A stretch of 64,000 nucleotides of DNA, from positions 1-64,000 of the forward strand of contig NZ_JAMBOH010000002.1 of NCBI RefSeq assembly GCF_023715505.1. Direction: 5' to 3'. Position 1 is the stretch's first letter. Each line of letters starts with the position of its first letter. Both the position numbers and the translations under genes were made by a program. Below the pieces are notes generated by a model. It was given only the letters and a program-made list of their open reading frames with translations. It made no database searches and was not told the DNA's origin. Source of the DNA: Neobacillus cucumis. GTDB taxonomy: Bacteria; Bacillota; Bacilli; Bacillales_B; DSM-18226. This document shows positions 1 through 64,000 of this stretch, in pieces.

Positions 1-168
1 CAGGTTCAAAAATTAAGAAGAGTTTGGTGCGAAGGTTCCTTCGGAACCATGAAAATTAAACACAACCTTTATAAAACCTATAAAAGGGGCATTGAAAAAA
101 TTCATGAGCAATGTCTCTTTTCGGCGTTGGCAATAAATCTAAAACGAATGATAAAGGTGATGAATTAG
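1..168 (+). pseudogene. C-terminal end of an IS1182-type transposase (cut by window edge)
   Basis: The first 55 codons are open and end in TAG. The peptide contains WCEGSFGTMK, YKRGIEKIHEQ and ALAINLKRM, which resemble the C-terminal region of IS1182-family DDE transposases (a conserved Glu-Gly pair followed by a R-G-x-x-x-x-x-E stretch). The gene starts before the window, so whether it is intact is unknown. It is probably a different copy from the element at 12750-14349, because that copy lacks exactly this C-terminal part. A strong hairpin follows at 221-261. Confidence 0.65.
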
Positions 169-489
169 CACCAAAGAGTTGAAAATAAAGTGGCTATAAA
201 CTAATAATATCGATAAAAGAGACACAATGGGGAGGGAGCGAAGCTCCTTCCCCATTGTGTCAACAGCCCCAGAAGGGCGTTTCTTCTAAAAAATGTAAGT
301 GTTTTGCAGTGTCCTCAATAAGAAGGGATTATTGATGATAATTTAAGACTATCTTGTCAAGTTCGAGTAGAAGGAGATGTATCCCAATAATGACAGTGGA
401 AATTTCTGGTCTTGAACAAGGTCCAAGACCAGAGGAATGAAATGATGTTTATAAATAAATGGAAGACCTCCATAGAGAGGTCTTTTATT
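169..489. other. Gene-free stretch with three hairpins
   Basis: No supported gene. It holds a very strong inverted repeat at 221-261 (arms gacacaatggggagg / ccttccccattgtgtc), a likely end or terminator of the upstream IS. A second hairpin lies at 406-432 (ctggtcttg / caagaccag). A third at 463-484 (aagacctc / gaggtctt) is followed by TTTATTTT and can terminate plus-strand transcription; in the other direction it lies just beyond the HxlR gene stop. Confidence 0.6.
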
Positions 490-801
490 TTACAACCATT
501 TATCTGCCCATTCCTCTAATGCTTTGAGCGATCGTCCGAGTTCTGTCCCTTTTTTGGTTAAAGAATATTCGGTCCGTACCGGACGGTCTGCAATGACATT
601 TCTTAACACAATTCCATTTTCCTCGAGCTCTTTCATCCGTTCATTTAGGACTCTTTTACTTAAGTCTGGTATAAAGGTATGGATTTCACTAAATCTTTTA
701 GGTTCCTCCATTAATGTGTGAATTATAAGTCCCACCCATTTTTTCCCTAATATATGATAGCACTCTTCTACTCTGCTGCATAATTTATTTGCTGTATCCA
801 T
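490..801 (-). CDS. HxlR-family redox/electrophile-sensing regulator
   Basis: A 103-residue winged-helix regulator of the HxlR family. The core KKWVGLIIHTL...PKRFSEI...LSKRVLNERMKELEENGIV is typical. Cys8 lies just before the helix-turn-helix core, where YodB and CatR (YvaP) of B. subtilis carry the redox-active Cys that senses quinones and diamide. The best guess is a CatR/YodB-like repressor. It is divergent from the broken MFS transporter starting at 1038, so that gene is its likely target. A paralogue lies at 15079-15402. Family call is firm; the quinone-sensing role is inferred from the Cys and the neighbourhood. Confidence 0.85.
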   Translation of the reverse strand: MDTANKLCSRVEECYHILGKKWVGLIIHTLMEEPKRFSEIHTFIPDLSKRVLNERMKELEENGIVLRNVIADRPVRTEYSLTKKGTELGRSLKALEEWADKWL

Positions 802-952
802 CCATAAACATCCCCTAATAGTATCTTGGTTATTTTTAATAACTTATATTAATGATAACAAAATCAGTTGTTAAAATAAAGTGTTTACTGGAACAAAATT
901 ACCAGAAGAATAGAATTTGTTCTTTTTCGTTCACGAATTCGACACAAATAAA

Positions 953-981
953 TTGACAGATAGATTATAAAAAGATATTAT
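953..981 (+). promoter_or_regulatory. Sigma-A promoter of the MFS pseudogene
   Basis: TTGACA (953-958), a 17-base spacer and TATTAT (976-981). The -10 and following bases (TATTATGGTTACATAAA) are identical to those of the rpiA-operon promoter at 5153-5181. A palindromic CGAATTCG core lies just upstream at about 935-942. Confidence 0.75.
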
Positions 982-1037
982 GGTTACATAAAGTTACCAA
1001 GTTATTAATTTGATTAGCCGATATAAAGGAGGTTATT

Positions 1038-2119
1038 ATGAAAAGTCCATTTTTTAGAATGGCATCAAGCTTGTATATGAATTATTTGTTATTAGGGATG
1101 ATGAATATCATTTTAGTATGCGAATATGAGTTTCCTGTCGGAACAACTTGGTACTGATTCTCTTGGAATTAGTTTAATAATTTCGGCAATCGGGCTGGGT
1201 AAACTTGTTAAATTAAGTTTTTCAGGAAGGCTTTCAGATAAAATGGGAAGAAAACCGCTGGTTGTTACAGCAACTTTTCTAAATATTATCTTTTTAGGAG
1301 GTATTCCATTAGCCCCTAACTTCCAAGTAGCATTTGTTTTGGCATTAATAGCAGGCTTTAGTTATTCAATTATGGATTCTGGGACGTTTCCAGCCCTAGT
1401 TGAAGCTTTTCCAGAGAATTCTGAGAATTCTGGCTCGGCAACTGTTTTGCTAAAGGCGTGCGTTTATCTCAGTAGGGGCAACTCTTTTACCGATTATGAT
1501 TGTATTTTTTATTTCACATGATTTATTCTATGGATTATCCTTTTTCGTGCCTGCAGCAATTTATTTTATTAATGGAATGGTTTTACTATTAACTCCATTC
1601 CCTAATCATAAAGCAAATAAATACAAAGATAATGTAAAGGATTATCGTTCTATAAGCAGGGGCTTTTCTATCCAGCCCAAGATGTGGAGAGAAGGTTTAG
1701 GGATCATTCTTACTGGCTTTACCTCAGTTGCTTTATTAATGGTTATTCAAGTTTGACTGCCTACATATGGGCAAGAAGTAGTGGGGTTTCCTGAACCCGA
1801 TTGTGGTGATGGTTTGTTCCTTTTTATTAGGGGTATCTACTTCAGGGATATTTCAATTAGCGGTTGTTGTTAATGGCAGAGTTTTTTCCTGATAAAAAGG
1901 GATCTAGTTCTGCGTATTAAGTATGGCATCCAGTACGCATTTATTGTAATCCCCTTTCTTACAGGATTGTTAACAAAAATTTTTAGTGTTCCTTCTGTAT
2001 TTGTCTTTGATATTGGGGTAGCGATTGTAAGTATTCTATTAGCTATTCATATCTCTATCCAGTATAAAAAAGTATTTAATCTTCATTCGAAAAGTAGAAT
2101 GTTACGCAAGGCAAGTTAA
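1038..2119 (+). pseudogene. MFS transporter, broken by several frameshifts
   Basis: The reading starts at ATG 1038, nine bases after an AAAGGAGG site (1025-1032). It runs MKSPFFRMASSLY and then hits a stop. The same protein continues in other frames with GRLSDKMGRKPLVV (the MFS loop 2-3 motif), several hydrophobic helices, FFVPAAIYFINGMVLLL, and a last helix ending near a TAA at 2117-2119. At least three frame changes are needed, so no complete product can be made as read. The family is major facilitator, drug/metabolite type; the substrate is unknown. It lies divergent from an HxlR regulator, an arrangement common for efflux genes. Confidence 0.8.
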
Positions 2120-2170
2120 TGGATTTGGGAGTTATAAATTACGGAAAATAGGTATTATTTTTTTACCAAT

Positions 2171-2188
2171 TATCTCGAAGTCGAGATA
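2171..2188. promoter_or_regulatory. MhqR-type operator upstream of glpX
   Basis: TATCTCGAAGTCGAGATA is an inverted repeat with 8 of 9 paired positions, 60 bases before the glpX start. It matches the operator I recall for MhqR of B. subtilis (tATCTcgaA-tTCgAGATa). The same box precedes quinone-detoxification genes later in this window (for example 23104-23121). It indicates that the fructose-bisphosphatase/transporter unit belongs to the same regulon. Confidence 0.65.
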
Positions 2189-2248
2189 ATTGAAATTAAA
2201 ATTAACAAAGGTAGAAATCATTTTTAACAATAATGGGAGGTAATAAAA

Positions 2249-3199
2249 ATGGATAGAAATTTATCAATGGAACTGGTTCGAGTAACAGAAGCTGCTGCTC
2301 TAGCGGCTGGACGGTGGATGGGCAGAGGTAAGAAAGAAGAAGCGGATGCAGCAGCTACACATGCTATGAGGGAAATGTTTAATTCCATTCAGATAAAAGG
2401 GACGGTTGTTATAGGGGAAGGTGAAATGGATGAAGCACCAATGTTGTTTATTGGCGAACAATTAGGAACATGTGATGGGACAGAAGTTGATATTGCAGTA
2501 GACCCATTAGAGGGAACCAATATTGTTGCTGCAGGTTCTTGGAATGCTCTTGCTATCATTGCTGTTGCAGAGAAAGGTAATTTATTGCATGCACCAGATA
2601 TGTATATGGAAAAAATTGCTGTGGGTCCTGAATCAGTAGGAAAAATTAATATTGAGGCACCGGTCATTGACAATTTAAAGGCTGTCGCAGCAGCAAAAAA
2701 TAAAAATATCGAAGATTTGGTTGTCGCTATCTTAGATCGGGAAAGACATGAAAAAATGATCCGGGAAATCCGCCAATCGGGAGCAAGAATTAAACTGATG
2801 CAAGATGGAGATGTTGCTGCAGCTATTAATACAGCATTTGATAATACGGGTGTTGATATTATGCTTGGTTCTGGAGGAGCCCCTGAGGGTGTAATAGCCG
2901 CAGTTGCACTTAAAAGTTTGGGTGGAGAATTTCAAGGCAAACTAATCCAACAAACGGAAGATGAAAAAATTAGGTTAAATAAAATGGGCATTACCGATTT
3001 TAATAAAGTTTTATTAATGGATGATATCGTAAAAGGGGATGATGCTTATTTTGTTGCAACAGGTGTAACAAATGGTGAGCTTTTAAGAGGAGTGCAATAT
3101 AAGGGGAACATTGGAACAACACATTCCGTGGTTATGCGTGCAAAAACGGGGACAGTTCGATTTATTGAAGGACAACATGGTTTGGATCAAAAACGATAA
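2249..3199 (+). CDS. glpX: Class II fructose-1,6-bisphosphatase (GlpX)
   Basis: A 316-residue enzyme that hydrolyses fructose-1,6-bisphosphate to fructose-6-phosphate. It shows the class II (GlpX) signature: [11 protein letters not shown] at about 55-65, the metal-binding VDPLEGTN at 84-91, a DRERH segment, and GSGGAPEGV near 210. The length fits the family (about 320). The start has a clear GGGAGG site. With pgi at the end of this block it closes the pentose phosphate route into a cycle by returning triose-derived FBP to hexose phosphate. The fructose-bisphosphate aldolase that would make the FBP is not here. It forms a probable two-gene unit with the symporter 33 bases downstream, behind an MhqR-type box. 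Confidence 0.93.
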
Positions 3200-3231
3200 T
3201 CTTTTTTGAATGAAAGAAATGAGGGATTGAA

Positions 3232-4650
3232 ATGAGTCAAAGTGCAAGCCAAAAAAAGATAGACCCTAATATTATCTCTTCAAATGTCAAGGTTAGACCA
3301 TTTGGTTTTCGAGATAAAATTGGCTATATGCTTGGTGATTTCGGGAACGACTTTTTCTTTATTTTAGTAAGTTCATATTTAATGGTTTATTATACAGATG
3401 TTTATGGAATCAGTGCAGCGTTTGTAGGTGTTCTCTTTTTAGCTGCACGTTTGTGGGATGCCATTGCAGATGTCACTTGGGGAAGGTTTATTGACACTAG
3501 AAAACCTAGTAAACATGGTAAATTTAAACCTTGGATTTTAAGAATGTCATTTCCTCTGGTTATTTCTGGAGTATTAATGTTCATTCATATCCCTGGAATG
3601 TCATACGGGTTCTATGAGGCATATGCTTTTGTCACTTACATCCTTTGGGGAACGTTATATAGTACTGTTAATATTCCATACGGTTCAATGGCCTCAGTCA
3701 TTACCATTGATCCAATTGAGCGAACATCTTTATCAACGTACAGGACGATGGGGGCGATGTTGGCAAGCTTAATGATTAATGCAGTAGGACCTTTACTTAT
3801 ATTTGTTGACAATAAGGCAAGTGCAAATGGATTTCTAATGGCAGCAGTCATATTTGGAATTCTTGCTTACGCGAGTTACCTTGCGAGTTATAAATTATCT
3901 ACTGAACGGATCGTGCTGGAGGAAAATGAAGGGCCAAAAGCAAAGCTAGGTCATACAATAAAAGGGCTATTAAAAAATAAACCATTAATTGCAATCCTTG
4001 GGGCATCACTAATATTCATGATGAGTACGATGCTGATAGGTTCCGTTAATGTGTATTTGTTTAAAGATTACTTTAACAATGCTGCAGCATTAAGTATTGT
4101 AGGAATTATTCAAACGGTCACAGTATTCATTGCTATTCCAATCGTAAAACCGTTAGTGAGTAAATTTGGTAAAAAGGAAACGACAACAGTAGGAATGCTG
4201 CTTGCAGCTGCTGTATATATTTTATTATTCTTTCTTCCCAATTTAACCGCGATCCAATATATTTCGTTAACAGCTATAGGGATGTTTGGATATGCCTTCT
4301 TTAATATAATGATATGGGCATTTGTTACAGATGTCATCGATTACCATGAATTTTTAACTGGATTAAGAGAAGATGGGACGGTTTATTCACTCTATTCTTT
4401 TGCCCGCAAAGTTGGTCAAGCAATTGCTGGTGGAATCAGCGGGTTTGCCATTACAGCCATAGGCTATCATTCAACTCGTGAAGTACAAACAGAGAGTACC
4501 CTGGAAGGAATCTATGCATTGGCTACCATCGTACCTGGTGTGATCTATCTATTGATTTTTTTGATATTAGTTTTTCTATATCCATTAACAAAACAACGAA
4601 TGAAACAGCTTACCATTGATTTAAAAGAGCAAAAAATCACTAGAAAATAG
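3232..4650 (+). CDS. GPH-family sugar:cation symporter
   Basis: A 472-residue membrane protein with about 12 hydrophobic segments. It resembles the glycoside-pentoside-hexuronide:cation family: the N-terminal GDFGNDFFFILVSSYLMVYYTD and ADVTWGRFIDTRK segments and the central DVIDYHEF segment. The substrate cannot be read from the sequence; a sugar or sugar acid is likely. It sits directly after glpX and before the oxidative pentose phosphate genes, so it may feed hexose or pentose into that pathway. A second GPH protein at 56633-58003 belongs to a different locus. Confidence 0.88.
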   Translation: MSQSASQKKIDPNIISSNVKVRPFGFRDKIGYMLGDFGNDFFFILVSSYLMVYYTDVYGISAAFVGVLFLAARLWDAIADVTWGRFIDTRKPSKHGKFKPWILRMSFPLVISGVLMFIHIPGMSYGFYEAYAFVTYILWGTLYSTVNIPYGSMASVITIDPIERTSLSTYRTMGAMLASLMINAVGPLLIFVDNKASANGFLMAAVIFGILAYASYLASYKLSTERIVLEENEGPKAKLGHTIKGLLKNKPLIAILGASLIFMMSTMLIGSVNVYLFKDYFNNAAALSIVGIIQTVTVFIAIPIVKPLVSKFGKKETTTVGMLLAAAVYILLFFLPNLTAIQYISLTAIGMFGYAFFNIMIWAFVTDVIDYHEFLTGLREDGTVYSLYSFARKVGQAIAGGISGFAITAIGYHSTREVQTESTLEGIYALATIVPGVIYLLIFLILVFLYPLTKQRMKQLTIDLKEQKITRK

Positions 4651-4727
4651 GTTGCACTTGGGTTTTTTATAAATTAAAAATATTTAAATTAAAACTATTT
4701 AACAAACGGTGGAGATTGATTTAGTAT

Positions 4728-4745
4728 TATCTCGAATTAGAGATA
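4728..4745. promoter_or_regulatory. MhqR-type operator (orphan)
   Basis: TATCTCGAATTAGAGATA, left half identical to the consensus and right half 8 of 9. It follows the GPH symporter and precedes only a decayed thiolase fragment, so it may be left over from a lost regulon member. Confidence 0.55.
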
Positions 4746-4970
4746 AATGAATTCAAGAATCTATGAATTAATAGTTTTAAAACTTATGTAAAATGCCTTT
4801 GGATTCAGAATAGAGAAAAGGGGGTGATAAAAATCTTCTGTTGTTTTATCAACAGGATTTACTTCTTGTTGATGTTTAATCAAGTCATTTATACTTCGTT
4901 TAATATGGTTCACCATAGCCTCACGTGTTTCGTCTGGAGTACCGTTACATGAAATAGGAGAAAACAATTT

Positions 4971-5051
4971 GGCATTACAACACTATGTGCTGGTGGCGGC
5001 CAAGGAATGGCGATTTTTCTAGAAAATGAAATAGATATAGAATTGTCTTGA
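4971..5051 (+). pseudogene. Acetyl-CoA acetyltransferase (thiolase) C-terminal remnant
   Basis: The frame beginning GITTLCAGGGQGMAIFLEN and ending in TGA at 5049-5051 matches the thiolase C-terminal active-site segment (Cys-x-Gly-Gly-Gly-x-Gly, which carries the second catalytic Cys). Nothing recognisable of the remaining roughly 365 residues is found upstream, so this is a deletion scar. Confidence 0.7.
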
Positions 5052-5128
5052 GCCTAATGGATTACTCCTTAGGTCTTTTTTATTGATTTTTAGGTAAAGT
5101 AATTGTTTTTGATAGAAGTGGTTTAAAA

Positions 5129-5146
5129 TATCTCGATTTCGAGATG
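5129..5146. promoter_or_regulatory. MhqR-type operator of the rpiA-pgi operon
   Basis: TATCTCGATTTCGAGATG, 16 of 18 against TATCTCGAATTCGAGATA. It lies six bases before the -35 of a strong sigma-A promoter. A repressor here could block polymerase for the whole pentose phosphate operon. Confidence 0.6.
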
Positions 5147-5152
5147 CTTTGC

Positions 5153-5181
5153 TTGACGTTACATGATTTAATAATTATTAT
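5153..5181 (+). promoter_or_regulatory. Sigma-A promoter for the rpiA-zwf-tkt-gnd-tal-pgi operon
   Basis: TTGACG (5153-5158), a spacer of exactly 17 bases and TATTAT (5176-5181). The -10 context equals that of the promoter at 953-981. It is the only strong promoter seen before rpiA. Confidence 0.7.
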
Positions 5182-5266
5182 GGTTACATAAAACAACTAA
5201 GGATATAAAAAATAACCTGGTTATGATAAATTATAATGAATTTAAAATAATTAAGGAGTGAAACAA

Positions 5267-5431
5267 ATGGTAGAAGTAACTGTAAAACTAAATTATAAAG
5301 GGAAAAACTATCAAACAAATGTAATAGTTCATAAAAATACACTCCAAAAACAAATTTCCATATCGCAATGGAGCAAATCAAGAAGCAATGGGCAAGTTAA
5401 CTATGGTGAAAATCTTCAGGTCTTTAAATGA
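5267..5431 (+). pseudogene. BA3454-type small stress protein, frameshifted
   Basis: The ATG at 5267 follows a TAAGGAG site. The frame reads MVEVTVKLNYKGKNYQTNV, which resembles the small BA3454-family stress-response proteins of Bacillus. The expected C-terminus (HIAMEQIKKQWAS, stop at 5398-5400) is present but in another frame, so one base change near 5340-5360 separates the halves. As read, the product is 54 residues with a foreign tail. It is the first gene after the operon promoter. Confidence 0.6.
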
Positions 5432-5449
5432 AAGGAGTAAAGGACTTGA

Positions 5450-6116
5450 ATGAAAAAAATTAGTCGGAGAAAAAGCCTTTGATTATGTGAAAGATGGAAT
5501 GGTCATTGGTCTTGGAACTGGTTCAACCGTATATTACACCATTACTAAACTTGGAGCATTAATCAAAGAAGGACTTTCTATAAAAGCAATTCCTTCCTCT
5601 AAACAAAAAGAGAAATTAGCCATAGAACTAGGAATTCCATTAGTTAATTTCAATGAAATAGAAGAAATTGATGTGGCGATAGATGGTGCAGATGAAGTAA
5701 ACCCAGAATTAATTCTCATTAAAGGTGGCGGTGGTGCTCTTTTAAGAGAGAAAATCATTGCGAAAACCGCTAACACTTTTATAGTGGTTGCTGACTCACA
5801 CAAAATGGTGGGGAAATTAGGAAGCTTTCCGCTTCCAGTGGAAGTAGTGCCATTTGGTTTTGAAATGACAAGAAAACATATTCAAAAGATTGGGGCATCT
5901 CCAAGGTTAAGGCAAAATAACGGGGTTCCTTACCAAACAGATAACGGGAATTATATTTTTGACTGTACCTTCCCAGATATCACTAATCCTGAAGATTTGG
6001 AAAGAGGGCTTAATCTTATACCTGGAGTTGTAGACAATGGCTTATTTGTTGGGATGGCCGACATCGTCATTACTTTGGATAAAAATAAAGAATTTAACGT
6101 AAATAAGCGAAAATAG
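5450..6116 (+). CDS. rpiA: Ribose-5-phosphate isomerase A, start broken by a 7-A run
   Basis: It interconverts ribulose-5-phosphate and ribose-5-phosphate. Family landmarks are GLGTGSTVYYTI, AIDGADEVNP and KGGGGALLREKI. The best start is ATG 5450, preceded by AAAGGA, but a run of seven A (5453-5459) puts it out of frame. With six A the protein would start MKKLVGEKAFDYVKDGM and match RpiA N-termini. As read, the only in-frame start is GTG 5487, which gives 209 residues, has no ribosome binding site and loses the first helix. This may be sequencing error, slippage or real damage. It is the second gene of the operon, 73 bases before zwf. Confidence 0.85.
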
Positions 6117-6188
6117 GTTGAAGCCTAACAAGGAAAAAATAATTAGGTAATGCACTTTAATCATTTCAGAAAATGAGGAGAATGAAAC

Positions 6189-7697
6189 ATGGAATCAATG
6201 TCTTTTGTTTTATTTGGAGCCACAGGAGACTTGGCTAAGAGAAAAATATACCCTGCCCTTTATAATTTATATATTGATCAGAAGCTGCCTCAACCCATAT
6301 CGATTATAGGGCTAGGTAGAGGTAATCTGTCACATGGTGATTTTCAAGAAAAAGTGAAGGAATCAATCTTAAATTTTTCACGTCGATTAGAACATGATGC
6401 GAATGAAATGGGAGAATTTCTTGATGCTTTCCGTTTCAGTACCTTAGATGTAAATAAACCAGATGATTACCAAAAACTGCTGCAGTTGGTTAAACAGAGA
6501 GAAGATGAACTGCAACTTACAGAAAATCGAATGTTTTATCTGTCGGTCTCTCCTGAGTTTTTCGATATTATTGCTTTAAATATAAAGAAAAGTGGACTCG
6601 GGGAAACGAATGGCTGGAAACGGTTGATTATCGAAAAACCATTTGGTCATGATCTAAAATCAGCCCGTGAGCTGAATGAAAAACTTAGCAGAGCATTTAA
6701 TGAAGAAGAGATTTATCGTATCGACCATTATCTAGGTAAGCCAATGGTTCAGAACCTCGAAGCTCTCGAATTTGCGAACCCGGTTCTCCAATCCATTTGG
6801 AATAAGGAGCATATTGCTAATGTTCAAATTACTGCCAGTGAAACGGTTGGAGTTGAACAAAGAGCCGGTTATTACGATCATTCCGGTGCTATTCGCGACA
6901 TGGTACAGAACCATATGCTGCAAGTGCTCATGATGACCGCGATGAACTTGCCTTACAAGATCAACGCAACAGAAATTCGAAATGAGAAACGGAAGGTTAT
7001 GGAAGCCCTTCGTCCGGTTAGAAAGGAGGATGTTCAATTTCACTTAGTCCGTGGACAGTACGCATCTGGCGAAATCAACGATCAATCGGTGCCTGGTTAT
7101 CGAATGGAACCCGGTGTGAATCCATCTTCTCAAACAGATACTTTTGTTTCTGCCCGTTTATGGATTGATAACCCATTTTGGAGTGGGGTCCCGTTCTATA
7201 TACGAACAGGCAAGAGAATGAAGGAAAAATCTACTCGTATCGTTATTGAATTTAAAAATACATTAAAGCTTTTATATAACAAAGATCAAAAGGTAGAGCC
7301 TAATCTACTTATTATCGAAATTAGTCCAAATGAAAATGTGACTTTGCAATTGAATGGAAAAAATCCGATGAACGGGAAAATCGAACCCGTCAAGATTAAT
7401 TTTTCTTGTGAGGACTCACAACGTAATGGTTCAGGAGTACCTGAAGCATATGAAAGACTCATTTATGATGCATTAATCGGCGATTCAACATTCTTTGCCC
7501 ATTGGAAAGAAGTTGAATTATCATGGGAATGGGTACAGCCAATCTTGTATGCCTTTGAGGAAAATCTATTGCCACTTCATGAATACCGTTCCGGTTCTTA
7601 TGGACCTGATGCTTCAAATTCATTGATAGCGGAAAATGGATTTAAATGGTGGCTAGATGAAAGGGAAGAAAATAAAGAGGCAGCATATCAGAAATAA
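6189..7697 (+). CDS. zwf: Glucose-6-phosphate 1-dehydrogenase
   Basis: A 502-residue cytosolic enzyme that oxidises glucose-6-phosphate to 6-phosphogluconolactone with NAD(P)+, the entry step of the oxidative pentose phosphate pathway. The dinucleotide motif [10 protein letters not shown] lies at 10-19 and the substrate-binding RIDHYLGKP at 177-185, followed by [15 protein letters not shown]. The usual RIDHYLGKE has Pro instead of Glu at its end, a mild deviation outside the catalytic His. The start has a GAGGAG site. No 6-phosphogluconolactonase gene follows, so the lactone must open spontaneously or through a distant gene. Confidence 0.95.
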
Positions 7698-7719
7698 GGA
7701 ATGTCTAGGAGGAAATGAA

Positions 7720-9714
7720 ATGTCACAAAATATTGAGAACTTAGCAGTAACAACCATTCGGACTTTATCCATTGATGCAGTCAACGCGGCAAATTCTGGC
7801 CATCCAGGTCTCCCAATGGGGGCAGCAACAATGACCTATGCTTTATGGGCGAACCATTTAAATCATAATCCTAAGAATCCAAAATGGTTTAACCGTGACC
7901 GATTTGTATTATCAGCCGGCCATGGGTCTAGCTTACTTTACAGCATGCTTCATTTATTTGGGTATGATGTTTCAATGGATGATTTAAAACAATTCCGAAA
8001 GTTAAATAGCAGAACGCCAGGACATCCCGAATTTGGTCATACCCCTGGTGTAGAAGCGACTACAGGTCCATTAGGACAAGGTATTGCTAATGCAGTGGGG
8101 ATGGCGATGGCGGAGGCACACCTAGCAGCCAAGTTTAATAAAGAAGAATTTCCTGTGATAGATCATTATACCTATGCATTAGTGGGGGACGGTGACCTTA
8201 TGGAAGGTGTCTCCTACGAAGCAATGTCAATGGCAGGGCATATGAAACTAGGGAAGCTCGTTGTGTTATATGATTCAAATGATATCTCCCTTGATGGTGA
8301 ATTGAACGTATCTTTCTCAGAAGATATCAAGAAAAGGGCAGAATCCGCTCACTGGCAATACTTAAGAGTTGAAGACGGCAACGATATTGAGGCGATTACT
8401 CATGCCATTCAAACTGCAAAAGAAAATACCGACCAGCCAAGTTTGATTGAGATCAGAACGATCATCGGTTATGGAAGTCCTAAAGTAGCAGGAACCAATA
8501 AAGCCCACGGTGCACCGCTTGGAGCTGAAGAGGGAAAAGCAACAAAACAAACCTACAATTGGCTTTATGAAGAAGATTTCTACGTACCAGAAGAGGTCAA
8601 AGTTCATTTTGAACATTTAAAGGATAAAGGAATCGATAAGGAACAAAGCTGGAATCAATTATTCGAGTCTTACCAAAAAGCGAATCCAGAGTTGGCAGAA
8701 CAGCTTTCCAATGCGATTTCTGGAAAAGTGCTTATTGATGTAAACGATATTTTAACATTTGATACCAGCAAATCTGTATCCACACGTGTAGCAAGCGGGG
8801 AAGCCATCAACCATTTTGTGAAATCCGTGCCATCTATTTTTGGAGGCAGCGCAGACCTTTCTCACTCTACGATGACTGAGATTAAAGGGGAACAAATTTA
8901 CGCGGTCGAATCTTACGGTGCACGTAATGTTTATTTCGGTGTCCGCGAGCATGCAATGGGTGCCGCAGCAAACGGGATGGCTTATCATGGCGGATTAAAG
9001 CCTTTTGTAAGTACATTCTTTGTGTTCAATGATTATCTTCGTCCTTCTATTCGCTTAGCGGCTTTATCAAAACTTCCGGTTATCTATGTGTTTACACACG
9101 ATTCCATTGCTGTTGGGGAAGATGGGCCAACACACGAGCCAGTGGAACATCTGGCTGCTCTTCGTGCGATCCCAGGCCTAACTGTGATTAGACCAACAGA
9201 TGCAAATGAAACGGCAAGTGCTTGGGCTTATGCTCTTCAACAAACAGAAGGACCAGTCGCTTTTGTTCTAAGCCGTCAAAATTTACCGGTATTTAACGAA
9301 ACAAAAGCAAATTTGGCAAATGTATCTATGGGTGCTTATGTTTTAGCAGAAACGAATTCCAACCCAGATGTGATCTTAATTGCGACAGGGTCTGAGGTCT
9401 CATTAGCTGCAAATGCAAAAAACGAACTGGAAAAAGAAAATATTTCTGTCCGTGTCGTTGCAATGCCAAGCTGGGAGCTATTTGAAAAGCAATCAGCAGA
9501 GTATAAAGAGGCTGTGCTCCCTTCTACAAAAACAAAGCGTGTCGCAATCGAAATGGGTATCGGATTAGGATGGGATCGCTTTGTTGGCTTTGAAGGAAAA
9601 GTATTATCAATTGAAACATTCGGTGCTTCTGGAGATGGTGGAGCGGTGATGAAGCATTTTGGTTTTACGACTGAGAATGTCGTTAATATCACGAAAAAGG
9701 TATTAAATAAATAA
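7720..9714 (+). CDS. tkt: Transketolase
   Basis: A 664-residue thiamine-diphosphate enzyme of the non-oxidative pentose phosphate branch. It shows [10 protein letters not shown] at the N-terminus, the TPP/Mg motif [13 protein letters not shown] near 155, and the [11 protein letters not shown] segment near 410 with the catalytic Glu. Start ATG 7720 is chosen for its AGGAGG site 7-8 bases upstream. It follows zwf by 22 bases and precedes gnd by 18 bases, so all are co-transcribed. Confidence 0.95.
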
Positions 9715-9732
9715 AATTTGGAGGAATTAATA

Positions 9733-10632
9733 ATGAAGGTAGGATTAATCGGCCTAGGAAAAATGGGGTTAAATCTAGGACAAAATCTCATCGAGCACAA
9801 TCAAGAAGTGGTAGCATTCGATGTAAACCCGAGTGCTGTTGAAGAAATGAAAAAATATGGAGCGGCAGGGGTTACTAGCTTTAAAGAACTCGTTGAATCC
9901 TTGGAACAGCCAAGAATCCTTTGGATTATGGTACCGCATGCGGTAGTTGATTCTGTTATTGGTGAAGTTTTACCGTTTTTAAATGAAGGAGATATTGTCA
10001 TTGAAGCGGGAAATTCCCATTACAAGGAGTCCATTCAACGTTATAACGAGTTACGGGAAGTGGGGATTCGTTTTATGGATGCCGGTACTTCTGGCGGTAT
10101 GGAAGGTGCTCGTCACGGGGCATGCTATATGGTTGGTGGAGACCCTGATGCTTGGGGAATTGTTGAACCTCTTTTCAGAGATACTGCTGTTGAAAATGGA
10201 TATCTCTATGCAGGGAAAGCAGGAAGCGGTCACTTCTTAAAGATGGTTCACAATGGAATCGAGTATGCCATGATGGCTGCCATCGGGGAAGGATTTGAAG
10301 TCCTTGAAAAAAGTGATTTCAATTACGATTATGAAAAAGTGGCAAGAGTTTGGAATAATGGTTCCGTTATCCGTTCATGGCTGATGGAATTAACGGAAAA
10401 TGCGTTTTCTAAGTACCCACATTTGGATCAAATTAAAGGAATTATGCATTCGTCCGGTGAAGGGAAATGGACGGTTGAAACGGCACTTGACCTTCAAACT
10501 GCTACACCAGTTATAGCCTTGTCATTATTGATGCGCTATCGTTCCTTAGAGAATGACACTTTTACAGGAAAAGTCGTAGCCGCACTTAGAAATGAATTTG
10601 GTGGACACGCTGTCGAGAAAACAAGCAAATAA
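9733..10632 (+). CDS. 6-phosphogluconate dehydrogenase, short (about 300-residue) decarboxylating type
   Basis: It oxidatively decarboxylates 6-phosphogluconate to ribulose-5-phosphate. The Rossmann motif is GLGKMG at 7-12, and the family segments [23 protein letters not shown] and [15 protein letters not shown] follow. At 299 residues it belongs to the short tetrameric group (YqeC-like), not the 470-residue GndA type. Strand beta-2 ends in an acidic residue (VVAFDVNPS), which usually favours NAD+ over NADP+; if so, only Zwf would give NADPH in this operon. Start ATG 9733 has a GGAGG site. Confidence 0.92.
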
Positions 10633-10661
10633 ATATACATTATGAATTGGAGGAAGAAATA

Positions 10662-11321
10662 ATGAAATTTTTTATCGACACTGCAAATATAGACGAGATT
10701 AAGAAAGCTTATAAAATCGGGGTACTATCCGGTGTTACTACAAACCCATCCTTGGTTGCTAAAGAGGGAGTAAAATTTGAAGATCGTATCGCAGAAATCC
10801 TAAATGCCGTTCCAGATGTAGAGTCTGTATCTGCTGAAGTAACTCCAAATGCTTTAACAGCAGAGCAAATGATTGCGGAAGCAAATGAACTGATCAAAAT
10901 TAATGGTGGAGAAAAAAATATTACGATTAAACTTCCAATGACTTTGGATGGTTTAGAGGCTTGCCGTTATCTTACTAAAAAAGGTGTAAAAACTAATGTT
11001 ACTCTAATTTTTACAGTAAACCAAGCTCTCTTGGCAGCACGTGCTGGGGCAACCTATGTATCTCCATTCTTAGGCCGGTTAGATGATATTAACGAAGATG
11101 GGGTACAACTGGTTTCAAAAATTGCGGAATTGATCCGTATTCAAAAATTAGATACTCAAATCATCGCCGCTTCGGTTCGTCATCCAGACCATGTAACTCG
11201 TGTGGCACTGGCTGGAGCACATATTGCGACCATTCCATTTAAGGTTATTGAGCAATTGTCAAAACACCCATTAACCGATCAAGGAATTGAGAAATTTGCA
11301 ACTGACTGGAAAAATGCATAA
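10662..11321 (+). CDS. tal: Transaldolase (small TalC/MipB type)
   Basis: A 219-residue transaldolase of the small subfamily. The Schiff-base lysine is Lys90 in ITIKLPMT, and TTNPSL near 27-32 is also typical. It transfers a dihydroxyacetone unit between sedoheptulose-7-phosphate and glyceraldehyde-3-phosphate, giving fructose-6-phosphate and erythrose-4-phosphate. Some small transaldolases act as fructose-6-phosphate aldolases; sequence alone does not separate them. ATG 10662 follows GGAGGA. Confidence 0.93.
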
Positions 11322-11327
11322 AAGGTT

Positions 11328-11363
11328 CAGAGCGTTAGTGTCCTATTCATAGGATACTTACGC
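11328..11363 (+). other. Intercistronic hairpin between tal and pgi
   Basis: A long stem, gagcg...tcctat / ataggatacttacgctc, with no T-run after it. It is more likely an mRNA stability or processing element than a terminator, because pgi follows 35 bases later with its own AGGAGC site. Confidence 0.45.
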
Positions 11364-11397
11364 TCGACCTAAATAAACATAATAGGAGCTAATATAA

Positions 11398-12735
11398 ATG
11401 TCAATTTCATTTGATTATACAAACGCACTACCATTCATGCAACAGACTGAAGTGGACAACCTTAGTGAATTTGTACAAGTTGCTCATCAGATGCTTCATA
11501 AAAAGAAAGGTCCAGGTTCTGATTATCTTGGTTGGGTGGACTTACCTTATGATTATGAAAAGGAAGAATTCACAAGAATTAAGGCCGCAGCTGATAGAAT
11601 CCGCCAAAATTCCGATGTTTTAATCGTGATTGGAATCGGGGGATCTTATCTTGGGGCAAGAGCCGCAATTGAAGCACTTTCACATACATTCCACAACCAA
11701 ATGGGAAAAGAAACGCAAGTTTATTTTGCGGGACAAAATATCAGTGCTACCTATATTACCCATTTATTGGATGTTATAAAAGACAAGGATATTTCCGTTA
11801 ATGTCATCTCTAAATCCGGTACAACCACGGAGCCAGCAATTGCCTTTCGCATTTTCCGAGACTATTTGGAGAAAAAGTATGGTAAAGAAGAAGCAAGAAA
11901 ACGTATCTTCGCCACAACGGACCGGGCAAAAGGTGCCTTAAAAACCCTTGCCGATGAAGAAGGTTTCGAAACATTCGTAATACCTGATGATGTAGGCGGG
12001 CGATATTCGGTATTAACAGCAGTAGGGTTATTGCCAATAGCGGTTGCAGGTCTCAATATTGATAAAATGATGGAAGGGGCTAAAGCGGCTGCAGACAAAT
12101 ATAATAATCCAGATTTGGCCTCAAACCAGAGCTATCAATACGCTGCCGTAAGAAACGCCCTTTATCGAAAAGGAAAATCAATTGAACTCCTTGTCAACTA
12201 TGAACCATCCCTTCATTATGTTTCAGAATGGTGGAAGCAGCTATTTGGTGAAAGTGAAGGGAAGGACCAAAAAGGACTATATCCAGCTTCAGTGGATTTT
12301 ACAACTGATCTGCATTCCATGGGTCAATATGTACAAGAAGGACGTCGTGATTTGATTGAAACCGTCATATCAGTAAAAGAACCTAAACTTGATATCACAA
12401 TTGAAGAAGAGGCTTCTAATCTTGATGGCTTGAATTATCTAGCAGGTAAAACGATGGACTTTGTCAATAAGAATGCCTTTCAAGGTACTGTATTAGCGCA
12501 TGTTGACGGAGGGGTTCCAAACCTGTCGGTGGAACTAGACAAATTAGACGAATATACATTTGGTGAAATGGTGTACTTCTTCGAGAAGGCGTGTGGAATC
12601 AGCGGATTGTTAATGGGAGTTAACCCATTCGATCAACCAGGAGTAGAAGCCTATAAAAAGAACATGTTTGCCTTACTTGGAAAGCCAGGATTCGAAGAAG
12701 AAAGAGAAGAATTACTAAAACGCATTTCTAAATAA
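11398..12735 (+). CDS. pgi: Glucose-6-phosphate isomerase
   Basis: A 445-residue enzyme interconverting fructose-6-phosphate and glucose-6-phosphate. The family signatures are [10 protein letters not shown] near 139 and GGRYSVL near 200. The length matches Bacillus Pgi (about 450). As the last gene of the operon it returns fructose-6-phosphate made by Tkt, Tal and GlpX to Zwf, which makes the pathway cyclic. A strong terminator follows. Confidence 0.95.
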
Positions 12736-12749
12736 TTTTTTGAAAAAAG

Positions 12750-12801
12750 AAGCTGACCCAAAAGGTCGTTGAATAACGACTCTTTTGGGTCAGCTTTTTA
12801 T
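12750..12801 (+). terminator. Terminator after pgi, also an end of the IS element
   Basis: A long hairpin (aagctgacccaaaaggtcgtt / aacgac...ttttgggtcagctt) followed by TTTTATT. The GACCCAAAAG core resembles the GTCCCAAAAG at 14311-14349 on the other side of the transposase remnant, so it probably doubles as an IS terminal repeat. Confidence 0.7.
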
Positions 12802-12911
12802 TCTCTTTCAGTTTTTTAGTATAATTTGGAAATTCGGATGATGTGAGAGGGGATTTTCCCTCTATTTTTTTGCTATTTTCAATTGTTTTTTGGAAGTGGA
12901 TTGCCACTTCA

Positions 12912-14225
12912 TTAAATTAGTGCAACACAAATAAGACCCCAATCCGTCGTATTTTTGGCACAGGAAGTTTGGAACGGGCAGTTAAAGCACTCCGTACATC
13001 GATACGTTCGTTTGACGGAATCGTACCCATTGTCTGTTTTTTTTCGACTTTCATATTGGAAGATAAGGCGTTTGCCATTTGAACAAATCCACTCATCAAG
13101 CTCTTCATCATAGGTCATATTTTCGACACGTCCGATTTGTTGTCTCCATGCCTTTGTTTGTTCTTTATCGAACGTGTTATATTTGATCAATGCCTCAATT
13201 TCTGCTTTTTCACAATGGGTATAATTTTCTTCACTTCCATAACCGGAATCAGCAATAACGGACTTTGGTTTTGGACGATTATACTTCTCCAATAGATCTA
13301 AATGGGGAATCAGGCAGCCAGGATCTCCAGCACGTTGATGAAGGCTGAATCCAATGATGAATTGATTTTCCGTTCCAATTTGTACATTATAGCCAGGTTT
13401 AAGCTGGTCATTCTTCATATGGTCCTCTTTCATTCTCATAAAGGTTGCATCATTATCCGTCTTGGAATAGCTGTTGCGTTCTCCGAACGTTGCCTTTTGT
13501 TCCTCAAACTTTTGTTTTCGAGGCAGAAGATCCTTTTCTAACTCATTTTCTTTAATTGTTTGTTCTTAGGATTTCGTTCCAATCTTTCCTCCAATTTACT
13601 CACGGTATCAGCGATTTTCTCGGAAGTAATTGGTGATTCTTCTAATTTTTCCTCCAATTCTAGATTCTGTTCTGCTTCTTCGTCTTCTTTCATGACTTGT
13701 TCGATGCCTAATACAATTTGTTGAAATTTCTCATCGAGTTTCTTATCATATTTTTCAGTAGATTTACGCCACACAAAGGTATACTTATTTGCATTCGCCT
13801 CAATCTTGGTACCGTCCAAGAAATAATCCTCCAGTTTCACTAAACCTTCTTCATGAAGGAGATCAACGACGGAAAAGAAGGTTTCATAAATAACCTCTTT
13901 CATCCGTTCAGAACGGAAACGGTTAATGGTACGGAAATCTGGTTGTTGCTCACCCGAAAGCCACATTAAGATTATGTTCTCCTTCAGTTGCTTTGCGATT
14001 TGTCTAGAAGAGTAAATACGAATGGAATATGCATAAAGAATAACTTTTAACATCATTTGAGGATGGTAGGGAGGTCGACCTCCACCTGGATACATGGATG
14101 AGAAAATAGTAGGATTGATTTTGTCGACCGCAAGGTCGATTAAACGTACGAGATGATGTTGGGGTAAAAAAAACTTGAATGTCCATTGGAAGAGTTAATT
14201 GGTTCGTGTTATACTGTTTGTACAT
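12912..14225 (-). pseudogene. IS1182-family transposase, at least two frameshifts and truncated
   Basis: The N-terminus MYKQYNTNQLTLPMDIQVF is followed by a frame change at an eight-A run near 14167-14175. The protein continues from about 14095 with GGRPPYHPQMMLKVILYAYS and DFRTINRFR...LEDYFLDGTKIEANANKYTFVW (a DDE-region Asp). A second frame change lies near 13540. It resumes with LKPGYNVQIGTENQFIIGF and IADSGYGSEENY, and ends at CPFQTSCAKN. The last 60-70 residues are missing and replaced by unrelated codons. It is not functional as read. Confidence 0.85.
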
Positions 14226-14310
14226 AAGAAAATCTTTCCTTTCTGATAATTTGTTGTGGTGACTAAATTATATCAAATGGAACGATTTTCTTATTTTTTT
14301 ATGCTCAAAA

Positions 14311-14349
14311 AGAGGATGCCCCAAAAGTTATACTTTTGGGACACCCTCT
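14311..14349 (-). terminator. Terminator of the azoreductase gene / IS end
   Basis: On the minus strand gagggtgtcccaaaagta pairs with the mirrored acttttggggcatcctc and is followed by TTTTTG. It lies 15 bases beyond the azoreductase stop. Confidence 0.65.
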
Positions 14350-14363
14350 ACTTTTGGTAGAGT

Positions 14364-15003
14364 TTAAAATTTTTTGGTGATTTCCTTTGCGGCTATAATT
14401 GCTTTCTCTTTGATTTCTTTTGCTTTTTCTGGGAATTGCACATGACCTTCGATAATAATTTCTTCAAAGTTTTGAATTCCGAAAAAGTCCATCATTACTT
14501 GAAGATAGCTATGCCCCATTTCCTTATTCGCTTCTGGTCCATTGGAGTAAACATCTCCGCGAGCTTGAATATGCAGGGCCTTTTTACCTTTTAAAAGACC
14601 CTGAGATCCTTTTTTGGAATACTTAAACGTTTTTCCTGATACCGCTCCAGCATCCAAGTAAGTCTTCATAATTGCTGGTACGGAAAAATTCCACATAGGT
14701 GTCACAAATATATATTTATCCGTTAAGATGAATTTCGCCCCAAGTTCAGCTAGTCGTCCAACTTTCGATCGTTCCGCGCTCGTTAATTGATCGTTCTCCT
14801 TTCTGAAGTTTTTCCCATCCACTAAAAACATCTGCATCCAGATAGGGTATGTCTGCTTGATATAAATCAAGGTGTACAACTTCATCCTGCGGGTGAATTT
14901 CTTTATATGAATCAATAAAAACCTTTCCTACTTCAAGGCTATAGGACCTTTCTGGATTAAGAGGATGTGCTGTGATATATAGAACATTTGCCAATAATCT
15001 CAT
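14364..15003 (-). pseudogene. azoR: FMN-dependent NADH-azoreductase (AzoR), frameshifted
   Basis: The N-terminal part (from 15003) reads [21 protein letters not shown]...[12 protein letters not shown], an AzoR flavodoxin-like start with the FMN-phosphate loop. The rest continues in another frame with [34 protein letters not shown] and KKALHIQARGDVYS to the stop at 14364. The switch lies near 14780. Together they would make about 210 residues, the normal size. AzoR enzymes reduce quinones and azo dyes by two electrons. It lies downstream of an HxlR gene, the arrangement expected for YodB-type control. Confidence 0.85.
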
Positions 15004-15078
15004 CCTACCTTTCTCATCTAGTGAGTAAACTATGTTTTTGGCGATTTCATTGTGAACCTAATAAAGTTAAAATGATTT

Positions 15079-15402
15079 TTATTTCTCTTTCATCCAACTC
15101 GAAGCCCATTGACTAATGGGTCCAAGTATTTTTCCTAATTCGCTTCCTTTTTTAGTTAATAAATATTCCGTTCTAACTGGTCGCTCAGGAATAACATGAC
15201 GTAAAACAATCCCATGTTCTTCTAATTCTTTCATTCTTTCCGTCAGTACCCTTTTACTCAAATCAGGAATGAGTGAGTTAATTTCGCTAAAACGTTTTGG
15301 GCCGCTTGATAATACATATATGATTAATCCAGTCCATCTTTTTCCAATTAATTCGAAAGTTTTTTCAACCTCAGGACAAAGGTCTGCCTGTTCTTCCATC
15401 AT
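15079..15402 (-). CDS. HxlR-family redox-sensing regulator (YodB/CatR-like)
   Basis: A 107-residue HxlR winged-helix protein: GKRWTGLIIYVL, PKRFSEINSLIPDLSKRVLTERMKELEEHGIV and PVRTEYLLTKKG. A single N-terminal Cys (Cys8 in ADLCPEVEKTF) sits where YodB carries its quinone-reactive Cys. Start ATG 15402 is preferred over TTG 15423 because GAGGTG (15412-15417) is at correct distance from it. It points toward the azoreductase remnant, its likely target. It is close to the protein at 490-801, so the two are paralogues. Confidence 0.87.
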   Translation of the reverse strand: MMEEQADLCPEVEKTFELIGKRWTGLIIYVLSSGPKRFSEINSLIPDLSKRVLTERMKELEEHGIVLRHVIPERPVRTEYLLTKKGSELGKILGPISQWASSWMKEK

Positions 15403-15613
15403 AATAACATTCACCTCTTTCAAATATATTCAATTTTGTTCCTTGTATACTTATTGTAACTAAGTTTCAATTAATTACAAAGTAAAAATGCATAAACTAT
15501 TTATAAAAACGCCACTGTCTGTGAATTTGTCAAAAAGTCGCCATAAATGATTTTTATTAATTATCAGAAACAAAATAAAGTGAACACATTAAAAATGAAG
15601 AAACAATAAAACA

Positions 15614-15645
15614 GGGAAAAGCTAATTTCTTTCATAGCTTTTCCC
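15614..15645 (-). terminator. Rho-independent terminator, minus strand
   Basis: gggaaaagcta / tagcttttccc; on the minus strand it is followed by TGTTTTATTGTTT. It lies about 45 bases beyond the stop of the unknown gene at 15691. Confidence 0.6.
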
Positions 15646-15690
15646 CACATTATGGAACTCTAATCGCATTTAGAATCTGACTAAGCATTA

Positions 15691-16182
15691 TCAAGCAATT
15701 TTACTTTGAAAGGCAATTTTAACATCTTCATAACGGATTTCTAATAATTTTTCTAATAATTCTAGCTTTGTTTTTAATTCTTTGATTTCCTTTTCGCATA
15801 CTACATTTGTTTGTTTAATCGTATTTATTAATTTCTTCACTAATCGTTTGAAATTGGGAGACTCAATTAGTAAATACTCGATTAATTCGATGGCAGCCTG
15901 TTTTTCCTGTTCGTTCTTGACAGCAAAAATGCTTTGCTGAAACGGTTCGAATACTGTAATAGATTGAAAATCAACCGTAGTTCTTATTCCAAAGTACCTT
16001 TTTTCTGTTCCATAAAACTCATTTTCCCTTATACGAATTAAATCCAAACCGACCATAAATTCATAAAAAGAAGAGTTATTATCTGGATAATTTATATTTC
16101 CAAGTTCAATGTTTGAAATCTTATCTATAAATATTTCTTTTTCTATTTGTGTTTGAATTACTTTTGATTCTAATAAGTTCAT
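15691..16182 (-). CDS. Hypothetical protein, 163 residues
   Basis: Not recognised. It is a soluble, acidic protein with no signal peptide or membrane helix. The second half (about 95-155) is rich in Leu/Ile/Lys/Glu with a probable coiled coil (KEIKELKTKLELLEKLLEIRYEDVK). It stands alone with its own terminator. The only context is the neighbouring spore-hydrolase operon, divergent from it. Confidence 0.6.
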   Translation of the reverse strand: MNLLESKVIQTQIEKEIFIDKISNIELGNINYPDNNSSFYEFMVGLDLIRIRENEFYGTEKRYFGIRTTVDFQSITVFEPFQQSIFAVKNEQEKQAAIELIEYLLIESPNFKRLVKKLINTIKQTNVVCEKEIKELKTKLELLEKLLEIRYEDVKIAFQSKIA

Positions 16183-16373
16183 TTTAATGACCTCACTATC
16201 TCAATTATTTTATACTACAGTGTACAAAAAAGTAACCTGGTTACATTTTGATTATATTTAATGGGCTAATATAAATCAACCAAAAAGTTTTTATTAAGTT
16301 AATTTTTTTTCCCTTTATATTTTTTAAAAAACTATCGAATACTATCTTTACGAAAATAGAAGGGGATATATTA

Positions 16374-17699
16374 ATGTTTAAAACATTGTCATTGTTAATT
16401 TTAATATCGGTTTTTCTTTTGAATAATCCACACTTAACAAATGCCCAGGTTATTCATGAAACACGATCCGGGGATACCTTAAATAAAATTGCATTACCAT
16501 ACAAAACAAAACCAGAAAATATTGCGAAATTAAACGGTATAAGAAAAGATGCTCATCTTGTCTTGGGACAAGCCCTATTAATTTCGGGTTGGACTTATGT
16601 AGTACAGTCGGGGGATACCATTGTGAAAATTGCTAATCGCCACGCAATGAGCACAAAACAATTAATGGATTATAACAGGCTGAAAACAACGCTCATCGTC
16701 CCAGGACAAAAATTAACCATACCCCATCCTTCTAAAATGAATATCTGGACGGGTACATACTTTGTTCCAAAAGATAAAAACACCAATGCCCAGATGCTGG
16801 AAAATTATAAAAATACACTTTCAGGACTATTCGTATTTGATTACCATCCAAATGATAAAGGTCAGCTTATAAAAGTCACAGAGAATGAGGCTCATAAAAT
16901 TGCTTGGAAAAAGAATCTATATCCATATGCAACAATAACAAACATTAGTCAAAGAGGTTATGATCCTGATTTGGTCCATCGTGTACTAAGCGATTCTGTA
17001 ATAAGGAAAATATTTATAAATAATATATATTCATTGCTGGATAGACAGGATTATCAGGGGGCTGTAATCGATTTTGAGATGGTAAGGCCCCAAGATAGGG
17101 ACAGTTTAAACCAATTCATTAAAGAATTGTCAACTAGGCTCCATAAGTCAAAAATGCATGTATTAATTGCAATGCCTCCGATGGCAGGTGATAAAAAACC
17201 TTCCTATTACGGAGGGTATGACTATAGGACACTTGGAAAATACGCAGATAAAATTTTTTTAATGACCTATAACTGGCATTGGCCAGGTGGCCCGTCCGGC
17301 CCAATTGCTCCTTTAAACGAAATACGTACTGTTTTAGATTACGCAGTTACTGTAGTACCAAGATCTAAACTAATGTTAGGGATACCACAGTATGCCTATG
17401 ATTGGACCATTTCTGGTGAACAGCGTACAGGAATAGCATATTCTACACAAGGCGCAATTGAGAGATACATGAGTCGTGAAAGCCAAATTTTCTATGATAA
17501 TAAGGCAGCCTCACCTTGGTTTAGATATGTAGATAAAAACCAAAAGATACATGAAGTCTGGTTTGAAGATCCCCGAAGTCTTCTTGCAAAATTTCGGCTA
17601 GTTAAAGAGTATAGATTGGGTGGATTGGGGTGCTGGCATTTAGGAACATCTATGCCACAAACGGAAGAAATATTATTAAAGGAATTTACTGTTCAATAA
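16374..17699 (+). CDS. LysM-LysM-GH18 spore cortex/peptidoglycan hydrolase
   Basis: A 441-residue secreted protein: signal peptide (1-24, ending TNA-Q), two LysM domains (about 26-68 and 72-115), then a glycoside hydrolase 18 barrel. The catalytic motif is AVIDFE with Asp233 and Glu235. The family (SleL/YaaH/YdhD) cleaves N-acetylglucosaminyl bonds in spore cortex. Unlike YaaH this copy has a signal peptide. A paralogue of identical length lies at 18380. A possible sporulation-type -10 (AATACTA, 16338-16344) precedes it. Start ATG 16374 has only a weak GAAGGGG site. Confidence 0.85.
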   Translation: MFKTLSLLILISVFLLNNPHLTNAQVIHETRSGDTLNKIALPYKTKPENIAKLNGIRKDAHLVLGQALLISGWTYVVQSGDTIVKIANRHAMSTKQLMDYNRLKTTLIVPGQKLTIPHPSKMNIWTGTYFVPKDKNTNAQMLENYKNTLSGLFVFDYHPNDKGQLIKVTENEAHKIAWKKNLYPYATITNISQRGYDPDLVHRVLSDSVIRKIFINNIYSLLDRQDYQGAVIDFEMVRPQDRDSLNQFIKELSTRLHKSKMHVLIAMPPMAGDKKPSYYGGYDYRTLGKYADKIFLMTYNWHWPGGPSGPIAPLNEIRTVLDYAVTVVPRSKLMLGIPQYAYDWTISGEQRTGIAYSTQGAIERYMSRESQIFYDNKAASPWFRYVDKNQKIHEVWFEDPRSLLAKFRLVKEYRLGGLGCWHLGTSMPQTEEILLKEFTVQ

Positions 17700-17733
17700 G
17701 TTTATGCCGAAAAGAGAGATGGAGTGATCATAC

Positions 17734-18387
17734 ATGGACGACAACAATTGTGACTTTTCACCTATGAAACAACATTTAGAAGATGGAATTGAAAATCTGA
17801 TTGTTATGCTTCAGTCTAACTTAAAGGTTCTGGGTAATGAAAATTATTGTGTATTGGGAAGTCTCGAAGACGTTAAAGAACATCTAAATGAAATTGAATC
17901 CATCGCTGCGTCTTATTATTTGAATTGCTATTTATCATCTTTTACGGACACTTATGAAGATTTATCCACGTCTGTTCAACAACTTTCAAAACATAGGCAT
18001 GGTGCACTGATTGTTGTGGAACGTCGTGATTCGATTGAGCCCATCATTCAAAAAGGAACAACAATTGGAGCAGTAGTAACACCAAAATTATTGGAATCCA
18101 TATTTTACCCTGGTAACCCGTTACATGATGGGGCAGTTTTAATACGAGGCAACCAAGTTGTTTCAGCAGGAAATGTCCTTCCATTAACAACAGATATAAT
18201 AGAAAAAAGACTAGGAACACGGCACCGTGCTGCTATTGGAATTTCAGAACAAAGCGATGCACTTGCATTGGTTGTTTCTGAAGAAACAGGGAAAATTTCA
18301 TTTGCCCTAAACGGAAAACTTTATCCAATTAATACAACTCAACCTATTAAATTTGAAGATAAATTAAAGGAGGCTCCCAATGATTAA
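17734..18387 (+). CDS. cdaS: Sporulation-type diadenylate cyclase CdaS
   Basis: A 217-residue c-di-AMP synthase joining two ATP. The DAC (DisA_N) domain spans about 65-200, with catalytic DGA at 132-134 and RHR at 163-165. The N-terminal 60 residues are helical, as in CdaS (YojJ) of B. subtilis, where they are autoinhibitory. There are no membrane helices, so it is neither CdaA nor DisA. CdaS is made in the forespore and affects germination. It lies between two GH18 cortex hydrolases and overlaps the second by eight bases, which implies one transcript and translational coupling. Confidence 0.9.
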   Translation: MDDNNCDFSPMKQHLEDGIENLIVMLQSNLKVLGNENYCVLGSLEDVKEHLNEIESIAASYYLNCYLSSFTDTYEDLSTSVQQLSKHRHGALIVVERRDSIEPIIQKGTTIGAVVTPKLLESIFYPGNPLHDGAVLIRGNQVVSAGNVLPLTTDIIEKRLGTRHRAAIGISEQSDALALVVSEETGKISFALNGKLYPINTTQPIKFEDKLKEAPND

Positions 18388-19705
18388 AAAACCCTTGTTT
18401 CTCATAATTTCCGTTTTTATGGTCTTAATGACACCAATCTCAGCTTATGCACAGGTAATACATGAAGTGAAATCTGGTGATAGTCTGACTAAAATTTCGA
18501 AACAATACCAAATCAATAAAGACAATCTAGCCAAGCTAAATGGATTAGCTAAGAATACTCAACTTGTCCTTGGTCAGGCTCTTTTAATACCTGGGTCGAC
18601 CTATTTTGTTCAATCTGGTGAAAGTGTATGGGAAATTGCAAATCGTCACGCAATTAGTGATAAAACATTAATGCGGCAAAACGGTTTAAAAAGCCGTGTA
18701 ATTGTTCCGGGTCAGAAACTGAGTATCCCTCGGCCGCCGAAAATGAATATTTGGACAGGTACATACTTTGTTCCAAAAGACATGAACACCAATGAATGGA
18801 TGCTGAATAGTTATAAAAAGACTCTTACCAGTATTTTCGTATTTGAATATAGGTCGGATAGACAAGGTAATATCATTGAAACACCCGAAAACCAGGCGCA
18901 TAAAATTGCTTGGAAAGAAGGCCTGCCACCTTATGCGACACTTACAAATTTAAGTGAAAAGGGATTTGATCCCGATTTAACTCATCAATTAATAGGCACG
19001 CCTTGGTTAAGACAAAAGTTAGTAAAGAATATATACTCCCTTTTGGATAGTCATGATTACAAAGGAATAGTAATTGACTTTGAACAGGTTCGGACAAAAG
19101 ACCGGGCTAACCTTAACCAGTTTATTCAGGAACTAGCCGCAAAACTTCATCCATCAGGAATGAAAGTTATGATGGCTGTACCTCCAAAAGAAGGAGATCT
19201 GATGCCGTCGTATACTGCAGGCTATGATTACCGCACACTTGGAAAATATCTGGATAAAATGTTTCTGATGACTTATGACTGGCATTGGCCAGGAGGGCCA
19301 TCAGGTCCGATTGCTCCAATAGACAAAGTAAAAGCAACCCTTGATTATGCTGTTTCTGTTATTGATAGATCAAAGTTGATGCTGGGGATCCCTCAATATG
19401 CCTATGATTGGGTGATAGGAACTAATAAGCGTTCAGGATCAGCATATTCCACCCAACATGCAATTGATTTATATACTGGCTATCAAAGTCCTGTTAACTA
19501 TGATGAGAATGCTGCTGCACCTTGGTTCAGATATGTCGATAAGAAAGGAAATCTGCATGAAGTGTGGTTTGAGGATCCACGCAGTTTACTGGTAAAGTTC
19601 CGTCTGGTTCGACAATATGAACTAGCAGGAATGGGATGCTGGCACTTAGGTCTAACCATGCCTCAAACAGAAAATATGTTACTGGAAGAATTTAATGTGC
19701 GTTAA
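18380..19705 (+). CDS. LysM-LysM-GH18 spore hydrolase, second copy
   Basis: A 441-residue paralogue of the protein at 16374 with the same order: signal peptide (to about residue 24), two LysM domains, GH18 barrel. The catalytic Asp233 and Glu235 (IVIDFE) are at the same residue numbers. Long segments are identical in both, such as MNIWTGTYFVPKD and LTHQ/LVH variants around a common frame, so this is a gene duplication around cdaS. The ribosome binding site AAAGGAGG lies inside the end of cdaS. Confidence 0.87.
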   Translation: MIKKPLFLIISVFMVLMTPISAYAQVIHEVKSGDSLTKISKQYQINKDNLAKLNGLAKNTQLVLGQALLIPGSTYFVQSGESVWEIANRHAISDKTLMRQNGLKSRVIVPGQKLSIPRPPKMNIWTGTYFVPKDMNTNEWMLNSYKKTLTSIFVFEYRSDRQGNIIETPENQAHKIAWKEGLPPYATLTNLSEKGFDPDLTHQLIGTPWLRQKLVKNIYSLLDSHDYKGIVIDFEQVRTKDRANLNQFIQELAAKLHPSGMKVMMAVPPKEGDLMPSYTAGYDYRTLGKYLDKMFLMTYDWHWPGGPSGPIAPIDKVKATLDYAVSVIDRSKLMLGIPQYAYDWVIGTNKRSGSAYSTQHAIDLYTGYQSPVNYDENAAAPWFRYVDKKGNLHEVWFEDPRSLLVKFRLVRQYELAGMGCWHLGLTMPQTENMLLEEFNVR

Positions 19706-19904
19706 AAGTAGCTCTAATATTAAAACCGTACCCCTTTATACAGAAAGTATTAAGGGGTTTTTCCATGTAACTAAAATAATTCGTTATCGATACATGTTTC
19801 CTAACTTTAACATTGGGAATGAGTTTTAGCAGCGCCTCAATTTTTAAATAATAATATTCGTTTAGAGTTACTTTTCAGCAAACACACATGAAAAGAAACT
19901 TCTC

Positions 19905-19932
19905 TTGACATTAGGAGCAAATTAGGTATAAT
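19905..19932 (+). promoter_or_regulatory. Sigma-A promoter of the spx paralogue
   Basis: TTGACA (19905-19910), 16-base spacer, TATAAT (19927-19932). Both hexamers are perfect. The downstream MhqR-type box would cover the transcription start. Confidence 0.8.
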
Positions 19933-19937
19933 GTATT

Positions 19938-19955
19938 TATCTCGAATTTGAAATA
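19938..19955. promoter_or_regulatory. MhqR-type operator in front of the spx paralogue
   Basis: TATCTCGAATTTGAAATA: left half perfect, right half 7 of 9. It starts five bases after the -10, an ideal repressor position. Confidence 0.55.
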
Positions 19956-20052
19956 TATTAAATTGAGATATATGATTATGGGCATTAAAAGTCTAAGGTA
20001 TATAAGATTTTTTTTAAGAAGAATCAAATATAATTAGGGAGGGGTTTTATAA

Positions 20053-20448
20053 ATGGTAACCTTATTCTCGTCACCCAGTTGTGCTTCCTGTCGTAAGGCA
20101 AAAGCTTGGCTAGAAGAGTACCAAGTTGAATTTTCTGAAAGAAACGTTTTAACTGATTCCCTAACAATTGAAGAGATTAAGAATATTCTTCGACTAACTG
20201 AAGATGGAACGGATGAGATTATTTCAACAAAATCAAAGGCATTCCAGAAACTAAATATAAACATTGAATCTCTTCCACTTCAAGAATTTTGTAAGGTGCT
20301 TAGAGAAAACCCGGGACTATTACGAAGACCCATAATCATTGATGATAAACGATTACAAGTAGGTTTTAACGAAGAGGAGATTCGTCAGTTCTTGCCTCGG
20401 AGAATCCGCTCATTCCAATTTCATGAGGCCAAATCATCTATTAAATAA
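20053..20448 (+). CDS. Spx-family RNA-polymerase-binding redox regulator
   Basis: A 131-residue protein of the ArsC/Spx family, the exact Spx length. It has the redox switch CASC (Cys10, Cys13), the [10 protein letters not shown] segment with Arg92 that reads thiol state in Spx, and [19 protein letters not shown]. Spx binds the RNA polymerase alpha C-terminal domain and switches transcription during disulfide stress. It could be the main Spx or a second copy; the operator upstream suggests a copy dedicated to electrophile stress. Start has a GGGAGGGG site. Confidence 0.88.
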
Positions 20449-20766
20449 GTGCAAAAGAAGGTACATTTAAGTTATTTTAATTAAATGGAAAAGGGGGACC
20501 AGATTATGGAAACCCTGAAAACATGGGTGAGTTTGAATTGATATGAAACAACATTAACAATGCGATCTTTAGAATAAAATTTAACAAAGTTTCGCCGCAA
20601 ATTAGGGGTTCAAACAAGATTGGAAGAGGCCATGAAAGCAACAGGATTATATCCTTTAAATATGTTTTTGAAATCGTAAACATTTGCGCTAGGTAGGGTT
20701 AATTTAAAGAATAGTTTAAACGTGTGAATCGCGTATAATCCGTGTCTAATAAAAGAATAAAGGATT
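20449..20766. other. Gap with an unidentified coding remnant
   Basis: No intact gene. Around 20505-20680 short frames starting METLKTWVSLN and ending RRKLGVQTRLEEAMKATGLY...LKS look like pieces of one small decayed protein, separated by stops. The family was not recognised. Confidence 0.35.
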
Positions 20767-21192
20767 TTAGACCTTTCTTACCTTTAATATTTGTGTGAGG
20801 GCTTCAGATAAAACAAGCCCAACAGCTATTGCACCTGATGTCAATAATGCTTTTGCGGTATATCGAATTGCCAAGTTATAATGATCTTCAACAAAATAAC
20901 GAGTTGCATCATATGCCAATCCTCCTGGAACTAAAGGAATAATACCTGAGATGGTAAATATGATGATTGGTGTTTTATAAATTTTCGAAAATAGATGACT
21001 TATTACGGCAATAAAAAATGCTGTGATTAAGGTGGCTGGAATCGTATCTAATTTATTACTTACCAATAAAACAAATGATACTCGCCCTACCATACCCACA
21101 AAGCAACATTGTAATAGTGACTTTATTGGAACATTGAAAATTATCGCAAATGCTCCGGAAACAATAAAGTTTGTTAAAATCTGTGAAATCAT
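20767..21192 (-). CDS. Threonine/serine exporter ThrE, small subunit (DUF3815/YjjB type)
   Basis: A 141-residue protein with four or five hydrophobic helices, including FTISGIIPLVPGGLAYDATRY, a segment typical of the ThrE_2 domain. Start ATG 21192 is chosen because GAGGGG (21201-21206) is at proper distance; an in-frame ATG at 21213 overlaps the preceding gene's stop. With the upstream gene it forms a two-gene split ThrE, as in E. coli yjjP/yjjB. Amino-acid export is inferred from the family. Confidence 0.82.
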   Translation of the reverse strand: MISQILTNFIVSGAFAIIFNVPIKSLLQCCFVGMVGRVSFVLLVSNKLDTIPATLITAFFIAVISHLFSKIYKTPIIIFTISGIIPLVPGGLAYDATRYFVEDHYNLAIRYTAKALLTSGAIAVGLVLSEALTQILKVRKV

Positions 21193-21212
21193 GATGATAT
21201 CCCCTCTTCGCA

Positions 21213-21965
21213 TTAAAAAAGTGAAAATATAATTGCGATGCCTGATGAAATTGCAAATGCTGTAAATGATGCTTCTGCACCTTTGGATAATCCCGATACT
21301 AAGTGTCCTGCCATAATATCTCGTACCGCATTGGTAATAAGAAGACCTGGGACTAAGGGCATAACCGAAGAAACAATAATATTAGACAGATCATGACCCA
21401 TACCAACTTCTATAAATAAAAAAGACAATAGCCCGACAACTAAAGATGCAATAAATTCAGAAAAAAACTTCAAATTAACTAAGCGATGAAGATATAATTG
21501 GCATGAAAAACCTGCCCCACCTGCAATGAATGAAGATAAAAAGTCATTCCATTCTCCATTTAACATAATTATGGAAAATCCACTAGCAATTGAAGCTGCA
21601 GTAGTAGTTACATATGAGGAATATTTAGGATCTTCTACTTCGATTTTTCTTAAAAGTGTGTATGCTTCCTCTACTGATATTTCCCCGCTGCTAATTTTTC
21701 TTGAAATATTGTTTACAATGATAACTTTGTTTAAATTTGTTGTACGTTTGGTTATTCTTAGCAATTTTGTTTTCTCTGTGCCGTGTAAAGAAAATATAAT
21801 TCCTGTCGGAGTAACATAACTTTGGGGATCATCGCTACCAAAAAAACTTGCAATTCGAATCATAGTATCTTCCACTCGATAGGTCTCAGCCCCACTTTGT
21901 AACATGATTTTTCCAGCTAATAGACACACTTCTTCAATTTTGTTCCTCTCTGATAAATAGTTCAT
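21213..21965 (-). CDS. Threonine/serine exporter ThrE, large subunit (DUF1212/YjjP type)
   Basis: A 250-residue protein: a soluble N-terminal part (LAGKIMLQSGAETYRVEDTM...SYVTPTGI) followed by about five membrane helices. These are the hallmarks of the ThrE N-terminal domain family. It is co-directional with the small subunit and almost abuts it. It may export threonine, serine or succinate-like compounds; the substrate is not determined by sequence. Confidence 0.83.
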   Translation of the reverse strand: MNYLSERNKIEEVCLLAGKIMLQSGAETYRVEDTMIRIASFFGSDDPQSYVTPTGIIFSLHGTEKTKLLRITKRTTNLNKVIIVNNISRKISSGEISVEEAYTLLRKIEVEDPKYSSYVTTTAASIASGFSIIMLNGEWNDFLSSFIAGGAGFSCQLYLHRLVNLKFFSEFIASLVVGLLSFLFIEVGMGHDLSNIIVSSVMPLVPGLLITNAVRDIMAGHLVSGLSKGAEASFTAFAISSGIAIIFSLF

Positions 21966-22580
21966 CCTCCATCACTCCAATATCGAAGTAGTTTCCTTAA
22001 CCAGGGTAAATCTCACTTTTCTTGTTAGTATTGTTTAAATAAATTAATAGAACAAAACTTATCAAGAACACACCTTAACATAGATTTACTTTTATCTATT
22101 TACTTATTTTATATGTATACATCAACATGAGGGTTTATACAGCTAGTAAGAATAAAAAAATATTTAGAGAATCTATTTTGTAGGTACTTATTAATTCGAA
22201 ATTCATGATTAGAAATGGAAGAAAAGAGAAGGAGAGGTCTTACTTAAAGTTTCTAGAATTCAAATTTAAACATCCATACTGAACGCATAAATGGTGGAAT
22301 TTTTATAGTAGGATATTATGTGGGTTTATCCTACTAATTGGACACCAACTAAACCGCTGGCTGTCCTCGGTATTTGAACTGCAAAAATGGCCAGTCATTT
22401 CTGGTGAGAGACGTTTATTTACCGTTTTGCTGAAAGAGCCATGAACGTCACAACTTCTTACGACAAGGGTTCGTCTATGAACGATACCCTTTTGAGGAGG
22501 GTAGTCTCAAGAGGATTTCTATAAATGGTGCTGTGTAAGAGTATAAGAAAAAGAAGATGTAAGTTTAATGAAAAATATTA
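21966..22580. other. Gene-free stretch upstream of the mhqR-like gene
   Basis: No supported gene. It contains an inverted repeat at about 22307-22337 (tagtaggat / atcctacta) and a degenerate, slightly GC-richer section (22340-22520) that may be an old insertion. Nothing identifiable was found there. Confidence 0.4.
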
Positions 22581-22609
22581 TTGACAAATATGTGTTTAGG
22601 TTTTATTAT
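22581..22609 (+). promoter_or_regulatory. Sigma-A promoter of the mhqR-like gene
   Basis: TTGACA (22581-22586), 17-base spacer, TATTAT (22604-22609). Confidence 0.75.
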
Positions 22610-22627
22610 TATCTCATATTCAAGATG
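22610..22627. promoter_or_regulatory. MhqR-type operator, autoregulatory position
   Basis: TATCTCATATTCAAGATG, 7 of 9 in each half against the consensus, directly after the -10. A further half-site ATTTGAGATA lies at 22633-22642. This suggests the MarR gene represses itself. Confidence 0.5.
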
Positions 22628-22662
22628 TTTTAATTTGAGATATTTTGTAGGAGGTGAAATAA

Positions 22663-23085
22663 ATGGAAACAACATGTACTAATCTACCCTATCTTGTTTT
22701 AATGCAAACATCTAAAGCAGTACAGGATCGTATGAGATTGGAACTGAGCCAATATAACCTAAGCATTACTGAATTTTCAGTTTTGGAAGTTCTTTACAAT
22801 AAGGGGAAACAAACAATTCATGAAATTGGTAATAGCATCTTAATTTCAAGTGGCACGATGACTTATGTTATTGATAAGTTAGAACAAAGAGATTTATTAA
22901 ATCGTATTGCATGTCTTGAAGACCGCAGAGTAATTCACGTTGCCTTAACAGACGAGGGAAAAGAAATGATGGACAGTATCATGCCAAAATATCAAGAATT
23001 CGTTGATTACATGTTTAGTTCTTTAAATAATGAGGAGAAAGAAATATTTGTCAAACTGTTGAAAAAGATAAGTAAGAAAGTATAG
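22663..23085 (+). CDS. mhqR: MarR-family regulator, MhqR-like
   Basis: A 140-residue MarR winged-helix protein with the family core: ITEFSVLEVLYNKG, SSGTMTYVIDKLEQRDLLNRI and EDRRVIHVALTDEGKEMM. MhqR of B. subtilis represses dioxygenase, azoreductase and nitroreductase genes and is released by quinones. The genes next to it here (DoxX, dioxygenases, MhqD-like hydrolase, nitroreductase) are that regulon, and its operator type recurs across the window. The name rests on this context and on resemblance. Start has a GTAGGAGG site. Confidence 0.82.
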   Translation: METTCTNLPYLVLMQTSKAVQDRMRLELSQYNLSITEFSVLEVLYNKGKQTIHEIGNSILISSGTMTYVIDKLEQRDLLNRIACLEDRRVIHVALTDEGKEMMDSIMPKYQEFVDYMFSSLNNEEKEIFVKLLKKISKKV

Positions 23086-23103
23086 GGTTAATTTTTCGTT
23101 TCA

Positions 23104-23121
23104 TATCTCGAAATCGAGATA
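23104..23121. promoter_or_regulatory. MhqR-type operator of the dioxygenase/DoxX unit
   Basis: TATCTCGAAATCGAGATA, 17 of 18 against the consensus and the best copy in the window. It lies between mhqR and doxX, about 10 bases before the AGGAGG site. Confidence 0.7.
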
Positions 23122-23144
23122 AACTAATATTAGGAGGATTTTAG

Positions 23145-23543
23145 ATGATAAATCTTGGTTTATTAATAATTCGGTTAGTAGTTGGTGCTTTATTCATTGG
23201 TCACGGAGCTCAAAAATTGTTTGGGTGGTTTGGTGGATATGGTTTAAAAGGCACTGGAGGCTGGTTTGATTCCATCGGTATGAAACCAGGAATAACCATG
23301 GCTCTAATGGCAGGATTAGCAGAACTTGTTGGAGGAATTTTGTTTGCATTAGGTTTATTAACCCCACTTGCAGGAATTATTATTGCAGGAACGATGGTTA
23401 TGGCAATCGTTAAAGTCCACGCTCCCAACGGATTATGGGCAACGGCAAATGGATATGAATATAACCTTACGTTGCTGGCAATTGCCATTGCTATTGCTTT
23501 AATTGGCCCTGGTCAATATGCTGTAGATGCTTTTTTATTCTAA
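23145..23543 (+). CDS. mhqP: DoxX-family membrane protein (MhqP-like)
   Basis: A 132-residue protein with four hydrophobic helices, beginning LGLLIIRLVVGALFIGHGAQKLFGWFGGYG, the DoxX signature. MhqP, a DoxX protein, is encoded with MhqN and MhqO in B. subtilis. DoxX proteins are thought to assist membrane-linked redox or thiol chemistry; the exact role is not established. It is the first gene after the best MhqR-type box. Confidence 0.85.
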   Translation: MINLGLLIIRLVVGALFIGHGAQKLFGWFGGYGLKGTGGWFDSIGMKPGITMALMAGLAELVGGILFALGLLTPLAGIIIAGTMVMAIVKVHAPNGLWATANGYEYNLTLLAIAIAIALIGPGQYAVDAFLF

Positions 23544-23544
23544 T

Positions 23545-23562
23545 TACTTCAATTTAGAGATA
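23545..23562. promoter_or_regulatory. Weak MhqR-type half-site before the dioxygenase
   Basis: Right half TTTAGAGATA is good, left half about 5 of 9. It may be a second, weaker operator inside the operon. Confidence 0.3.
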
Positions 23563-23675
23563 CTTAAATTAAAAATAAATATTTTAAGTTTTTATTTTCG
23601 TCCTAGGAACAAAATAAGTAGTAACAAGTAGGTTTTTCCCAATTAGATTTTATATCTGAAAAGGAGTGTTGCAAA

Positions 23676-24614
23676 ATGAGTAAGAAAACAATGGGGATTC
23701 ACCATATCACAGCAATCGTCGGTCATCCACAAGAGAATGTAGACTTTTACGCAGGAGTTTTGGGGTTACGTTTGGTAAAGCAAACTGTCAATTTTGATGA
23801 TCCAGGTACTTATCACCTTTATTTCGGTAATGAAGGCGGAAAGCCAGGAACCATTATTACATTCTTTCCATGGGCTGGAGCTCATCAAGGAATTATTGGG
23901 GACGGTCAAGTAGGGGTTACTTCTTATGTAGTACCAAAAGGTGCGATGGAATTTTGGGAAAAAAGACTGGAAAAGTTCAATGTTTCTTTTACAAAAATGG
24001 AACGCTTTGAAGAGCAATATTTGGAATTTGATGATCCTCATGGGCTTCACCTGGAAATCGTGGAAAGAGAGGAAGGGGATATTAATACCTGGACTTTCGG
24101 CGATGTTACACCTGAAGTTGCTATAAAAGGTTTCGGCGGAGCAACTCTATTATCAACTCAGCCTAAAAAAACGGCTGAATTGTTAGAAAAAGTGATGGGA
24201 CTTGAATTAGTAGGTAATGAAGGGGATTTCACTCGTTATCGTTCGACTGCTGATATTGGAAATATTATCGACCTTAAATTAACTCCTATTGGGCGCGGGC
24301 AAATGGGTGTAGGAACAGTGCACCATATTGCCTGGAGGGCTATTGATGATCAAGATCAATTGGATTGGCAAAAATATGTCGCAGAGAATGGCTACGGAGT
24401 AACTCCTGTTCAGGATCGAAATTACTTCAATGCGATTTACTTCAGAGAACATGGAGAAATACTGTTTGAAATTGCAACTGACCCTCCAGGATTTGCTCAT
24501 GATGAATCACAAGCGACAATGGGAGAAAAATTGATGTTGCCATCACAGTATGAGCCTCACAGAGCAAAAATTGAACGAGCGTTATTACCGTTTGAAGTAA
24601 GAGAACTAGACTGA
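23676..24614 (+). CDS. mhqO: Ring-cleaving (glyoxalase-fold) dioxygenase, MhqO-like
   Basis: A 312-residue extradiol dioxygenase of the vicinal-oxygen-chelate fold, with two beta-alpha-beta-beta-beta repeats. Repeat 1 begins GIHHITAIVGHPQENVDFYAGVLGLRLVK and repeat 2 lies near 150-265. The metal ligands are probably the His in GIHHIT, the His in VGTVHHIAW and the Glu in GEILFEIATDPPGF. MhqO-type enzymes open hydroquinone-like rings. It shares architecture with the protein at 25288; the two are tandem paralogues. Start has an AAGGAGTG site. Confidence 0.9.
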   Translation: MSKKTMGIHHITAIVGHPQENVDFYAGVLGLRLVKQTVNFDDPGTYHLYFGNEGGKPGTIITFFPWAGAHQGIIGDGQVGVTSYVVPKGAMEFWEKRLEKFNVSFTKMERFEEQYLEFDDPHGLHLEIVEREEGDINTWTFGDVTPEVAIKGFGGATLLSTQPKKTAELLEKVMGLELVGNEGDFTRYRSTADIGNIIDLKLTPIGRGQMGVGTVHHIAWRAIDDQDQLDWQKYVAENGYGVTPVQDRNYFNAIYFREHGEILFEIATDPPGFAHDESQATMGEKLMLPSQYEPHRAKIERALLPFEVRELD

Positions 24615-24637
24615 TTTTTTGAAAAGGAATGATATCT

Positions 24638-25246
24638 TTGCTTTCAATTGATCCAGCTTCAATGTCAGAAAGAGAAAATTATAAATTTCTAATAGGAAGC
24701 ATTATACCCAGACCAATAGCATTAGTCACATCAATTTCAAAAGATGGTGTTTTGAATGGAGCGCCATTTAGTTATTTTAACATCGTGTCCTCCAATCCTC
24801 CGTTGATTTCATTAGCTATTCAACGCTCAGCAGGGGGACAAAAAGACACAGCAAGAAATATTACTGAGTCCAAACAATTTGTTGTTCATATAGTTGATGA
24901 ACATAACGTTGAAAAAATAAATAAAACAGCTGCAGGACTTCCTCCTAATCAAAGTGAGATAGAGTTAGCTGATTTAACTCCAGTAGATAGTGTAAAGATT
25001 TCAGTTCCTGGAGTTAAGGAAGCGAAAATCAGAATGGAATGTTTATTAGAACATTCCTTAGAATTGGGAGGCTTAGATTCGCCGGGGTGTGACCTAATGA
25101 TAGGAAGAGTGGTTCATTTTTATATCGAAAATGATATTTATGAAAATGGAAGAATTAATCCAAGGGGCTTAGCTGCCGTCAGCCGCTTAGCTGGGAATAA
25201 TTACGCAAAAATTGGTGAGGCATTTGAAATCGAAAGACCTAAATAA
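24638..25246 (+). CDS. Flavin reductase-like (split-barrel FMN-binding) protein
   Basis: A protein of about 202 residues of the flavin-reductase-like FMN-binding family: IGSIIPRPIALVTSISKDGVLNGAPFSYFNIVSSNPPLISLAIQ spans the FMN site. Start TTG 24638 is preferred because AAAAGGA is nine bases upstream; the in-frame ATG at 24629 directly abuts that site. It could supply reduced flavin or itself reduce electrophiles. It lies between the two dioxygenases in one operon. Confidence 0.83.
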   Translation: MLSIDPASMSERENYKFLIGSIIPRPIALVTSISKDGVLNGAPFSYFNIVSSNPPLISLAIQRSAGGQKDTARNITESKQFVVHIVDEHNVEKINKTAAGLPPNQSEIELADLTPVDSVKISVPGVKEAKIRMECLLEHSLELGGLDSPGCDLMIGRVVHFYIENDIYENGRINPRGLAAVSRLAGNNYAKIGEAFEIERPK

Positions 25247-25287
25247 ATCCTTGCAAAATCCCATTTTGATGAAATGGAGAGGCTAAA

Positions 25288-26232
25288 ATGCAAAAAACAG
25301 CAGGTATTCATCATATTTCAGCTATGGTAAACGGTGCACAAAGAAATATTGATTTTTATGCAGGTGTACTTGGATTAAGGCTCGTTAAAAAAACGATTAA
25401 TTTTGATCGTCCGGAAGTGTACCATCTATATTTTGGGAATGAAACAGGTCAACCAGGTACAGTAATTACTTTTTTTCCGTGGGCAAAACAGCTAAAAGGT
25501 CGAATTGGAGCTGGTCAGGTTGGTGTGACCAGTTATGTTACACCGAAGGGTTCAGTACCATTTTGGGAAAATCGCTTACGAAAATTTGGCGTTGAATTTA
25601 CCTCTTCAATTCGATTCGGTGAAACCTATTTAAAATTTAACGATCCTGACGGGCTCCAACTTGAATTAATAGAAAAAGATGAAGGACCATTGAATACTTG
25701 GAACTTTGGAGGAGTTCAAGCAGAAAATGCGATTAAAGGATTTGGTGGGGCTGTTCTATTTTCAGCGCAGCCGCATTTGACAACGGATGTGCTAGAAAAT
25801 ATTTTAGGTTTTGATTGCCTAGGCCAAGAAAATGAATTTCTAAGATTTAAATCTGAAGGAAATATTGGAAATACCATTGATATTCACTTAAATCCTTCAG
25901 TCCGAGGGCTAATGGGAGCAGGCACGGTTCATCATATTGCATGGAGAGCAAAGGATGAGGAAGAGCATCAAAAATGGAGATTGCTTCTCCTTGAAAAAGG
26001 GTATTATCCTACAGAGATTCTAGACCGAAACTACTTTAAAGCTCTTTATTTCCATGAACAAGGGGGCATCCTTTTCGAAATAGCTACCGACCCGCCAGGT
26101 TTTGCAGTGGATGAACCACCCCAAGAACTTGGAAAAAAACTTATGCTGCCATCTTGGTTAGAGTCACAAAGAGAAGAATTAGAAGAAACCCTACCTCCTG
26201 TGGAGGTTCGTGTTCTGGAGGGAGATAAATAA
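25288..26232 (+). CDS. Ring-cleaving dioxygenase, second copy (MhqA/MhqO-like)
   Basis: A 314-residue paralogue of the protein at 23676 with the same two-module fold and the same candidate metal residues: GIHHISAMV, AGTVHHIAWRA and GGILFEIATDPPGFAVDE. Its stop TAA overlaps the next ATG by one base, so it is coupled to the hydrolase. Two diverged copies suggest two aromatic substrates, for example catechols versus hydroquinones. Confidence 0.89.
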   Translation: MQKTAGIHHISAMVNGAQRNIDFYAGVLGLRLVKKTINFDRPEVYHLYFGNETGQPGTVITFFPWAKQLKGRIGAGQVGVTSYVTPKGSVPFWENRLRKFGVEFTSSIRFGETYLKFNDPDGLQLELIEKDEGPLNTWNFGGVQAENAIKGFGGAVLFSAQPHLTTDVLENILGFDCLGQENEFLRFKSEGNIGNTIDIHLNPSVRGLMGAGTVHHIAWRAKDEEEHQKWRLLLLEKGYYPTEILDRNYFKALYFHEQGGILFEIATDPPGFAVDEPPQELGKKLMLPSWLESQREELEETLPPVEVRVLEGDK

Positions 26233-26834
26233 TGAAACATATATTCAATAAAGGCCAAGATCCAACAAAACCAACGTTATTATTACTTCATGGTACTGGT
26301 GGCAATGAATTAGATTTGTTGCCTCTTGCGGGAAGAATTGATGATGAGGCTTCAGTCTTAAGCGTCCGAGGAAATGTATTAGAAAACGGAATGCCACGAT
26401 TCTTCCGAAGATTGGCTGAGGGAGTTTTTGATGAAGAAGACCTCGTTTTCCGAACAAAAGAATTAAATGAGTTTCTTGATGAGGCAGCAGCAAAGTATGG
26501 ATTTGATAGAAATAATATTATCGCCGTTGGATACTCCAACGGAGCGAATATAGCAGCGAGTCTATTATTTCACTATGAAAATGCATTAAATGGTGCAATA
26601 CTTCATCATCCAATGGTGCCGAGAAAAGGAATCGACCTTCCAGACTTAACAGGGAAGTCAGTGTTTATTGCAGCTGGGACAAATGATCCGATTTGCTCAC
26701 CAATGGAATCGGCTGAACTTGAATCATTATTAAAAAGGGCTAATGCGAATGTAGAACTTCATTGGGAAAATAGAGGTCATCAATTATCCGCCCAAGAGGT
26801 CGAAGCTGCTGCTCAATGGTATAGAAAGTTATAA
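26232..26834 (+). CDS. mhqD: MhqD-like carboxylesterase/phospholipase (alpha/beta hydrolase)
   Basis: A 200-residue alpha/beta hydrolase: oxyanion segment LLLHGTGGNELDLLPL, nucleophile elbow GYSNGAN (Ser near 97), a later Asp in AGTNDPIC and His in NRGHQLS. MhqD of B. subtilis is the homologue and is co-regulated with the dioxygenase MhqE. It may hydrolyse ring-cleavage products. ATG 26232 follows GGAGGGAG. Confidence 0.9.
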   Translation: MKHIFNKGQDPTKPTLLLLHGTGGNELDLLPLAGRIDDEASVLSVRGNVLENGMPRFFRRLAEGVFDEEDLVFRTKELNEFLDEAAAKYGFDRNNIIAVGYSNGANIAASLLFHYENALNGAILHHPMVPRKGIDLPDLTGKSVFIAAGTNDPICSPMESAELESLLKRANANVELHWENRGHQLSAQEVEAAAQWYRKL

Positions 26835-26867
26835 TAAAAAACTATATTTGGGAGGAGAAAGAGAATA

Positions 26868-27292
26868 ATGATAAAAAACGAAATAGGAGCATTTATTTTA
26901 CGCGTGACATTAGGAGCATTATTTTTAATACATGGAATTGTTAAGTTTCAAGGTGGAATTGAAAATATTGTAGGATGGTTTGATAGTATCGGCTTGCCTG
27001 GATTTATGGCATATGGAGTTGCTTCAATTGAAATTATTGGTGGTGTGGCATTAATTATTGGATTGGCGACACGATTCTTTTCTGCTTTACTTGCATTACT
27101 AATGATTGGGGCAACATTAAAAGTAAAACTATCTGTAGGCTTATTAGGAAATGGCCAGATGGCGGCTATGAGTTAGATTTAGCATTTTTAGCAATTGCAG
27201 TATATCTTGCAATCAATGGCAGCAAGCTATTATCTGTTAGTCAACTGATCCTTCATAAAGATTCAAATGATGACATCAAGAGAGCTGCTTAA
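26868..27292 (+). pseudogene. Second DoxX-family protein, frameshifted
   Basis: A DoxX-type start (FILRVTLGALFLIHGIVKFQGGIENIVGWFDSIG) continues to GLLGNGQ, after which the frame as read ends at 27176. The expected continuation GYELDLAFLAIAVYLAINGSKLL...DIKRAA, stop 27290-27292, is intact in another frame. One base change near 27155 separates them. If this is a sequencing error, the gene is a full 140-residue DoxX protein. Start has a GGGAGGAG site. Confidence 0.8.
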
Positions 27293-27393
27293 TAAATGAA
27301 TATAAATATTAAAAGAAAGAAATAATAGGGGTGTTTGAATTGGGATTCTTATCCAAACTATTTGGAAATTCATCTAATAAGGAGATAGAGAAA

Positions 27394-28005
27394 ATGACAA
27401 ATGTAAAATTAGCAGTAATTTATTACAGCATGGGTGGAACAAATTATCAACTAGCAAGGTGGGCAGAAGAAGGTGCTAAAGAGGCTGGTGCAGAAGTAAA
27501 AGTATTAAAAGTTCCTGAACTTGCCCCAGAATCAGCTATTGAAGGAAATCCTGTTTGGAAAGCTACAGTTGAGAAAACAAAAGATGTACCAGAAGTTAAA
27601 CTGGATGACCTAGAATGGGCAGATGCCATTATTTTCAGTGTACCAACACGCTTTGGTAATATGCCAGCGCAAATGAAACAATTCTTAGATACTACAGGTG
27701 GACTTTGGTTCAATGGAAAGCTAGTGAATAAAGTTGTAAGTGCTATGACTTCCGCTCAAAACTCTCACGGCGGTCAAGAGGCAACCATATTATCACTCTA
27801 TACAACAATGTATCATTGGGGAGCAATTGTTGCAGCCCCTGGATATACTGATCCAGTTACATTTGGTGCTGGTGGGAATCCATACGGTACAAGTGTTACT
27901 GTTGGGCAAGATGGAAAAATGATTGAAGATGTTCAGGCGGCAGTTAAACACCAAGCAAAACGTACTGTAACAGTTGCTGAGTGGGTTAAAAAAGCAAATC
28001 AATAA
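27394..28005 (+). CDS. WrbA-like NAD(P)H:quinone oxidoreductase
   Basis: A flavodoxin-fold protein of 203 residues from ATG 27394, chosen because AAGGAG (27379-27384) is nine bases upstream. An in-frame GTG at 27331 would add 21 residues. It shows the FMN phosphate loop YYSMGGTNYQ, PTRFGNMPAQMKQFLDTTGGLW and GGQEATILSL of the WrbA type IV family. It reduces quinones by two electrons, avoiding semiquinones. Last gene of the mhq operon. A close paralogue lies at 30641. Confidence 0.9.
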   Translation: MTNVKLAVIYYSMGGTNYQLARWAEEGAKEAGAEVKVLKVPELAPESAIEGNPVWKATVEKTKDVPEVKLDDLEWADAIIFSVPTRFGNMPAQMKQFLDTTGGLWFNGKLVNKVVSAMTSAQNSHGGQEATILSLYTTMYHWGAIVAAPGYTDPVTFGAGGNPYGTSVTVGQDGKMIEDVQAAVKHQAKRTVTVAEWVKKANQ

Positions 28006-28028
28006 ATTTTATTATAAAAAGCTATCTG

Positions 28029-28083
28029 AAAAAAGTACCCCTTAGTGTAGACATAAAAAAGTGTACAAAGGGGTACTTTTTCT
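28029..28083. terminator. Bidirectional terminator between wrbA and the cysteine hydrolase
   Basis: aaaaagtacccctt / aaggggtacttttt with A- and T-runs on both sides; it can end both convergent genes. Confidence 0.75.
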
Positions 28084-28101
28084 TGTTTATTTGTGTGTAC
28101 T

Positions 28102-28857
28102 TCATATAATATTTCCATTACTTCCTTTTCTTCCGTACTGAATTCCGAACATTTCATTCGCATAAATGATTCCCAGTCCGTAAGCACCGCCGTGTTGTTT
28201 TATAATATCGAGTGTCCCATTATAAGTTTCTTTAATAGCAAAATCACGCTGTAATTCTAACAAATATTGTAACCAAGTAATTGGGTGGGCTCCGGCCTGT
28301 GTCATACGTATTACGGCCATGTCATGTGATTCTTTATTTACTCCACCTGATGCATCCGTGATAAAAAACACTTCATATCCGTCGGCGATAGCACTCAGAA
28401 CAGGTGCAAGCAAACACACCTCTGTCCAAAGACCCGCCATGACTATTTTACGATTTCCATATTCGTTGATTTGTCTAAATACTCTTGGATCTTCCCAAGC
28501 GTTAATAACCGTTCGATCAATTGGACTTCGGTCAGGAAAGACTGATTGGATTTCGGATAAAATTTTACCGCTGAAAGTTGCTGCGGTAATTGTTGTCATT
28601 ATAATAGGGATATTAAATAATTTTGCGGTTTTTGACAATCCACCGAGGTTATTTCGTAAATTTGCAATATCATGTGATTGAACTGAAAATGTCATTTGCG
28701 GTTGATGGTCAATTAACATCAAAGTATGGTCAGTAGGGGTAAGTAAATACTGGGAACGACGCTCTGTGGTTGTAATCCTTGAGGTTCCAGAAACTTCTCT
28801 AGGAATACCGTAAAACTGGTTTCTACAAATTGGGCACCAATAAACTACAGGATTCAA
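28102..28857 (-). CDS. Isochorismatase-like cysteine hydrolase (YcaC type) with a CxxC N-terminus
   Basis: A 251-residue protein. The isochorismatase-like domain begins at about residue 40 (TLMLIDHQPQM with the catalytic Asp). The catalytic Cys lies in AGLWTEVCLLAP and SDASGG-like ITDASGGVNKESH follows. An unusual 40-residue leader contains WCPICRNQF, a possible metal-binding CxxC. It is supported by the TTG start with GGAGGG eight bases before. The substrate is unknown. It is convergent to the mhq operon, so regulation is separate. Confidence 0.8.
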   Translation of the reverse strand: MNPVVYWCPICRNQFYGIPREVSGTSRITTTERRSQYLLTPTDHTLMLIDHQPQMTFSVQSHDIANLRNNLGGLSKTAKLFNIPIIMTTITAATFSGKILSEIQSVFPDRSPIDRTVINAWEDPRVFRQINEYGNRKIVMAGLWTEVCLLAPVLSAIADGYEVFFITDASGGVNKESHDMAVIRMTQAGAHPITWLQYLLELQRDFAIKETYNGTLDIIKQHGGAYGLGIIYANEMFGIQYGRKGSNGNII

Positions 28858-29319
28858 TCGAATTTCCCTCCAATATTAATGTTGCTAAGAAATAGATTCA
28901 TGAAGTAATATATGCGCAAAGACCATGATGAGTGGCTTGTTTTTGCAAATGGTATTGATACCTTGTCCGGAAATATTTAGGGCTCCAATTTCGGAAAACA
29001 GAACATCAGTCGTTTTCTCCTAAGTGAACACTATGTTTAGATAATAAGGAAAAAGAATTAGTTTATATTATTAACATGGCGGGGTAGTAAGCAGAAAAAG
29101 GAGAATTACTAAAACTTCTTACTTAATAATGGTCAACACCCTTAACTTTTTTTAAGAAAAGGGTGTTTTTTTTACTTAGTTTTTGACCAAGATCTTTAAT
29201 TTTTATTATTTAAATTTTAACATTTAAGAGCCGTTCTAATAGTTCCTCTTTTGCATTGACTTATACGATAGAAAAAGCTAATAAGCAATGTATATAAAAG
29301 GATTTCTCAATTTTATATT
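28858..29319. other. Gene-free stretch with one terminator
   Basis: No supported gene. A rho-independent terminator pointing to plus lies at 29135-29173 (aacaccctt / aagggtgtt then eight T). A short open stretch before it (about 29040-29125) may be the tail of a lost gene; it is not identifiable. Confidence 0.45.
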
Positions 29320-30389
29320 TCATGTTGAAACTTTAGCATAAATAACAAAAAACACATTAATTTCAAGTAAGATAATCATTCCTGGAACAGGAATGAGAAA
29401 ATCGAAAATAAAGAATGAATAAATTAAACCTAAGAACAATCCTAAATGATATTTTTTTAGCTGCTGGTATTTATATCGGTATTTATGAAAAACAACAGTT
29501 GTAGATATAAAGTAAATAAAAACAAATGAAACCATAACTGATTTCTTTAATAAACATAAGTTTAATTGAAACCGCAATCAAACTTAAAGAAATATAAATG
29601 AAGAGATGTCCATCGAGGATAATTTGTCCAGATGTTCTAATAGACTTATCTATTTTTTTTTCGAGATTATCAAAGTATTGCCACCAAAAAGAAATAATCA
29701 AAGAAAAAGATAAGATCGAATATCCTATAGCCTTCCAATTTCCATCCTGGGGATGAAGTACGGATAAGATGCTAATAATTGATTCACCTAATAATATTAA
29801 GATTAATAGGCCAAAACGTTCATATAAATGAGAAGTGTTTACCGGATACTTTACAAGATATTTCCTGCCGATTAGAGGGATAAAAATGTCAATGAGAATT
29901 CCTAAATAAAGAATAAAATATGCGACTCAAGGATAAAAAGAATATCGAGCAGGTTGAGATTATAATACCTAACCAAAACCTCGTACCTAAATAATAGGCA
30001 GCCTTGTTATCAACATACTTTCCCTTCTTAAAAACCAATAAGTATTGAAAAGCAGTTAAGGCTCTCACACCAATAAATCCAATTAAAAAAGAAAGATAAT
30101 AACGATCGAAGTTAACCGATAAGCTAGATATCAAGATTAACACAAATACCATTTGGAAAATGAGTAAAATCATTCCATAAAATTCATCCTTCCCAAACCG
30201 GTTCAGAAACATTGTCTGTCCAACCCAAGCCCGCCAGACAGGAATAAATATCAAATTGAATTTAAGAAGGTTTCCAAACAATACTTCTCCTTCATTAACC
30301 CTCAATAATACATTTGTTGACTTAGAAATGGCTGCAACATATAGAAGGTCGCAAAAAAGTTCTAACCAAGTTACCTTTTTTACTAACAT
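29320..30389 (-). pseudogene. Low-temperature-requirement protein A (LtrA), multiply frameshifted
   Basis: The start at 30389 reads VTWLELFCDLLYVAAI, the LtrA N-terminal signature, then several hydrophobic helices (FLIGFIGVRALTAFQYLLVF). At least two frame changes (near 29890 and 29600) are needed to reach the end at about 29320. A full LtrA would be about 350-380 residues. Its function is poorly known in the family; here it is probably dead. Confidence 0.75.
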
Positions 30390-30640
30390 TAAATTCCCTC
30401 ATTTAAAATGAAAAGTTGATAAAAAACTTATAATATGTCCCAAAAAAGTTTAAACTCACAGGTTACAAATTATAAAGCAAGTTTGTCCAATAGTGTTTGT
30501 ATTTTAAAGATTTCAGTTTGCAGTGGTTGTAATTTTTAATTATGGGTGCATTGAAATTAAAATGTAGGGGAAAAATAAAGATTGTGATTTAACAAGGATC
30601 AATTTTGCTAATTTTTCAAAGGAAAAAGGAGATTGGTATT

Positions 30641-31264
30641 ATGACAAATGTAAATCTTGCGATTGTTTTCTATAGCGCTACAGGTACGAATTATCAATTG
30701 ACACAATGGGCATCTGAGGCGGCAAGAGAGGAAGGGGCAGACGTTAAGGTCTTAAAAGTACCGGAATTAGCACCACAATCGGTTATTGATTCCAACCCAG
30801 CATGGAAGCATTATTCCGAAGAAGTTGCTGCCTGTGTACCAACTGTTTCACTCGATGACTTAGAATGGGCAGATGCGATTATTTTCAGTGTACCAACTCG
30901 TTTTGGAAATATGCCTTCACAAATGAAGCAGTTCTTAGATACTACTGGGGGACTATGGTTTAATGGAAAACTTGTAAACAAAGTAGTAAGTGCCATGTCC
31001 ACAGCTCAAAACCCCCATGGTGGTCAGGAGGCAACAATTTTATCACTTTATACATCAATTCATCATTGGGGCGCAATCATCGCATCTCCAGGTTATACTG
31101 ATCCAGTTATTTTTGCAGCAGGCGGTAACCCATATGGAACGAGTGTAACTGTTGATCAAAACGGAAAAATGGTGGAAGAATTCTCGGCTATTCAAGCTGC
31201 AGTAAAACATCAGGCAAAACGGACGATTATGGTAGCAGAATGTGTAAAGAACGGGAAAAAATAA
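30641..31264 (+). CDS. WrbA-like NAD(P)H:quinone oxidoreductase, second copy
   Basis: 207 residues from ATG 30641, six bases after AAAAAGGAGA. It is very similar to the protein at 27394: FYSATGTNYQL phosphate loop, FSVPTRFGNMPSQMKQFL and HGGQEATILSLY. It is an isolated gene with no MhqR-type box seen directly upstream, so its regulation may differ from that of the first copy. A recent duplication is likely. Confidence 0.89.
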   Translation: MTNVNLAIVFYSATGTNYQLTQWASEAAREEGADVKVLKVPELAPQSVIDSNPAWKHYSEEVAACVPTVSLDDLEWADAIIFSVPTRFGNMPSQMKQFLDTTGGLWFNGKLVNKVVSAMSTAQNPHGGQEATILSLYTSIHHWGAIIASPGYTDPVIFAAGGNPYGTSVTVDQNGKMVEEFSAIQAAVKHQAKRTIMVAECVKNGKK

Positions 31265-31380
31265 AATCTTAATTAAAGAAGGAAACGAAGATTTTCGTTA
31301 TTGTATCCGTTTTGAGTATTTTTTTCGATGGTAGAATTGATGATTTTATTAAGTGTAATTAAATCTATTTAGGTGATAAA

Positions 31381-32537
31381 ATGTCTTTCAAATTTAAATA
31401 CTCAAAAGTCTGAAAGTGAGACAAAGTCGATTAAATCTATATTTCAACAAGCTGCTAAATCAAATGACATCAATTCTCTTCATCTGAAAAACAAGATCTT
31501 ACTATTAGATATTTTAAAAGCATGATTGATACAAAGAAACTAAATGACCTTCTTCTGCCAGCAATTCAAAAGAACTATAACAAAATTAGTGAGATAGATG
31601 ATTTTAAAAGTTTTATTCCTTTTGAAGAAGTCCTTGTTACTACAGACCATTAAACGTTAAAAAGAGACTTATTAAGGGATTTGTTGTTATCCAATTAAAG
31701 AAATTTGATGAATATTTTGTTACCATAAATGTCGCATCATCCAATCTTGGATATAGGAAAACCAATGATACTGAGAATGAATTTAGTGTGATCGGGCCAA
31801 AAATCGGATTTGTAGAAAATATTGATGTAAATCTACATCTACTAAGGAAGCAATTAGCCGTCACTGAATTAATTTTTGAACAAATTAATATTGGCTCTAT
31901 GTCAAATTTCTGAAGTAGTCATTGCCTACTTAGATGGAATCACCAATCCTCAACATATTCAAACTGTTCGACAAAGATTAAAGCAAATAGATTTTGATGT
32001 CATATATGATAATTCGCAAATTAAACAGATAATTTCAGATAATTCGAACACGCCATTTCCCCTTTTTTTATCAACTGAGCAGATTGATCGGGTTGTGTTT
32101 GAATGATTTCAGGGCAGGTAGCCATATTAACAAATGGATCTCCGTATAATTTAACTGACCCAACAACAATATTAGATTTCTTCATCTCTCCAGGGGATTA
32201 CTATCTTTCCTGGATCATTGGTTCATATTTTAGAATTATTAGGATTATCAGTGTGATCTTTTCGTTATTTTCAACCCCTATCTATGTAACCATTTTAACC
32301 TTTCATTATGAAGTCGTACCTGAGGATTTACTTGAATCTCTTATTAGTTCCAGAGCCCATGTTCCATTTCCTCCTGTATGGGAGGCAATTATTTTAGAAA
32401 TTACGATAGAACTGTTAAGAGAAGCCGGTGCTAGATTACCAACTAAAATAGGTCAAACCTTTGGGATAGTAGGTGGTATTGTAATTGGACAGGCAACGGT
32501 GAAAGCTGCCCTAACAATATGTTGGGCTTTATTCTGA
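31381..32537 (+). pseudogene. GerA-family spore germinant receptor A subunit, broken
   Basis: Pieces in changing frames give SESETKSIKSIFQQAAKSND, MIDTKKLNDLLLPAIQKNY, RKTNDTENEFSVIGPKIGF-VENIDVNLHLLRKQL and PVWEAIILEITIELLREAGARLPTKIGQTFGIVGGIVIG. These are successive landmarks of GerAA/GerKA proteins. At least four frame changes occur and the last membrane helices are missing after QATVKA. No B or C subunit follows. It is a relic of a germinant receptor operon. Confidence 0.8.
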
Positions 32538-32653
32538 TTATACAGGGGATGCAAAAAAAGGAGAGAGTTTTATTTTACAAGCAAAGGGAAAGAAAGCCCA
32601 AATGTAACATTTTAATTTTTGTGGATGTAAAAAAGATATTTTAAACAAATAAA

Positions 32654-32683
32654 TTGACATTTAACATCAAATTCAATTATTAT
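32654..32683 (+). promoter_or_regulatory. Sigma-A promoter of the nitroreductase gene
   Basis: TTGACA (32654-32659), 18-base spacer, TATTAT (32678-32683). The MhqR-type box overlaps the -10. Confidence 0.7.
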
Positions 32684-32695
32684 GATTTCGAGATA
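32678..32695. promoter_or_regulatory. MhqR-type operator of the nitroreductase gene
   Basis: TATTATGATTTCGAGATA: the right half (32687-32695) is a perfect TTCGAGATA, the left half only 5 of 9 because it also serves as the -10. Confidence 0.5.
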
Positions 32696-32735
32696 TCTTA
32701 TTTCAAAATATAGATTTACTGGAGGGTATAATACT

Positions 32736-33335
32736 ATGACAAAAGATTTTTTTTCTGTTTTAAAAGAAAGACGTTCATTCTATGGAATTAATAAAGATGT
32801 GAAAGTATCGGATGAGAGAATTAAGGAAATTGTAGAATTTGCAGTAAAATACACACCTTCTGCTTTTAATTCACAAACGGCACGTCTTGTAATCTTGACA
32901 GGGGAATCTCACAATAAATTATGGGATATTACAACAGAGACCTTAAGAGAGTTAGTTGGAAATGGAGACTTTTCTGGAACTCAACAAAAAATGGAATCAT
33001 TTAAGGCAGGTTACGGAACTGTACTATTTTTCGAGGACGAAGCTATTATTAAATCTCTTCAAGAACAATTTAGCACATATGCTGAGAACTTTCCTGTTTG
33101 GTCAAATCAAGCATCAGGTATGCACCAATTAGTGGTTTGGGCAGCGTTAGAATCAGAAGGGCTAGGAGCATCTTTACAACACTATAACCCACTCATCGAC
33201 GAAGAAGTAAAACAGGCATGGAATATACCTGCAAATTGGAAGTTACTTGCCCAAATGCCTTTTGGTAATCCAACCGCTCAACCAGGTGAGAAAGAATTTA
33301 AGCCATTAGAAGATCGTGTGAAATTTTATAAATAA
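32736..33335 (+). CDS. mhqN: Nitroreductase-family oxidoreductase, MhqN-like
   Basis: A 199-residue FMN nitroreductase: RRSFYGINKDV near the N-terminus (FMN phosphate contact), YTPSAFNSQTARLVIL, and a C-terminal QMPFGNPTAQPGEK. MhqN of B. subtilis is the homologue and reduces quinones or nitroaromatics. ATG 32736 is chosen for the GGAGGG site (32721-32726). It is monocistronic, with its own MhqR-type operator. Confidence 0.9.
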   Translation: MTKDFFSVLKERRSFYGINKDVKVSDERIKEIVEFAVKYTPSAFNSQTARLVILTGESHNKLWDITTETLRELVGNGDFSGTQQKMESFKAGYGTVLFFEDEAIIKSLQEQFSTYAENFPVWSNQASGMHQLVVWAALESEGLGASLQHYNPLIDEEVKQAWNIPANWKLLAQMPFGNPTAQPGEKEFKPLEDRVKFYK

Positions 33336-33365
33336 GATAGATGAAGAATTTTTTTCCTAAAAAAG

Positions 33366-33387
33366 CCTGATGGTAATTCCCATCAGG
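33366..33387 (+). terminator. Weak terminator after the nitroreductase gene
   Basis: cctgatgg / ccatcagg hairpin followed by TTATCCTCTTT. Confidence 0.5.
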
Positions 33388-33399
33388 TTATCCTCTTTA

Positions 33400-33502
33400 G
33401 CGTGCGGAAAACGGTTGCGGCCCATAGCGCGTGAGCCTCGACGACTGTGTAGTGATGGCGGTAATTACGTTGGTGAGGGTAGGGGTGTTACCCCCTCCTC
33501 TG
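33400..33502. other. GC-rich islet of unknown nature
   Basis: About 100 bases of clearly higher GC than the surroundings, with several self-complementary pieces (for example ggggtgttacccc). No open frame is convincing. It could be a structured RNA or an old insertion. Confidence 0.3.
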
Positions 33503-33566
33503 TGATAAAATTAGGGTTTTCCATTGAAACTTTGTTCTTTTAGTTAGTTCGCATCCTATCTGAATA

Positions 33567-33701
33567 TTATATACGTTTTAACATTTTCACAATTTCCTTT
33601 CTTTCCTCTTCCTTGTTCATTTCTATATTTACTCGTTTTTTACAAAATTTACATTCGCAATCTTTATCATGTTGCTTTAAATTAATATTTTCTTTGTTCA
33701 T
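33567..33701 (-). CDS. Small cysteine-rich protein, 44 residues
   Basis: The ATG at 33701 has GGAAGGAGTG upstream. The peptide MNKENINLKQHDKDCECKFC carries C-x-C-x2-C, a possible zinc or metal site, followed by a charged helix ending EIVKMLKRI. The family is not recognised. Size and clean ribosome binding site argue that it is real. Confidence 0.5.
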   Translation of the reverse strand: MNKENINLKQHDKDCECKFCKKRVNIEMNKEEERKEIVKMLKRI

Positions 33702-34112
33702 ATGAATAACACTCCTTCCAAATTTAATGAAATGTATTTTAAACCATAAAAATATCAAAACAGGTTAAGCTTTCCCATAATTACAGTGACAATACCTAAT
33801 TAATAAAATATGGTAAAAAATTCAAATTGATAAAATATTTTAGGTGAACGAACAAAATTTTTAAGAGTTAAGAAAGACAATGAGGATTATATACTGTTTT
33901 ATAATCATGAAGATTGCAAAAAAAGACTAAACGGCCTTATTCCCTTAGAATTCAGTGTTAAAGCCACCTAGGTTTTTTTTATTATTTCCGCTGTCTATTT
34001 GACTGGTCCATTAGTTCTTTTGTTTTGTTTTTTTATATTTTATTTCAACCATGGGAAACTTAATCTTTGAAGCACAGATTTAAAATTAAAATACAATTAT
34101 AGGAGCGATTAT
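33702..34112. other. Gene-free stretch
   Basis: No supported gene, only AT-rich sequence and an AGGAGCG site at its end for the next gene. Confidence 0.5.
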
Positions 34113-34601
34113 ATGTTTAAGGATAATAAAAAAATGGCATTTGCTCTAGGCATGCTAATTATTCCATGGCTAACTACACCTTTCCTGGGAAAAAAATCAT
34201 TTTTCAGGTTTTTACCTGTAGCAAGTTTTACTAATTTATTTATAAGTATGTTCAGTGTCATTGCTAATAAGAGAAAATGGTGGATAAATAAAAATCCTCT
34301 ATCTCCCGGTTTGGTTGATTTTACATATATATTGGGTCCTTTTTTTGTAGCCACTCTATGGATATTTAAACTGACCTACGGCAATTTTTTTAAATATTTT
34401 ATAACAAATGCAGTATTGGATGTTATTTGTGCTTATCCTTTTGCTGAATTATGGGAACGAGTAGGGGTATTTAAATTGAAAAAATTAAGTCATACGATGT
34501 GGTATGTGTTTTGTATTTCTTTAGCAGTTATTATATATGGGTTTCAGAAAGTAGTGGAAAAATCGATAAGGGAAACAAACAGTCAGGGATCAAAATTGTA
34601 A
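34113..34601 (+). CDS. Hypothetical membrane protein, 162 residues
   Basis: Four hydrophobic segments (FALGMLIIPWLTTPFLG; FTNLFISMFSVIA; FTYILGPFFVATLWIF; YVFCISLAVIIYGF) separated by basic loops. It resembles small uncharacterised membrane proteins common in Bacillus genomes. The start has TAGGAGCG. It is probably co-transcribed with the next gene, 42 bases on. Confidence 0.65.
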   Translation: MFKDNKKMAFALGMLIIPWLTTPFLGKKSFFRFLPVASFTNLFISMFSVIANKRKWWINKNPLSPGLVDFTYILGPFFVATLWIFKLTYGNFFKYFITNAVLDVICAYPFAELWERVGVFKLKKLSHTMWYVFCISLAVIIYGFQKVVEKSIRETNSQGSKL

Positions 34602-34642
34602 GGAAGAGCATTACACATACCGATATTAAAGGCTGATATTTA

Positions 34643-35083
34643 GTGAAAAAGACAACTAAGTTGGAGGCAATACTTTGGAGCATTGCTTTTCCAGGCTTTG
34701 GACAACTTTTGAATGGTCACCTTATAAAAGGAATTATGTTTATCGTTTTAGAATTCACTATTAACGTTAACAGTTCATTTAACCAAGCTATCATGTTAAG
34801 TTTTCTTGGAAAGATAACCGAGGCTGCTAGAGTGGTCAATCACCAATGGCTTATATTTTATCCATGTGTTTATATGTTTGCCATGTATGATGCTTATAAA
34901 TTTGCAGAAGGAGAAAATCCTCGATTCTCATTTGTTCCATTTGCTTTTGGAGCGTATTTTGTGACAATAGGTCTTATGTACTCCCGAAACATCATTTTTG
35001 GTATATCATTTGGTCCTATTTGGCTTCCAATGTTGTCTTTAATTCCTGGATTTGGAATTGGTTTTTTATTCGTCATATACTAA
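34643..35083 (+). CDS. Hypothetical membrane protein, 146 residues
   Basis: Starts at GTG 34643 (KKTTKLEAILWSIAFPGFGQLLNGHLIKGIMF). The Pro-Gly-Phe-Gly-Gln-Leu-x-Asn-Gly pattern resembles the TM2-like motif of small membrane proteins. About four hydrophobic helices follow. The function is unknown. Confidence 0.65.
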   Translation: MKKTTKLEAILWSIAFPGFGQLLNGHLIKGIMFIVLEFTINVNSSFNQAIMLSFLGKITEAARVVNHQWLIFYPCVYMFAMYDAYKFAEGENPRFSFVPFAFGAYFVTIGLMYSRNIIFGISFGPIWLPMLSLIPGFGIGFLFVIY

Positions 35084-36190
35084 TTAAAATAACTTCTAAA
35101 CAAAACAATAGTGGAAGACCTTCCTAGTATCAAAAAGGAAATAGCGCAGGTTGCCTTTTAGAAAATCAATACAAGGATAAATTTATCTATATATTTTGGT
35201 ATAAAATGAATAGTTAATGGTTACTACGGCAACCTTTTTTTGGTATGAAAGGAAAGATTGTGAAATGATGTACTTAAACTATAGGGTACTTATATATAGT
35301 ATCCCTTTCAAAACATTGTAATGTTGGTGCACCCTTTATCATTGTTTATATGTATCCATAGAATAGGTGTTTAAGGATTTGACTTTGAGCCTCTGTGGGT
35401 ACGATTTGTCTTGAAAGGCTGAAGTTAAGGTTTCATCAGGCAGACGAGCCTATCATACCCACCTCTCCAAGTAAAGTCCTATCGTTGTTTACGTTGAATA
35501 CGGTGGAAAATCATACTACATATAATGGGTGCGTTTGTTGAAGAAGGATTGTAAAGAGGAAAAAGCCCCACTCATGAGAAGGGCTGAAAACATTATTACA
35601 TCTAATGTATCCTCTTTTGTTCTCCGGTTTGTCCTCTGATGTTTTTAATCACATTTAAAACAATTATGTCAATCGTTTAATAAATGTTGATTTAAAGCCT
35701 TTTTTTCAGACTTTTTCTATTTATTATATATGATAATGAATGGGCGGCATGATGTAATAATTCCTGGTCTCTTTCCCAGTTTTAAAAATGAATGAAGAGG
35801 ATGAGGTTTGTATAAACTGTAGTGACCTGTACCGTCTTTAGAAGGTTTTAATAATTTTTTTCCTTATTGCTATTCGGGTGGACAATTGGGGACAAATTTG
35901 AGCTAACTGTTTCTAATAACAAAAATTCAATTATATAAGCCTTATTGAAATCCCTTGTTAAAACAATACTTTCTTAATTAAACTGTTATAATTATAAAGT
36001 ATATTCATCATTGACAGGGTTGGGGTCGCTGGTTCAATAAGCTCATTCTCCCTATGGTGACAAATGGAAGAAGAGGAGGTTTGTTTAAACCTCCTCATTT
36101 ACTTATATAATCCCATTAATAAAATAAGAAAACTAATCACACTTTTGGTCACAACTTGGTGACAGAAGAGATGTCTTTATATTTAATTAC
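35084..36190. other. 1.1-kb gene-free stretch
   Basis: No open frame is convincing on either strand. It contains an rRNA/IS-flank-like moderately GC-rich section at about 35385-35540, a hairpin at 36073-36096 (gaggaggtt / aacctcctc) followed by ATTT, and otherwise AT-rich decayed sequence. It borders an IS4-type remnant and is probably a former insertion hotspot. Confidence 0.45.
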
Positions 36191-37590
36191 TCAACTTTCG
36201 TAGACTGAAATAGGCAGGTATGCCTTGATATAGTTAGGCAAGCCCGCAATCCATTGCTCTAGTTGACTTTTAATTAACTTTTGAATCTTTTTGTTACTCT
36301 CTTTAAGGGTATCTTCAAGAAGCTCGATTAATTGCTGAAGTGCAATTGCCCAATCGAGGTCACTAATTTAATCACAAAGTTCATAAAAAATACCGCCTAA
36401 AGTTCTTTGGTCCGTGCTACACCGATTTTGCCAGGACAGAATAATATATCGTGTAAAAACAATCGTTGTATGACTAATTAAGGAGTCATAAGAACGACCT
36501 TGAAACTCCTTTTGGAGTTTTAATAGGGATTTTGTTGTTTTGAAAAACACTTCAATATCCCATCTCATCCCATAAATTCTGATGAATTCTTGGTCACTTA
36601 GCGTACAGTCTGTATTCAGAATCGCTAGCCATTCGCTCTTTTTATTACGGTTTTGAACGAATACCATTTTAACCGGAACTCCATTGGCTTGGGTAGTATG
36701 AATAGAGCGAAGAATCCCTTTTCTTCCTTGAATAGGTGCTGCCAAACGGTAGAGTTTCTTTAAGCTGACACGCTTATCATCTACAAGGTAACGCTGTTTT
36801 AAATTCTTGACCATGCCAATTACATCAAGCCCTTGCTCTTTGATGTTCTTAATAAGTGGTTGATGGGTAAATCAAGTATCCATCAACACATATGAAGCAT
36901 CAATCCCAGCATTCAACGCACGTTGAATCATATTAGGAATTTGTTCTGGTGCGGATTGTAAGGCTTCAAGACGGCGTTTGTAGCCGGTGCTCCGCTTGTC
37001 GATTTTACTTGATATTCCGTTAATTTGGCTTGTTTTAGAGCTCAATAAAGAAAAGTCCACAGGAATGAACGTTGCACCATCTGACCAACCAAGGGTAAGC
37101 ATACGGAAGCCTTTATAAAAGTGCATTTTTTGAGAGGCATGATCAAAACAACGAGTTAGTAATTCGACGGATTTACTACGATTTCGATCATAAGAAGAAT
37201 CATCTAATACCAAGACCTTCGGTCTGTCATGATTCGAGAGTTTCGTTACCTTTTGAATTGTGTGGACACTAAGAAATAGTAAAAATCTACGCCGAAGGTT
37301 GACTGATTCAAGAAACGATAGACAGAGTCCTTAGCAGGGAAATCGGTAGATTTTCTACTTTCAAGCGTCCGATACCAATTCTTGTTTTCAAAGATCAAAC
37401 AAAAAATTAATTGGAAAAGGTAACCATAAGAAAAGCCCAAAGACTTTGTTATCTCAGCCTTTCTAAGATGTTTTAATACCTGTAATTCTTTAAATGTGGA
37501 TGTTAGTTCATTTGGTAGTTGCTTATTTTGACCATTATTCGCTATCATATAGGAGGCACCTTTTCTGTATGGTATTGTGATTCTCGACAA
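36191..37590 (-). pseudogene. IS4-family transposase with one frameshift and two nonsense codons
   Basis: Read on the minus strand: IPYRKGASYMIANNGQNKQL...FSYGYLFQLIF, then a frame change near 37230, LDDSSYDRNRS (first DDE Asp), an in-frame TGA after YVLMDT where Trp is expected (about 36870), then YGMRWDIEVFFKTTK, the Y-x2-R-x3-E-x6-K motif of IS4 transposases. A TAA at 36368-36370 follows LCD, but the same frame continues with ISDLDWAIALQQLIELLEDTL to a TGA at 36191. A full-length protein would need three repairs. Confidence 0.85.
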
Positions 37591-37836
37591 ATCAACTATA
37601 CCAAATGAAGAGGTGTTTTTTCATGCCTATATTTAAAGTCTAGTACCATACTTTAACGACTCCAAACATTACACACATATAAAATCATTACATTTTTCTA
37701 GGTGCGGAAGTTGAGTTAATTAGATAAAATTAAATGATCTATGTCTTGATAAAAAGTGCATTAAATCAAGACTTTACGGCATTATATAAAACTAAATGTA
37801 ATCAAAAATGATATCTTCCCTCTAACTTCAAAACTG
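37591..37836. other. Gap between the IS4 remnant and the first tRNA-like repeat
   Basis: No gene. It is AT-rich sequence next to the first tRNA-3'-like repeat at 37837. Confidence 0.45.
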
Positions 37837-37889
37837 CTTGAGACCTGCGTGCCAGGTCTGGTGGGTTCGATTCCACGCAGTCCTGCCAA
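37837..37889 (+). repeat. tRNA-3'-end-like repeat, copy 1 (att-like)
   Basis: cttgagacctgcgtgccagg... continuing to ggttcgattccacgcag and ending tgcca. The ggttcgattcc part looks like a tRNA T-arm and the final CCA like an acceptor end, but no 5' half of a tRNA is present. Internal pairings gacctg/caggtc and ctgcgtg/cacgcag are mutually exclusive. Three further copies lie at 40605, 41146 and 45953. It lies about 110 bases from the end of a tyrosine integrase relic, as an attachment site would. Confidence 0.65.
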
Positions 37890-37997
37890 ACCAGTTATAT
37901 GAAGCTCTGAGAAAATTTTTAGAAGTTGAAAATAGAAGTTTTTTTGTCCAACAATATGTAAAAATTTCATAAATGGACACAAGGTTAAACTTACATA

Positions 37998-38372
37998 TTA
38001 TTTCTTAATGAGTTGCTCAAACTGGGCAGCTTCTTTTTGCATGCCCGGCAAAAAGTGTGTATATTTGTCCATTGAAACTCTAATGGTTGAATGCCCTCCT
38101 ATTCTATCGTTCGGAAACAACTTAGGGTGGAACCACTTTACAGCAGCATTAATGTCGCATGGGTGTGTCTTAGGTCATGAAAACATATATGGAAGATTGG
38201 TCGACCTATTAATCTTACGATATTCTTTAGCTAAATCGGATGGTTAAATCAAGTTGTCGTTTTTTCTGTGCAAAAACTATATCATAATCGTTTTTAGAAC
38301 CTCGTTTTTTCTTTTGCTTTCTATTATCTATATTTGGATCCCGGCCTGCATCATAACGGAATCGTATGCTAT
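37998..38372 (-). pseudogene. Tyrosine-type site-specific integrase, heavily deleted
   Basis: The minus strand reads RYDAGRDPNIDNRKQKKKRG (an arm-binding-domain style segment), then directly NDYDIVFAQK and LAKEYRKINRSTNLPY, and, after frame changes, HDLRHTHATLML, IGGHSTIRVSMDKYTHFLPGMQ and QFEQLIKK before the TAA at 37998-38000. HxLRH, the GGH and the final Tyr are the tyrosine-recombinase catalytic box II residues. About 200 internal residues are missing. It resembles integrases of Bacillus phages and ICEs. Its place next to the tRNA-like repeat marks this as the edge of an integrated element. Confidence 0.8.
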
Positions 38373-38729
38373 AAATCTATAGATCTCATTCATAAGTGTT
38401 CAGGAAGAATTAATACCTAAGAATTTTAAAGTCAAAATCCATTTATATTAGAATGCCTTATTTTAGTTTTCTAATTAAATCAATAAAATAAAGCGATTTC
38501 AAAAATGCATTGACCTTTCTGAAAAATATAATAAAATGATAATTGGTAATAGTTTGTTTGTTGATTAATCAAACAATGTTAATGTAGAAGCAGTGATAAT
38601 GACAAGGTGTCTATTACCTTAACTATAACCTAGATGCTCCCATTGGATTAGCAGAAGGTGTCAACTATGAAAACTCACTAAATTAAGTGTCATAAAAAAA
38701 TTTGATAATTAATAGGAGAGATAGGGAAA
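38373..38729. other. Promoter-containing gap before the SGNH hydrolase
   Basis: No gene. A candidate promoter is TTGACC at about 38510 with a 16-base spacer to TAAAAT. The ribosome binding site is AGGAGAG at about 38713. Confidence 0.4.
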
Positions 38730-40475
38730 ATGAATGAAAAAAGTAGATTAATAAAAACTGAAGATAGAAATGATCATTTCAAGGCACCAAAAGATCCAGT
38801 GGTAAAACGGGATAGCTTTTTCGTTATGTTTGATAAAGTGATTGAGGCAACTCCCCGTAATGAAGGCAAGCCCTCACAGGAAATTTATTTAGATGGAGAA
38901 CGATTAAAAAGTGTTGCAAAACTTGTAGGTGGTGTGAGAGATGAGGAAATTTTGACTCTTCTTGATCATTGTGAGGGATTCCATCAGCTGGTTCACAGTA
39001 TAGGTGTCGTAATAAAAACAGAAAATCAACATGCAGGAAAAATGAATTTTGTATTACAAAATTATGGAAAAGAGAAAAAATATGAAACTGGAACACTACT
39101 AAGAATGGCATGTCCCACAGATGGAAACGAGATGATTTTAGAACTTGGGGATTTCCAATGGTCCCAAGATGATGATGTTCCTGGTAAATTTGCCTTTGAA
39201 TTTGACCATCCTGGTGAACTAGCAACAGCAAGTGTCAAATTCTATCTGCAAGATGCCTATAAGGTACCTGAAATATCGTTGGAACCGCCGGTCGCATTCG
39301 ACTCAAAAGGTTATCAGGCCATGATTAGAAAATCCCTTTTAAGCAAAGGAAACAATCAAAGATTAAAAGCAGCAATTGAAAAAGCAGAAAGAGGCGAGGA
39401 TGTTACCATCGCATATATAGGGGGCTCTATTACTCAGGGTGCTGGAGCAAAACCAATCCATACTCATTGTTATGCCTACCAATCATATTTGAAATTCAGA
39501 GAAATGTTTGGGAAAGATGATGGGAAGAATGTCCATTTTATAAAGGCCGGAGTAGGAGGTACACCTTCTGAGCTCGGCATGATTCGCTATGAACGGGATA
39601 TTTTAAGAAACGGAAAAGTAGAGCCGGATATCGTGATTGTTGAATTTGCAGTAAATGATGCAGGAGACGAAACAAAGGGGATTTGTTATGAGAGCCTAAG
39701 TTTAAAAATACTTTCTTCGGAAAACAAACCGGCTGTTATTTTATTATTCAGCGTGTTTGAAAATGACTGGAATCTACAAGATAGGCTTTCTCCCGTAGGA
39801 AAGCATTATGATCTTCCAATGGTAAGTGTAAAGGATGCAGTGGTAGAGCAGTTTAGGCTAACAAAAGAAGAGGGAAACATCATAACCAAGAGGCAATTTT
39901 TTTATGATATCTATCATCCTACGAATGACGGTCATACGATAATGGCGGATTGTCTTTCTTTACTATTTTCAGAAACAAAGAAATCCATTAGAGATAGTGA
40001 GGATATTAAAATAGATAAATCGCCGGTTATCGGTAATTGTTTTAAGGATGTTCAGTTACTTGATAGGAAAGATAACCCAATAGATGCAAGGATAGATATG
40101 GGCAGTTTTTGGGAAACAGATGACGATTTGCAGATGGTAGAGTTGGATGCTAACACTTTCGTTACTCCTCAATTTCCAAATAACTGGATGCATACCACTA
40201 CATCGGAAAATGACCGTTTCAAAATGACGATAAACAGCAGAAGTCTCATTCTTGTTTATAAGGATTCAGGAAGTAGTGAGTTTGGAATAGCCGATATATA
40301 TGTGAATGGCCAACATATAATAACCGCCGATCCACATGAAGTTAACTGGACTCATTGTAATGCCGTCATCTTGTATCAGGAGGATGTCTGCCGGGAACAC
40401 CAGGTAGAAATCAAGATGGCTTCCGATAATGAAGACAAATCTTTTACCATTTTGGGATTCGGATATACCTTGTAA
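38730..40475 (+). CDS. SGNH/GDSL-type hydrolase, 581 residues
   Basis: An N-terminal beta-rich part (about 1-190), then an SGNH esterase domain. Block I is IGGSITQGAG with the catalytic Ser near 236 (GGS instead of GDS). A Gly block is GVGGTPSELG, block III is EFAVNDAGDE with Asn, and block V is YDIYHPTNDGH with the Asp-x-x-His pair. A third C-terminal domain (about 450-581) looks like a carbohydrate-binding beta sandwich. There is no signal peptide. The substrate may be an acetylated polysaccharide. It is flanked by tRNA-like repeats 1 and 2, so it is probable cargo of the former integrative element. Confidence 0.8.
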   Translation: MNEKSRLIKTEDRNDHFKAPKDPVVKRDSFFVMFDKVIEATPRNEGKPSQEIYLDGERLKSVAKLVGGVRDEEILTLLDHCEGFHQLVHSIGVVIKTENQHAGKMNFVLQNYGKEKKYETGTLLRMACPTDGNEMILELGDFQWSQDDDVPGKFAFEFDHPGELATASVKFYLQDAYKVPEISLEPPVAFDSKGYQAMIRKSLLSKGNNQRLKAAIEKAERGEDVTIAYIGGSITQGAGAKPIHTHCYAYQSYLKFREMFGKDDGKNVHFIKAGVGGTPSELGMIRYERDILRNGKVEPDIVIVEFAVNDAGDETKGICYESLSLKILSSENKPAVILLFSVFENDWNLQDRLSPVGKHYDLPMVSVKDAVVEQFRLTKEEGNIITKRQFFYDIYHPTNDGHTIMADCLSLLFSETKKSIRDSEDIKIDKSPVIGNCFKDVQLLDRKDNPIDARIDMGSFWETDDDLQMVELDANTFVTPQFPNNWMHTTTSENDRFKMTINSRSLILVYKDSGSSEFGIADIYVNGQHIITADPHEVNWTHCNAVILYQEDVCREHQVEIKMASDNEDKSFTILGFGYTL

Positions 40476-40814
40476 CTTTTCATTTCCCTAATAGGAATCG
40501 AAATTTTGGGCCGACGGAAACTTATTATGCATGGCTGACATGGTGGGCTTTCATAAGGATTTAGAAAATTCGATTCTTCCTTTCACCGGGATCCCTCAAA
40601 AAAGCTTGAGACCTGCGTGCCAGGTCTGAGGGGATCGATTCCCACGCAGTCTGCCAATTTGCCTTACTTTTTTTTATACAAATAGAACCTATGGATTACT
40701 TACTTTCATTATAAGAACAATATGGTGAAGCCGTTATTACTTAAATGGAAATAAAATTAATACAAAAGAAGTCACATATAACCAACTTGGCATGCCTATT
40801 GTCTGCCAAGTTTT
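40476..40814. other. Gap with repeat copy 2 and a terminator
   Basis: No gene. It holds the second tRNA-3'-like repeat (40605-40657) and a rho-independent terminator at 40784-40816 (aacttggca / tgccaagtt then T-run). Confidence 0.55.
40605..40657 (+). repeat. tRNA-3'-end-like repeat, copy 2
   Basis: The first 24 bases are identical to copy 1 (cttgagacctgcgtgccagg and tctg). The T-arm part is altered (ggggatcgattcccac) and it ends gcagtctgcca. Confidence 0.65.
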
Positions 40815-40816
40815 TT
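40784..40816 (+). terminator. Rho-independent terminator
   Basis: aacttggca / tgccaagtt with a TTTTTTG tail. It lies between repeat copy 2 and the AraC remnant and may belong to the SGNH gene transcript. Confidence 0.6.
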
Positions 40817-41141
40817 GTTGTGTTTTAAAAAGAAAAGAGGTTTAGATTATATTCATCATCATTTTATGAACAAATTGACACTTCAGAGCGTAGCAGAAAA
40901 CATGAATTTAAGCAGATCTTATGTTGCACATGTGTTAAAGATAAAGCAAATGAAACCGCTTAAACCGGTAAAAGATGTTGCATACGAGTCTGGGTTTGAA
41001 AGCGCTGCTCATTTTAGCCGTTACTTTAGGGGAAAAGTAGGTGTAATGGCAAAAGAATTTCGACAAATACGTCTTAAAAATTGGAACTGGGACTCTAATT
41101 CCAACAGTCTTAACAAAAAATGCAGTGGGTTGAGCAGTTAA
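40815..41141 (+). pseudogene. AraC-family DNA-binding domain remnant
   Basis: The peptide has the two AraC helix-turn-helix halves: YIHHHFMNKLTLQSVAENMNLSRSYVAHVLK and VKDVAYESGFESAAHFSRYFR. About 15 residues between them are deleted. No sensor domain precedes it. It lies between repeat copies 2 and 3. Confidence 0.7.
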
Positions 41142-41145
41142 AATT

Positions 41146-41183
41146 CAGGTCTGGAAGGTTCGATTCGCACGCAGTCCCGCCAA
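41146..41183 (+). repeat. tRNA-3'-end-like repeat, copy 3 (3' part only)
   Basis: caggtctggaaggttcgatt followed by cgcacgcagtcccgccaag. It has the best T-arm-like loop of the four (aggttcgattc) but lacks the 5' half of the repeat. Confidence 0.6.
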
Positions 41184-41518
41184 GTAAAATTTACAATCAA
41201 TTACATAACTTCCCACCTCAACAGCCTTTTTGCCCGTTTTAAATATTTAACTTTGTAAAACCGAGATATGAAATTGTATGTGTTTAGAACCTTCAAATTA
41301 TATATTTGAAGGTTTTTTGTGTGAGTAAAAGTGTGAGGAAATACGAAGAGTTGAATCACGGTTAAGGTATCTGAAGGCTTTAAAATGTGAGATGGCATTT
41401 GAAGAATAATGTAGAATATTAAATTATCATAATCTAAAAAAATATCAACATATTTAGACAAATACAAAAGAAGAATATATACTTATTATAAGGAAAAAAC
41501 ATGAAAAGAGGAGAAAAA
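41184..41518. other. Gap with a terminator before the actin-like gene
   Basis: No gene. A rho-independent terminator lies at 41288-41318 (aaccttcaaa / tttgaaggtt then TTTT). The last 60 bases are very AT-rich and hold the promoter region of the actin-like operon. Confidence 0.5.
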
Positions 41519-42673
41519 ATGGATATAAAACGTCAGAATGTCGATTTTGGTAATTCTATCTTTCAAACCCTTGTGGATGGTTATTATTTTGAGATTCCTA
41601 CAAATGTAGTGGAAATAACGAAGGAAAAGGCAGACGGCCACTTTCCGTCTACTTTTAATGACTCCCAATCCCTTCTTCAAAATATGCTCATTCAAACTAC
41701 AATAGACGGTGTAGAGAAATATTATTTAGTAGGCGAATCAGCAGAAAAACAGGTGTTAGGAAACATTCATATCAACAAGCTTCATGATAAAACACAATCT
41801 GAAATTCCCTATGTAATGTTCCTGGCATCAGTTGCCTATTACAATGTATTAAAAGGAAACGGCACAGACGATAACCGAGTGAACATTAATTACTTTTCAA
41901 CCATGCTTCCAATTTGGTTACTTAAGAAAACGAACAAGTTCAGTGATATGCAAAATAAAATGGCCAGCAGATTCGAAGGGGAGCACCAAGTAGCGATTTT
42001 AACTCCAGGATTAGAAAGAGTTGTAACCATTCACGTCGATACAAGCAAATGCCGGATTGAAAGCGAAGTTGCTCGATGGGCCATAAAAAAGGATTTTGAT
42101 TTGCAAGACCGTGAGGAAGCTAATTCATTCAAAAACTATGAAACTCTAATTGTAGATTTAGGGGGAGGGACCGTTGATCTTGCCTTGCTCCAAGCAGGAC
42201 TTCAAGCTCCTAAAAGCAGGGATTCATTGAACTGCTTCACTGACATTTCATATTTAAAACACATTGAAAAACTAAGAAATGAAAAGTTACTAGAGTACTT
42301 TGATGAAGTTCGCTCATTAGAAGAATTCATTATCAAAACAATAGAGAAAACAAAAATGGAGCAACAGGATGGAAATAGCGGTAAAAAAGTTGATCTTACA
42401 GAGCAAATCCATGAGTCATTAAGGGAGTATACGCAAATTTTATTAACGAAGATTGAAAACACATTCCCATCACCTAAAGATAAGGTCTATAAATATGTTT
42501 ATATAGGTGGAATCGCCGGAATCCTTAAACGATTCATCGAAGAATCGATTGATACAAGGTATGGCGTCGAAATTAGAGAGCAAAATCATCTATTCCTACC
42601 TGATGCAAGAAAGTTAAATTTATATGGTCTAGAAATTTTAAGCAGGCATGAAACAAACGAAGTTTTCGCATAA
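41519..42673 (+). CDS. ParM/Alp-type actin-like segregation ATPase
   Basis: A 384-residue actin-fold protein. Phosphate-1 loop is VDFGNSIFQTLVDG at the N-terminus. Phosphate-2 is VDLGGGTVDLALLQ near 212, and YIGGIAGILKRFIEE near 340 is the adenosine motif. The 384-residue length fits bacterial ParM/Alp7A proteins. These form filaments that push plasmids or phages apart. ATG 41519 is preferred over 41501 for its AGGAG site. It is the first gene of a two-gene operon with 42690. Finding such a pair in a region with decayed integrase suggests an origin from a plasmid or ICE. Confidence 0.85.
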   Translation: MDIKRQNVDFGNSIFQTLVDGYYFEIPTNVVEITKEKADGHFPSTFNDSQSLLQNMLIQTTIDGVEKYYLVGESAEKQVLGNIHINKLHDKTQSEIPYVMFLASVAYYNVLKGNGTDDNRVNINYFSTMLPIWLLKKTNKFSDMQNKMASRFEGEHQVAILTPGLERVVTIHVDTSKCRIESEVARWAIKKDFDLQDREEANSFKNYETLIVDLGGGTVDLALLQAGLQAPKSRDSLNCFTDISYLKHIEKLRNEKLLEYFDEVRSLEEFIIKTIEKTKMEQQDGNSGKKVDLTEQIHESLREYTQILLTKIENTFPSPKDKVYKYVYIGGIAGILKRFIEESIDTRYGVEIREQNHLFLPDARKLNLYGLEILSRHETNEVFA

Positions 42674-42689
42674 GAAGGGAGAAGAACGT

Positions 42690-43406
42690 ATGAGCAACAA
42701 AGACCATCTTCTTGGTGATAAGTCCGCTTTTGGTTTAAACAATATGTATACAGATCTGGGTTCACAAATGTTTGCGCCATTTTACGCTCTATCAAACTTT
42801 TTTTTAACTGCTTCTAATCTACAAACGGATGTGTTCAGATTAATGAATTTGGAATCAGGAAGTAAAAACGAACGTGTAAGGTTGACTTTAAATACTTCGA
42901 AAATCTCTCCAAAGGTGTATGCTTTTCTTGAGCAAAAAGCTCAGGCAAATAAGCTGGAGGATTATATTACGAAGCTTGTTGAGCAGGATTTGGATAAATC
43001 GGAAAAAAACGAAACAATAACCTTAATAGATACACTTCGTGAAGAGTTTTTAGGTAAGATTAATTTACTTAAACAAGAATTTTCCTCTGGTCTCGCAGCT
43101 GAACCTATTGGGAGGGAGTCCCTCCAAGCAAACGAAATACGGGATTTTATTACGAAACTCGGTGAACAAAAATTGGATAAGGATCAATTCCAAACGTTGT
43201 TAAGGTCCTTTCGCAGCGAGCTATTAAGTGAGATTAACCTACTTAAAAATGAACTTACTTCTCGTCCTGTTGATCCCGCTAATTCAAATAACACAAAGGC
43301 TGCAATCGAAAACACTAAAGAAGTGAACGATTTGAAAGAAGGGCAATTACTTAAAAGTGATCAAGTTACAGGGTCTATTGAAGAAGTTATAGATATTGAT
43401 TTTTAA
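42690..43406 (+). CDS. Partner of the actin-like protein; candidate DNA-binding adaptor
   Basis: A 238-residue acidic protein starting 16 bases after the actin-like gene with an AAGGGAG site. It begins MSNKDHLLGDKSAFGLNNMY. The segment VRLTLNTSKISPKVYAFLEQKAQANKLEDYITKLVEQ resembles a ribbon-helix-helix fold, as in ParR. Residues of about 90-140 and 150-200 are an internal duplication (ITKLVEQDLDK...INLLKQEF and ITKLGEQKLDK...INLLKNEL). It is followed by a terminator. No ParR family could be assigned with certainty. Confidence 0.65.
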   Translation: MSNKDHLLGDKSAFGLNNMYTDLGSQMFAPFYALSNFFLTASNLQTDVFRLMNLESGSKNERVRLTLNTSKISPKVYAFLEQKAQANKLEDYITKLVEQDLDKSEKNETITLIDTLREEFLGKINLLKQEFSSGLAAEPIGRESLQANEIRDFITKLGEQKLDKDQFQTLLRSFRSELLSEINLLKNELTSRPVDPANSNNTKAAIENTKEVNDLKEGQLLKSDQVTGSIEEVIDIDF

Positions 43407-43411
43407 TATAT

Positions 43412-43445
43412 GAAGTAGCGGAGTAATGTTCTGCTACTTTTTTTC
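43412..43445 (+). terminator. Terminator of the actin-like operon
   Basis: agtagcgga / tctgctact followed by TTTTTTTCG. Confidence 0.7.
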
Positions 43446-43610
43446 GTTATTCCTTTTGTTCCTAATTTCGTAGACCTCTCATGTAATTTTATTAGTGTAA
43501 GAGAAGTACAAATAGTTAGGATGAAATCAAGGTATGCGGCTGTTTGTTTTATATTTCGATTCAGGAACATCCAAGAAAGAGTTTTATCGGTATTAAGTCA
43601 AATATATCAA

Positions 43611-45026
43611 TCATGGAACAATTTCAAAAACAGTACCTTGGTTAAAATCTGTCACTTTCATAGAGCCGTAAACCCCTAAATATAGTCTAGTTTGATCCTG
43701 ATTCGTTCCCAAATTAACATAATAAGCTGATTGAGCACCAAAATTATAATCGGTTTCAATCACACTAAAATTATTTAGTTTACCATCTGGTCTAACCCTG
43801 GTATAAGCTAAAACCCCTCTAACCGGAGGTCGAGATTCTTCAACACGGGCAAGATCGGTAAACACAACACTTCCCGTTAAATCGGGGATTCCATTCCCCA
43901 TAAAGGCTTGCACTCCTGTAAGTGCCGTTCCTCCAAACTTATCGGGGCGGGGATCTTTATGAAAATAACTAGTTAGAGGCTTCAGACGCCTCACAGAAGT
44001 GTTTACAGCTTCATTGTAATAAGCCATTGTTTTCTCATCCAGAGTCGGATTTGCGGAACAGCCCCTTATAATCGAGGTAGGAAAATCACCTTCCCACCCC
44101 CGCCAGCCAAAGTTAATAAATCCTTCTTTGTCTTGTTCAGTGTTTCTTAAAGACGCTTGAACAAGTTGAGTAACCGGTATTGGTTTATAATGAACGAATG
44201 AAAAAATCGACTCTACTAAATCCTGTCCGACATTTCCTACATACTTGATATATTGATTATAAAACTTTTGAAACGAAATGCCTGGTATGTTGCGAACCCC
44301 TTTAGCTATGACTGTAAGCATTTCCTGAATCGTTGCAGGAAGTTCATTAAAACGTGTGACTACAGGTGGATTATTAATAAATGTATTCTTACCTACGTCA
44401 ATTTCAATGATTTTACCGGCAATTTCTAAATTATCCTGGCTTAAATTAAATGGATCATAGCCGGATCCACCATCTCCGGTTGTTAGAACAAGTTTTCCGG
44501 TTTCAGGTGAAAAGTTTAAGCTATTGACACCATTATGATTTAAAAAGGGTCTTCTTAAGTTAAGTAATGTCCTTCGTTTTTGAGGTTGACCATTTGATTG
44601 TAAAATCCATTCTTCTACTGTATCAATATGATCATATTGAGTTTCTCTATTTATCCACCTTTGGTTTAAGGTTTTGGGATCACATGGGTTAGGACTAAAA
44701 TGGTCAGAAAGAGCCCCTGGACCTTGTGTGCCAGCTGCTGAATAATGAAGATAAAACAGACCGTTATAATAAAATTCAGGATGAAACGCTAACCCTAGCA
44801 ATCCCCGTTCATCATATCCACCACTAGGACCACCTAGTTTTATGATTCGCGGGCGAATATCTAAAAAAGTCCTTATAACTCCGTCTCCTATGTAAAAAAT
44901 CTCTCCTACCTGGGTTGCAATAAATAATCTTTCCATTGAGTCACCCGGAAGAATAGCTGTTTTTACAACAGTGGGTAAATTTATCCTACTAACAATGGGC
45001 CGTAAACCAACCTTAACTTTTATCAC
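43611..45026 (-). CDS. PQQ-dependent sugar dehydrogenase-like beta-propeller protein
   Basis: A 471-residue protein with the GSDH/HHIP-like propeller core: ERLFIATQVGEIFYIGDG, DERGLLGLAFHPEFYYNGLFYLHYS, LNHNGVNSLNFSPETGKLVLTTGDGG and FINFGWRGWEGD. There is no signal peptide, and such enzymes are usually periplasmic or secreted, so either export is by another route or the function has shifted. The start has a GGAGTGG site. It stands alone on the minus strand between the actin-like operon and the UPF0316 gene. Confidence 0.78.
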   Translation of the reverse strand: MIKVKVGLRPIVSRINLPTVVKTAILPGDSMERLFIATQVGEIFYIGDGVIRTFLDIRPRIIKLGGPSGGYDERGLLGLAFHPEFYYNGLFYLHYSAAGTQGPGALSDHFSPNPCDPKTLNQRWINRETQYDHIDTVEEWILQSNGQPQKRRTLLNLRRPFLNHNGVNSLNFSPETGKLVLTTGDGGSGYDPFNLSQDNLEIAGKIIEIDVGKNTFINNPPVVTRFNELPATIQEMLTVIAKGVRNIPGISFQKFYNQYIKYVGNVGQDLVESIFSFVHYKPIPVTQLVQASLRNTEQDKEGFINFGWRGWEGDFPTSIIRGCSANPTLDEKTMAYYNEAVNTSVRRLKPLTSYFHKDPRPDKFGGTALTGVQAFMGNGIPDLTGSVVFTDLARVEESRPPVRGVLAYTRVRPDGKLNNFSVIETDYNFGAQSAYYVNLGTNQDQTRLYLGVYGSMKVTDFNQGTVFEIVP

Positions 45027-45307
45027 CTAACTTTCCACTCCTTCGTATTGTTTTCTTTTATAAGGATATGATTAGAATGGTTTCATTAGTAAAGTAGGGA
45101 TAGGGAATCTGATAAGGAATCGCACCATTCTCCCTACTAGCGTCTGAGTACAAAGATTCTCGATACAAAGCTTTTGATCCCCTTTAAAGGGTAAAAAGTT
45201 GGAATTTTTTAATAGATAATGTCTCTTACTTTTTTACATGATAAAATAAATAGGCTAATCATGAAAAATGATTACATAAAACATAAATCAACTGAGAGGA
45301 GTTACTT

Positions 45308-45856
45308 ATGCTAATAAATATTATTTTAATTTTTGCTCTTCAATTACTATATGTCCCTATCTTGACACTTCGAACTATTTTTTTAGTGAAGAATATGAGT
45401 GTTGCTGCTTCTTCATTCGGAATACTGGAGGCCCTAATTTATGTATTCGGTCTTTCCTTAGTTTTTTCAGGTCACCAAAGCATTGCTGAAATGGTAGTAT
45501 ATGCTGTAGGTTTTGGAGTAGGATTATATATTGGTACACGTATAGAAAATAAGCTAGCCATTGGTTACACTTGTTTAGTTGTAAATTTAATGGAAATGAA
45601 TGAAGAACTTCTTACTTTATTAAGAAATAAAGGATTAGGGGTTACCGTATTTGAAGGGATGGGTCGAGATAGTAAGAGATTTCAATTAGAAATACTAACA
45701 AAACGAAACCGCGAAAATGAAGTGATGGAATTAATAGAACAATACGAGCCAAAAGCATTCATCATCTCTTATGAACCGCGTAAGTTTAAAGGCGGTTATC
45801 TAATTAAAGCGATGAAAAAGCAGTTGAAAAAAGGTAACACTGTTAAACAAATGTAA
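45308..45856 (+). CDS. UPF0316/DUF2179 membrane protein (YebE-like)
   Basis: 182 residues: three membrane helices (about 1-70) then a cytosolic DUF2179-type domain with NLMEMNEELLTLLRNKGLGVTVFEGMGRD. It matches the UPF0316 family (YebE of B. subtilis). The function is unknown, though DUF2179 domains occur in YitT-type proteins. Start has AGGAG at the usual distance. Confidence 0.85.
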   Translation: MLINIILIFALQLLYVPILTLRTIFLVKNMSVAASSFGILEALIYVFGLSLVFSGHQSIAEMVVYAVGFGVGLYIGTRIENKLAIGYTCLVVNLMEMNEELLTLLRNKGLGVTVFEGMGRDSKRFQLEILTKRNRENEVMELIEQYEPKAFIISYEPRKFKGGYLIKAMKKQLKKGNTVKQM

Positions 45857-46466
45857 GAGAAAGCGGGTTATTCATTGAAATACAATAAAGCTGCGTGCTA
45901 TAGGATAATACGGAAGCTTTCCACAAATACAAAAAGGAGGATTTCAAAACCACTTGAGACCTGCACACCATGCCTGCTGGTCCTATTCCACGCAGTCCTG
46001 ACAAAGAAATTCAATGTTAAACGACTCCGTTATTTGAAACTTTTTAAAGACAAAGAGTAATGACCACTTTATTGTTTAACTTTACAATCTACGGGTATAT
46101 AATAATTAGCTACTTTCCCCCCATATCCTTAGTTGCTACTAACTTTGACTATCTTACTGATAGTCCTTTTTTTTGGTTACATTTAGTAACGTTAAAACAT
46201 TGCCTTTGTCATTCTAAATAGTTTCTCTATCCTTTTAGGCTATTGAAGTATAAGGCGGTTAATAGATTTAAATTGATGTAAATAGCCTATATAATAATCG
46301 TATATTATGGTGTAATTTAATAGAATAAACGCATAACTATTATTATTTTTTCTAAAACTAACGCTTCCTAGAGCCACCGCTTTTCTTCGTATTTGTGTTA
46401 TTGGTATAATACTAAAAACCGTATTAGAAATGAAAAATCGAAAGATTGTATCAATGGAGGAATACA
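45857..46466. other. Gap with repeat copy 4, a terminator and the rsbS promoter
   Basis: No gene is convincing. Contents: tRNA-3'-like repeat copy 4 (45953-46004), a terminator at 46147-46174 (gactatc / gatagtc then eight T), and an extended -10 (TTGGTATAAT at about 46403-46412) about 55 bases before rsbS. Confidence 0.5.
45953..46004 (+). repeat. tRNA-3'-end-like repeat, copy 4 (degenerate)
   Basis: cttgagacctgca at the 5' end and attccacgcagtcctgacaa at the 3' end match copy 1; the middle is altered. It lies about 8.1 kb from copy 1. Confidence 0.55.
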
Positions 46467-46853
46467 ATGAATACAAGAATACCAATTCTAAAATTATATG
46501 ATTGTCTGTTTGTTTCCATTCAGTGGGAGCTGGATGATAAAACGGCAATAGAATTTCAAGAATCATTGCTTCAAAGAATACATGAAACCGGTGCCAGCGG
46601 TGTTGTAATTGATTTAACGTCTGTAGATATGATTGATTCATTTATTGCTAAGGTGCTAGGTGATGTTATTAGTATGGCCAAATTGATGGGTGTAAAAGTT
46701 GTTTTAACTGGCATTCAACCAGCTGTAGCGATTACACTAGTTGAACTCGGAATCCACCTCCAAGATGTCCATACAGCATTAGATCTAGAAAAGGGCTTAG
46801 AAATATTACAAGGGAGTTGGGGGATTAAAGCATGGAAAACGAATCCTCTGTAA
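46467..46853 (+). CDS. rsbS: RsbS-like STAS protein (stressosome scaffold)
   Basis: A 128-residue single STAS domain: [26 protein letters not shown] and [21 protein letters not shown], where the Ser of DSFIAKV is the phosphorylation-site region, ending with [21 protein letters not shown]. RsbS forms the stressosome shell with RsbR and holds RsbT. ATG 46467 is chosen for TGGAGG upstream. It overlaps the kinase gene by 22 bases. Confidence 0.88.
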
Positions 46854-47248
46854 AAATATTATCAGAATGGGATATCGTTGCAGCTAGGCAACTAGGAAGA
46901 AACATTGCCAAAGAGCTAGGATTTGGAACAGTTGACCAGGCAAGAATCACCACAGCCATTTCTGAGTTGGCACGTAATATCTATTTATATGCAGGTAAGG
47001 GAGAGATTCATTTCGAGCCTGTCAATAATTTTGAAAAAAAAGGTTTAAAAGTAACTGCTGTTGATCATGGCCCAGGAATTCCGGATATTAGGAGAGCAAT
47101 GGAGGATGGGTTTTCAACATCTAGTGGATTAGGGGCAGGATTACCAGGAGTGAGACGTTTAATGGATGAATTCGATCTGACCTCTTCTATCGGGGAGGGG
47201 ACAACCATTCGGGTAGTAAAATGGCTTCGAGAAAGGAAGTTTGGTTAG
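46832..47248 (+). CDS. rsbT: RsbT-like serine/threonine kinase (GHKL)
   Basis: A 138-residue protein with N-box [15 protein letters not shown] and Gly-rich DHGPGIPD / [14 protein letters not shown], as in RsbT and SpoIIAB. RsbT phosphorylates RsbS/RsbR and, when released, activates RsbU. It lies between rsbS and rsbU in the order typical of the sigB operon. Confidence 0.9.
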
Positions 47249-47251
47249 AAG

Positions 47252-48256
47252 ATGGATTTTAAACTGATTTTAGAATCAAGTTATCGGGAAATACTTCGTA
47301 GATATTTAGAAGAATCTTCCGAAACAGCACTGTATCAAGGACAAATGTTTAGCAGGAAATCCATTGAACAGCAAATACCTCCTGAAGAAATTATTAGTAT
47401 TCATTGTAAAGTCTTAAAGGATCTATTTCCAGATATTAGTGATGAAATTTTAGCTTCGTTTGATTTTCTCATTGAATTTATGATGAACTATGGCTTAGCT
47501 TATCAAGAACATCTAAGCTTGCGGGACAAGCAATTTGAAATTAAATCGGAAATTGAAATTGCCGCCAGCATACAAGAAAACTTATTGGAAACACCAATTC
47601 CGAAGCTAGAGGGAGTAGATATTGGTGCCATAAGTATACCGGCAAAGGAAATGAATGGAGACTTTTACAGCTTTGTAGAGGATGAAAAAAATATTAGTAT
47701 TGCTATTGCCGATGTAATAGGCAAAGGAATACCTGCTGCACTTTGTATGTCTATGATTAAATATGCAATGGATAGTTTACCAAAGTCCAGAAATAATCCT
47801 AAAGATGTATTAACAAATCTAAATAGAGTCGTAGAAAATAATGTTGATTCAAGTATGTTTATTACTATGTTTTACGGAATATATGATGTCATTAAGCATT
47901 CATTTACATATGCTGCTGCGGGGCATGAACAAGGGTTCTATTATCACGCCTCTTCTCACTCCTTTGAGGACCTAGAAACAAGAGGCATAGTGTTAGGTGT
48001 AGAACAGAATATTACATATGAGCAATATGAAAAAATGGTTAAACCCGGAGATATGATCGTGTTGCTATCTGACGGTGTGACTGAATCAAGGACGGAAAAT
48101 GGATTTATCGAACGTTCGTTAATTACCGATTTAATTCAAACCTTTATGCATTTATCCGCACAAGAAATGGTGGAAAACATTTATCGTCATATCGAGAGAC
48201 TTCAGAATTTTGAGTTAAGGGATGATTTTACGCTAATCATTATAAAAAGAGTTTAA
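47252..48256 (+). CDS. rsbU: RsbU-like PP2C phosphatase
   Basis: 334 residues, close in length to RsbU of B. subtilis (335). The N-terminal helical RsbT-binding domain (about 1-85: SSYREILRRYLEESSETALYQ, PPEEIISIHCKVLK) precedes a PP2C domain with DIGAISIPAKEMNGDFY and ADVIGKGIPAALCMSMIKYAMDSLP. In B. subtilis RsbU dephosphorylates RsbV to free sigma-B. No rsbV is nearby. Starts three bases after the rsbT stop. Confidence 0.92.
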   Translation: MDFKLILESSYREILRRYLEESSETALYQGQMFSRKSIEQQIPPEEIISIHCKVLKDLFPDISDEILASFDFLIEFMMNYGLAYQEHLSLRDKQFEIKSEIEIAASIQENLLETPIPKLEGVDIGAISIPAKEMNGDFYSFVEDEKNISIAIADVIGKGIPAALCMSMIKYAMDSLPKSRNNPKDVLTNLNRVVENNVDSSMFITMFYGIYDVIKHSFTYAAAGHEQGFYYHASSHSFEDLETRGIVLGVEQNITYEQYEKMVKPGDMIVLLSDGVTESRTENGFIERSLITDLIQTFMHLSAQEMVENIYRHIERLQNFELRDDFTLIIIKRV

Positions 48257-48275
48257 AACTTTTTAATTGGGGTAG
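48251..48275 (+). promoter_or_regulatory. Candidate sigma-B promoter upstream of rsbX
   Basis: GTTTAA (48251-48256), a spacer of 13 bases and GGGTAG (48270-48275), close to the sigma-B consensus GTTTAA-N13/15-GGGTAT. It starts at the rsbU stop and is about 120 bases from rsbX. Confidence 0.45.
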
Positions 48276-48392
48276 TTTTTATTAAACGTATGCCAAGGTT
48301 CTTGTTTTGTTTTAACAAACAACTTGGATTATATAGGGATATTTGGTATTTGGAGATAAATTAAAAAAAAATCAAAAATATATGAAAGGCAC

Positions 48393-49016
48393 TTGGTGAA
48401 GATGCAGGGTAAAAAAATGCTTGAACTAGACTTTAACCAACATATTCAGGCAATAGCCTATCAGGTTCCAAAAGAAGGTAATATATTTAACGGGGATAGC
48501 TTTTATATGAAAGTAAATGACGACTACTTTATTTGTGCGGTTGCCGACGGTTTAGGGAGCGGGGAGCATGCCTATCATTCATCAAACGCTATTCGTCAAG
48601 AGGTGAAAAATAACCATGATAAAGAGGTAGAGGTATTAATCGATAATTGCAATCAGGTCCTCAAGAATAAAAGGGGTGCAACCATTTCAATTTTAAAGGT
48701 ACATTTTTTACAAAAGACATTCACCTATAGTTCGGTGGGAAACATTCAATTTGTTCTTTCTTGCCCCTCTGGTCGGTTTATCTATCCACTACCTGTCCTA
48801 GGATATTTATCAGGAAAACCTCAAAAATACCGATGCGAAACCTTTTCTTATGAAAAGGGGGCAAAATTTATTCTTCATACGGACGGTATTGCGATTCCCA
48901 GTATTAAGTCATTAGTAAGTTCCTCCTGTTCGATTGAAGAACTCTCGAACCATTTGGAGGTCTATACGAAGACAGGAAAAGACGACCTGACTTATATCGT
49001 AGGTCAACTTTTTTAA
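48393..49016 (+). CDS. rsbX: RsbX-like PP2C phosphatase
   Basis: A 207-residue small PP2C phosphatase: FNGDSFYMKVNDDYFICAVADGLGSGEHAYHSS, VGNIQFVL and LHTDGIAIPSI. RsbX dephosphorylates RsbR/RsbS and resets the stressosome. Starts are ambiguous: TTG 48393, GTG 48396 or ATG 48402; the GAAAGG site favours one of the first two. It lies 136 bases after rsbU, with a candidate sigma-B promoter in the gap. Confidence 0.88.
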   Translation: MVKMQGKKMLELDFNQHIQAIAYQVPKEGNIFNGDSFYMKVNDDYFICAVADGLGSGEHAYHSSNAIRQEVKNNHDKEVEVLIDNCNQVLKNKRGATISILKVHFLQKTFTYSSVGNIQFVLSCPSGRFIYPLPVLGYLSGKPQKYRCETFSYEKGAKFILHTDGIAIPSIKSLVSSSCSIEELSNHLEVYTKTGKDDLTYIVGQLF

Positions 49017-49024
49017 TAAAATAT

Positions 49025-49049
49025 GTTTTTTTATTTTAATAACGGGTAT
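49025..49049 (+). promoter_or_regulatory. Candidate sigma-B promoter upstream of rsbR
   Basis: GTTTTT (49025-49030), 13-base spacer, GGGTAT (49044-49049). The -10 is a perfect sigma-B hexamer. It lies 56 bases before the rsbR start. Confidence 0.55.
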
Positions 49050-49105
49050 TAACACATAGATACCTCTGTAAAGTGTAAAAGAGACTTACCTTAGGAGGAG
49101 CAAAA

Positions 49106-49927
49106 TTGGAAAAGTTCTATGATAGTAAAAATATTTCGGAATATATCAACAATCATAAGGATGAATTTCAGGAGAAACTATTATCCGAGGCTGTCAATGT
49201 TGCCTCAAATATTGAGGGTATTTTAAAAGAAGGTAATATTGATTTATTGAAAAATGCTCAAAAGCTAGTTTTTTATGTTGTGGAAAATAGAAAAGATGAC
49301 CTCATTGCTTTTGCTAATGAAGAAGGAATTGCATGGGCGAAACATTCGCTAACCCTTGCGTTCAAATTAGAATGGGTACATGCAATAAGACGTTCATTAT
49401 GGTATTTTATCAGGCTTTATGATCGGTTAAATGAGAATATTAATTTTGTTGACAATTTTTTCGAATTGGAAGAGAGGGTTAATGATGGAATTGATGAGTT
49501 TCTAAACTCGTTTTTCATTAGTTATTCACATTATAAAGATGAATTAATCCTTGCCCAAAGGAAGTTAGTCGAACATCTTTCTGTACCGATCATACCAGTT
49601 AGCCAAACGGTAGCGGTATTGCCTTTGATTGGTACGTTTGATTCTTATCGAATGGAAATTATTGAAGAAAAAGTATTAACAGATATATCAAAGTTGCGGC
49701 TTCTAACATTAATTATCGACTTATCAGGAATATCAGATATGGACGAAGTAACCATTGCTCATTTTCAAAAAGTGTTGATTGGTATCACGTTGATGGGGGC
49801 TAAATCAGTTATAACCGGATTACGCCCAGAACTTGTTAGAAAAATGGTTCATTTAGGAATTGATCTTTCTAGATATACTGAAACAAAAGCAACCTTACAG
49901 CAAACATTAAATAATTATATTGGTTAA
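49106..49927 (+). CDS. rsbR: RsbR-like stressosome sensor
   Basis: A 273-residue protein: an N-terminal helical globin-like sensor (about 1-150) joined to a C-terminal STAS domain with DLSGISDMDEVTIAHF, the phosphorylation region of RsbR. It usually precedes rsbS; here it ends the module. TTG 49106 is the start, with GGAGGAG eight bases before. A Ser/Thr difference at the first phosphosite cannot be judged without alignment. Confidence 0.88.
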   Translation: MEKFYDSKNISEYINNHKDEFQEKLLSEAVNVASNIEGILKEGNIDLLKNAQKLVFYVVENRKDDLIAFANEEGIAWAKHSLTLAFKLEWVHAIRRSLWYFIRLYDRLNENINFVDNFFELEERVNDGIDEFLNSFFISYSHYKDELILAQRKLVEHLSVPIIPVSQTVAVLPLIGTFDSYRMEIIEEKVLTDISKLRLLTLIIDLSGISDMDEVTIAHFQKVLIGITLMGAKSVITGLRPELVRKMVHLGIDLSRYTETKATLQQTLNNYIG

Positions 49928-50136
49928 TATATACATATTTCTAACGGTTAGCGTTAAATTAGAACTTTTTTTACCGGTTTGGATTACAAGACCGCAACCC
50001 CAAGACCGAAGTGGGAGGGATTCTTTATCCTCCTGATATTGGCTGCTATAACTTGCGGCACTTCATAATGAAAAGAGGCGCTCATGATTATGGGTGCTTT
50101 TTTGTTATTTGGACACACTATGGAAAAGAGGATTAG

Positions 50137-50352
50137 GTGGGAGGTAAATTGTCCAATTGGATCTATTTACACATTATTAACACGAGCTGGTTTATATTGT
50201 TTGGTATTTCGATGCCTGGTCTATTTGGGTTATTTATTATTTACAAACTTTATATGCTTTCTAAAGAGCAAGGTAATCAAAGTAATCAAGACAATCAAGA
50301 AAATGAAGGGTATCAAAGTAATAAAGACGACGGTGCAGTATCAGAGCAATAG
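50137..50352 (+). CDS. Small membrane protein, 71 residues
   Basis: Starts at GTG 50137. One hydrophobic helix (IYLHIINTSWFILFGISMPGLFGLFIIYKLYML) is followed by a hydrophilic tail rich in Asn, Gln and Asp with repeated NQSNQDNQENEGYQSN. The function is unknown. No strong ribosome binding site is seen; the length and clean helix-tail layout argue for a real gene. Confidence 0.45.
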   Translation: MGGKLSNWIYLHIINTSWFILFGISMPGLFGLFIIYKLYMLSKEQGNQSNQDNQENEGYQSNKDDGAVSEQ

Positions 50353-50577
50353 TATTTATTAATTGAAAATCTTTAAGAACTTATTCACACAGGCAATGGA
50401 CGCAACCTTTGACATTTATTATAGGGTCGCGTTTTTTTGTCATCAAAGCGGCTTTTTGAGATAGATGCTTTTGACGGAAATGACGAATAGCTTCGACGAT
50501 ATCTGCATACAATTCGGCCGCAGTTCATATTGACAACTAAGTATTACTAAACAGCCAAGAATATCTTGGCTGTTAGT

Positions 50578-50730
50578 TCAACGGTTATGTTCTGATTTAT
50601 TCTTGCCAACGTTATCATTTGGTGAATCGCCTGTTCCATTCTTACTCTTACTCTTACTATTTGGTGTTCCATATATTTGATTATCTTGGGTCACTTTGGC
50701 TCCCTCTAAAAAATCATCCTTTGTATTCAT
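50578..50730 (-). CDS. Small hydrophilic protein, 50 residues
   Basis: Minus-strand ATG at 50730, preceded by AGAGGTG. The product starts MNTKDDFLEGAKVTQDNQ and ends NVGKNKSEHNR; it is lysine-, asparagine- and serine-rich, without hydrophobic segments. Such peptides occur as small spore-associated proteins in Bacillus, but no family is recognised. A hairpin (acagccaaga / tcttggctgt) lies just after the stop at about 50549-50573. Confidence 0.5.
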   Translation of the reverse strand: MNTKDDFLEGAKVTQDNQIYGTPNSKSKSKNGTGDSPNDNVGKNKSEHNR

Positions 50731-51095
50731 TTTATTCACCTCTTTTGGTTGGAATTAGATTCTAACAGTCGTATTATCTGTTAAAACGATTAGAAACATA
50801 CAATATGGTGTTTTTAATCTCGGATATCAGATTGGATACCCCGCAGAAACCTCCAATAATATTAGAACAAACGGAAAAGACCATCCCGGTAGCTTAGTTA
50901 TGATGCCATTGCTTTTTTCAGTTTGAAGATTGATTAGTAACATTTATATAGATATTTGTCAGAAAATTCGAATGTAAGGACATCTTCTTTAATAAAGTAA
51001 ATGTAAACGGTCGTAAAAAGGCATTCAGCCAGAAAGTTTCATATTGCGGTATGTAAAGGAACCATGTTCTTTTTTAATTAATGGGGAGGGGTTAA
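50731..51095. other. Gap upstream of etfB
   Basis: No gene. It is AT-rich, with a GGGGAGGGG ribosome binding site at the end. No clear -10/-35 pair was seen. Confidence 0.45.
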
Positions 51096-51920
51096 ATGCA
51101 TATTGTAGCATGTATCAAGCAAGTACCTGACACCAAAATTATCAAGATGAACCCAAAAACAAACACGATGGATCGCAGGACAGCGCCAGCGATATTGAAC
51201 CCGTATGATGCCCATGCTGTTGAAGAGGCGGTTCGTCTAAAGAATAGGTATGGTGGAATCGTTTCTGTTGTAACAATGGGGCCGCCTCCAGCGGTTACCG
51301 CAATTAAAAAGTGTATAGAAATTGGCGCCGATGAAGGCTATTTAATCACGGACCGCCGGTTTGCGGGAGCGGATACATTGGCAACGAGTTATGCCGTGAC
51401 AAAGGCGATTGAAAAAATAGGAAAACAACACCCCGTAGATTTAATCATTTGCGGAAAAATGTCCATTGATGGAGATACCGGGCAAGTTGGACCTGGAATT
51501 GCACGAAGGCTCGATATTCCACCGCTGACTTCTGTGAATAAAGTAGTTGATATTAAACAAGAAGAAGGATATGTCATTGTTCATCGCAAGCTGGAGGACG
51601 GATATGAAGTCGTAAGGTCCACAATGCCGTGTTTGTTTTCGGTTGAAAAAACAATCAATGAAGTGCCATATTCCCCGTTTCCAAACATGATAAAAGCTGC
51701 CAGATATAAACCTCATATCTGGTCTGTTGATGACCTGGAAGAGGTTGATGTGAAGCAGCTTGGTTTGAAGGGATCTCCAACCATTGTCTCCAAGGTTTGG
51801 GCGCCACAAAAGCCGGCAGGGGGAACGTTCCTTGAAGGAAACCCAATGACACAAGTAGACCAATTGGTCTCTGTCCTGCTTGAAAAGAAAGAGTTGTTTG
51901 AAACAAAGGAGGAAATGTAA
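51096..51920 (+). CDS. etfB: Electron transfer flavoprotein beta subunit (FixA/EtfB)
   Basis: A 274-residue ETF-beta: ACIKQVPDTKIIKMNPKTNTM at the start, NPYDAHAVEEAVRLK, and GKMSIDGDTGQVGPGIARRLDIP near 120-140 (AMP/FAD contact). It makes a heterodimer with EtfA and passes electrons from flavoprotein dehydrogenases. It ends one base before EtfA starts, so they are coupled. GGGGAGGGG is a strong ribosome binding site. Confidence 0.92.
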   Translation: MHIVACIKQVPDTKIIKMNPKTNTMDRRTAPAILNPYDAHAVEEAVRLKNRYGGIVSVVTMGPPPAVTAIKKCIEIGADEGYLITDRRFAGADTLATSYAVTKAIEKIGKQHPVDLIICGKMSIDGDTGQVGPGIARRLDIPPLTSVNKVVDIKQEEGYVIVHRKLEDGYEVVRSTMPCLFSVEKTINEVPYSPFPNMIKAARYKPHIWSVDDLEEVDVKQLGLKGSPTIVSKVWAPQKPAGGTFLEGNPMTQVDQLVSVLLEKKELFETKEEM

Positions 51921-52955
51921 TTGGATTTCCGAGATTATAAAGGTGTTTGGGTATTTATTGAACAAAAGGATGGAGTGATTGCTTCCGTATCCCTTGAACT
52001 ATTGGGTGCCGGTAGAAAGTTGGCGGACAAACGGGGAGTGGAATTAGCGGGTATTCTAATCGGGGAAAATGTTAAACATTTAACGAAGACCGTTTTTGAA
52101 TACGGAGCAGATACAGTGTATGTATATGATCAGCCCATCTTTCAACATTACAGGACCGAGTCCTACATGAAGGCGCTGCTGGATTGTACGGATAAATATA
52201 AACCGGAAATTATCCTCTACGGGGCCACCTCAACAGGAAAAGACCTGGCAAGTGCGGTAGCCACCGATATGCCGACAGGTTTAACGGCGGATACAACGGA
52301 GCTGGATGTTGAAGAGGACACAGGGTTACTATTAGCGAGCAGGCCGGCTTTTGGCGGAAATATTATGGCGACCATTCTATGTAAAAAATACCGGCCTCAA
52401 ATGGCGACAGTACGCGCCAAAGTCATGAAGGCGCTGACACCAGAGTCTGGGAGAACTGGCAAGATCATTGAAGAAACAATATCCCTTAAGGAAGAAGATA
52501 TTCGGACAAAAGTCTTGGAAATTGTAAAGGATACGGTAAAGAAAGTAAGAATCGACGAAGCAGATATCATTGTTGCAGGTGGAAAAGGGCTAGGAAGCTT
52601 TGAGGGATTTCAGTTAATACACCAATTGGCAGAAACACTTGGGGGAGCGGTTGGTGCAAGCAGGGACGTGGTGGAAGCGGGTTGGATTGAACATGCTCAT
52701 CAAGTCGGGCAAACCGGTGTGACGGTTACGCCAAAAATCTATTTTGCGATTGGAATTTCCGGTGCGATTCAACATATAGTGGGAATGAAAAATTCTGGTT
52801 TAATTATTGCGATTAATAAGGACAAAGAAGCCCCAATTTTTCAGTCCTGTCATTATGGAATTGTCGGCGATGCCTTTGAAATCGTCCCTATTTTAATTGA
52901 ACAGTTTCAAAAGGCTTTATCCAGAGAAAAGGTAAGCAATACCAGCGAATGTTGA
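51921..52955 (+). CDS. etfA: Electron transfer flavoprotein alpha subunit (FixB/EtfA)
   Basis: A 344-residue ETF-alpha. The C-terminal FAD domain has the family signature GGKGLGSFEGFQLIHQLAETLGGAVGASRDVVEAGW and GVTVTPKIYFAIGISGAIQHIVGM. Start is TTG 51921 with AAGGAGG upstream. The FixB-like length suggests the FixABCX or anaerobic type. No fixC or fixX gene follows, only a short remnant that may be the start of fixC. Confidence 0.9.
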   Translation: MDFRDYKGVWVFIEQKDGVIASVSLELLGAGRKLADKRGVELAGILIGENVKHLTKTVFEYGADTVYVYDQPIFQHYRTESYMKALLDCTDKYKPEIILYGATSTGKDLASAVATDMPTGLTADTTELDVEEDTGLLLASRPAFGGNIMATILCKKYRPQMATVRAKVMKALTPESGRTGKIIEETISLKEEDIRTKVLEIVKDTVKKVRIDEADIIVAGGKGLGSFEGFQLIHQLAETLGGAVGASRDVVEAGWIEHAHQVGQTGVTVTPKIYFAIGISGAIQHIVGMKNSGLIIAINKDKEAPIFQSCHYGIVGDAFEIVPILIEQFQKALSREKVSNTSEC

Positions 52956-53014
52956 TAAAGTTGACAGTCGGTGCCGGCTGGAATTTACCTTTCTATGCAA
53001 TAATTCAAATAAAA

Positions 53015-53046
53015 GAATCCCAGTTTAATAAAATGGGATTCTTTTT
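53015..53046 (+). terminator. Terminator of the etfBA operon
   Basis: gaatccca / tgggattc followed by TTTTTATT. Confidence 0.75.
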
Positions 53047-53088
53047 ATTTACAGTCAACCAAAACTTAACAGGAAAAAGCTTGTTAAT

Positions 53089-53967
53089 TCAACCTTTTCC
53101 TTTTACACTCCTCATATGCTGTTTCCGATAGTTAAGAGGCGAAATGCAATAAGTTTTTTTGAAGGCGCTTGAGAAATAGGGTCCAAAACTGAAACCACAC
53201 TGTTCTGCGATCGATTGAATGGAATAATCTGTTTTTAACAGCAAAATTCGTGCTTGCTCTAGACGATAGGTATTTAAATACTCAAGTGCCGTTACTTTAT
53301 AGAATTTTTTCATATACTTAGCGATTGTATTTTCATGAATGTTAAATTGATCTGCTAACATGGAGCTTGTAATTGGTTTATGGTAATGATCTCTTATAAA
53401 TTGGGCGACCTTTTCTGAAATAATGTAACCACTATCCTTCGCCATTCCTTGAGACTCCAATAGATTGATAAGAGAAAAAAAACTGATTTGTATGTCCCAA
53501 AATGATAACTCTTTATTTTCGTTTGTCGTAGCTAATAAAAGCTGATCTATTTTTTTGTAAATCTCATCATAATCTACTAATTTACACTTTTTTTGTAACT
53601 GAAGGGTATAGCTGTGATTGTGAAAGTGTAGAGACGGGATTGGAATTTCTGATTTTAGTTTGCTCGGTTCATCTCCTTCTGTATAGTAACTATTTGTATA
53701 GAAATGCAGCCAATAAAATTCTGTTTCTTCATCTGTCGGGCGGGTCGAAAAATGGTGTTTCAAAGGCAGTAATACAAGCATTTCATTTTTATTTACAGTA
53801 AAATCTTTCCCATCCTCTGTTAAGTAAAGCCTCCCTTTTTTCACAAAAATAATATCGAAATACTCTAAATCACTTCTATCTGGATGTGATGCGCCTTTTT
53901 CATATTTTGTGATATTCCCCTCAATAAAGATTGGGAAAGGCGGCACTGCAATTGACACGATTTCCAT
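53089..53967 (-). CDS. AraC-family regulator with cupin sensor
   Basis: A 292-residue protein: an N-terminal cupin-like sugar-sensing domain (about 10-110) and a C-terminal AraC double helix-turn-helix (about 190-285: SSMLADQFNIHENTIAKYMKKFY, YSIQSIAEQCGFSFGPYFSSAFKKTYCISPLNYRK). ATG 53967 is preferred for AGGTG upstream. It is divergent from the carbohydrate operon at 54225 and is probably its activator. Confidence 0.9.
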   Translation of the reverse strand: MEIVSIAVPPFPIFIEGNITKYEKGASHPDRSDLEYFDIIFVKKGRLYLTEDGKDFTVNKNEMLVLLPLKHHFSTRPTDEETEFYWLHFYTNSYYTEGDEPSKLKSEIPIPSLHFHNHSYTLQLQKKCKLVDYDEIYKKIDQLLLATTNENKELSFWDIQISFFSLINLLESQGMAKDSGYIISEKVAQFIRDHYHKPITSSMLADQFNIHENTIAKYMKKFYKVTALEYLNTYRLEQARILLLKTDYSIQSIAEQCGFSFGPYFSSAFKKTYCISPLNYRKQHMRSVKGKG

Positions 53968-54125
53968 ATGAATCACCTCTAACTTTATTCTTAAAATGTC
54001 ATTATAAATATTTATCCCAAACCAAAACATTTTTTTATAAAAATGTTAAACTGTGTGAAATATCTTAAAAACTGATTAGAATAATTTATTTTCATTCCTT
54101 TTTTTATTTGATATATTTTAGAGGC

Positions 54126-54139
54126 GGTTAACGCTTACA
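54126..54139 (-). promoter_or_regulatory. Candidate CcpA (cre) site
   Basis: On the minus strand TGTAAGCGTTAACC fits TGWAANCGNTNWCA at 13 of 14 positions. It sits between the AraC gene and its target operon and suggests carbon catabolite repression. Confidence 0.6.
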
Positions 54140-54224
54140 ATTCATTATACCTTTAAGATACTATTAATTACACAGTTATTTAACCGTTTTCTTGTAGAAA
54201 ACTTTTGAAAAGGGGGTAATTTTT

Positions 54225-56627
54225 TTGGAGAATAAACAATTTAGAATTGAAATTTCACCGAGTGGAAATTTGACGAATTTAGTATTAAAAGAAGATACTA
54301 ATAAAATGAATTGGGTGATTGATTCATCCTATCTAACTCAAAGTGGATATGATGAAAAAGATAAATTGTTTGGAAATTTTTCTCTAAAAATAGATGGGAA
54401 AATAATAAGTAGTGTAGAAATATTCCCGACCATATTTCAAGATGATGGACAAGCTATAGTCACGTATACTTTTGATCAAGTAGAAGCCATCATGAAGTAT
54501 GATTTAACACAATCAAAGAATCGTTTCGTATGGAATATTACATTAAAAAATCGTACAGCAAACGCATTGAATATTACAGATTTTGTGATATGGTCTTCTT
54601 TTTCTTATGTGATGTTCCGTCTCAATGATTTGAACTTACAAACCAATCATTCTGCTGCGGTCTTTCCATCGATCTCAAAGAGCTATTCTAAGTTGGCGTG
54701 TGTTCGCAGAAGTAATGAGGCACCCCATTTAGGGATGTATCAAACGAAGGGACAAACGTTATCAGTAGGAACTTATTGTGCGTATAATAATCTATTTTTC
54801 GAAAGCGTTTCCCCGTCTTTAGATGGACTTCTTTTTCATCAATTAATTTTAGCCGGCGGATATCCAGAAGGGTTTGAAAATGCCGATTGGTTATATGAAA
54901 AAGAGGGGTTCATTCTTTCAGGTCTAAGCGAAAAAGAATGGGAATACTCTTTAGAGCCTTTTAAAGATCAAAGCGATTTTTATCGGATTGGTCAAAAAAA
55001 TTACGGCCATCCCATCTTTGAGTTCGAACCACTCGCTATTGCGGAACAAAATTATGAATTCGCTTTTGAATTACCTGGTGATCAGTATTTGACAGATGCC
55101 TATGTTGAATACTTAGATGCAGCTGTTGATAGAAAAAGAGAAAGTATCTTTGCGGATATTAAACATGAAAAGAATAAACATCATGCTCACCTCTTCTTCA
55201 CTATACCAGGGGAACATAAAATCACGATTGAAATAAATAATCAATATTATGATAGCGTTATCCTCAATGTGATGGAACCAATCAAAAAAATAATTGAAAA
55301 TCGTTCCCATTATATTAGTGATGTTTTGTTTAATGGGGAAAACAGTGAAATCCCGTACAGCTACTCACCGATTTCCAATCAGGGTGAATCTCTAGGGAAA
55401 TTAAGTTTAGTGCTAAAAAATAATTTGTTAGGTCATACGAATGTCAAGGAAGTTCAAAAAGTAGAATCAAGCTGCGTCTATTATATTCGTCAAAAGTGGT
55501 TCCAAAACGGTGATTTTGCTAAACCAAACAAGGTATATGGTGATTTTTACCGTTGCATGGATTTCGAATATATTGCTCATGTCTTTTATCTTCTTTCACA
55601 GTTTGAAGAGAATATTTTACAGTTACACCATCCGGATACTTATCTATCCTGGGCAGCTGACGTGTTCTCTTTACGGGTGAATCCTGATTTACATGATAAC
55701 CACCGAGGAAAAGAAGAAGCAGGAATGTTAGGCGTGTTTTTCTTGTACATCGATGAATTAATGGAAGAGCTTAAAAGTCGTGGACTAACGGAGAAATATG
55801 AGGAAATCACTTCTTTATGGTTTAAGATCGCGCAGAATGTAGCAATGAATAGCCAAACTTTTAAAGCTGCAGTTACTGAGCATTTCTATGATAACGCTGG
55901 ATTTGGTCCTGCAACAGGTGCGTTAGCAAGCACTCAACATTTCGATGCTGCAAAAAAATATGGGGAATTAGTTCTTGCAAATATTGGCTTTTCAAATGAT
56001 TTCCGTGCTCAAAGCCCCGATCGCTGGTGGGAAGCCTTATCTTACATGATTCATTCCCTTTGGGGAGGAGTAACAGCTGCAGCGTGTCTTAAAGCTTACG
56101 AAGAAATACATGATAGTAGATACTTAAAAGCCGCCTATCGAGCGACTATCGGAATTCTTTACTGCTATGATACTAATGCAAAAGCTACGGATATGAAACT
56201 AACAGCTGGGGAAGCAGCTTCCACCTACAGTATAGCTGGACCTCATATTAATCGGCCTGACTTATCACGAAATCGTTTTGGCCAGTCGACTTTCTTTAGA
56301 GACGGAGGCATCTTTACTCGTTTATTTACGAAAGAAGAAGAAACCGCTGATTGGGATATGGGAGAAGAGCTAGTTGCCTATTTAGATGGATTTGGGAAGA
56401 AGACCTTCTTATATGAAGAAAATGGAACCGTTTCCGTTGTAAATGGCTCGATTGAAAAGACTGACGAAGGACTTTTGATTACTAGTTATGCACCTTACCC
56501 GACTGAATATCATTTCTATGACAGAAATTTACATTTTGTTTCGGGAAATGGGAAAACTATTCCACAAGTTTTATTAGTAGATGGGAAATTTAAAATAAAC
56601 AAAGATGTATTACTTACTAGGGAGTGA
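54225..56627 (+). CDS. Large carbohydrate-active-enzyme-like protein, 800 residues
   Basis: An N-terminal beta-sandwich half (about 1-370) and a C-terminal helical half (about 400-720) with the features of an (alpha/alpha)6 barrel: YRCMDFEYIAHVFYLLSQFE, EEAGMLGVFFLY, SPDRWWEALSYMIHSLWGG. It resembles DUF5695-type proteins of soil Firmicutes; no GH family can be assigned with certainty. There is no signal peptide, so it acts on imported oligosaccharides. TTG 54225 has a GGGGG site. It is coupled to the following symporter. Confidence 0.7.
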   Translation: MENKQFRIEISPSGNLTNLVLKEDTNKMNWVIDSSYLTQSGYDEKDKLFGNFSLKIDGKIISSVEIFPTIFQDDGQAIVTYTFDQVEAIMKYDLTQSKNRFVWNITLKNRTANALNITDFVIWSSFSYVMFRLNDLNLQTNHSAAVFPSISKSYSKLACVRRSNEAPHLGMYQTKGQTLSVGTYCAYNNLFFESVSPSLDGLLFHQLILAGGYPEGFENADWLYEKEGFILSGLSEKEWEYSLEPFKDQSDFYRIGQKNYGHPIFEFEPLAIAEQNYEFAFELPGDQYLTDAYVEYLDAAVDRKRESIFADIKHEKNKHHAHLFFTIPGEHKITIEINNQYYDSVILNVMEPIKKIIENRSHYISDVLFNGENSEIPYSYSPISNQGESLGKLSLVLKNNLLGHTNVKEVQKVESSCVYYIRQKWFQNGDFAKPNKVYGDFYRCMDFEYIAHVFYLLSQFEENILQLHHPDTYLSWAADVFSLRVNPDLHDNHRGKEEAGMLGVFFLYIDELMEELKSRGLTEKYEEITSLWFKIAQNVAMNSQTFKAAVTEHFYDNAGFGPATGALASTQHFDAAKKYGELVLANIGFSNDFRAQSPDRWWEALSYMIHSLWGGVTAAACLKAYEEIHDSRYLKAAYRATIGILYCYDTNAKATDMKLTAGEAASTYSIAGPHINRPDLSRNRFGQSTFFRDGGIFTRLFTKEEETADWDMGEELVAYLDGFGKKTFLYEENGTVSVVNGSIEKTDEGLLITSYAPYPTEYHFYDRNLHFVSGNGKTIPQVLLVDGKFKINKDVLLTRE

Positions 56628-56632
56628 GATGA

Positions 56633-58003
56633 ATGATGGAGGGAAACACAGCGAAAAAATTAGAAATCGGTATAAATGAAGAGACAAGCTCCAAATTGTC
56701 TTTAAAACGAGTATTAGCATATGCTAGTACAGACACGGCTGGTAATTTACTATATTGTACACTTACTAGTTTTATTATGTATTTTTATACGGATGTTTTT
56801 GGAATTTCGATCGCTTCAGCCGGATTAATTCTGCTTATTGCGCGTATCTTTGATGCTTTGGATGCACCTATTTGGGGATTAGTCATTGACCACACACGAA
56901 CAAAATGGGGAAAAAACCGTCCGTATTGGCTGTGGCTATCCGTTCCTTTTGGGCTCATGGTATTTTTAGCCTTTTTAACTCCAGATTTATCAGCTAGTGC
57001 CAAGTTCACCTATGCTTTAATCACCTATATTCTTGCTGGTGTCGTCTATACAGGTATTGGAACACCTATCACTGCGATTTTACCGAATTTAACAAATAGC
57101 TCTACTGAACGTGTTCGTTTAAATTCTTGGAGAAGTAATGGTGGGATGATTGGGTATTTAATTACTGCTTCATTCACTTTGCCTCTGGTCTCGTTTTTTG
57201 GTAAAGGAAACGATAAATTCGGTTTTCAAGTAACCGTAGGCATTTACGCCGTGATTGCCATAGCCTTACTGCTCTTTGCTTTTGCTGGAACGAAAGAAAT
57301 CAATACAAAAAGTATCAAATCGATTCCTATTAAGCAAAGCTTGGGAGCAATGAAGGGAAATTGGCCTTGGATTACTTTGGTTCTTGCTTTTATCTTCTAT
57401 TGGTTAGGAAATACAGCTAGAACTTCAACAGTTATATATTATTCAGAATATAATCTTGGTAATAAAAACTTAGCATCAATCTTAAACGGGCTTGTCGTTT
57501 TTCAAATGGTATCGATCACGATTCTCCCATTTATTGTGAAAAGATTTCTGAAAACGCATACCCAAATCATCGGATTTGCGATTGCAGCAATTGGTCAAAT
57601 CATCATTGCTTTTGCTGGTAGTAGTGCGTCAATGATTATCTTTGGATGGATTGTTGCTTCACTTGGAACTGGTATTGCGGTTACATTACCTTTTGCTATG
57701 TTATCTGATACGGTGGATTATGGAGAATGGAAAACAGGTATTCGTGCAAGTGGATTCTTAACGGCCATTGGCAGCTCGTTCTGTATCAAATTAGGATCTG
57801 GATTAGGCAGTTTTATCCCTTCTATCATTATGGAAAAAGCAGGCTATGTGGCAAATGTAACTCAATCGGGTACCTCTTTAGCTGCTATTAAATTTTGCTT
57901 TACCTGGCTGCCAGCTATCTTCTTTATTGTTGGAGCGATTATCATGCTGAACTACACCAAATACGAAAAGGATGAAGTGAATGTTCGCAAACAGTTGTCA
58001 TAG
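56633..58003 (+). CDS. GPH-family oligosaccharide:cation symporter
   Basis: A 456-residue protein with about 12 membrane helices and GPH landmarks (YASTDTAGNLLYCTLTSFIMYFYTDVFG; DAPIWGLVIDHTRTKWGKNRPY; DTVDYGEWKTGIR). It starts six bases after the upstream stop with GGAGTGAG, so the pair imports and processes one glycan. The sugar is unknown; rhamnogalacturonan or xylan fragments are possible from related loci. Confidence 0.88.
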   Translation: MMEGNTAKKLEIGINEETSSKLSLKRVLAYASTDTAGNLLYCTLTSFIMYFYTDVFGISIASAGLILLIARIFDALDAPIWGLVIDHTRTKWGKNRPYWLWLSVPFGLMVFLAFLTPDLSASAKFTYALITYILAGVVYTGIGTPITAILPNLTNSSTERVRLNSWRSNGGMIGYLITASFTLPLVSFFGKGNDKFGFQVTVGIYAVIAIALLLFAFAGTKEINTKSIKSIPIKQSLGAMKGNWPWITLVLAFIFYWLGNTARTSTVIYYSEYNLGNKNLASILNGLVVFQMVSITILPFIVKRFLKTHTQIIGFAIAAIGQIIIAFAGSSASMIIFGWIVASLGTGIAVTLPFAMLSDTVDYGEWKTGIRASGFLTAIGSSFCIKLGSGLGSFIPSIIMEKAGYVANVTQSGTSLAAIKFCFTWLPAIFFIVGAIIMLNYTKYEKDEVNVRKQLS

Positions 58004-58021
58004 GGACGGTTCCCTGTTCTT

Positions 58022-58058
58022 ATTTGTATCAAATTCTCGGAAAGAATTTGATACAAAT
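58022..58058. repeat. Perfect 16-bp inverted repeat
   Basis: ATTTGTATCAAATTCT, a five-base loop and its exact complement. It starts 19 bases after the symporter stop. No T-run follows, so it is either a stem of the transcript end or a protein-binding site. Confidence 0.6.
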
Positions 58059-58119
58059 CTGCATATATAATTTCATTTTTTCTTTACTAGCTTTACCTTT
58101 TGACAGGAGAATAGTAAAA

Positions 58120-58156
58120 AAACAGACAGAATTTTATTATTTCTGTCTGTTTTTAT
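58120..58156 (+). terminator. Terminator of the carbohydrate operon
   Basis: aaacagacagaa / ttctgtctgttt followed by TTATT. Confidence 0.7.
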
Positions 58157-58340
58157 TCGGCTACTGGGCATTTCCAAACATCAGAGATAAAGACTCCACG
58201 GCACTCCCCATCGGTTCTGTGAAGATAAAAGGGGAGGGATGGAGCCTTCCAAATTTATCAATTTTAATACTTCTTTTATGATATACCTCCTCCATTTAAG
58301 GGTATGGAATAGTAAAACATTCTTAAGGAGGAAACTAGAA

Positions 58341-58481
58341 ATGGAAGAATTATTTAACTATGGCTTTTTATTCGGGCTTGCAGATAATCTATATGGAAAA
58401 GATAAACAGGATGATCAAGTGAAGAATAGGATTGAAAAAGGGATGTTAATCAATAACAAAACAAACACAGAACAGATATAG
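58341..58481 (+). CDS. Small protein upstream of ubiB-like gene, 46 residues
   Basis: The ATG at 58341 has a clean AAGGAGG site. The product MEELFNYGFLFGLADNLYGK continues with a charged tail. It is eight bases from the next gene, so both share a transcript. The family is unknown. Confidence 0.55.
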   Translation: MEELFNYGFLFGLADNLYGKDKQDDQVKNRIEKGMLINNKTNTEQI

Positions 58482-58489
58482 GTGGCAGG

Positions 58490-60166
58490 ATGGGAACAAA
58501 TGGAATAAGACGTTTAAAACGATATAGGGAAATTGTTTCCCTGTTGATGAAACATGGGTTTGGTTACATAGTTCAAGAGATCGGTTTAACCGATACCCTT
58601 ACTATAAAAGACCGGCTAATCGCAGATTTTAAAGAGGGAAATTCGCAGGAAATGGGATACTGTTTACGCCATTTATTAGAGGAGCTTGGTCCGACGTTTA
58701 TAAAGTTAGGCCAACTCCTTAGTATTAGGAGTGACTTGTTGCCAGTTGAAGTCATTCGTGAATTGGAACTTCTTCAGGATCATGTCAATCAAGTATCAAT
58801 TAATGAGATTAAGGATAAAATCCAGCTCGAGTTCGGACAGGCGGGAGAGGATGTATTTGTTCGCTTTAATGAAACACCGGTCGGGTCTGCTTCCATCGGC
58901 CAAGTTCATGAAGCGGTACTGCCAACCGGCCAGGAGGTAATGGTTAAGGTACAGCGGCCTAAAATTAAAGAAACGGTTTTTGCGGACCTTGAAATAATAA
59001 AGGACCTAGCTAAGATGATGGAAAACCACTACGATTGGGCCGAACATTACCATATAACAGATTTGATGGATGAGCTGTCAGAATCAATCAAAAATGAATT
59101 GGATTACATGGAGGAAGGCCGGAATACCGAAACAATTCAGCTTCAATTTGAAAACGATAACGGCATAAAAGTCCCCAAAATTTATTGGGATTACACTACA
59201 GCCGAAATACTTACTATGGAACGGATCGACGGAATAAAAATTACCGAGATCCAGCAGCTTAACCTGCCTCAAGAGGAAAAAAGACAGATTGCTGATAGGT
59301 TAGTAGAATCGTTTGTTACCCAAATTTTAAGGGAAGGTTTCTTTCATGGAGACCCTCATCCTGGTAACATTCACTACATTCCTGAAACGAAGCAGCTTGG
59401 TTTTATAGATTTAGGGCAGATAGGCAGGCTATCTTCGAGAAAAAGATATGATGTGACCACATTGATGATCGGTCTTATGAACGAAGATACTGATTTAATC
59501 GTGAAGGCTATGTACAGGCTTACCTATGTCCCCTCATCAGTTGATGAAAAACAATTTTATGATGATATCGACAGAATCAGAAAAAAATTCAGCCATACTC
59601 CTTTAGGCGAATTGAATTTTGGTTTGACGATCAACGAACTCTTTTCGGTTGCACATAATCATCAGATTTATATTCCAACAGACTTTATGATGCTGGGAAA
59701 AATGTTAATAACGTTAGAGGGAATTATTTCGGATATAGATCCTTCATTAAACCTGCTTGAACTGGCAAAGCCTTACTCTCAACAACTATTGGTAGAACGC
59801 TATAATCCGGTCAAATTTGGAAAAAGGCTTTTGAAAGATGCAGAGGACATGGCTGAAAGCTTTACGAAAATTCCCGGACAGCTGGAGGACGTTCTTCAGA
59901 AGACCTCCGAAGGGGACTTAAAGGTGAAAATTAGTGTACATGAGCTTGATGATATTTTTACAAAAATTGATCGCTTAAGCAACAAATTTTCGTTTAGTTT
60001 AACACTGCTCGCCTTTAGTATCGTGGTATTGGGCTTAATTGTTGGGGCCACTTTCGGAACCAACACGATTCTAACCAGTATACACGCACTTGAAGTTGGT
60101 TTTGTAATTGCATTCTTAATGTTTTTATGGATTATTTATTCCATCATTAAAACAGGCCGCTTTTAA
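58490..60166 (+). CDS. ABC1/UbiB-family atypical kinase
   Basis: A 558-residue protein with the UbiB core: LGPTFIKLGQLLSIRSDLLP (KxGQ motif), GSASIGQVHEAVL, VMVKVQRP (Lys), GFFHGDPHPGNIHY (catalytic loop) and FIDLGQIG (DFG-like). Two C-terminal membrane helices (about 500-555) anchor it. The family supports quinone biosynthesis; here the link to menaquinone is inferred. Bacillus homologues are named YtgP or UbiB-like in different annotations, so no symbol is given. Confidence 0.88.
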   Translation: MGTNGIRRLKRYREIVSLLMKHGFGYIVQEIGLTDTLTIKDRLIADFKEGNSQEMGYCLRHLLEELGPTFIKLGQLLSIRSDLLPVEVIRELELLQDHVNQVSINEIKDKIQLEFGQAGEDVFVRFNETPVGSASIGQVHEAVLPTGQEVMVKVQRPKIKETVFADLEIIKDLAKMMENHYDWAEHYHITDLMDELSESIKNELDYMEEGRNTETIQLQFENDNGIKVPKIYWDYTTAEILTMERIDGIKITEIQQLNLPQEEKRQIADRLVESFVTQILREGFFHGDPHPGNIHYIPETKQLGFIDLGQIGRLSSRKRYDVTTLMIGLMNEDTDLIVKAMYRLTYVPSSVDEKQFYDDIDRIRKKFSHTPLGELNFGLTINELFSVAHNHQIYIPTDFMMLGKMLITLEGIISDIDPSLNLLELAKPYSQQLLVERYNPVKFGKRLLKDAEDMAESFTKIPGQLEDVLQKTSEGDLKVKISVHELDDIFTKIDRLSNKFSFSLTLLAFSIVVLGLIVGATFGTNTILTSIHALEVGFVIAFLMFLWIIYSIIKTGRF

Positions 60167-60189
60167 CTTCTCTTCTTCGCATTAAAATA

Positions 60190-60213
60190 CCCGGGAAGGC
60201 TCACTTCCCGGGG
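60190..60213. terminator. Bidirectional terminator
   Basis: cccgggaag / cttcccggg, between the convergent UbiB-like and DUF2188 genes. The T-run is short on both sides. Confidence 0.55.
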
Positions 60214-60217
60214 CATT

Positions 60218-60487
60218 TTAAGATTCCATGTAATTATGCTGTCGTTCAATTTTACCATCATCATCATGAATATAGGCAATCGTTTTAGATTCTTCTGCCA
60301 TCCGTTTGGCTTCTTTTATAGCCTCACTTTTTGAATCACTTGTGTAGGCAGGTTCCTCTTTGCCCTCAACCTTTACCGCCCAGCTTTCTTCTTCATGTGG
60401 AACGACATGAAACCTCGCCTCATCGGTCCCTGCCCGCTCTTTAAAATATTGGTCACGGTCATTTTGGTTATCTCTTTTATTTGTCAT
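60218..60487 (-). CDS. DUF2188 general-stress-type protein
   Basis: An 89-residue hydrophilic protein: RFHVVPHEEESWAVKVEGKEEPAYTSDSKSEAIKEAKRMAEE, the DUF2188 pattern (HVVP...W.V...A.....TK.EAI..A). Such proteins are often stress-induced. A candidate sigma-B promoter lies upstream on the same strand at 60527-60551, which fits. The start has a GGAGG site. Confidence 0.85.
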   Translation of the reverse strand: MTNKRDNQNDRDQYFKERAGTDEARFHVVPHEEESWAVKVEGKEEPAYTSDSKSEAIKEAKRMAEESKTIAYIHDDDGKIERQHNYMES

Positions 60488-60526
60488 GGGTTTACCTCCA
60501 AGTTATTTTTTTCTTATACTTTACGT

Positions 60527-60551
60527 TTACCCGATTGACGAAATAAGAAAC
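60527..60551 (-). promoter_or_regulatory. Candidate sigma-B promoter of the DUF2188 gene
   Basis: Minus strand: GTTTCT, 13-base spacer, GGGTAA, 40 bases before the start codon. The -35 and -10 each match sigma-B at 4-5 of 6 positions. Confidence 0.5.
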
Positions 60552-60659
60552 CTAATCATCATTTCTATAAAAGCGATAAGCAGGTCAGTTCATGATGTAG
60601 CATATTTTATCTATTGGATTTTAAAGTTTAACTCCGATGAACAAAAAAGACAAATATAT

Positions 60660-60851
60660 ATGGAGATGTTTTTAGATAGGTACGGCAGATTGACACCTGA
60701 AGAAGAGAGAATCTTACCATTAGAAGTTTCAAAAATTGCGTTAAACATGATTATAAAAGACGTATTACAAGCAGAGAAGGTATTAAATGAAACTGAGCCC
60801 CTCATTCAATATCTCCTTAGTCACATAGGAAAAGGATTCTTACACCATTAA
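60660..60851 (+). CDS. Hypothetical protein, about 63 residues (possible N-terminal extension)
   Basis: The open frame extends back to 60486 but that start overlaps the DUF2188 gene and its promoter and lacks a ribosome binding site. The ATG at 60660 gives MEMFLDRYGRLTPEEERILPL...; the product is helical and charged. Longer starts between 60486 and 60660 cannot be excluded. The family is not recognised. Confidence 0.4.
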   Translation: MEMFLDRYGRLTPEEERILPLEVSKIALNMIIKDVLQAEKVLNETEPLIQYLLSHIGKGFLHH

Positions 60852-61125
60852 ACACTTATTTCTTATACTGGTCACTAACCGCAAGGTGAAATTATCACAG
60901 TGCGTTTTTTTTTCTAATTTATTAAATTTTCAAAAACGGGAAACATTTCTGTGATACGAAATACATTAGGGCATCCTTGTGCCTGAGTGTATTGGTCTAT
61001 TCGCAGAAAACTATACATTCATCAAAAAATCATTTACCGACAAAAACGTAACTAGTTTATAATATAAGGATGTCCAAATTTGATAGCAAGAGTCAAATTC
61101 CGCAACGCTTAGTAGATTTAAGAAG

Positions 61126-62199
61126 GTGATTACAATCAATATTATTGAAACAAGGGTAAGAAGTTTTATTGAAGATATCCAACACCCTAAACAAAAAAAG
61201 AAAATAAATATTAATGATTTAGAAATTCAGTTACGTAAGCGTTTGGATGATTATTTTGAAATGGACGGTTATTCGTTGTTTTATCGTACAATCGAAACAT
61301 TGCAGGCTGAGGGACAACTGACCCCTATTACAAATAATCAATACAATGGAAGGACACCAGCACTTGCCTTATACTACTGGGTTAATATGAAAGTTTCTGC
61401 AGCTAAATGGGATCGTCTCGCGATGATGAAATTAGGCGATCTGTTTGATTTTTCCTTTTATGAACGGCATCCCGAATGGCAGACGGAAGAGGAATGGAAT
61501 CGAATCCAGAATGTATATACTTTTCTAAAGTCCAGTCAGGAACGGGAAATCGTGTCAGTCGAAGAAAGAAGCCTTGAACTCTTTGAACATGAAAAATTCC
61601 TATTAGACGGAGATAGTTTTCCAGAAGGAAAAGGTTTTTTAACTAGAATTGGAGTATCAGAAGAACAGCTTAAAATGGTCAGCTACGGGGAGCCTTTTGT
61701 TTTTTGGATAAAACAAGGGAAAGAACTAAAAGATATTCAACGCGTACTGATTGTTGAAAATCTATCTTTCTTTCATACTTCCATTAAGTTATTGGAAGCG
61801 AATGAACTGGATTATGATCCTGAACTGATTATTTATGGTGAAGGGACTAAGATTGAGCGAAGCTTTTCCTATTTCTTTAGAATGTTTCCAACTAAACCCT
61901 ATCTTTTCTATTACGCAGGAGATCTTGATGCCGCAGGCTATGCTATTCTTATTCGCCTGATTGAAAAATACCGAGATAGCTGTATCCAGCCGGCCTTGAA
62001 AATTTACCGCAAAATGCTTGATTGTTTAGAACAAAAGAATGACCAGAAAGTCGGTCAAACACAAAACACCCAATACCGTGATTTATTTTTTCAATGGTTT
62101 ACTGAAGAGGAGCAAGCGCTATTAGGGCAATTATGGCAGGAAAATAAACGGATCGCTCAAGAAGTTTTAACAATCGAATCATGGAGGAGATGGAAGTGA
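61126..62199 (+). CDS. jetD: Wadjet subunit JetD (TOPRIM nuclease)
   Basis: A 357-residue protein of the DUF2220 (Wadjet JetD) group. The C-terminal TOPRIM domain has the Glu in LIVENLSF (Glu211) and the acidic pair in YAGDLDAAGY (Asp266, Asp268). Wadjet cleaves circular plasmid DNA; JetD is the nuclease and JetABC a MukBEF-like loop extruder. The GTG start at 61126 directly follows AAGAAG, which is unusually close. Its TGA overlaps jetA by four bases. jetD leading the operon matches type II as I recall it. Confidence 0.87.
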   Translation: MITINIIETRVRSFIEDIQHPKQKKKININDLEIQLRKRLDDYFEMDGYSLFYRTIETLQAEGQLTPITNNQYNGRTPALALYYWVNMKVSAAKWDRLAMMKLGDLFDFSFYERHPEWQTEEEWNRIQNVYTFLKSSQEREIVSVEERSLELFEHEKFLLDGDSFPEGKGFLTRIGVSEEQLKMVSYGEPFVFWIKQGKELKDIQRVLIVENLSFFHTSIKLLEANELDYDPELIIYGEGTKIERSFSYFFRMFPTKPYLFYYAGDLDAAGYAILIRLIEKYRDSCIQPALKIYRKMLDCLEQKNDQKVGQTQNTQYRDLFFQWFTEEEQALLGQLWQENKRIAQEVLTIESWRRWK

Positions 62200-63701
62200 A
62201 CGAATCATGGGAAGGATTTGCCCAGCGTATGCAACGGTTAAATCCACTATTTGAGCTCGGGAGGGGAATGGAAGTAGGGGAGCTGAAGCCCCATATCCAA
62301 ACGATTCTCATGCAAGTGCTCCTCACCATCTTTTATCGAGAATTAAACGATGATGATCATAGACGCAAAGCAGATATCAAGTATATAGTCCAAGATTCCA
62401 TTAAGCAAATGAGGCTATTAGCAGATGATAAGCAAATTGAACGAATTACAAGTGGGCTTTTATATCAGGGAAAAGAAGAGTATAGTAAACCGTTTGAAGC
62501 CTTATATTACGATGAAATAAGACAATCTTGGGAGACGCAAACATTCCGCTATGTCACAATGGATGAATTATATACGAATCTTGAGATGGGAGGGTCTATC
62601 GTTTATAAACTCACGGATGTGGCTCAGGAAATGATTTTTATGAGCAGGGAAATGGCTGAGGAGTTCTCCATCACAATTGAACAACTCTATAGTATGCAGC
62701 TGATTAAAAACGGTAATTTTCGAAAGGCTACTCGAAACCTCGATCACCTCATTTCACGAGTAAACCGCTTAATGGCAAATGAATTTACCTTTCAAAAGGA
62801 AATGATTAACAATCCCAAAATCTTATTGATGGAAGAAGAATGGCAACGAGCTGACAATCGTGTTGAAATTGAAAAGCAATTTGAAGAAGAAAAAAATCAT
62901 TTCCGGACAATCACTAGTATGATAGAAAAAACAAAACGAAGGAATGAAAAAGATGATTTGATTCAGAAGGAACTCATTCTTCTTCAAGAAAAAATTGGCC
63001 ATACGAGGCAATTGCATGATCGTTTTGCTAAGCTAGTTATTCAGAATATTTCCTATGAGATGAAATTAAAAGCGGAAAACCCCTCATTGTTCTGGGAAAA
63101 CAGCTTGGTTTCATTTCGTGAACATTTTTATGAAAATTGGTTAATGAAGGAAGGCGTTCAAGGTTTTAACGAAATAGAACGAGTGCTTTCTCCTATATTT
63201 TCACCGAAGAATGAGTTTATTTTGCCGCTCGATTGGATTTGGGGAGAGCAGGAATTTAACGAAACTCAAACGTCGGATGTTGTAATTGAGGATGAGGTGG
63301 AAGAAAGCATTACTCGTCAGCGCGTAACGAACTGGGACTCCGTTATTAAGGCATGGAGTTATGTTTTTCAATATTTACAAACCTACGGAGAGTTTTCATT
63401 AGCTAATATAGTAGAGTTGCCATTAGAAGTGCAGGATTTATGGTTTGAAGAATCTGAAACGATTGATTTATGGATGATGTTTGATAAAAAGCCGCTGAAG
63501 GTTCAAGTCCTGCATCGAAAAGAAGATACCTTAAGCGATGAGAGGGAAATTCTTCTTTATAAATTAATGATGGAGTATCCGCAATTTCAAGTGTTTGAAG
63601 GCTTGAAGATCTTTACATCATTCGATCATCGAGCGGAGCCTTTCACCTGGTACAGAATGAAAATAACTCCTTTTAAAATATGTGTACAGGAGGAGAAGTA
63701 A
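62196..63701 (+). CDS. jetA: Wadjet subunit JetA (DUF5716 type)
   Basis: A 501-residue helical protein. In type II Wadjet the first core subunit is a DUF5716 protein like this: FAQRMQRLNPLFELGRGM, LMQVLLTIFYRELNDDDHRRKADIKYIVQD, then long coiled segments (about 210-300). It acts as the kleisin-like part of the JetABC complex. GTG 62196 is preferred to ATG 62181 because GGAGG (62183-62187) is then eight bases upstream and the jetD overlap becomes GTGA. It is followed by jetB with a TAATG overlap. Confidence 0.85.
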   Translation: MNESWEGFAQRMQRLNPLFELGRGMEVGELKPHIQTILMQVLLTIFYRELNDDDHRRKADIKYIVQDSIKQMRLLADDKQIERITSGLLYQGKEEYSKPFEALYYDEIRQSWETQTFRYVTMDELYTNLEMGGSIVYKLTDVAQEMIFMSREMAEEFSITIEQLYSMQLIKNGNFRKATRNLDHLISRVNRLMANEFTFQKEMINNPKILLMEEEWQRADNRVEIEKQFEEEKNHFRTITSMIEKTKRRNEKDDLIQKELILLQEKIGHTRQLHDRFAKLVIQNISYEMKLKAENPSLFWENSLVSFREHFYENWLMKEGVQGFNEIERVLSPIFSPKNEFILPLDWIWGEQEFNETQTSDVVIEDEVEESITRQRVTNWDSVIKAWSYVFQYLQTYGEFSLANIVELPLEVQDLWFEESETIDLWMMFDKKPLKVQVLHRKEDTLSDEREILLYKLMMEYPQFQVFEGLKIFTSFDHRAEPFTWYRMKITPFKICVQEEK

Positions 63702-64000
63702 TGAATGCAGAAACGATTAAAAGGGCTTCAGCAGTCTTTTTTACTCTATTAAAAGAAAAAGTAATCGACGAGAACAGTGAACACTTCCAGGCTTATTTTA
63801 ATCCGGAAGTGAGGCAGACCGTTCTTTTATTAGCGGATGAGTCCGGTACATATATCATTGAATCACCAAAACGCATCCAATTAGTGGTCCAGCCAACCGG
63901 CTCTGTCTTTGCTACGAATTTTACTCAATTGAAAGAAAAACATCGGCAAGTTGAAACAAAAAAACACTTTCATCTGATGAGCGTTGTCATCATGTCATTT
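63701..64000 (+). CDS. jetB: Wadjet subunit JetB, N-terminal part (cut by window edge)
   Basis: 100 codons are visible from ATG 63701: MNAETIKRASAVFFTLLKEK, VIDENSEHFQAYFNPEVRQT and ESPKRIQLVVQPTGSVF. It resembles the DUF6063/JetB group. Start overlaps the jetA stop (TAATG) with AGGAGGAG upstream. The SMC-like jetC is expected just beyond the window. Confidence 0.8.
   Translation, partial: MNAETIKRASAVFFTLLKEKVIDENSEHFQAYFNPEVRQTVLLLADESGTYIIESPKRIQLVVQPTGSVFATNFTQLKEKHRQVETKKHFHLMSVVIMSF

Follow-up and report, generated by a model that had tools for sequence, protein, structure and literature searches.

The pentose phosphate operon in the window, the whole stretch of 64,000 nucleotides (64 kb) of Neobacillus cucumis DNA that was analysed, is an accessory paralogue and not the housekeeping copy, and it is probably an electrophile-inducible NAD(P)H-supply operon that functions within an island for the detoxification of quinones and electrophiles. 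This reading starts from features seen directly in the DNA, namely the genes, the MhqR-type boxes, the promoter layout, their conservation, the synteny of the island and the presence of two regulator classes (Table 1). From these features we infer induction by quinones, the direction of control, the cofactor use and a cyclic flux. In the unstressed cell, two repressors would hold the operon low, an MhqR-type MarR protein on the TATCTCGA..TCGAGATA boxes and, at the palindrome by the -10, a DUF24 protein resembling YodB; quinones would relieve both. Glucose 6-phosphate would then be oxidised to yield NADPH (Zwf) and NADH (NAD-type Gnd), which would feed the reductases for quinones, azo and nitro compounds and flavins whose genes lie in the island, and Tkt, Tal, GlpX and Pgi would return pentose phosphate to glucose 6-phosphate, allowing repeated oxidation.

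Genes of the operon and of the surrounding island

Genes were called from NCBIfam profile scores, and glpX-gph and rpiA-zwf-tkt-gnd-tal-pgi all scored above the model cut-offs, which upheld the identities given in the sequence-only reading. The 6-phosphogluconate dehydrogenase, for which NAD linkage had been raised as a possibility, matched an NAD-type model (TIGR00872), so that NAD use is predicted, and its alignment has an Asp after beta-2, which we take as an NAD-type mark. In the Zwf alignment, an Arg is kept at the L. mesenteroides G6PDH position that presumably binds the 2'-phosphate of NADP. The gene set for a cyclic pathway is complete (zwf, gnd, rpi, tkt, tal, pgi and FBPase), with the 5' end of rpiA doubtful and tal a presumed transaldolase. 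The model matched by tal, TIGR00875, bears the name fructose-6-phosphate aldolase, and we take this TalC-type product to be a transaldolase. In agreement with the sequence-only reading, pgl, rpe and fba were not found among the 55 of 65 window ORFs of at least 100 aa that were scanned, the other 10 being at most 174 aa long. The host's own copies could serve instead.

The rpiA gene of the window seems to be frameshifted, its N-terminal stretch being out of frame against the nearest relative locus (L001). The two loci differ by one base close to the 5' end of the gene, which leaves the GTG at 5487 as the first usable start. The tkt ORF as called overlaps zwf, and its real start may lie further inside.

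Four other genomes (G021, G136, G144 and G149) have an island of the same make-up, in which pentose phosphate genes, spx, glpX and quinone-detoxification genes occur together with 3-8 boxes, and this synteny strongly supports the proposal that the operon belongs to a quinone-detoxification neighbourhood. The mhqD-like esterase scored 202 bits, below its cut-off of 325. The protein c7, kept beside the operon, was found in 14 of 34 related loci and has at least 94 homologues, itself included, among the matches listed. The conserved cdaS and LysM-GH18 genes of the island raised the idea of a spore-germination island, which was set aside, as the promoter is sigma-A-like and boxed.

Table 1. Positions of the genes, promoter elements and putative operators in the window
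Feature	Position	Strand	Remarks
YodB-like DUF24/HxlR-family regulator, paralogue a	490-801	-	top PDB match 5hs7 (B. subtilis YodB) 96 bits; PF01638
Palindrome GGTTACATAAAGTTACC	982-998	+	abuts TATTAT 976-981; TTGACA 953-958
MhqR-type box	2171-2188	+	0 mismatches; 60 bp 5' of glpX (2249)
glpX, class II fructose-bisphosphatase, accessory copy	2249-3199	+	TIGR00330 457 bits
GPH-family sugar:cation symporter	3232-4650	+	TIGR00792 361 bits
MhqR-type box, extra	4728-4745	+	1 mismatch; 3' of gph, 5' of rpiA promoter
MhqR-type box	5129-5146	+	1 mismatch; -35 TTGACG begins 6 bp downstream
Sigma-A-type promoter TTGACG-N17-TATTAT	5153-5181	+	TTGACG 5153-5158, TATTAT 5176-5181
Palindrome GGTTACNNNNNGTAACC, degenerate copy	5182-5198	+	3 mismatches; second degenerate copy 5201-5217
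Small leader ORF	5258-5431	+	57 codons open here; frame altered versus relatives
rpiA	5487-6116	+	NF001924 275 bits (frame 5454-6113); earliest start codon GTG 5487
zwf, accessory class	6189-7697	+	TIGR00871 573 bits; class from two-class survey
tkt, transketolase	7657-9714	+	TIGR00232 914 bits
NAD-type decarboxylating 6-phosphogluconate dehydrogenase	9718-10632	+	TIGR00872 478 bits
TalC/Fsa-family transaldolase or F6P aldolase	10647-11321	+	TIGR00875 277 bits
pgi	11398-12735	+	NF010697 742 bits
Azoreductase-like ORF, N-terminally shortened	14364-14915	-	NF010075 141 bits, below cut-off 188; model positions 64-208
YodB-like regulator, paralogue b	15079-15423	-	YodB 5hs7 102 bits
c7, unknown protein	15691-16182	-	no Pfam match
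MhqR-type box	19938-19955	+	2 mismatches; precedes spx; unit 19938-20448
spx	20053-20448	+	preceded by box
MhqR-like MarR regulator, designated MhqR2 class here	22663-23085	+	best PDB match 9qdr (S. aureus MhqR), 78 bits
MhqR-type box	23104-23121	+	0 mismatches; separates MarR gene from doxX (23145)
doxX, 2 glyoxalase/dioxygenase-superfamily ORFs, flavin reductase, mhqD-like esterase, doxX, WrbA-type quinone oxidoreductase	23145-28005	+	
Second WrbA	30605-31264	+	in stretch 30605-33335
MhqR-type box	32678-32695	+	3 mismatches; at ORF start (32682) of nitroreductase-family gene
Box and nitroreductase-family ORF	32678-33335	+	

MhqR-type boxes and a second palindrome at the promoter

A search with TATCTCGANNTCGAGATA at up to 3 mismatches returned 6 matches in the window against a mean of 0.19 and a maximum of 2 in 100 dinucleotide shuffles. 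The three boxes named in the sequence-only reading (2171, 5129 and 23104) are thus genuine; its list had missed the one at 4728, and those at 19938 and 32678 were found in addition. The window boxes near the promoter are 9-9 bp inverted repeats of the TATCTCGAA-TTCGAGATA type, as in the MhqR regulon, and the box matches the operator proven for MhqR in S. aureus (PMC6798810, PMC12893000). The left half of many boxes at pentose phosphate operons has decayed (TATCTTTA).

Conservation of the box before zwf operons in related genomes, on which the earlier proposal had been staked, was found in a blind search of 193 genomes for the box followed by TTGAC: 9 of the 10 matches precede this operon, and the reversed pattern gave 0. 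Four of the nine genomes were new, and five were already among the relatives found earlier. The accessory class was surveyed in 82 rows (the window, 33 of the 34 loci from the search for relatives and 48 further stretches), near-copies and several rows per genome included; at least 72 accessory zwf places were listed, with G182 and G186 left out for having the same score and identity as G180. The box was found upstream of accessory zwf in 18/82 rows (shuffle mean 0.25) versus 1/32 housekeeping zwf, of which 31 were chosen non-randomly, from genomes with an accessory copy first and then from high scorers, the 32nd being L031 (53%). The stretch searched for both motifs was the 1.5 kb that precede zwf (225 bp in L142). 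Upstream of glpX, the box was present at 9 of the 11 accessory copies and at none of the 21 housekeeping ones. This count comprises 30 loci returned, the window and L015, with L124 (52%) and L018 (a fragment) excluded and L219, L222, L227 and L015 classed as accessory by their position beside the operon. Two or more detoxification neighbour genes occur at 10/18 boxed versus 6/64 unboxed loci (p 8e-5, with rows that are phylogenetically non-independent). The claim that the operator is shared with quinone-detoxification genes is therefore strongly supported by comparative genomics, through the blind search, zwf, glpX and the islands. A chance origin of the boxes was rejected on the shuffle results, on the outcome for the reversed pattern and on the comparison with housekeeping zwf and glpX. 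Plasmid copies were likewise rejected: in a megablast search of plasmid sequences, 3 records matched in fragments (75-77% identity, at most 9% of the query).

The promoter core is in register in 29 of the 31 motif-bearing loci, and 15 of the 18 accessory loci with a box, the window counted, have it 5' of the -35; in the other three, the box belongs to glpX (L020) or lies downstream of the palindrome (L027 and L033). An overlap of operator and transcription start, as at S. aureus mhqRED, is absent at the zwf operon, where the start site is predicted. Because the box lies 5' of the -35, and the S. aureus MhqR operator is at -6 to +12 (PMC6798810, PMC12893000), simple MhqR repression at zwf is a prediction.

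Besides the box, a wider element was found, a GGTTACATAAAGTAACC palindrome that abuts the -10 and also stands beside YodB-like genes; in L211-L213 and L216, the GGTTACATAAAGTTACC site lies between a YodB-like gene and glpX. The MhqR-type boxes of the earlier operator picture thus stood, but this second palindrome, which is more widely kept, had gone unnoticed. It was found upstream of accessory zwf in 30/82 rows versus 0/32 for housekeeping zwf (shuffle mean 2.4), and the window counts as palindrome-bearing only if 3 mismatches are allowed. Genome-wide, it is not enriched in number (18 matches versus 40 for the reversed pattern), and its placement, not its number, is the sole informative feature. 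Its position is the one expected of an operator for DUF24 regulators of the YodB-like kind, whose binding is predicted. No association was found between the palindrome and any YodB-like or HxlR gene with the classes pooled (17/31 versus 28/51, p 1), and the two DUF24 regulator classes had to be split after this null result. A YodB-like gene was absent from the stretch searched in 14 of the 31 motif-bearing loci. Neither box nor palindrome was found in 17 of the 45 rows of the quinone-type Zwf clade, including the nearest relative, L001.

Regulators, sister clade and alternative explanations

The best structural match of the window MarR is S. aureus MhqR, which agrees with the regulator originally proposed; the protein itself, however, is a diverged MhqR paralogue in which ligand and DNA-contact positions appear changed. 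Published work places F11, F39, E43 and H111 in the MhqR pocket and S65 and S66 at the DNA contact (PMC6798810, PMC12893000). Over 111 aligned residues (39% identity), the equivalents of F39 and E43 are kept, H111 is replaced by Tyr and S65/S66 by Gly/Thr, and F11 falls outside the alignment. In addition, 14 of 15 relatives hold a second MhqR-class protein. Its identity to the MhqR-class regulator of L043 is 58-61%, and that L043 regulator shares 48% identity with S. aureus MhqR. The boxes could accordingly be bound by another MarR, of the MhqR2 class or a further paralogue, with a different ligand and a non-quinone response. We regard this as rather unlikely, since in these genomes the boxes flank mhqR2 and stand before genes typical of known MhqR control and since the equivalents of F39 and E43 are retained; the pairing of regulators with sites is presumed from sequence, and either of the two MhqR classes may act on the boxes.

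The relatives also revealed a sister Zwf clade, linked to hxlAB, that has neither box nor palindrome; the sequence-only reading had not foreseen this formaldehyde-linked clade. The tree was a quick one with SH-aLRT support only, built on 80 of the 82 accessory rows and 5 outgroup rows (L019 and L034 dropped for length). The gene hxlA, to which the sister clade is linked, stands at 29 of 82 loci, 26 with hxlB and 23 with a true HxlR, and a close HPS (at least 71%) occurs somewhere in 15 of 27 genomes searched, one of which, G169, has only rpiA in the mhq cluster, without a quinone-type zwf operon. It could thus be argued that the operon serves formaldehyde oxidation through a dissimilatory ribulose monophosphate cycle, with HPS/PHI made elsewhere, the DUF24 protein acting like HxlR and the nearness to mhq genes secondary. 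This is improbable, and was rejected for the motif-bearing class: hxlA is near 0/31 motif-bearing loci, hxlA and hxlB are absent from the 64 kb window, and no close HPS was found in 12 of the 27 genomes, including the boxed G011, G012, G016, G024, G140, G160 and G166 (drafts, G166 being a MAG, so that absence is not proof). Moreover, YodB-like genes stand at 17/31 motif-bearing loci, among which L018 also has a true HxlR, and at none of the hxlA-linked loci.

A role in growth and not in defence is unlikely. Here the GPH protein would import a plant glycoside or uronide, the pentose phosphate genes would burn it and the boxes would sense a co-occurring phenolic. The symporter gene is a neighbour of glpX both here and in each of the four related islands, and the pirin and dioxygenase-superfamily genes would suit aromatic substrates. 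Against this, no glycosidase for such a sugar was recognised among the scanned island ORFs of the window (the GH18 genes have LysM domains), the genes for Spx, WrbA, azoreductase and nitroreductase are of a stress type, and no GPH gene was found from -9 to +10.5 kb of zwf in 17 of 18 boxed loci, some stretches being shorter and the GPH gene of the islands lying further away.

Relation to known systems

The MhqR regulon of B. subtilis and S. aureus (mhqRED, mhqNOP, mhqA, azoR2) shares with the window the operator sequence, the MarR regulator and the gene kinds, namely dioxygenase/glyoxalase, MhqD-like and azoreductase-type genes (PMC6798810, PMC12893000); here, by contrast, the box at zwf precedes the -35 and has a second palindrome as its partner. 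The word "pentose" is absent from the main text of both papers, and among the matches listed from the open-licence literature none linked MhqR to an operon for the pentose phosphate pathway. PMC4510147 shows that B. subtilis L-forms depend on mhqR as well as on zwf, with no operator linking the two in the passages concerned.

The coupling proposed here resembles two known stress responses. In mammals, the electrophile sensor Nrf2 couples the quinone reductase NQO1 with G6PD, TKT and TALDO1; it is eukaryotic and its sensor unrelated, so that the analogy is one of logic only. SoxRS responds to redox-cycling quinones and, to our knowledge, controls zwf alone and no full accessory pentose phosphate operon. 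In E. coli, the SoxRS regulon, which includes zwf and sodA among others, shares the stress-inducible zwf (PMC8784731), but its regulator is different.

Judging from the shared control sites, which recur in several related species, detoxification and the supply of fuel may be induced jointly. The chances appear about even that the operon represents an Nrf2-like programme of Bacillota: an accessory pentose phosphate operon, sister to the HxlR formaldehyde module, that lost or never had hxlAB, carries two quinone-sensing repressors (MhqR- and YodB-type) on one promoter and lies in a ~20-35 kb island in which the removal of quinones is coupled to a dedicated supply of NAD(P)H. If so, the SoxRS/Nrf2 design would exist in Gram-positives, with one signal for detoxification and fuel, a whole dedicated pentose phosphate set and two sensors; the predicted MhqR-type regulon would extend to central carbon metabolism, and the split of a metabolic module into formaldehyde-linked and quinone-linked sister clades would offer a testable case.

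The HxlR-hxlAB-zwf-gnd RuMP clusters of Bacillaceae and kin share the accessory Zwf family, the NAD-type Gnd and a DUF24 regulator, and differ in having hxlAB and a true HxlR, without MhqR box or palindrome. The published YodB site is TACT[7]AGTA (PMC8063818), whereas the conserved site here is GTTAC[5]GTAAC, with a different spacing. The window encodes two YodB-like proteins of the YodB/QsrR DUF24 kind, and the N-terminal Cys of paralogue b, predicted to be reactive, aligns with that of YodB.

Boxes and promoters of the accessory operon

The three MhqR-type boxes that the sequence-only reading had named were found in the window at their places, together with three more, which makes six compared with 0.19 expected. 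The box is of the type of the S. aureus MhqR operator TATCTCGAA-aTCGAaATA, which has been mutated and gel-shifted (PMC6798810). Conservation in relatives, on which the earlier claim of co-regulation hung, was borne out, as the box recurs before the same rpiA-zwf-tkt-gnd-tal-pgi operon in nine genomes. Across 193 genomes from a single family, the search for the box with a downstream TTGAC gave ten matches in ten genomes, nine of them before the operon (G136, G140, G144 and G149 are new; five genomes were known from the earlier locus set), and the reversed pattern gave none. The tenth match, in genome G048 (locus L065), precedes ORFs that resemble short-chain dehydrogenases by eye in translation.

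With up to three mismatches, a box lies within 1.5 kb upstream of zwf in 18 of the 82 accessory loci, the window included (20 shuffles: mean 0.25, maximum 1). Among the 32 housekeeping loci only one has a box, a non-palindromic one. The box lies immediately upstream of the -35 in 15 of the 18 accessory loci; the L020 box belongs to glpX, and those of L027 and L033 are downstream of the palindrome. A box within 500 bp of glpX was found for 9/11 accessory copies, L219, L222 and L227 (of the 70-75% identity group, beside the operon) and likewise L015 being counted as accessory by position, and for 0/21 housekeeping copies.

The aligned leaders and promoters read CTTGACG-N17-TATTAT, followed directly by the palindrome GGTTACATAAAGTAACC, and 29 of the 31 loci bearing box or palindrome (not L145 and L029) share this core in register. 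For L002, L004, L005 and L010 a second copy of the palindrome, 19 bp downstream, matches better than the first; at the window operon promoter both copies are degenerate. With up to two mismatches, the palindrome was detected at 30/82 accessory zwf loci (shuffles: mean 2.4, maximum 5) versus 0/32 housekeeping loci, and at 8/11 accessory versus 1/21 housekeeping glpX. All 18 boxed loci carry it (the window at three mismatches), compared with 13 of 64 unboxed loci. The blind search gave 17 distinct sites, of which 10 precede rpiA or zwf, 3 adjoin DUF24 genes and 4 are without assignment; by total number the palindrome was not enriched there (18 versus 40 for the reversed control). A CACAA direct repeat fills the slot upstream of the -35 in several promoters that have no MhqR box there.

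Features of the window
Feature	Position	Remark
CACAA repeat, TTCACAAAWTAGACACAAA-like	about 929-951	promoter alignment; also in L020, L021, L026, L027, L030, L032, L033
Palindrome, almost intact	982-998	adjoins the window's own YodB-like gene
MFS-like transporter gene	about 1038-2120	between palindrome and glpX; broken by several frame changes; family by eye
MhqR-type boxes	2171, 5129, 23104	the three of the sequence-only reading
Small leader ORF	5258-5431	about 45-55 codons in general; between promoter and rpiA/zwf
IS1182-type transposase remnants	12912-14095	behind pgi
c7, 163-aa family	15691-16182	no Pfam match; retained near operon and DUF24 gene; homologues, where named, nearly always "hypothetical protein", mostly Neobacillus and Bacillus
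Two LysM-GH18 genes flanking a CdaS-type diadenylate cyclase	16374-19705	spore-type genes; retained in islands of relatives
Alp7A-type actin-like partition gene and next ORF	41501-43406
AraC-type regulator, 800-aa ORF, second MFS_2 sugar transporter	53089-58003	ORF without Pfam match
ORF weakly matching the C-terminal domain of Wadjet JetD, then 506-aa ORF	61126-63701	506-aa ORF without Pfam match

Candidate regulators and the quinone-detoxification island

The best structure match of the window MarR protein is 9qdr (78 bits), given as S. aureus MhqR in PMC12893000, but the window protein departs from MhqR at H111 and S65/S66. In 14 of 15 relatives there is, in addition, a protein that shares 58-61% identity with the L043 regulator of the MhqR class, and either this protein or the window-type MarR may bind the operon box. 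A YodB-like (DUF24/HxlR-family) gene is present in the stretch read at 17 of the 31 motif-bearing loci, and the palindrome also lies between such genes and the divergent genes next to them, among which is glpX in L211-L213 and L216. We read the palindrome as a putative DUF24 operator; because its spacing differs from that of the published YodB site (PMC8063818), its binder is inferred.

At least two detoxification genes lie near 10 of the 18 boxed loci, compared with 6 of the 64 unboxed ones. In each of G021, G136, G144 and G149, a span of about 19-34 kb takes in the operon together with glpX and the symporter gene gph, spx, a YodB-like gene, dioxygenase-superfamily genes and WrbA or azoreductase. 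The stretches read in these genomes contain 7, 7, 3 and 8 boxes (up to three mismatches), respectively. Three of these islands, not that of G144, hold doxX, mhqD and mhqR2 (our label for the class of the window MarR gene), and rpiA of the operon was seen only in G136 and G149 among the four. The window differs in that glpX-gph adjoins the operon. In G169 (L090/L171), rpiA with box and palindrome is followed by spx and mhqR2, and no zwf was present in the stretch read; rpiA thus stands alone within the mhq cluster.

Operon enzymes and sister clades

Profile-model matches agreed with the gene calls of the operon. The 6PGDH, suspected earlier of being NAD-linked, is NAD-type by sequence, and the aligned Zwf retains the Arg to be expected in an NADP-binding enzyme; one turn would therefore yield one NADPH and one NADH. 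Among the matches listed in the 193 genomes of one family, Zwf falls into two classes, at 61-86% (72 places, including the window gene) and 46-51% identity to the window protein, and glpX splits alike (six copies at 88-95%, the rest at 70-75%). The leader ORF is present in 18 of 30 motif-bearing relatives, where third positions of codons hold most of the differences (1508 versus 925 and 854; 13 rows of equal length). In comparison with relatives, its frame in the window and that of rpiA look shifted, which may reflect decay or sequencing error.

An hxlA match was found at 29 of the 82 accessory loci (hxlB in 26 of these, true HxlR in 23; the TIGR03128 and TIGR03127 model matches were confirmed on L157 only), and 22 loci have neither hxlA nor motif. 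None of the 29 bears box or palindrome, and none of the 31 motif-bearing loci has hxlA nearby. In the Zwf tree, all 29 hxlA-linked rows fall in one clade of 34 (SH-aLRT 87). A second clade, of 45 (SH-aLRT 90), takes in 28 of the 30 motif rows; L023 and L029, on long branches, lie outside it. A close HPS copy was not found in 12 of the 27 genomes searched. Because of the separate clades, the lack of hxlA at motif loci and these 12 genomes, the formaldehyde cycle does not appear to be required for the quinone-type operon.

Putative mechanism and replicon

Most likely, both repressors would come off in response to quinones, expression of the operon and of the reductases would then increase in parallel, and oxidation could be repeated by way of GlpX, Pgi, Tkt and Tal. 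Against this mechanism stand the lack of either motif in 17 of the 45 members of the quinone-type clade, the placement of the box upstream of the -35, its often decayed left half, and the seemingly frameshifted window rpiA and leader ORF. Among the matches listed in the open-licence literature, no report of an MhqR-linked pentose phosphate operon was found. In logic, the closest known systems are SoxRS-zwf and the Nrf2-linked pentose phosphate pathway. Stress-inducible zwf in the SoxRS regulon is described in PMC8784731.

The c7 protein of the window is listed on a contig of 517,911 bp, and, together with the Alp7A-type partition gene, this suggests that the window may belong to a large plasmid.
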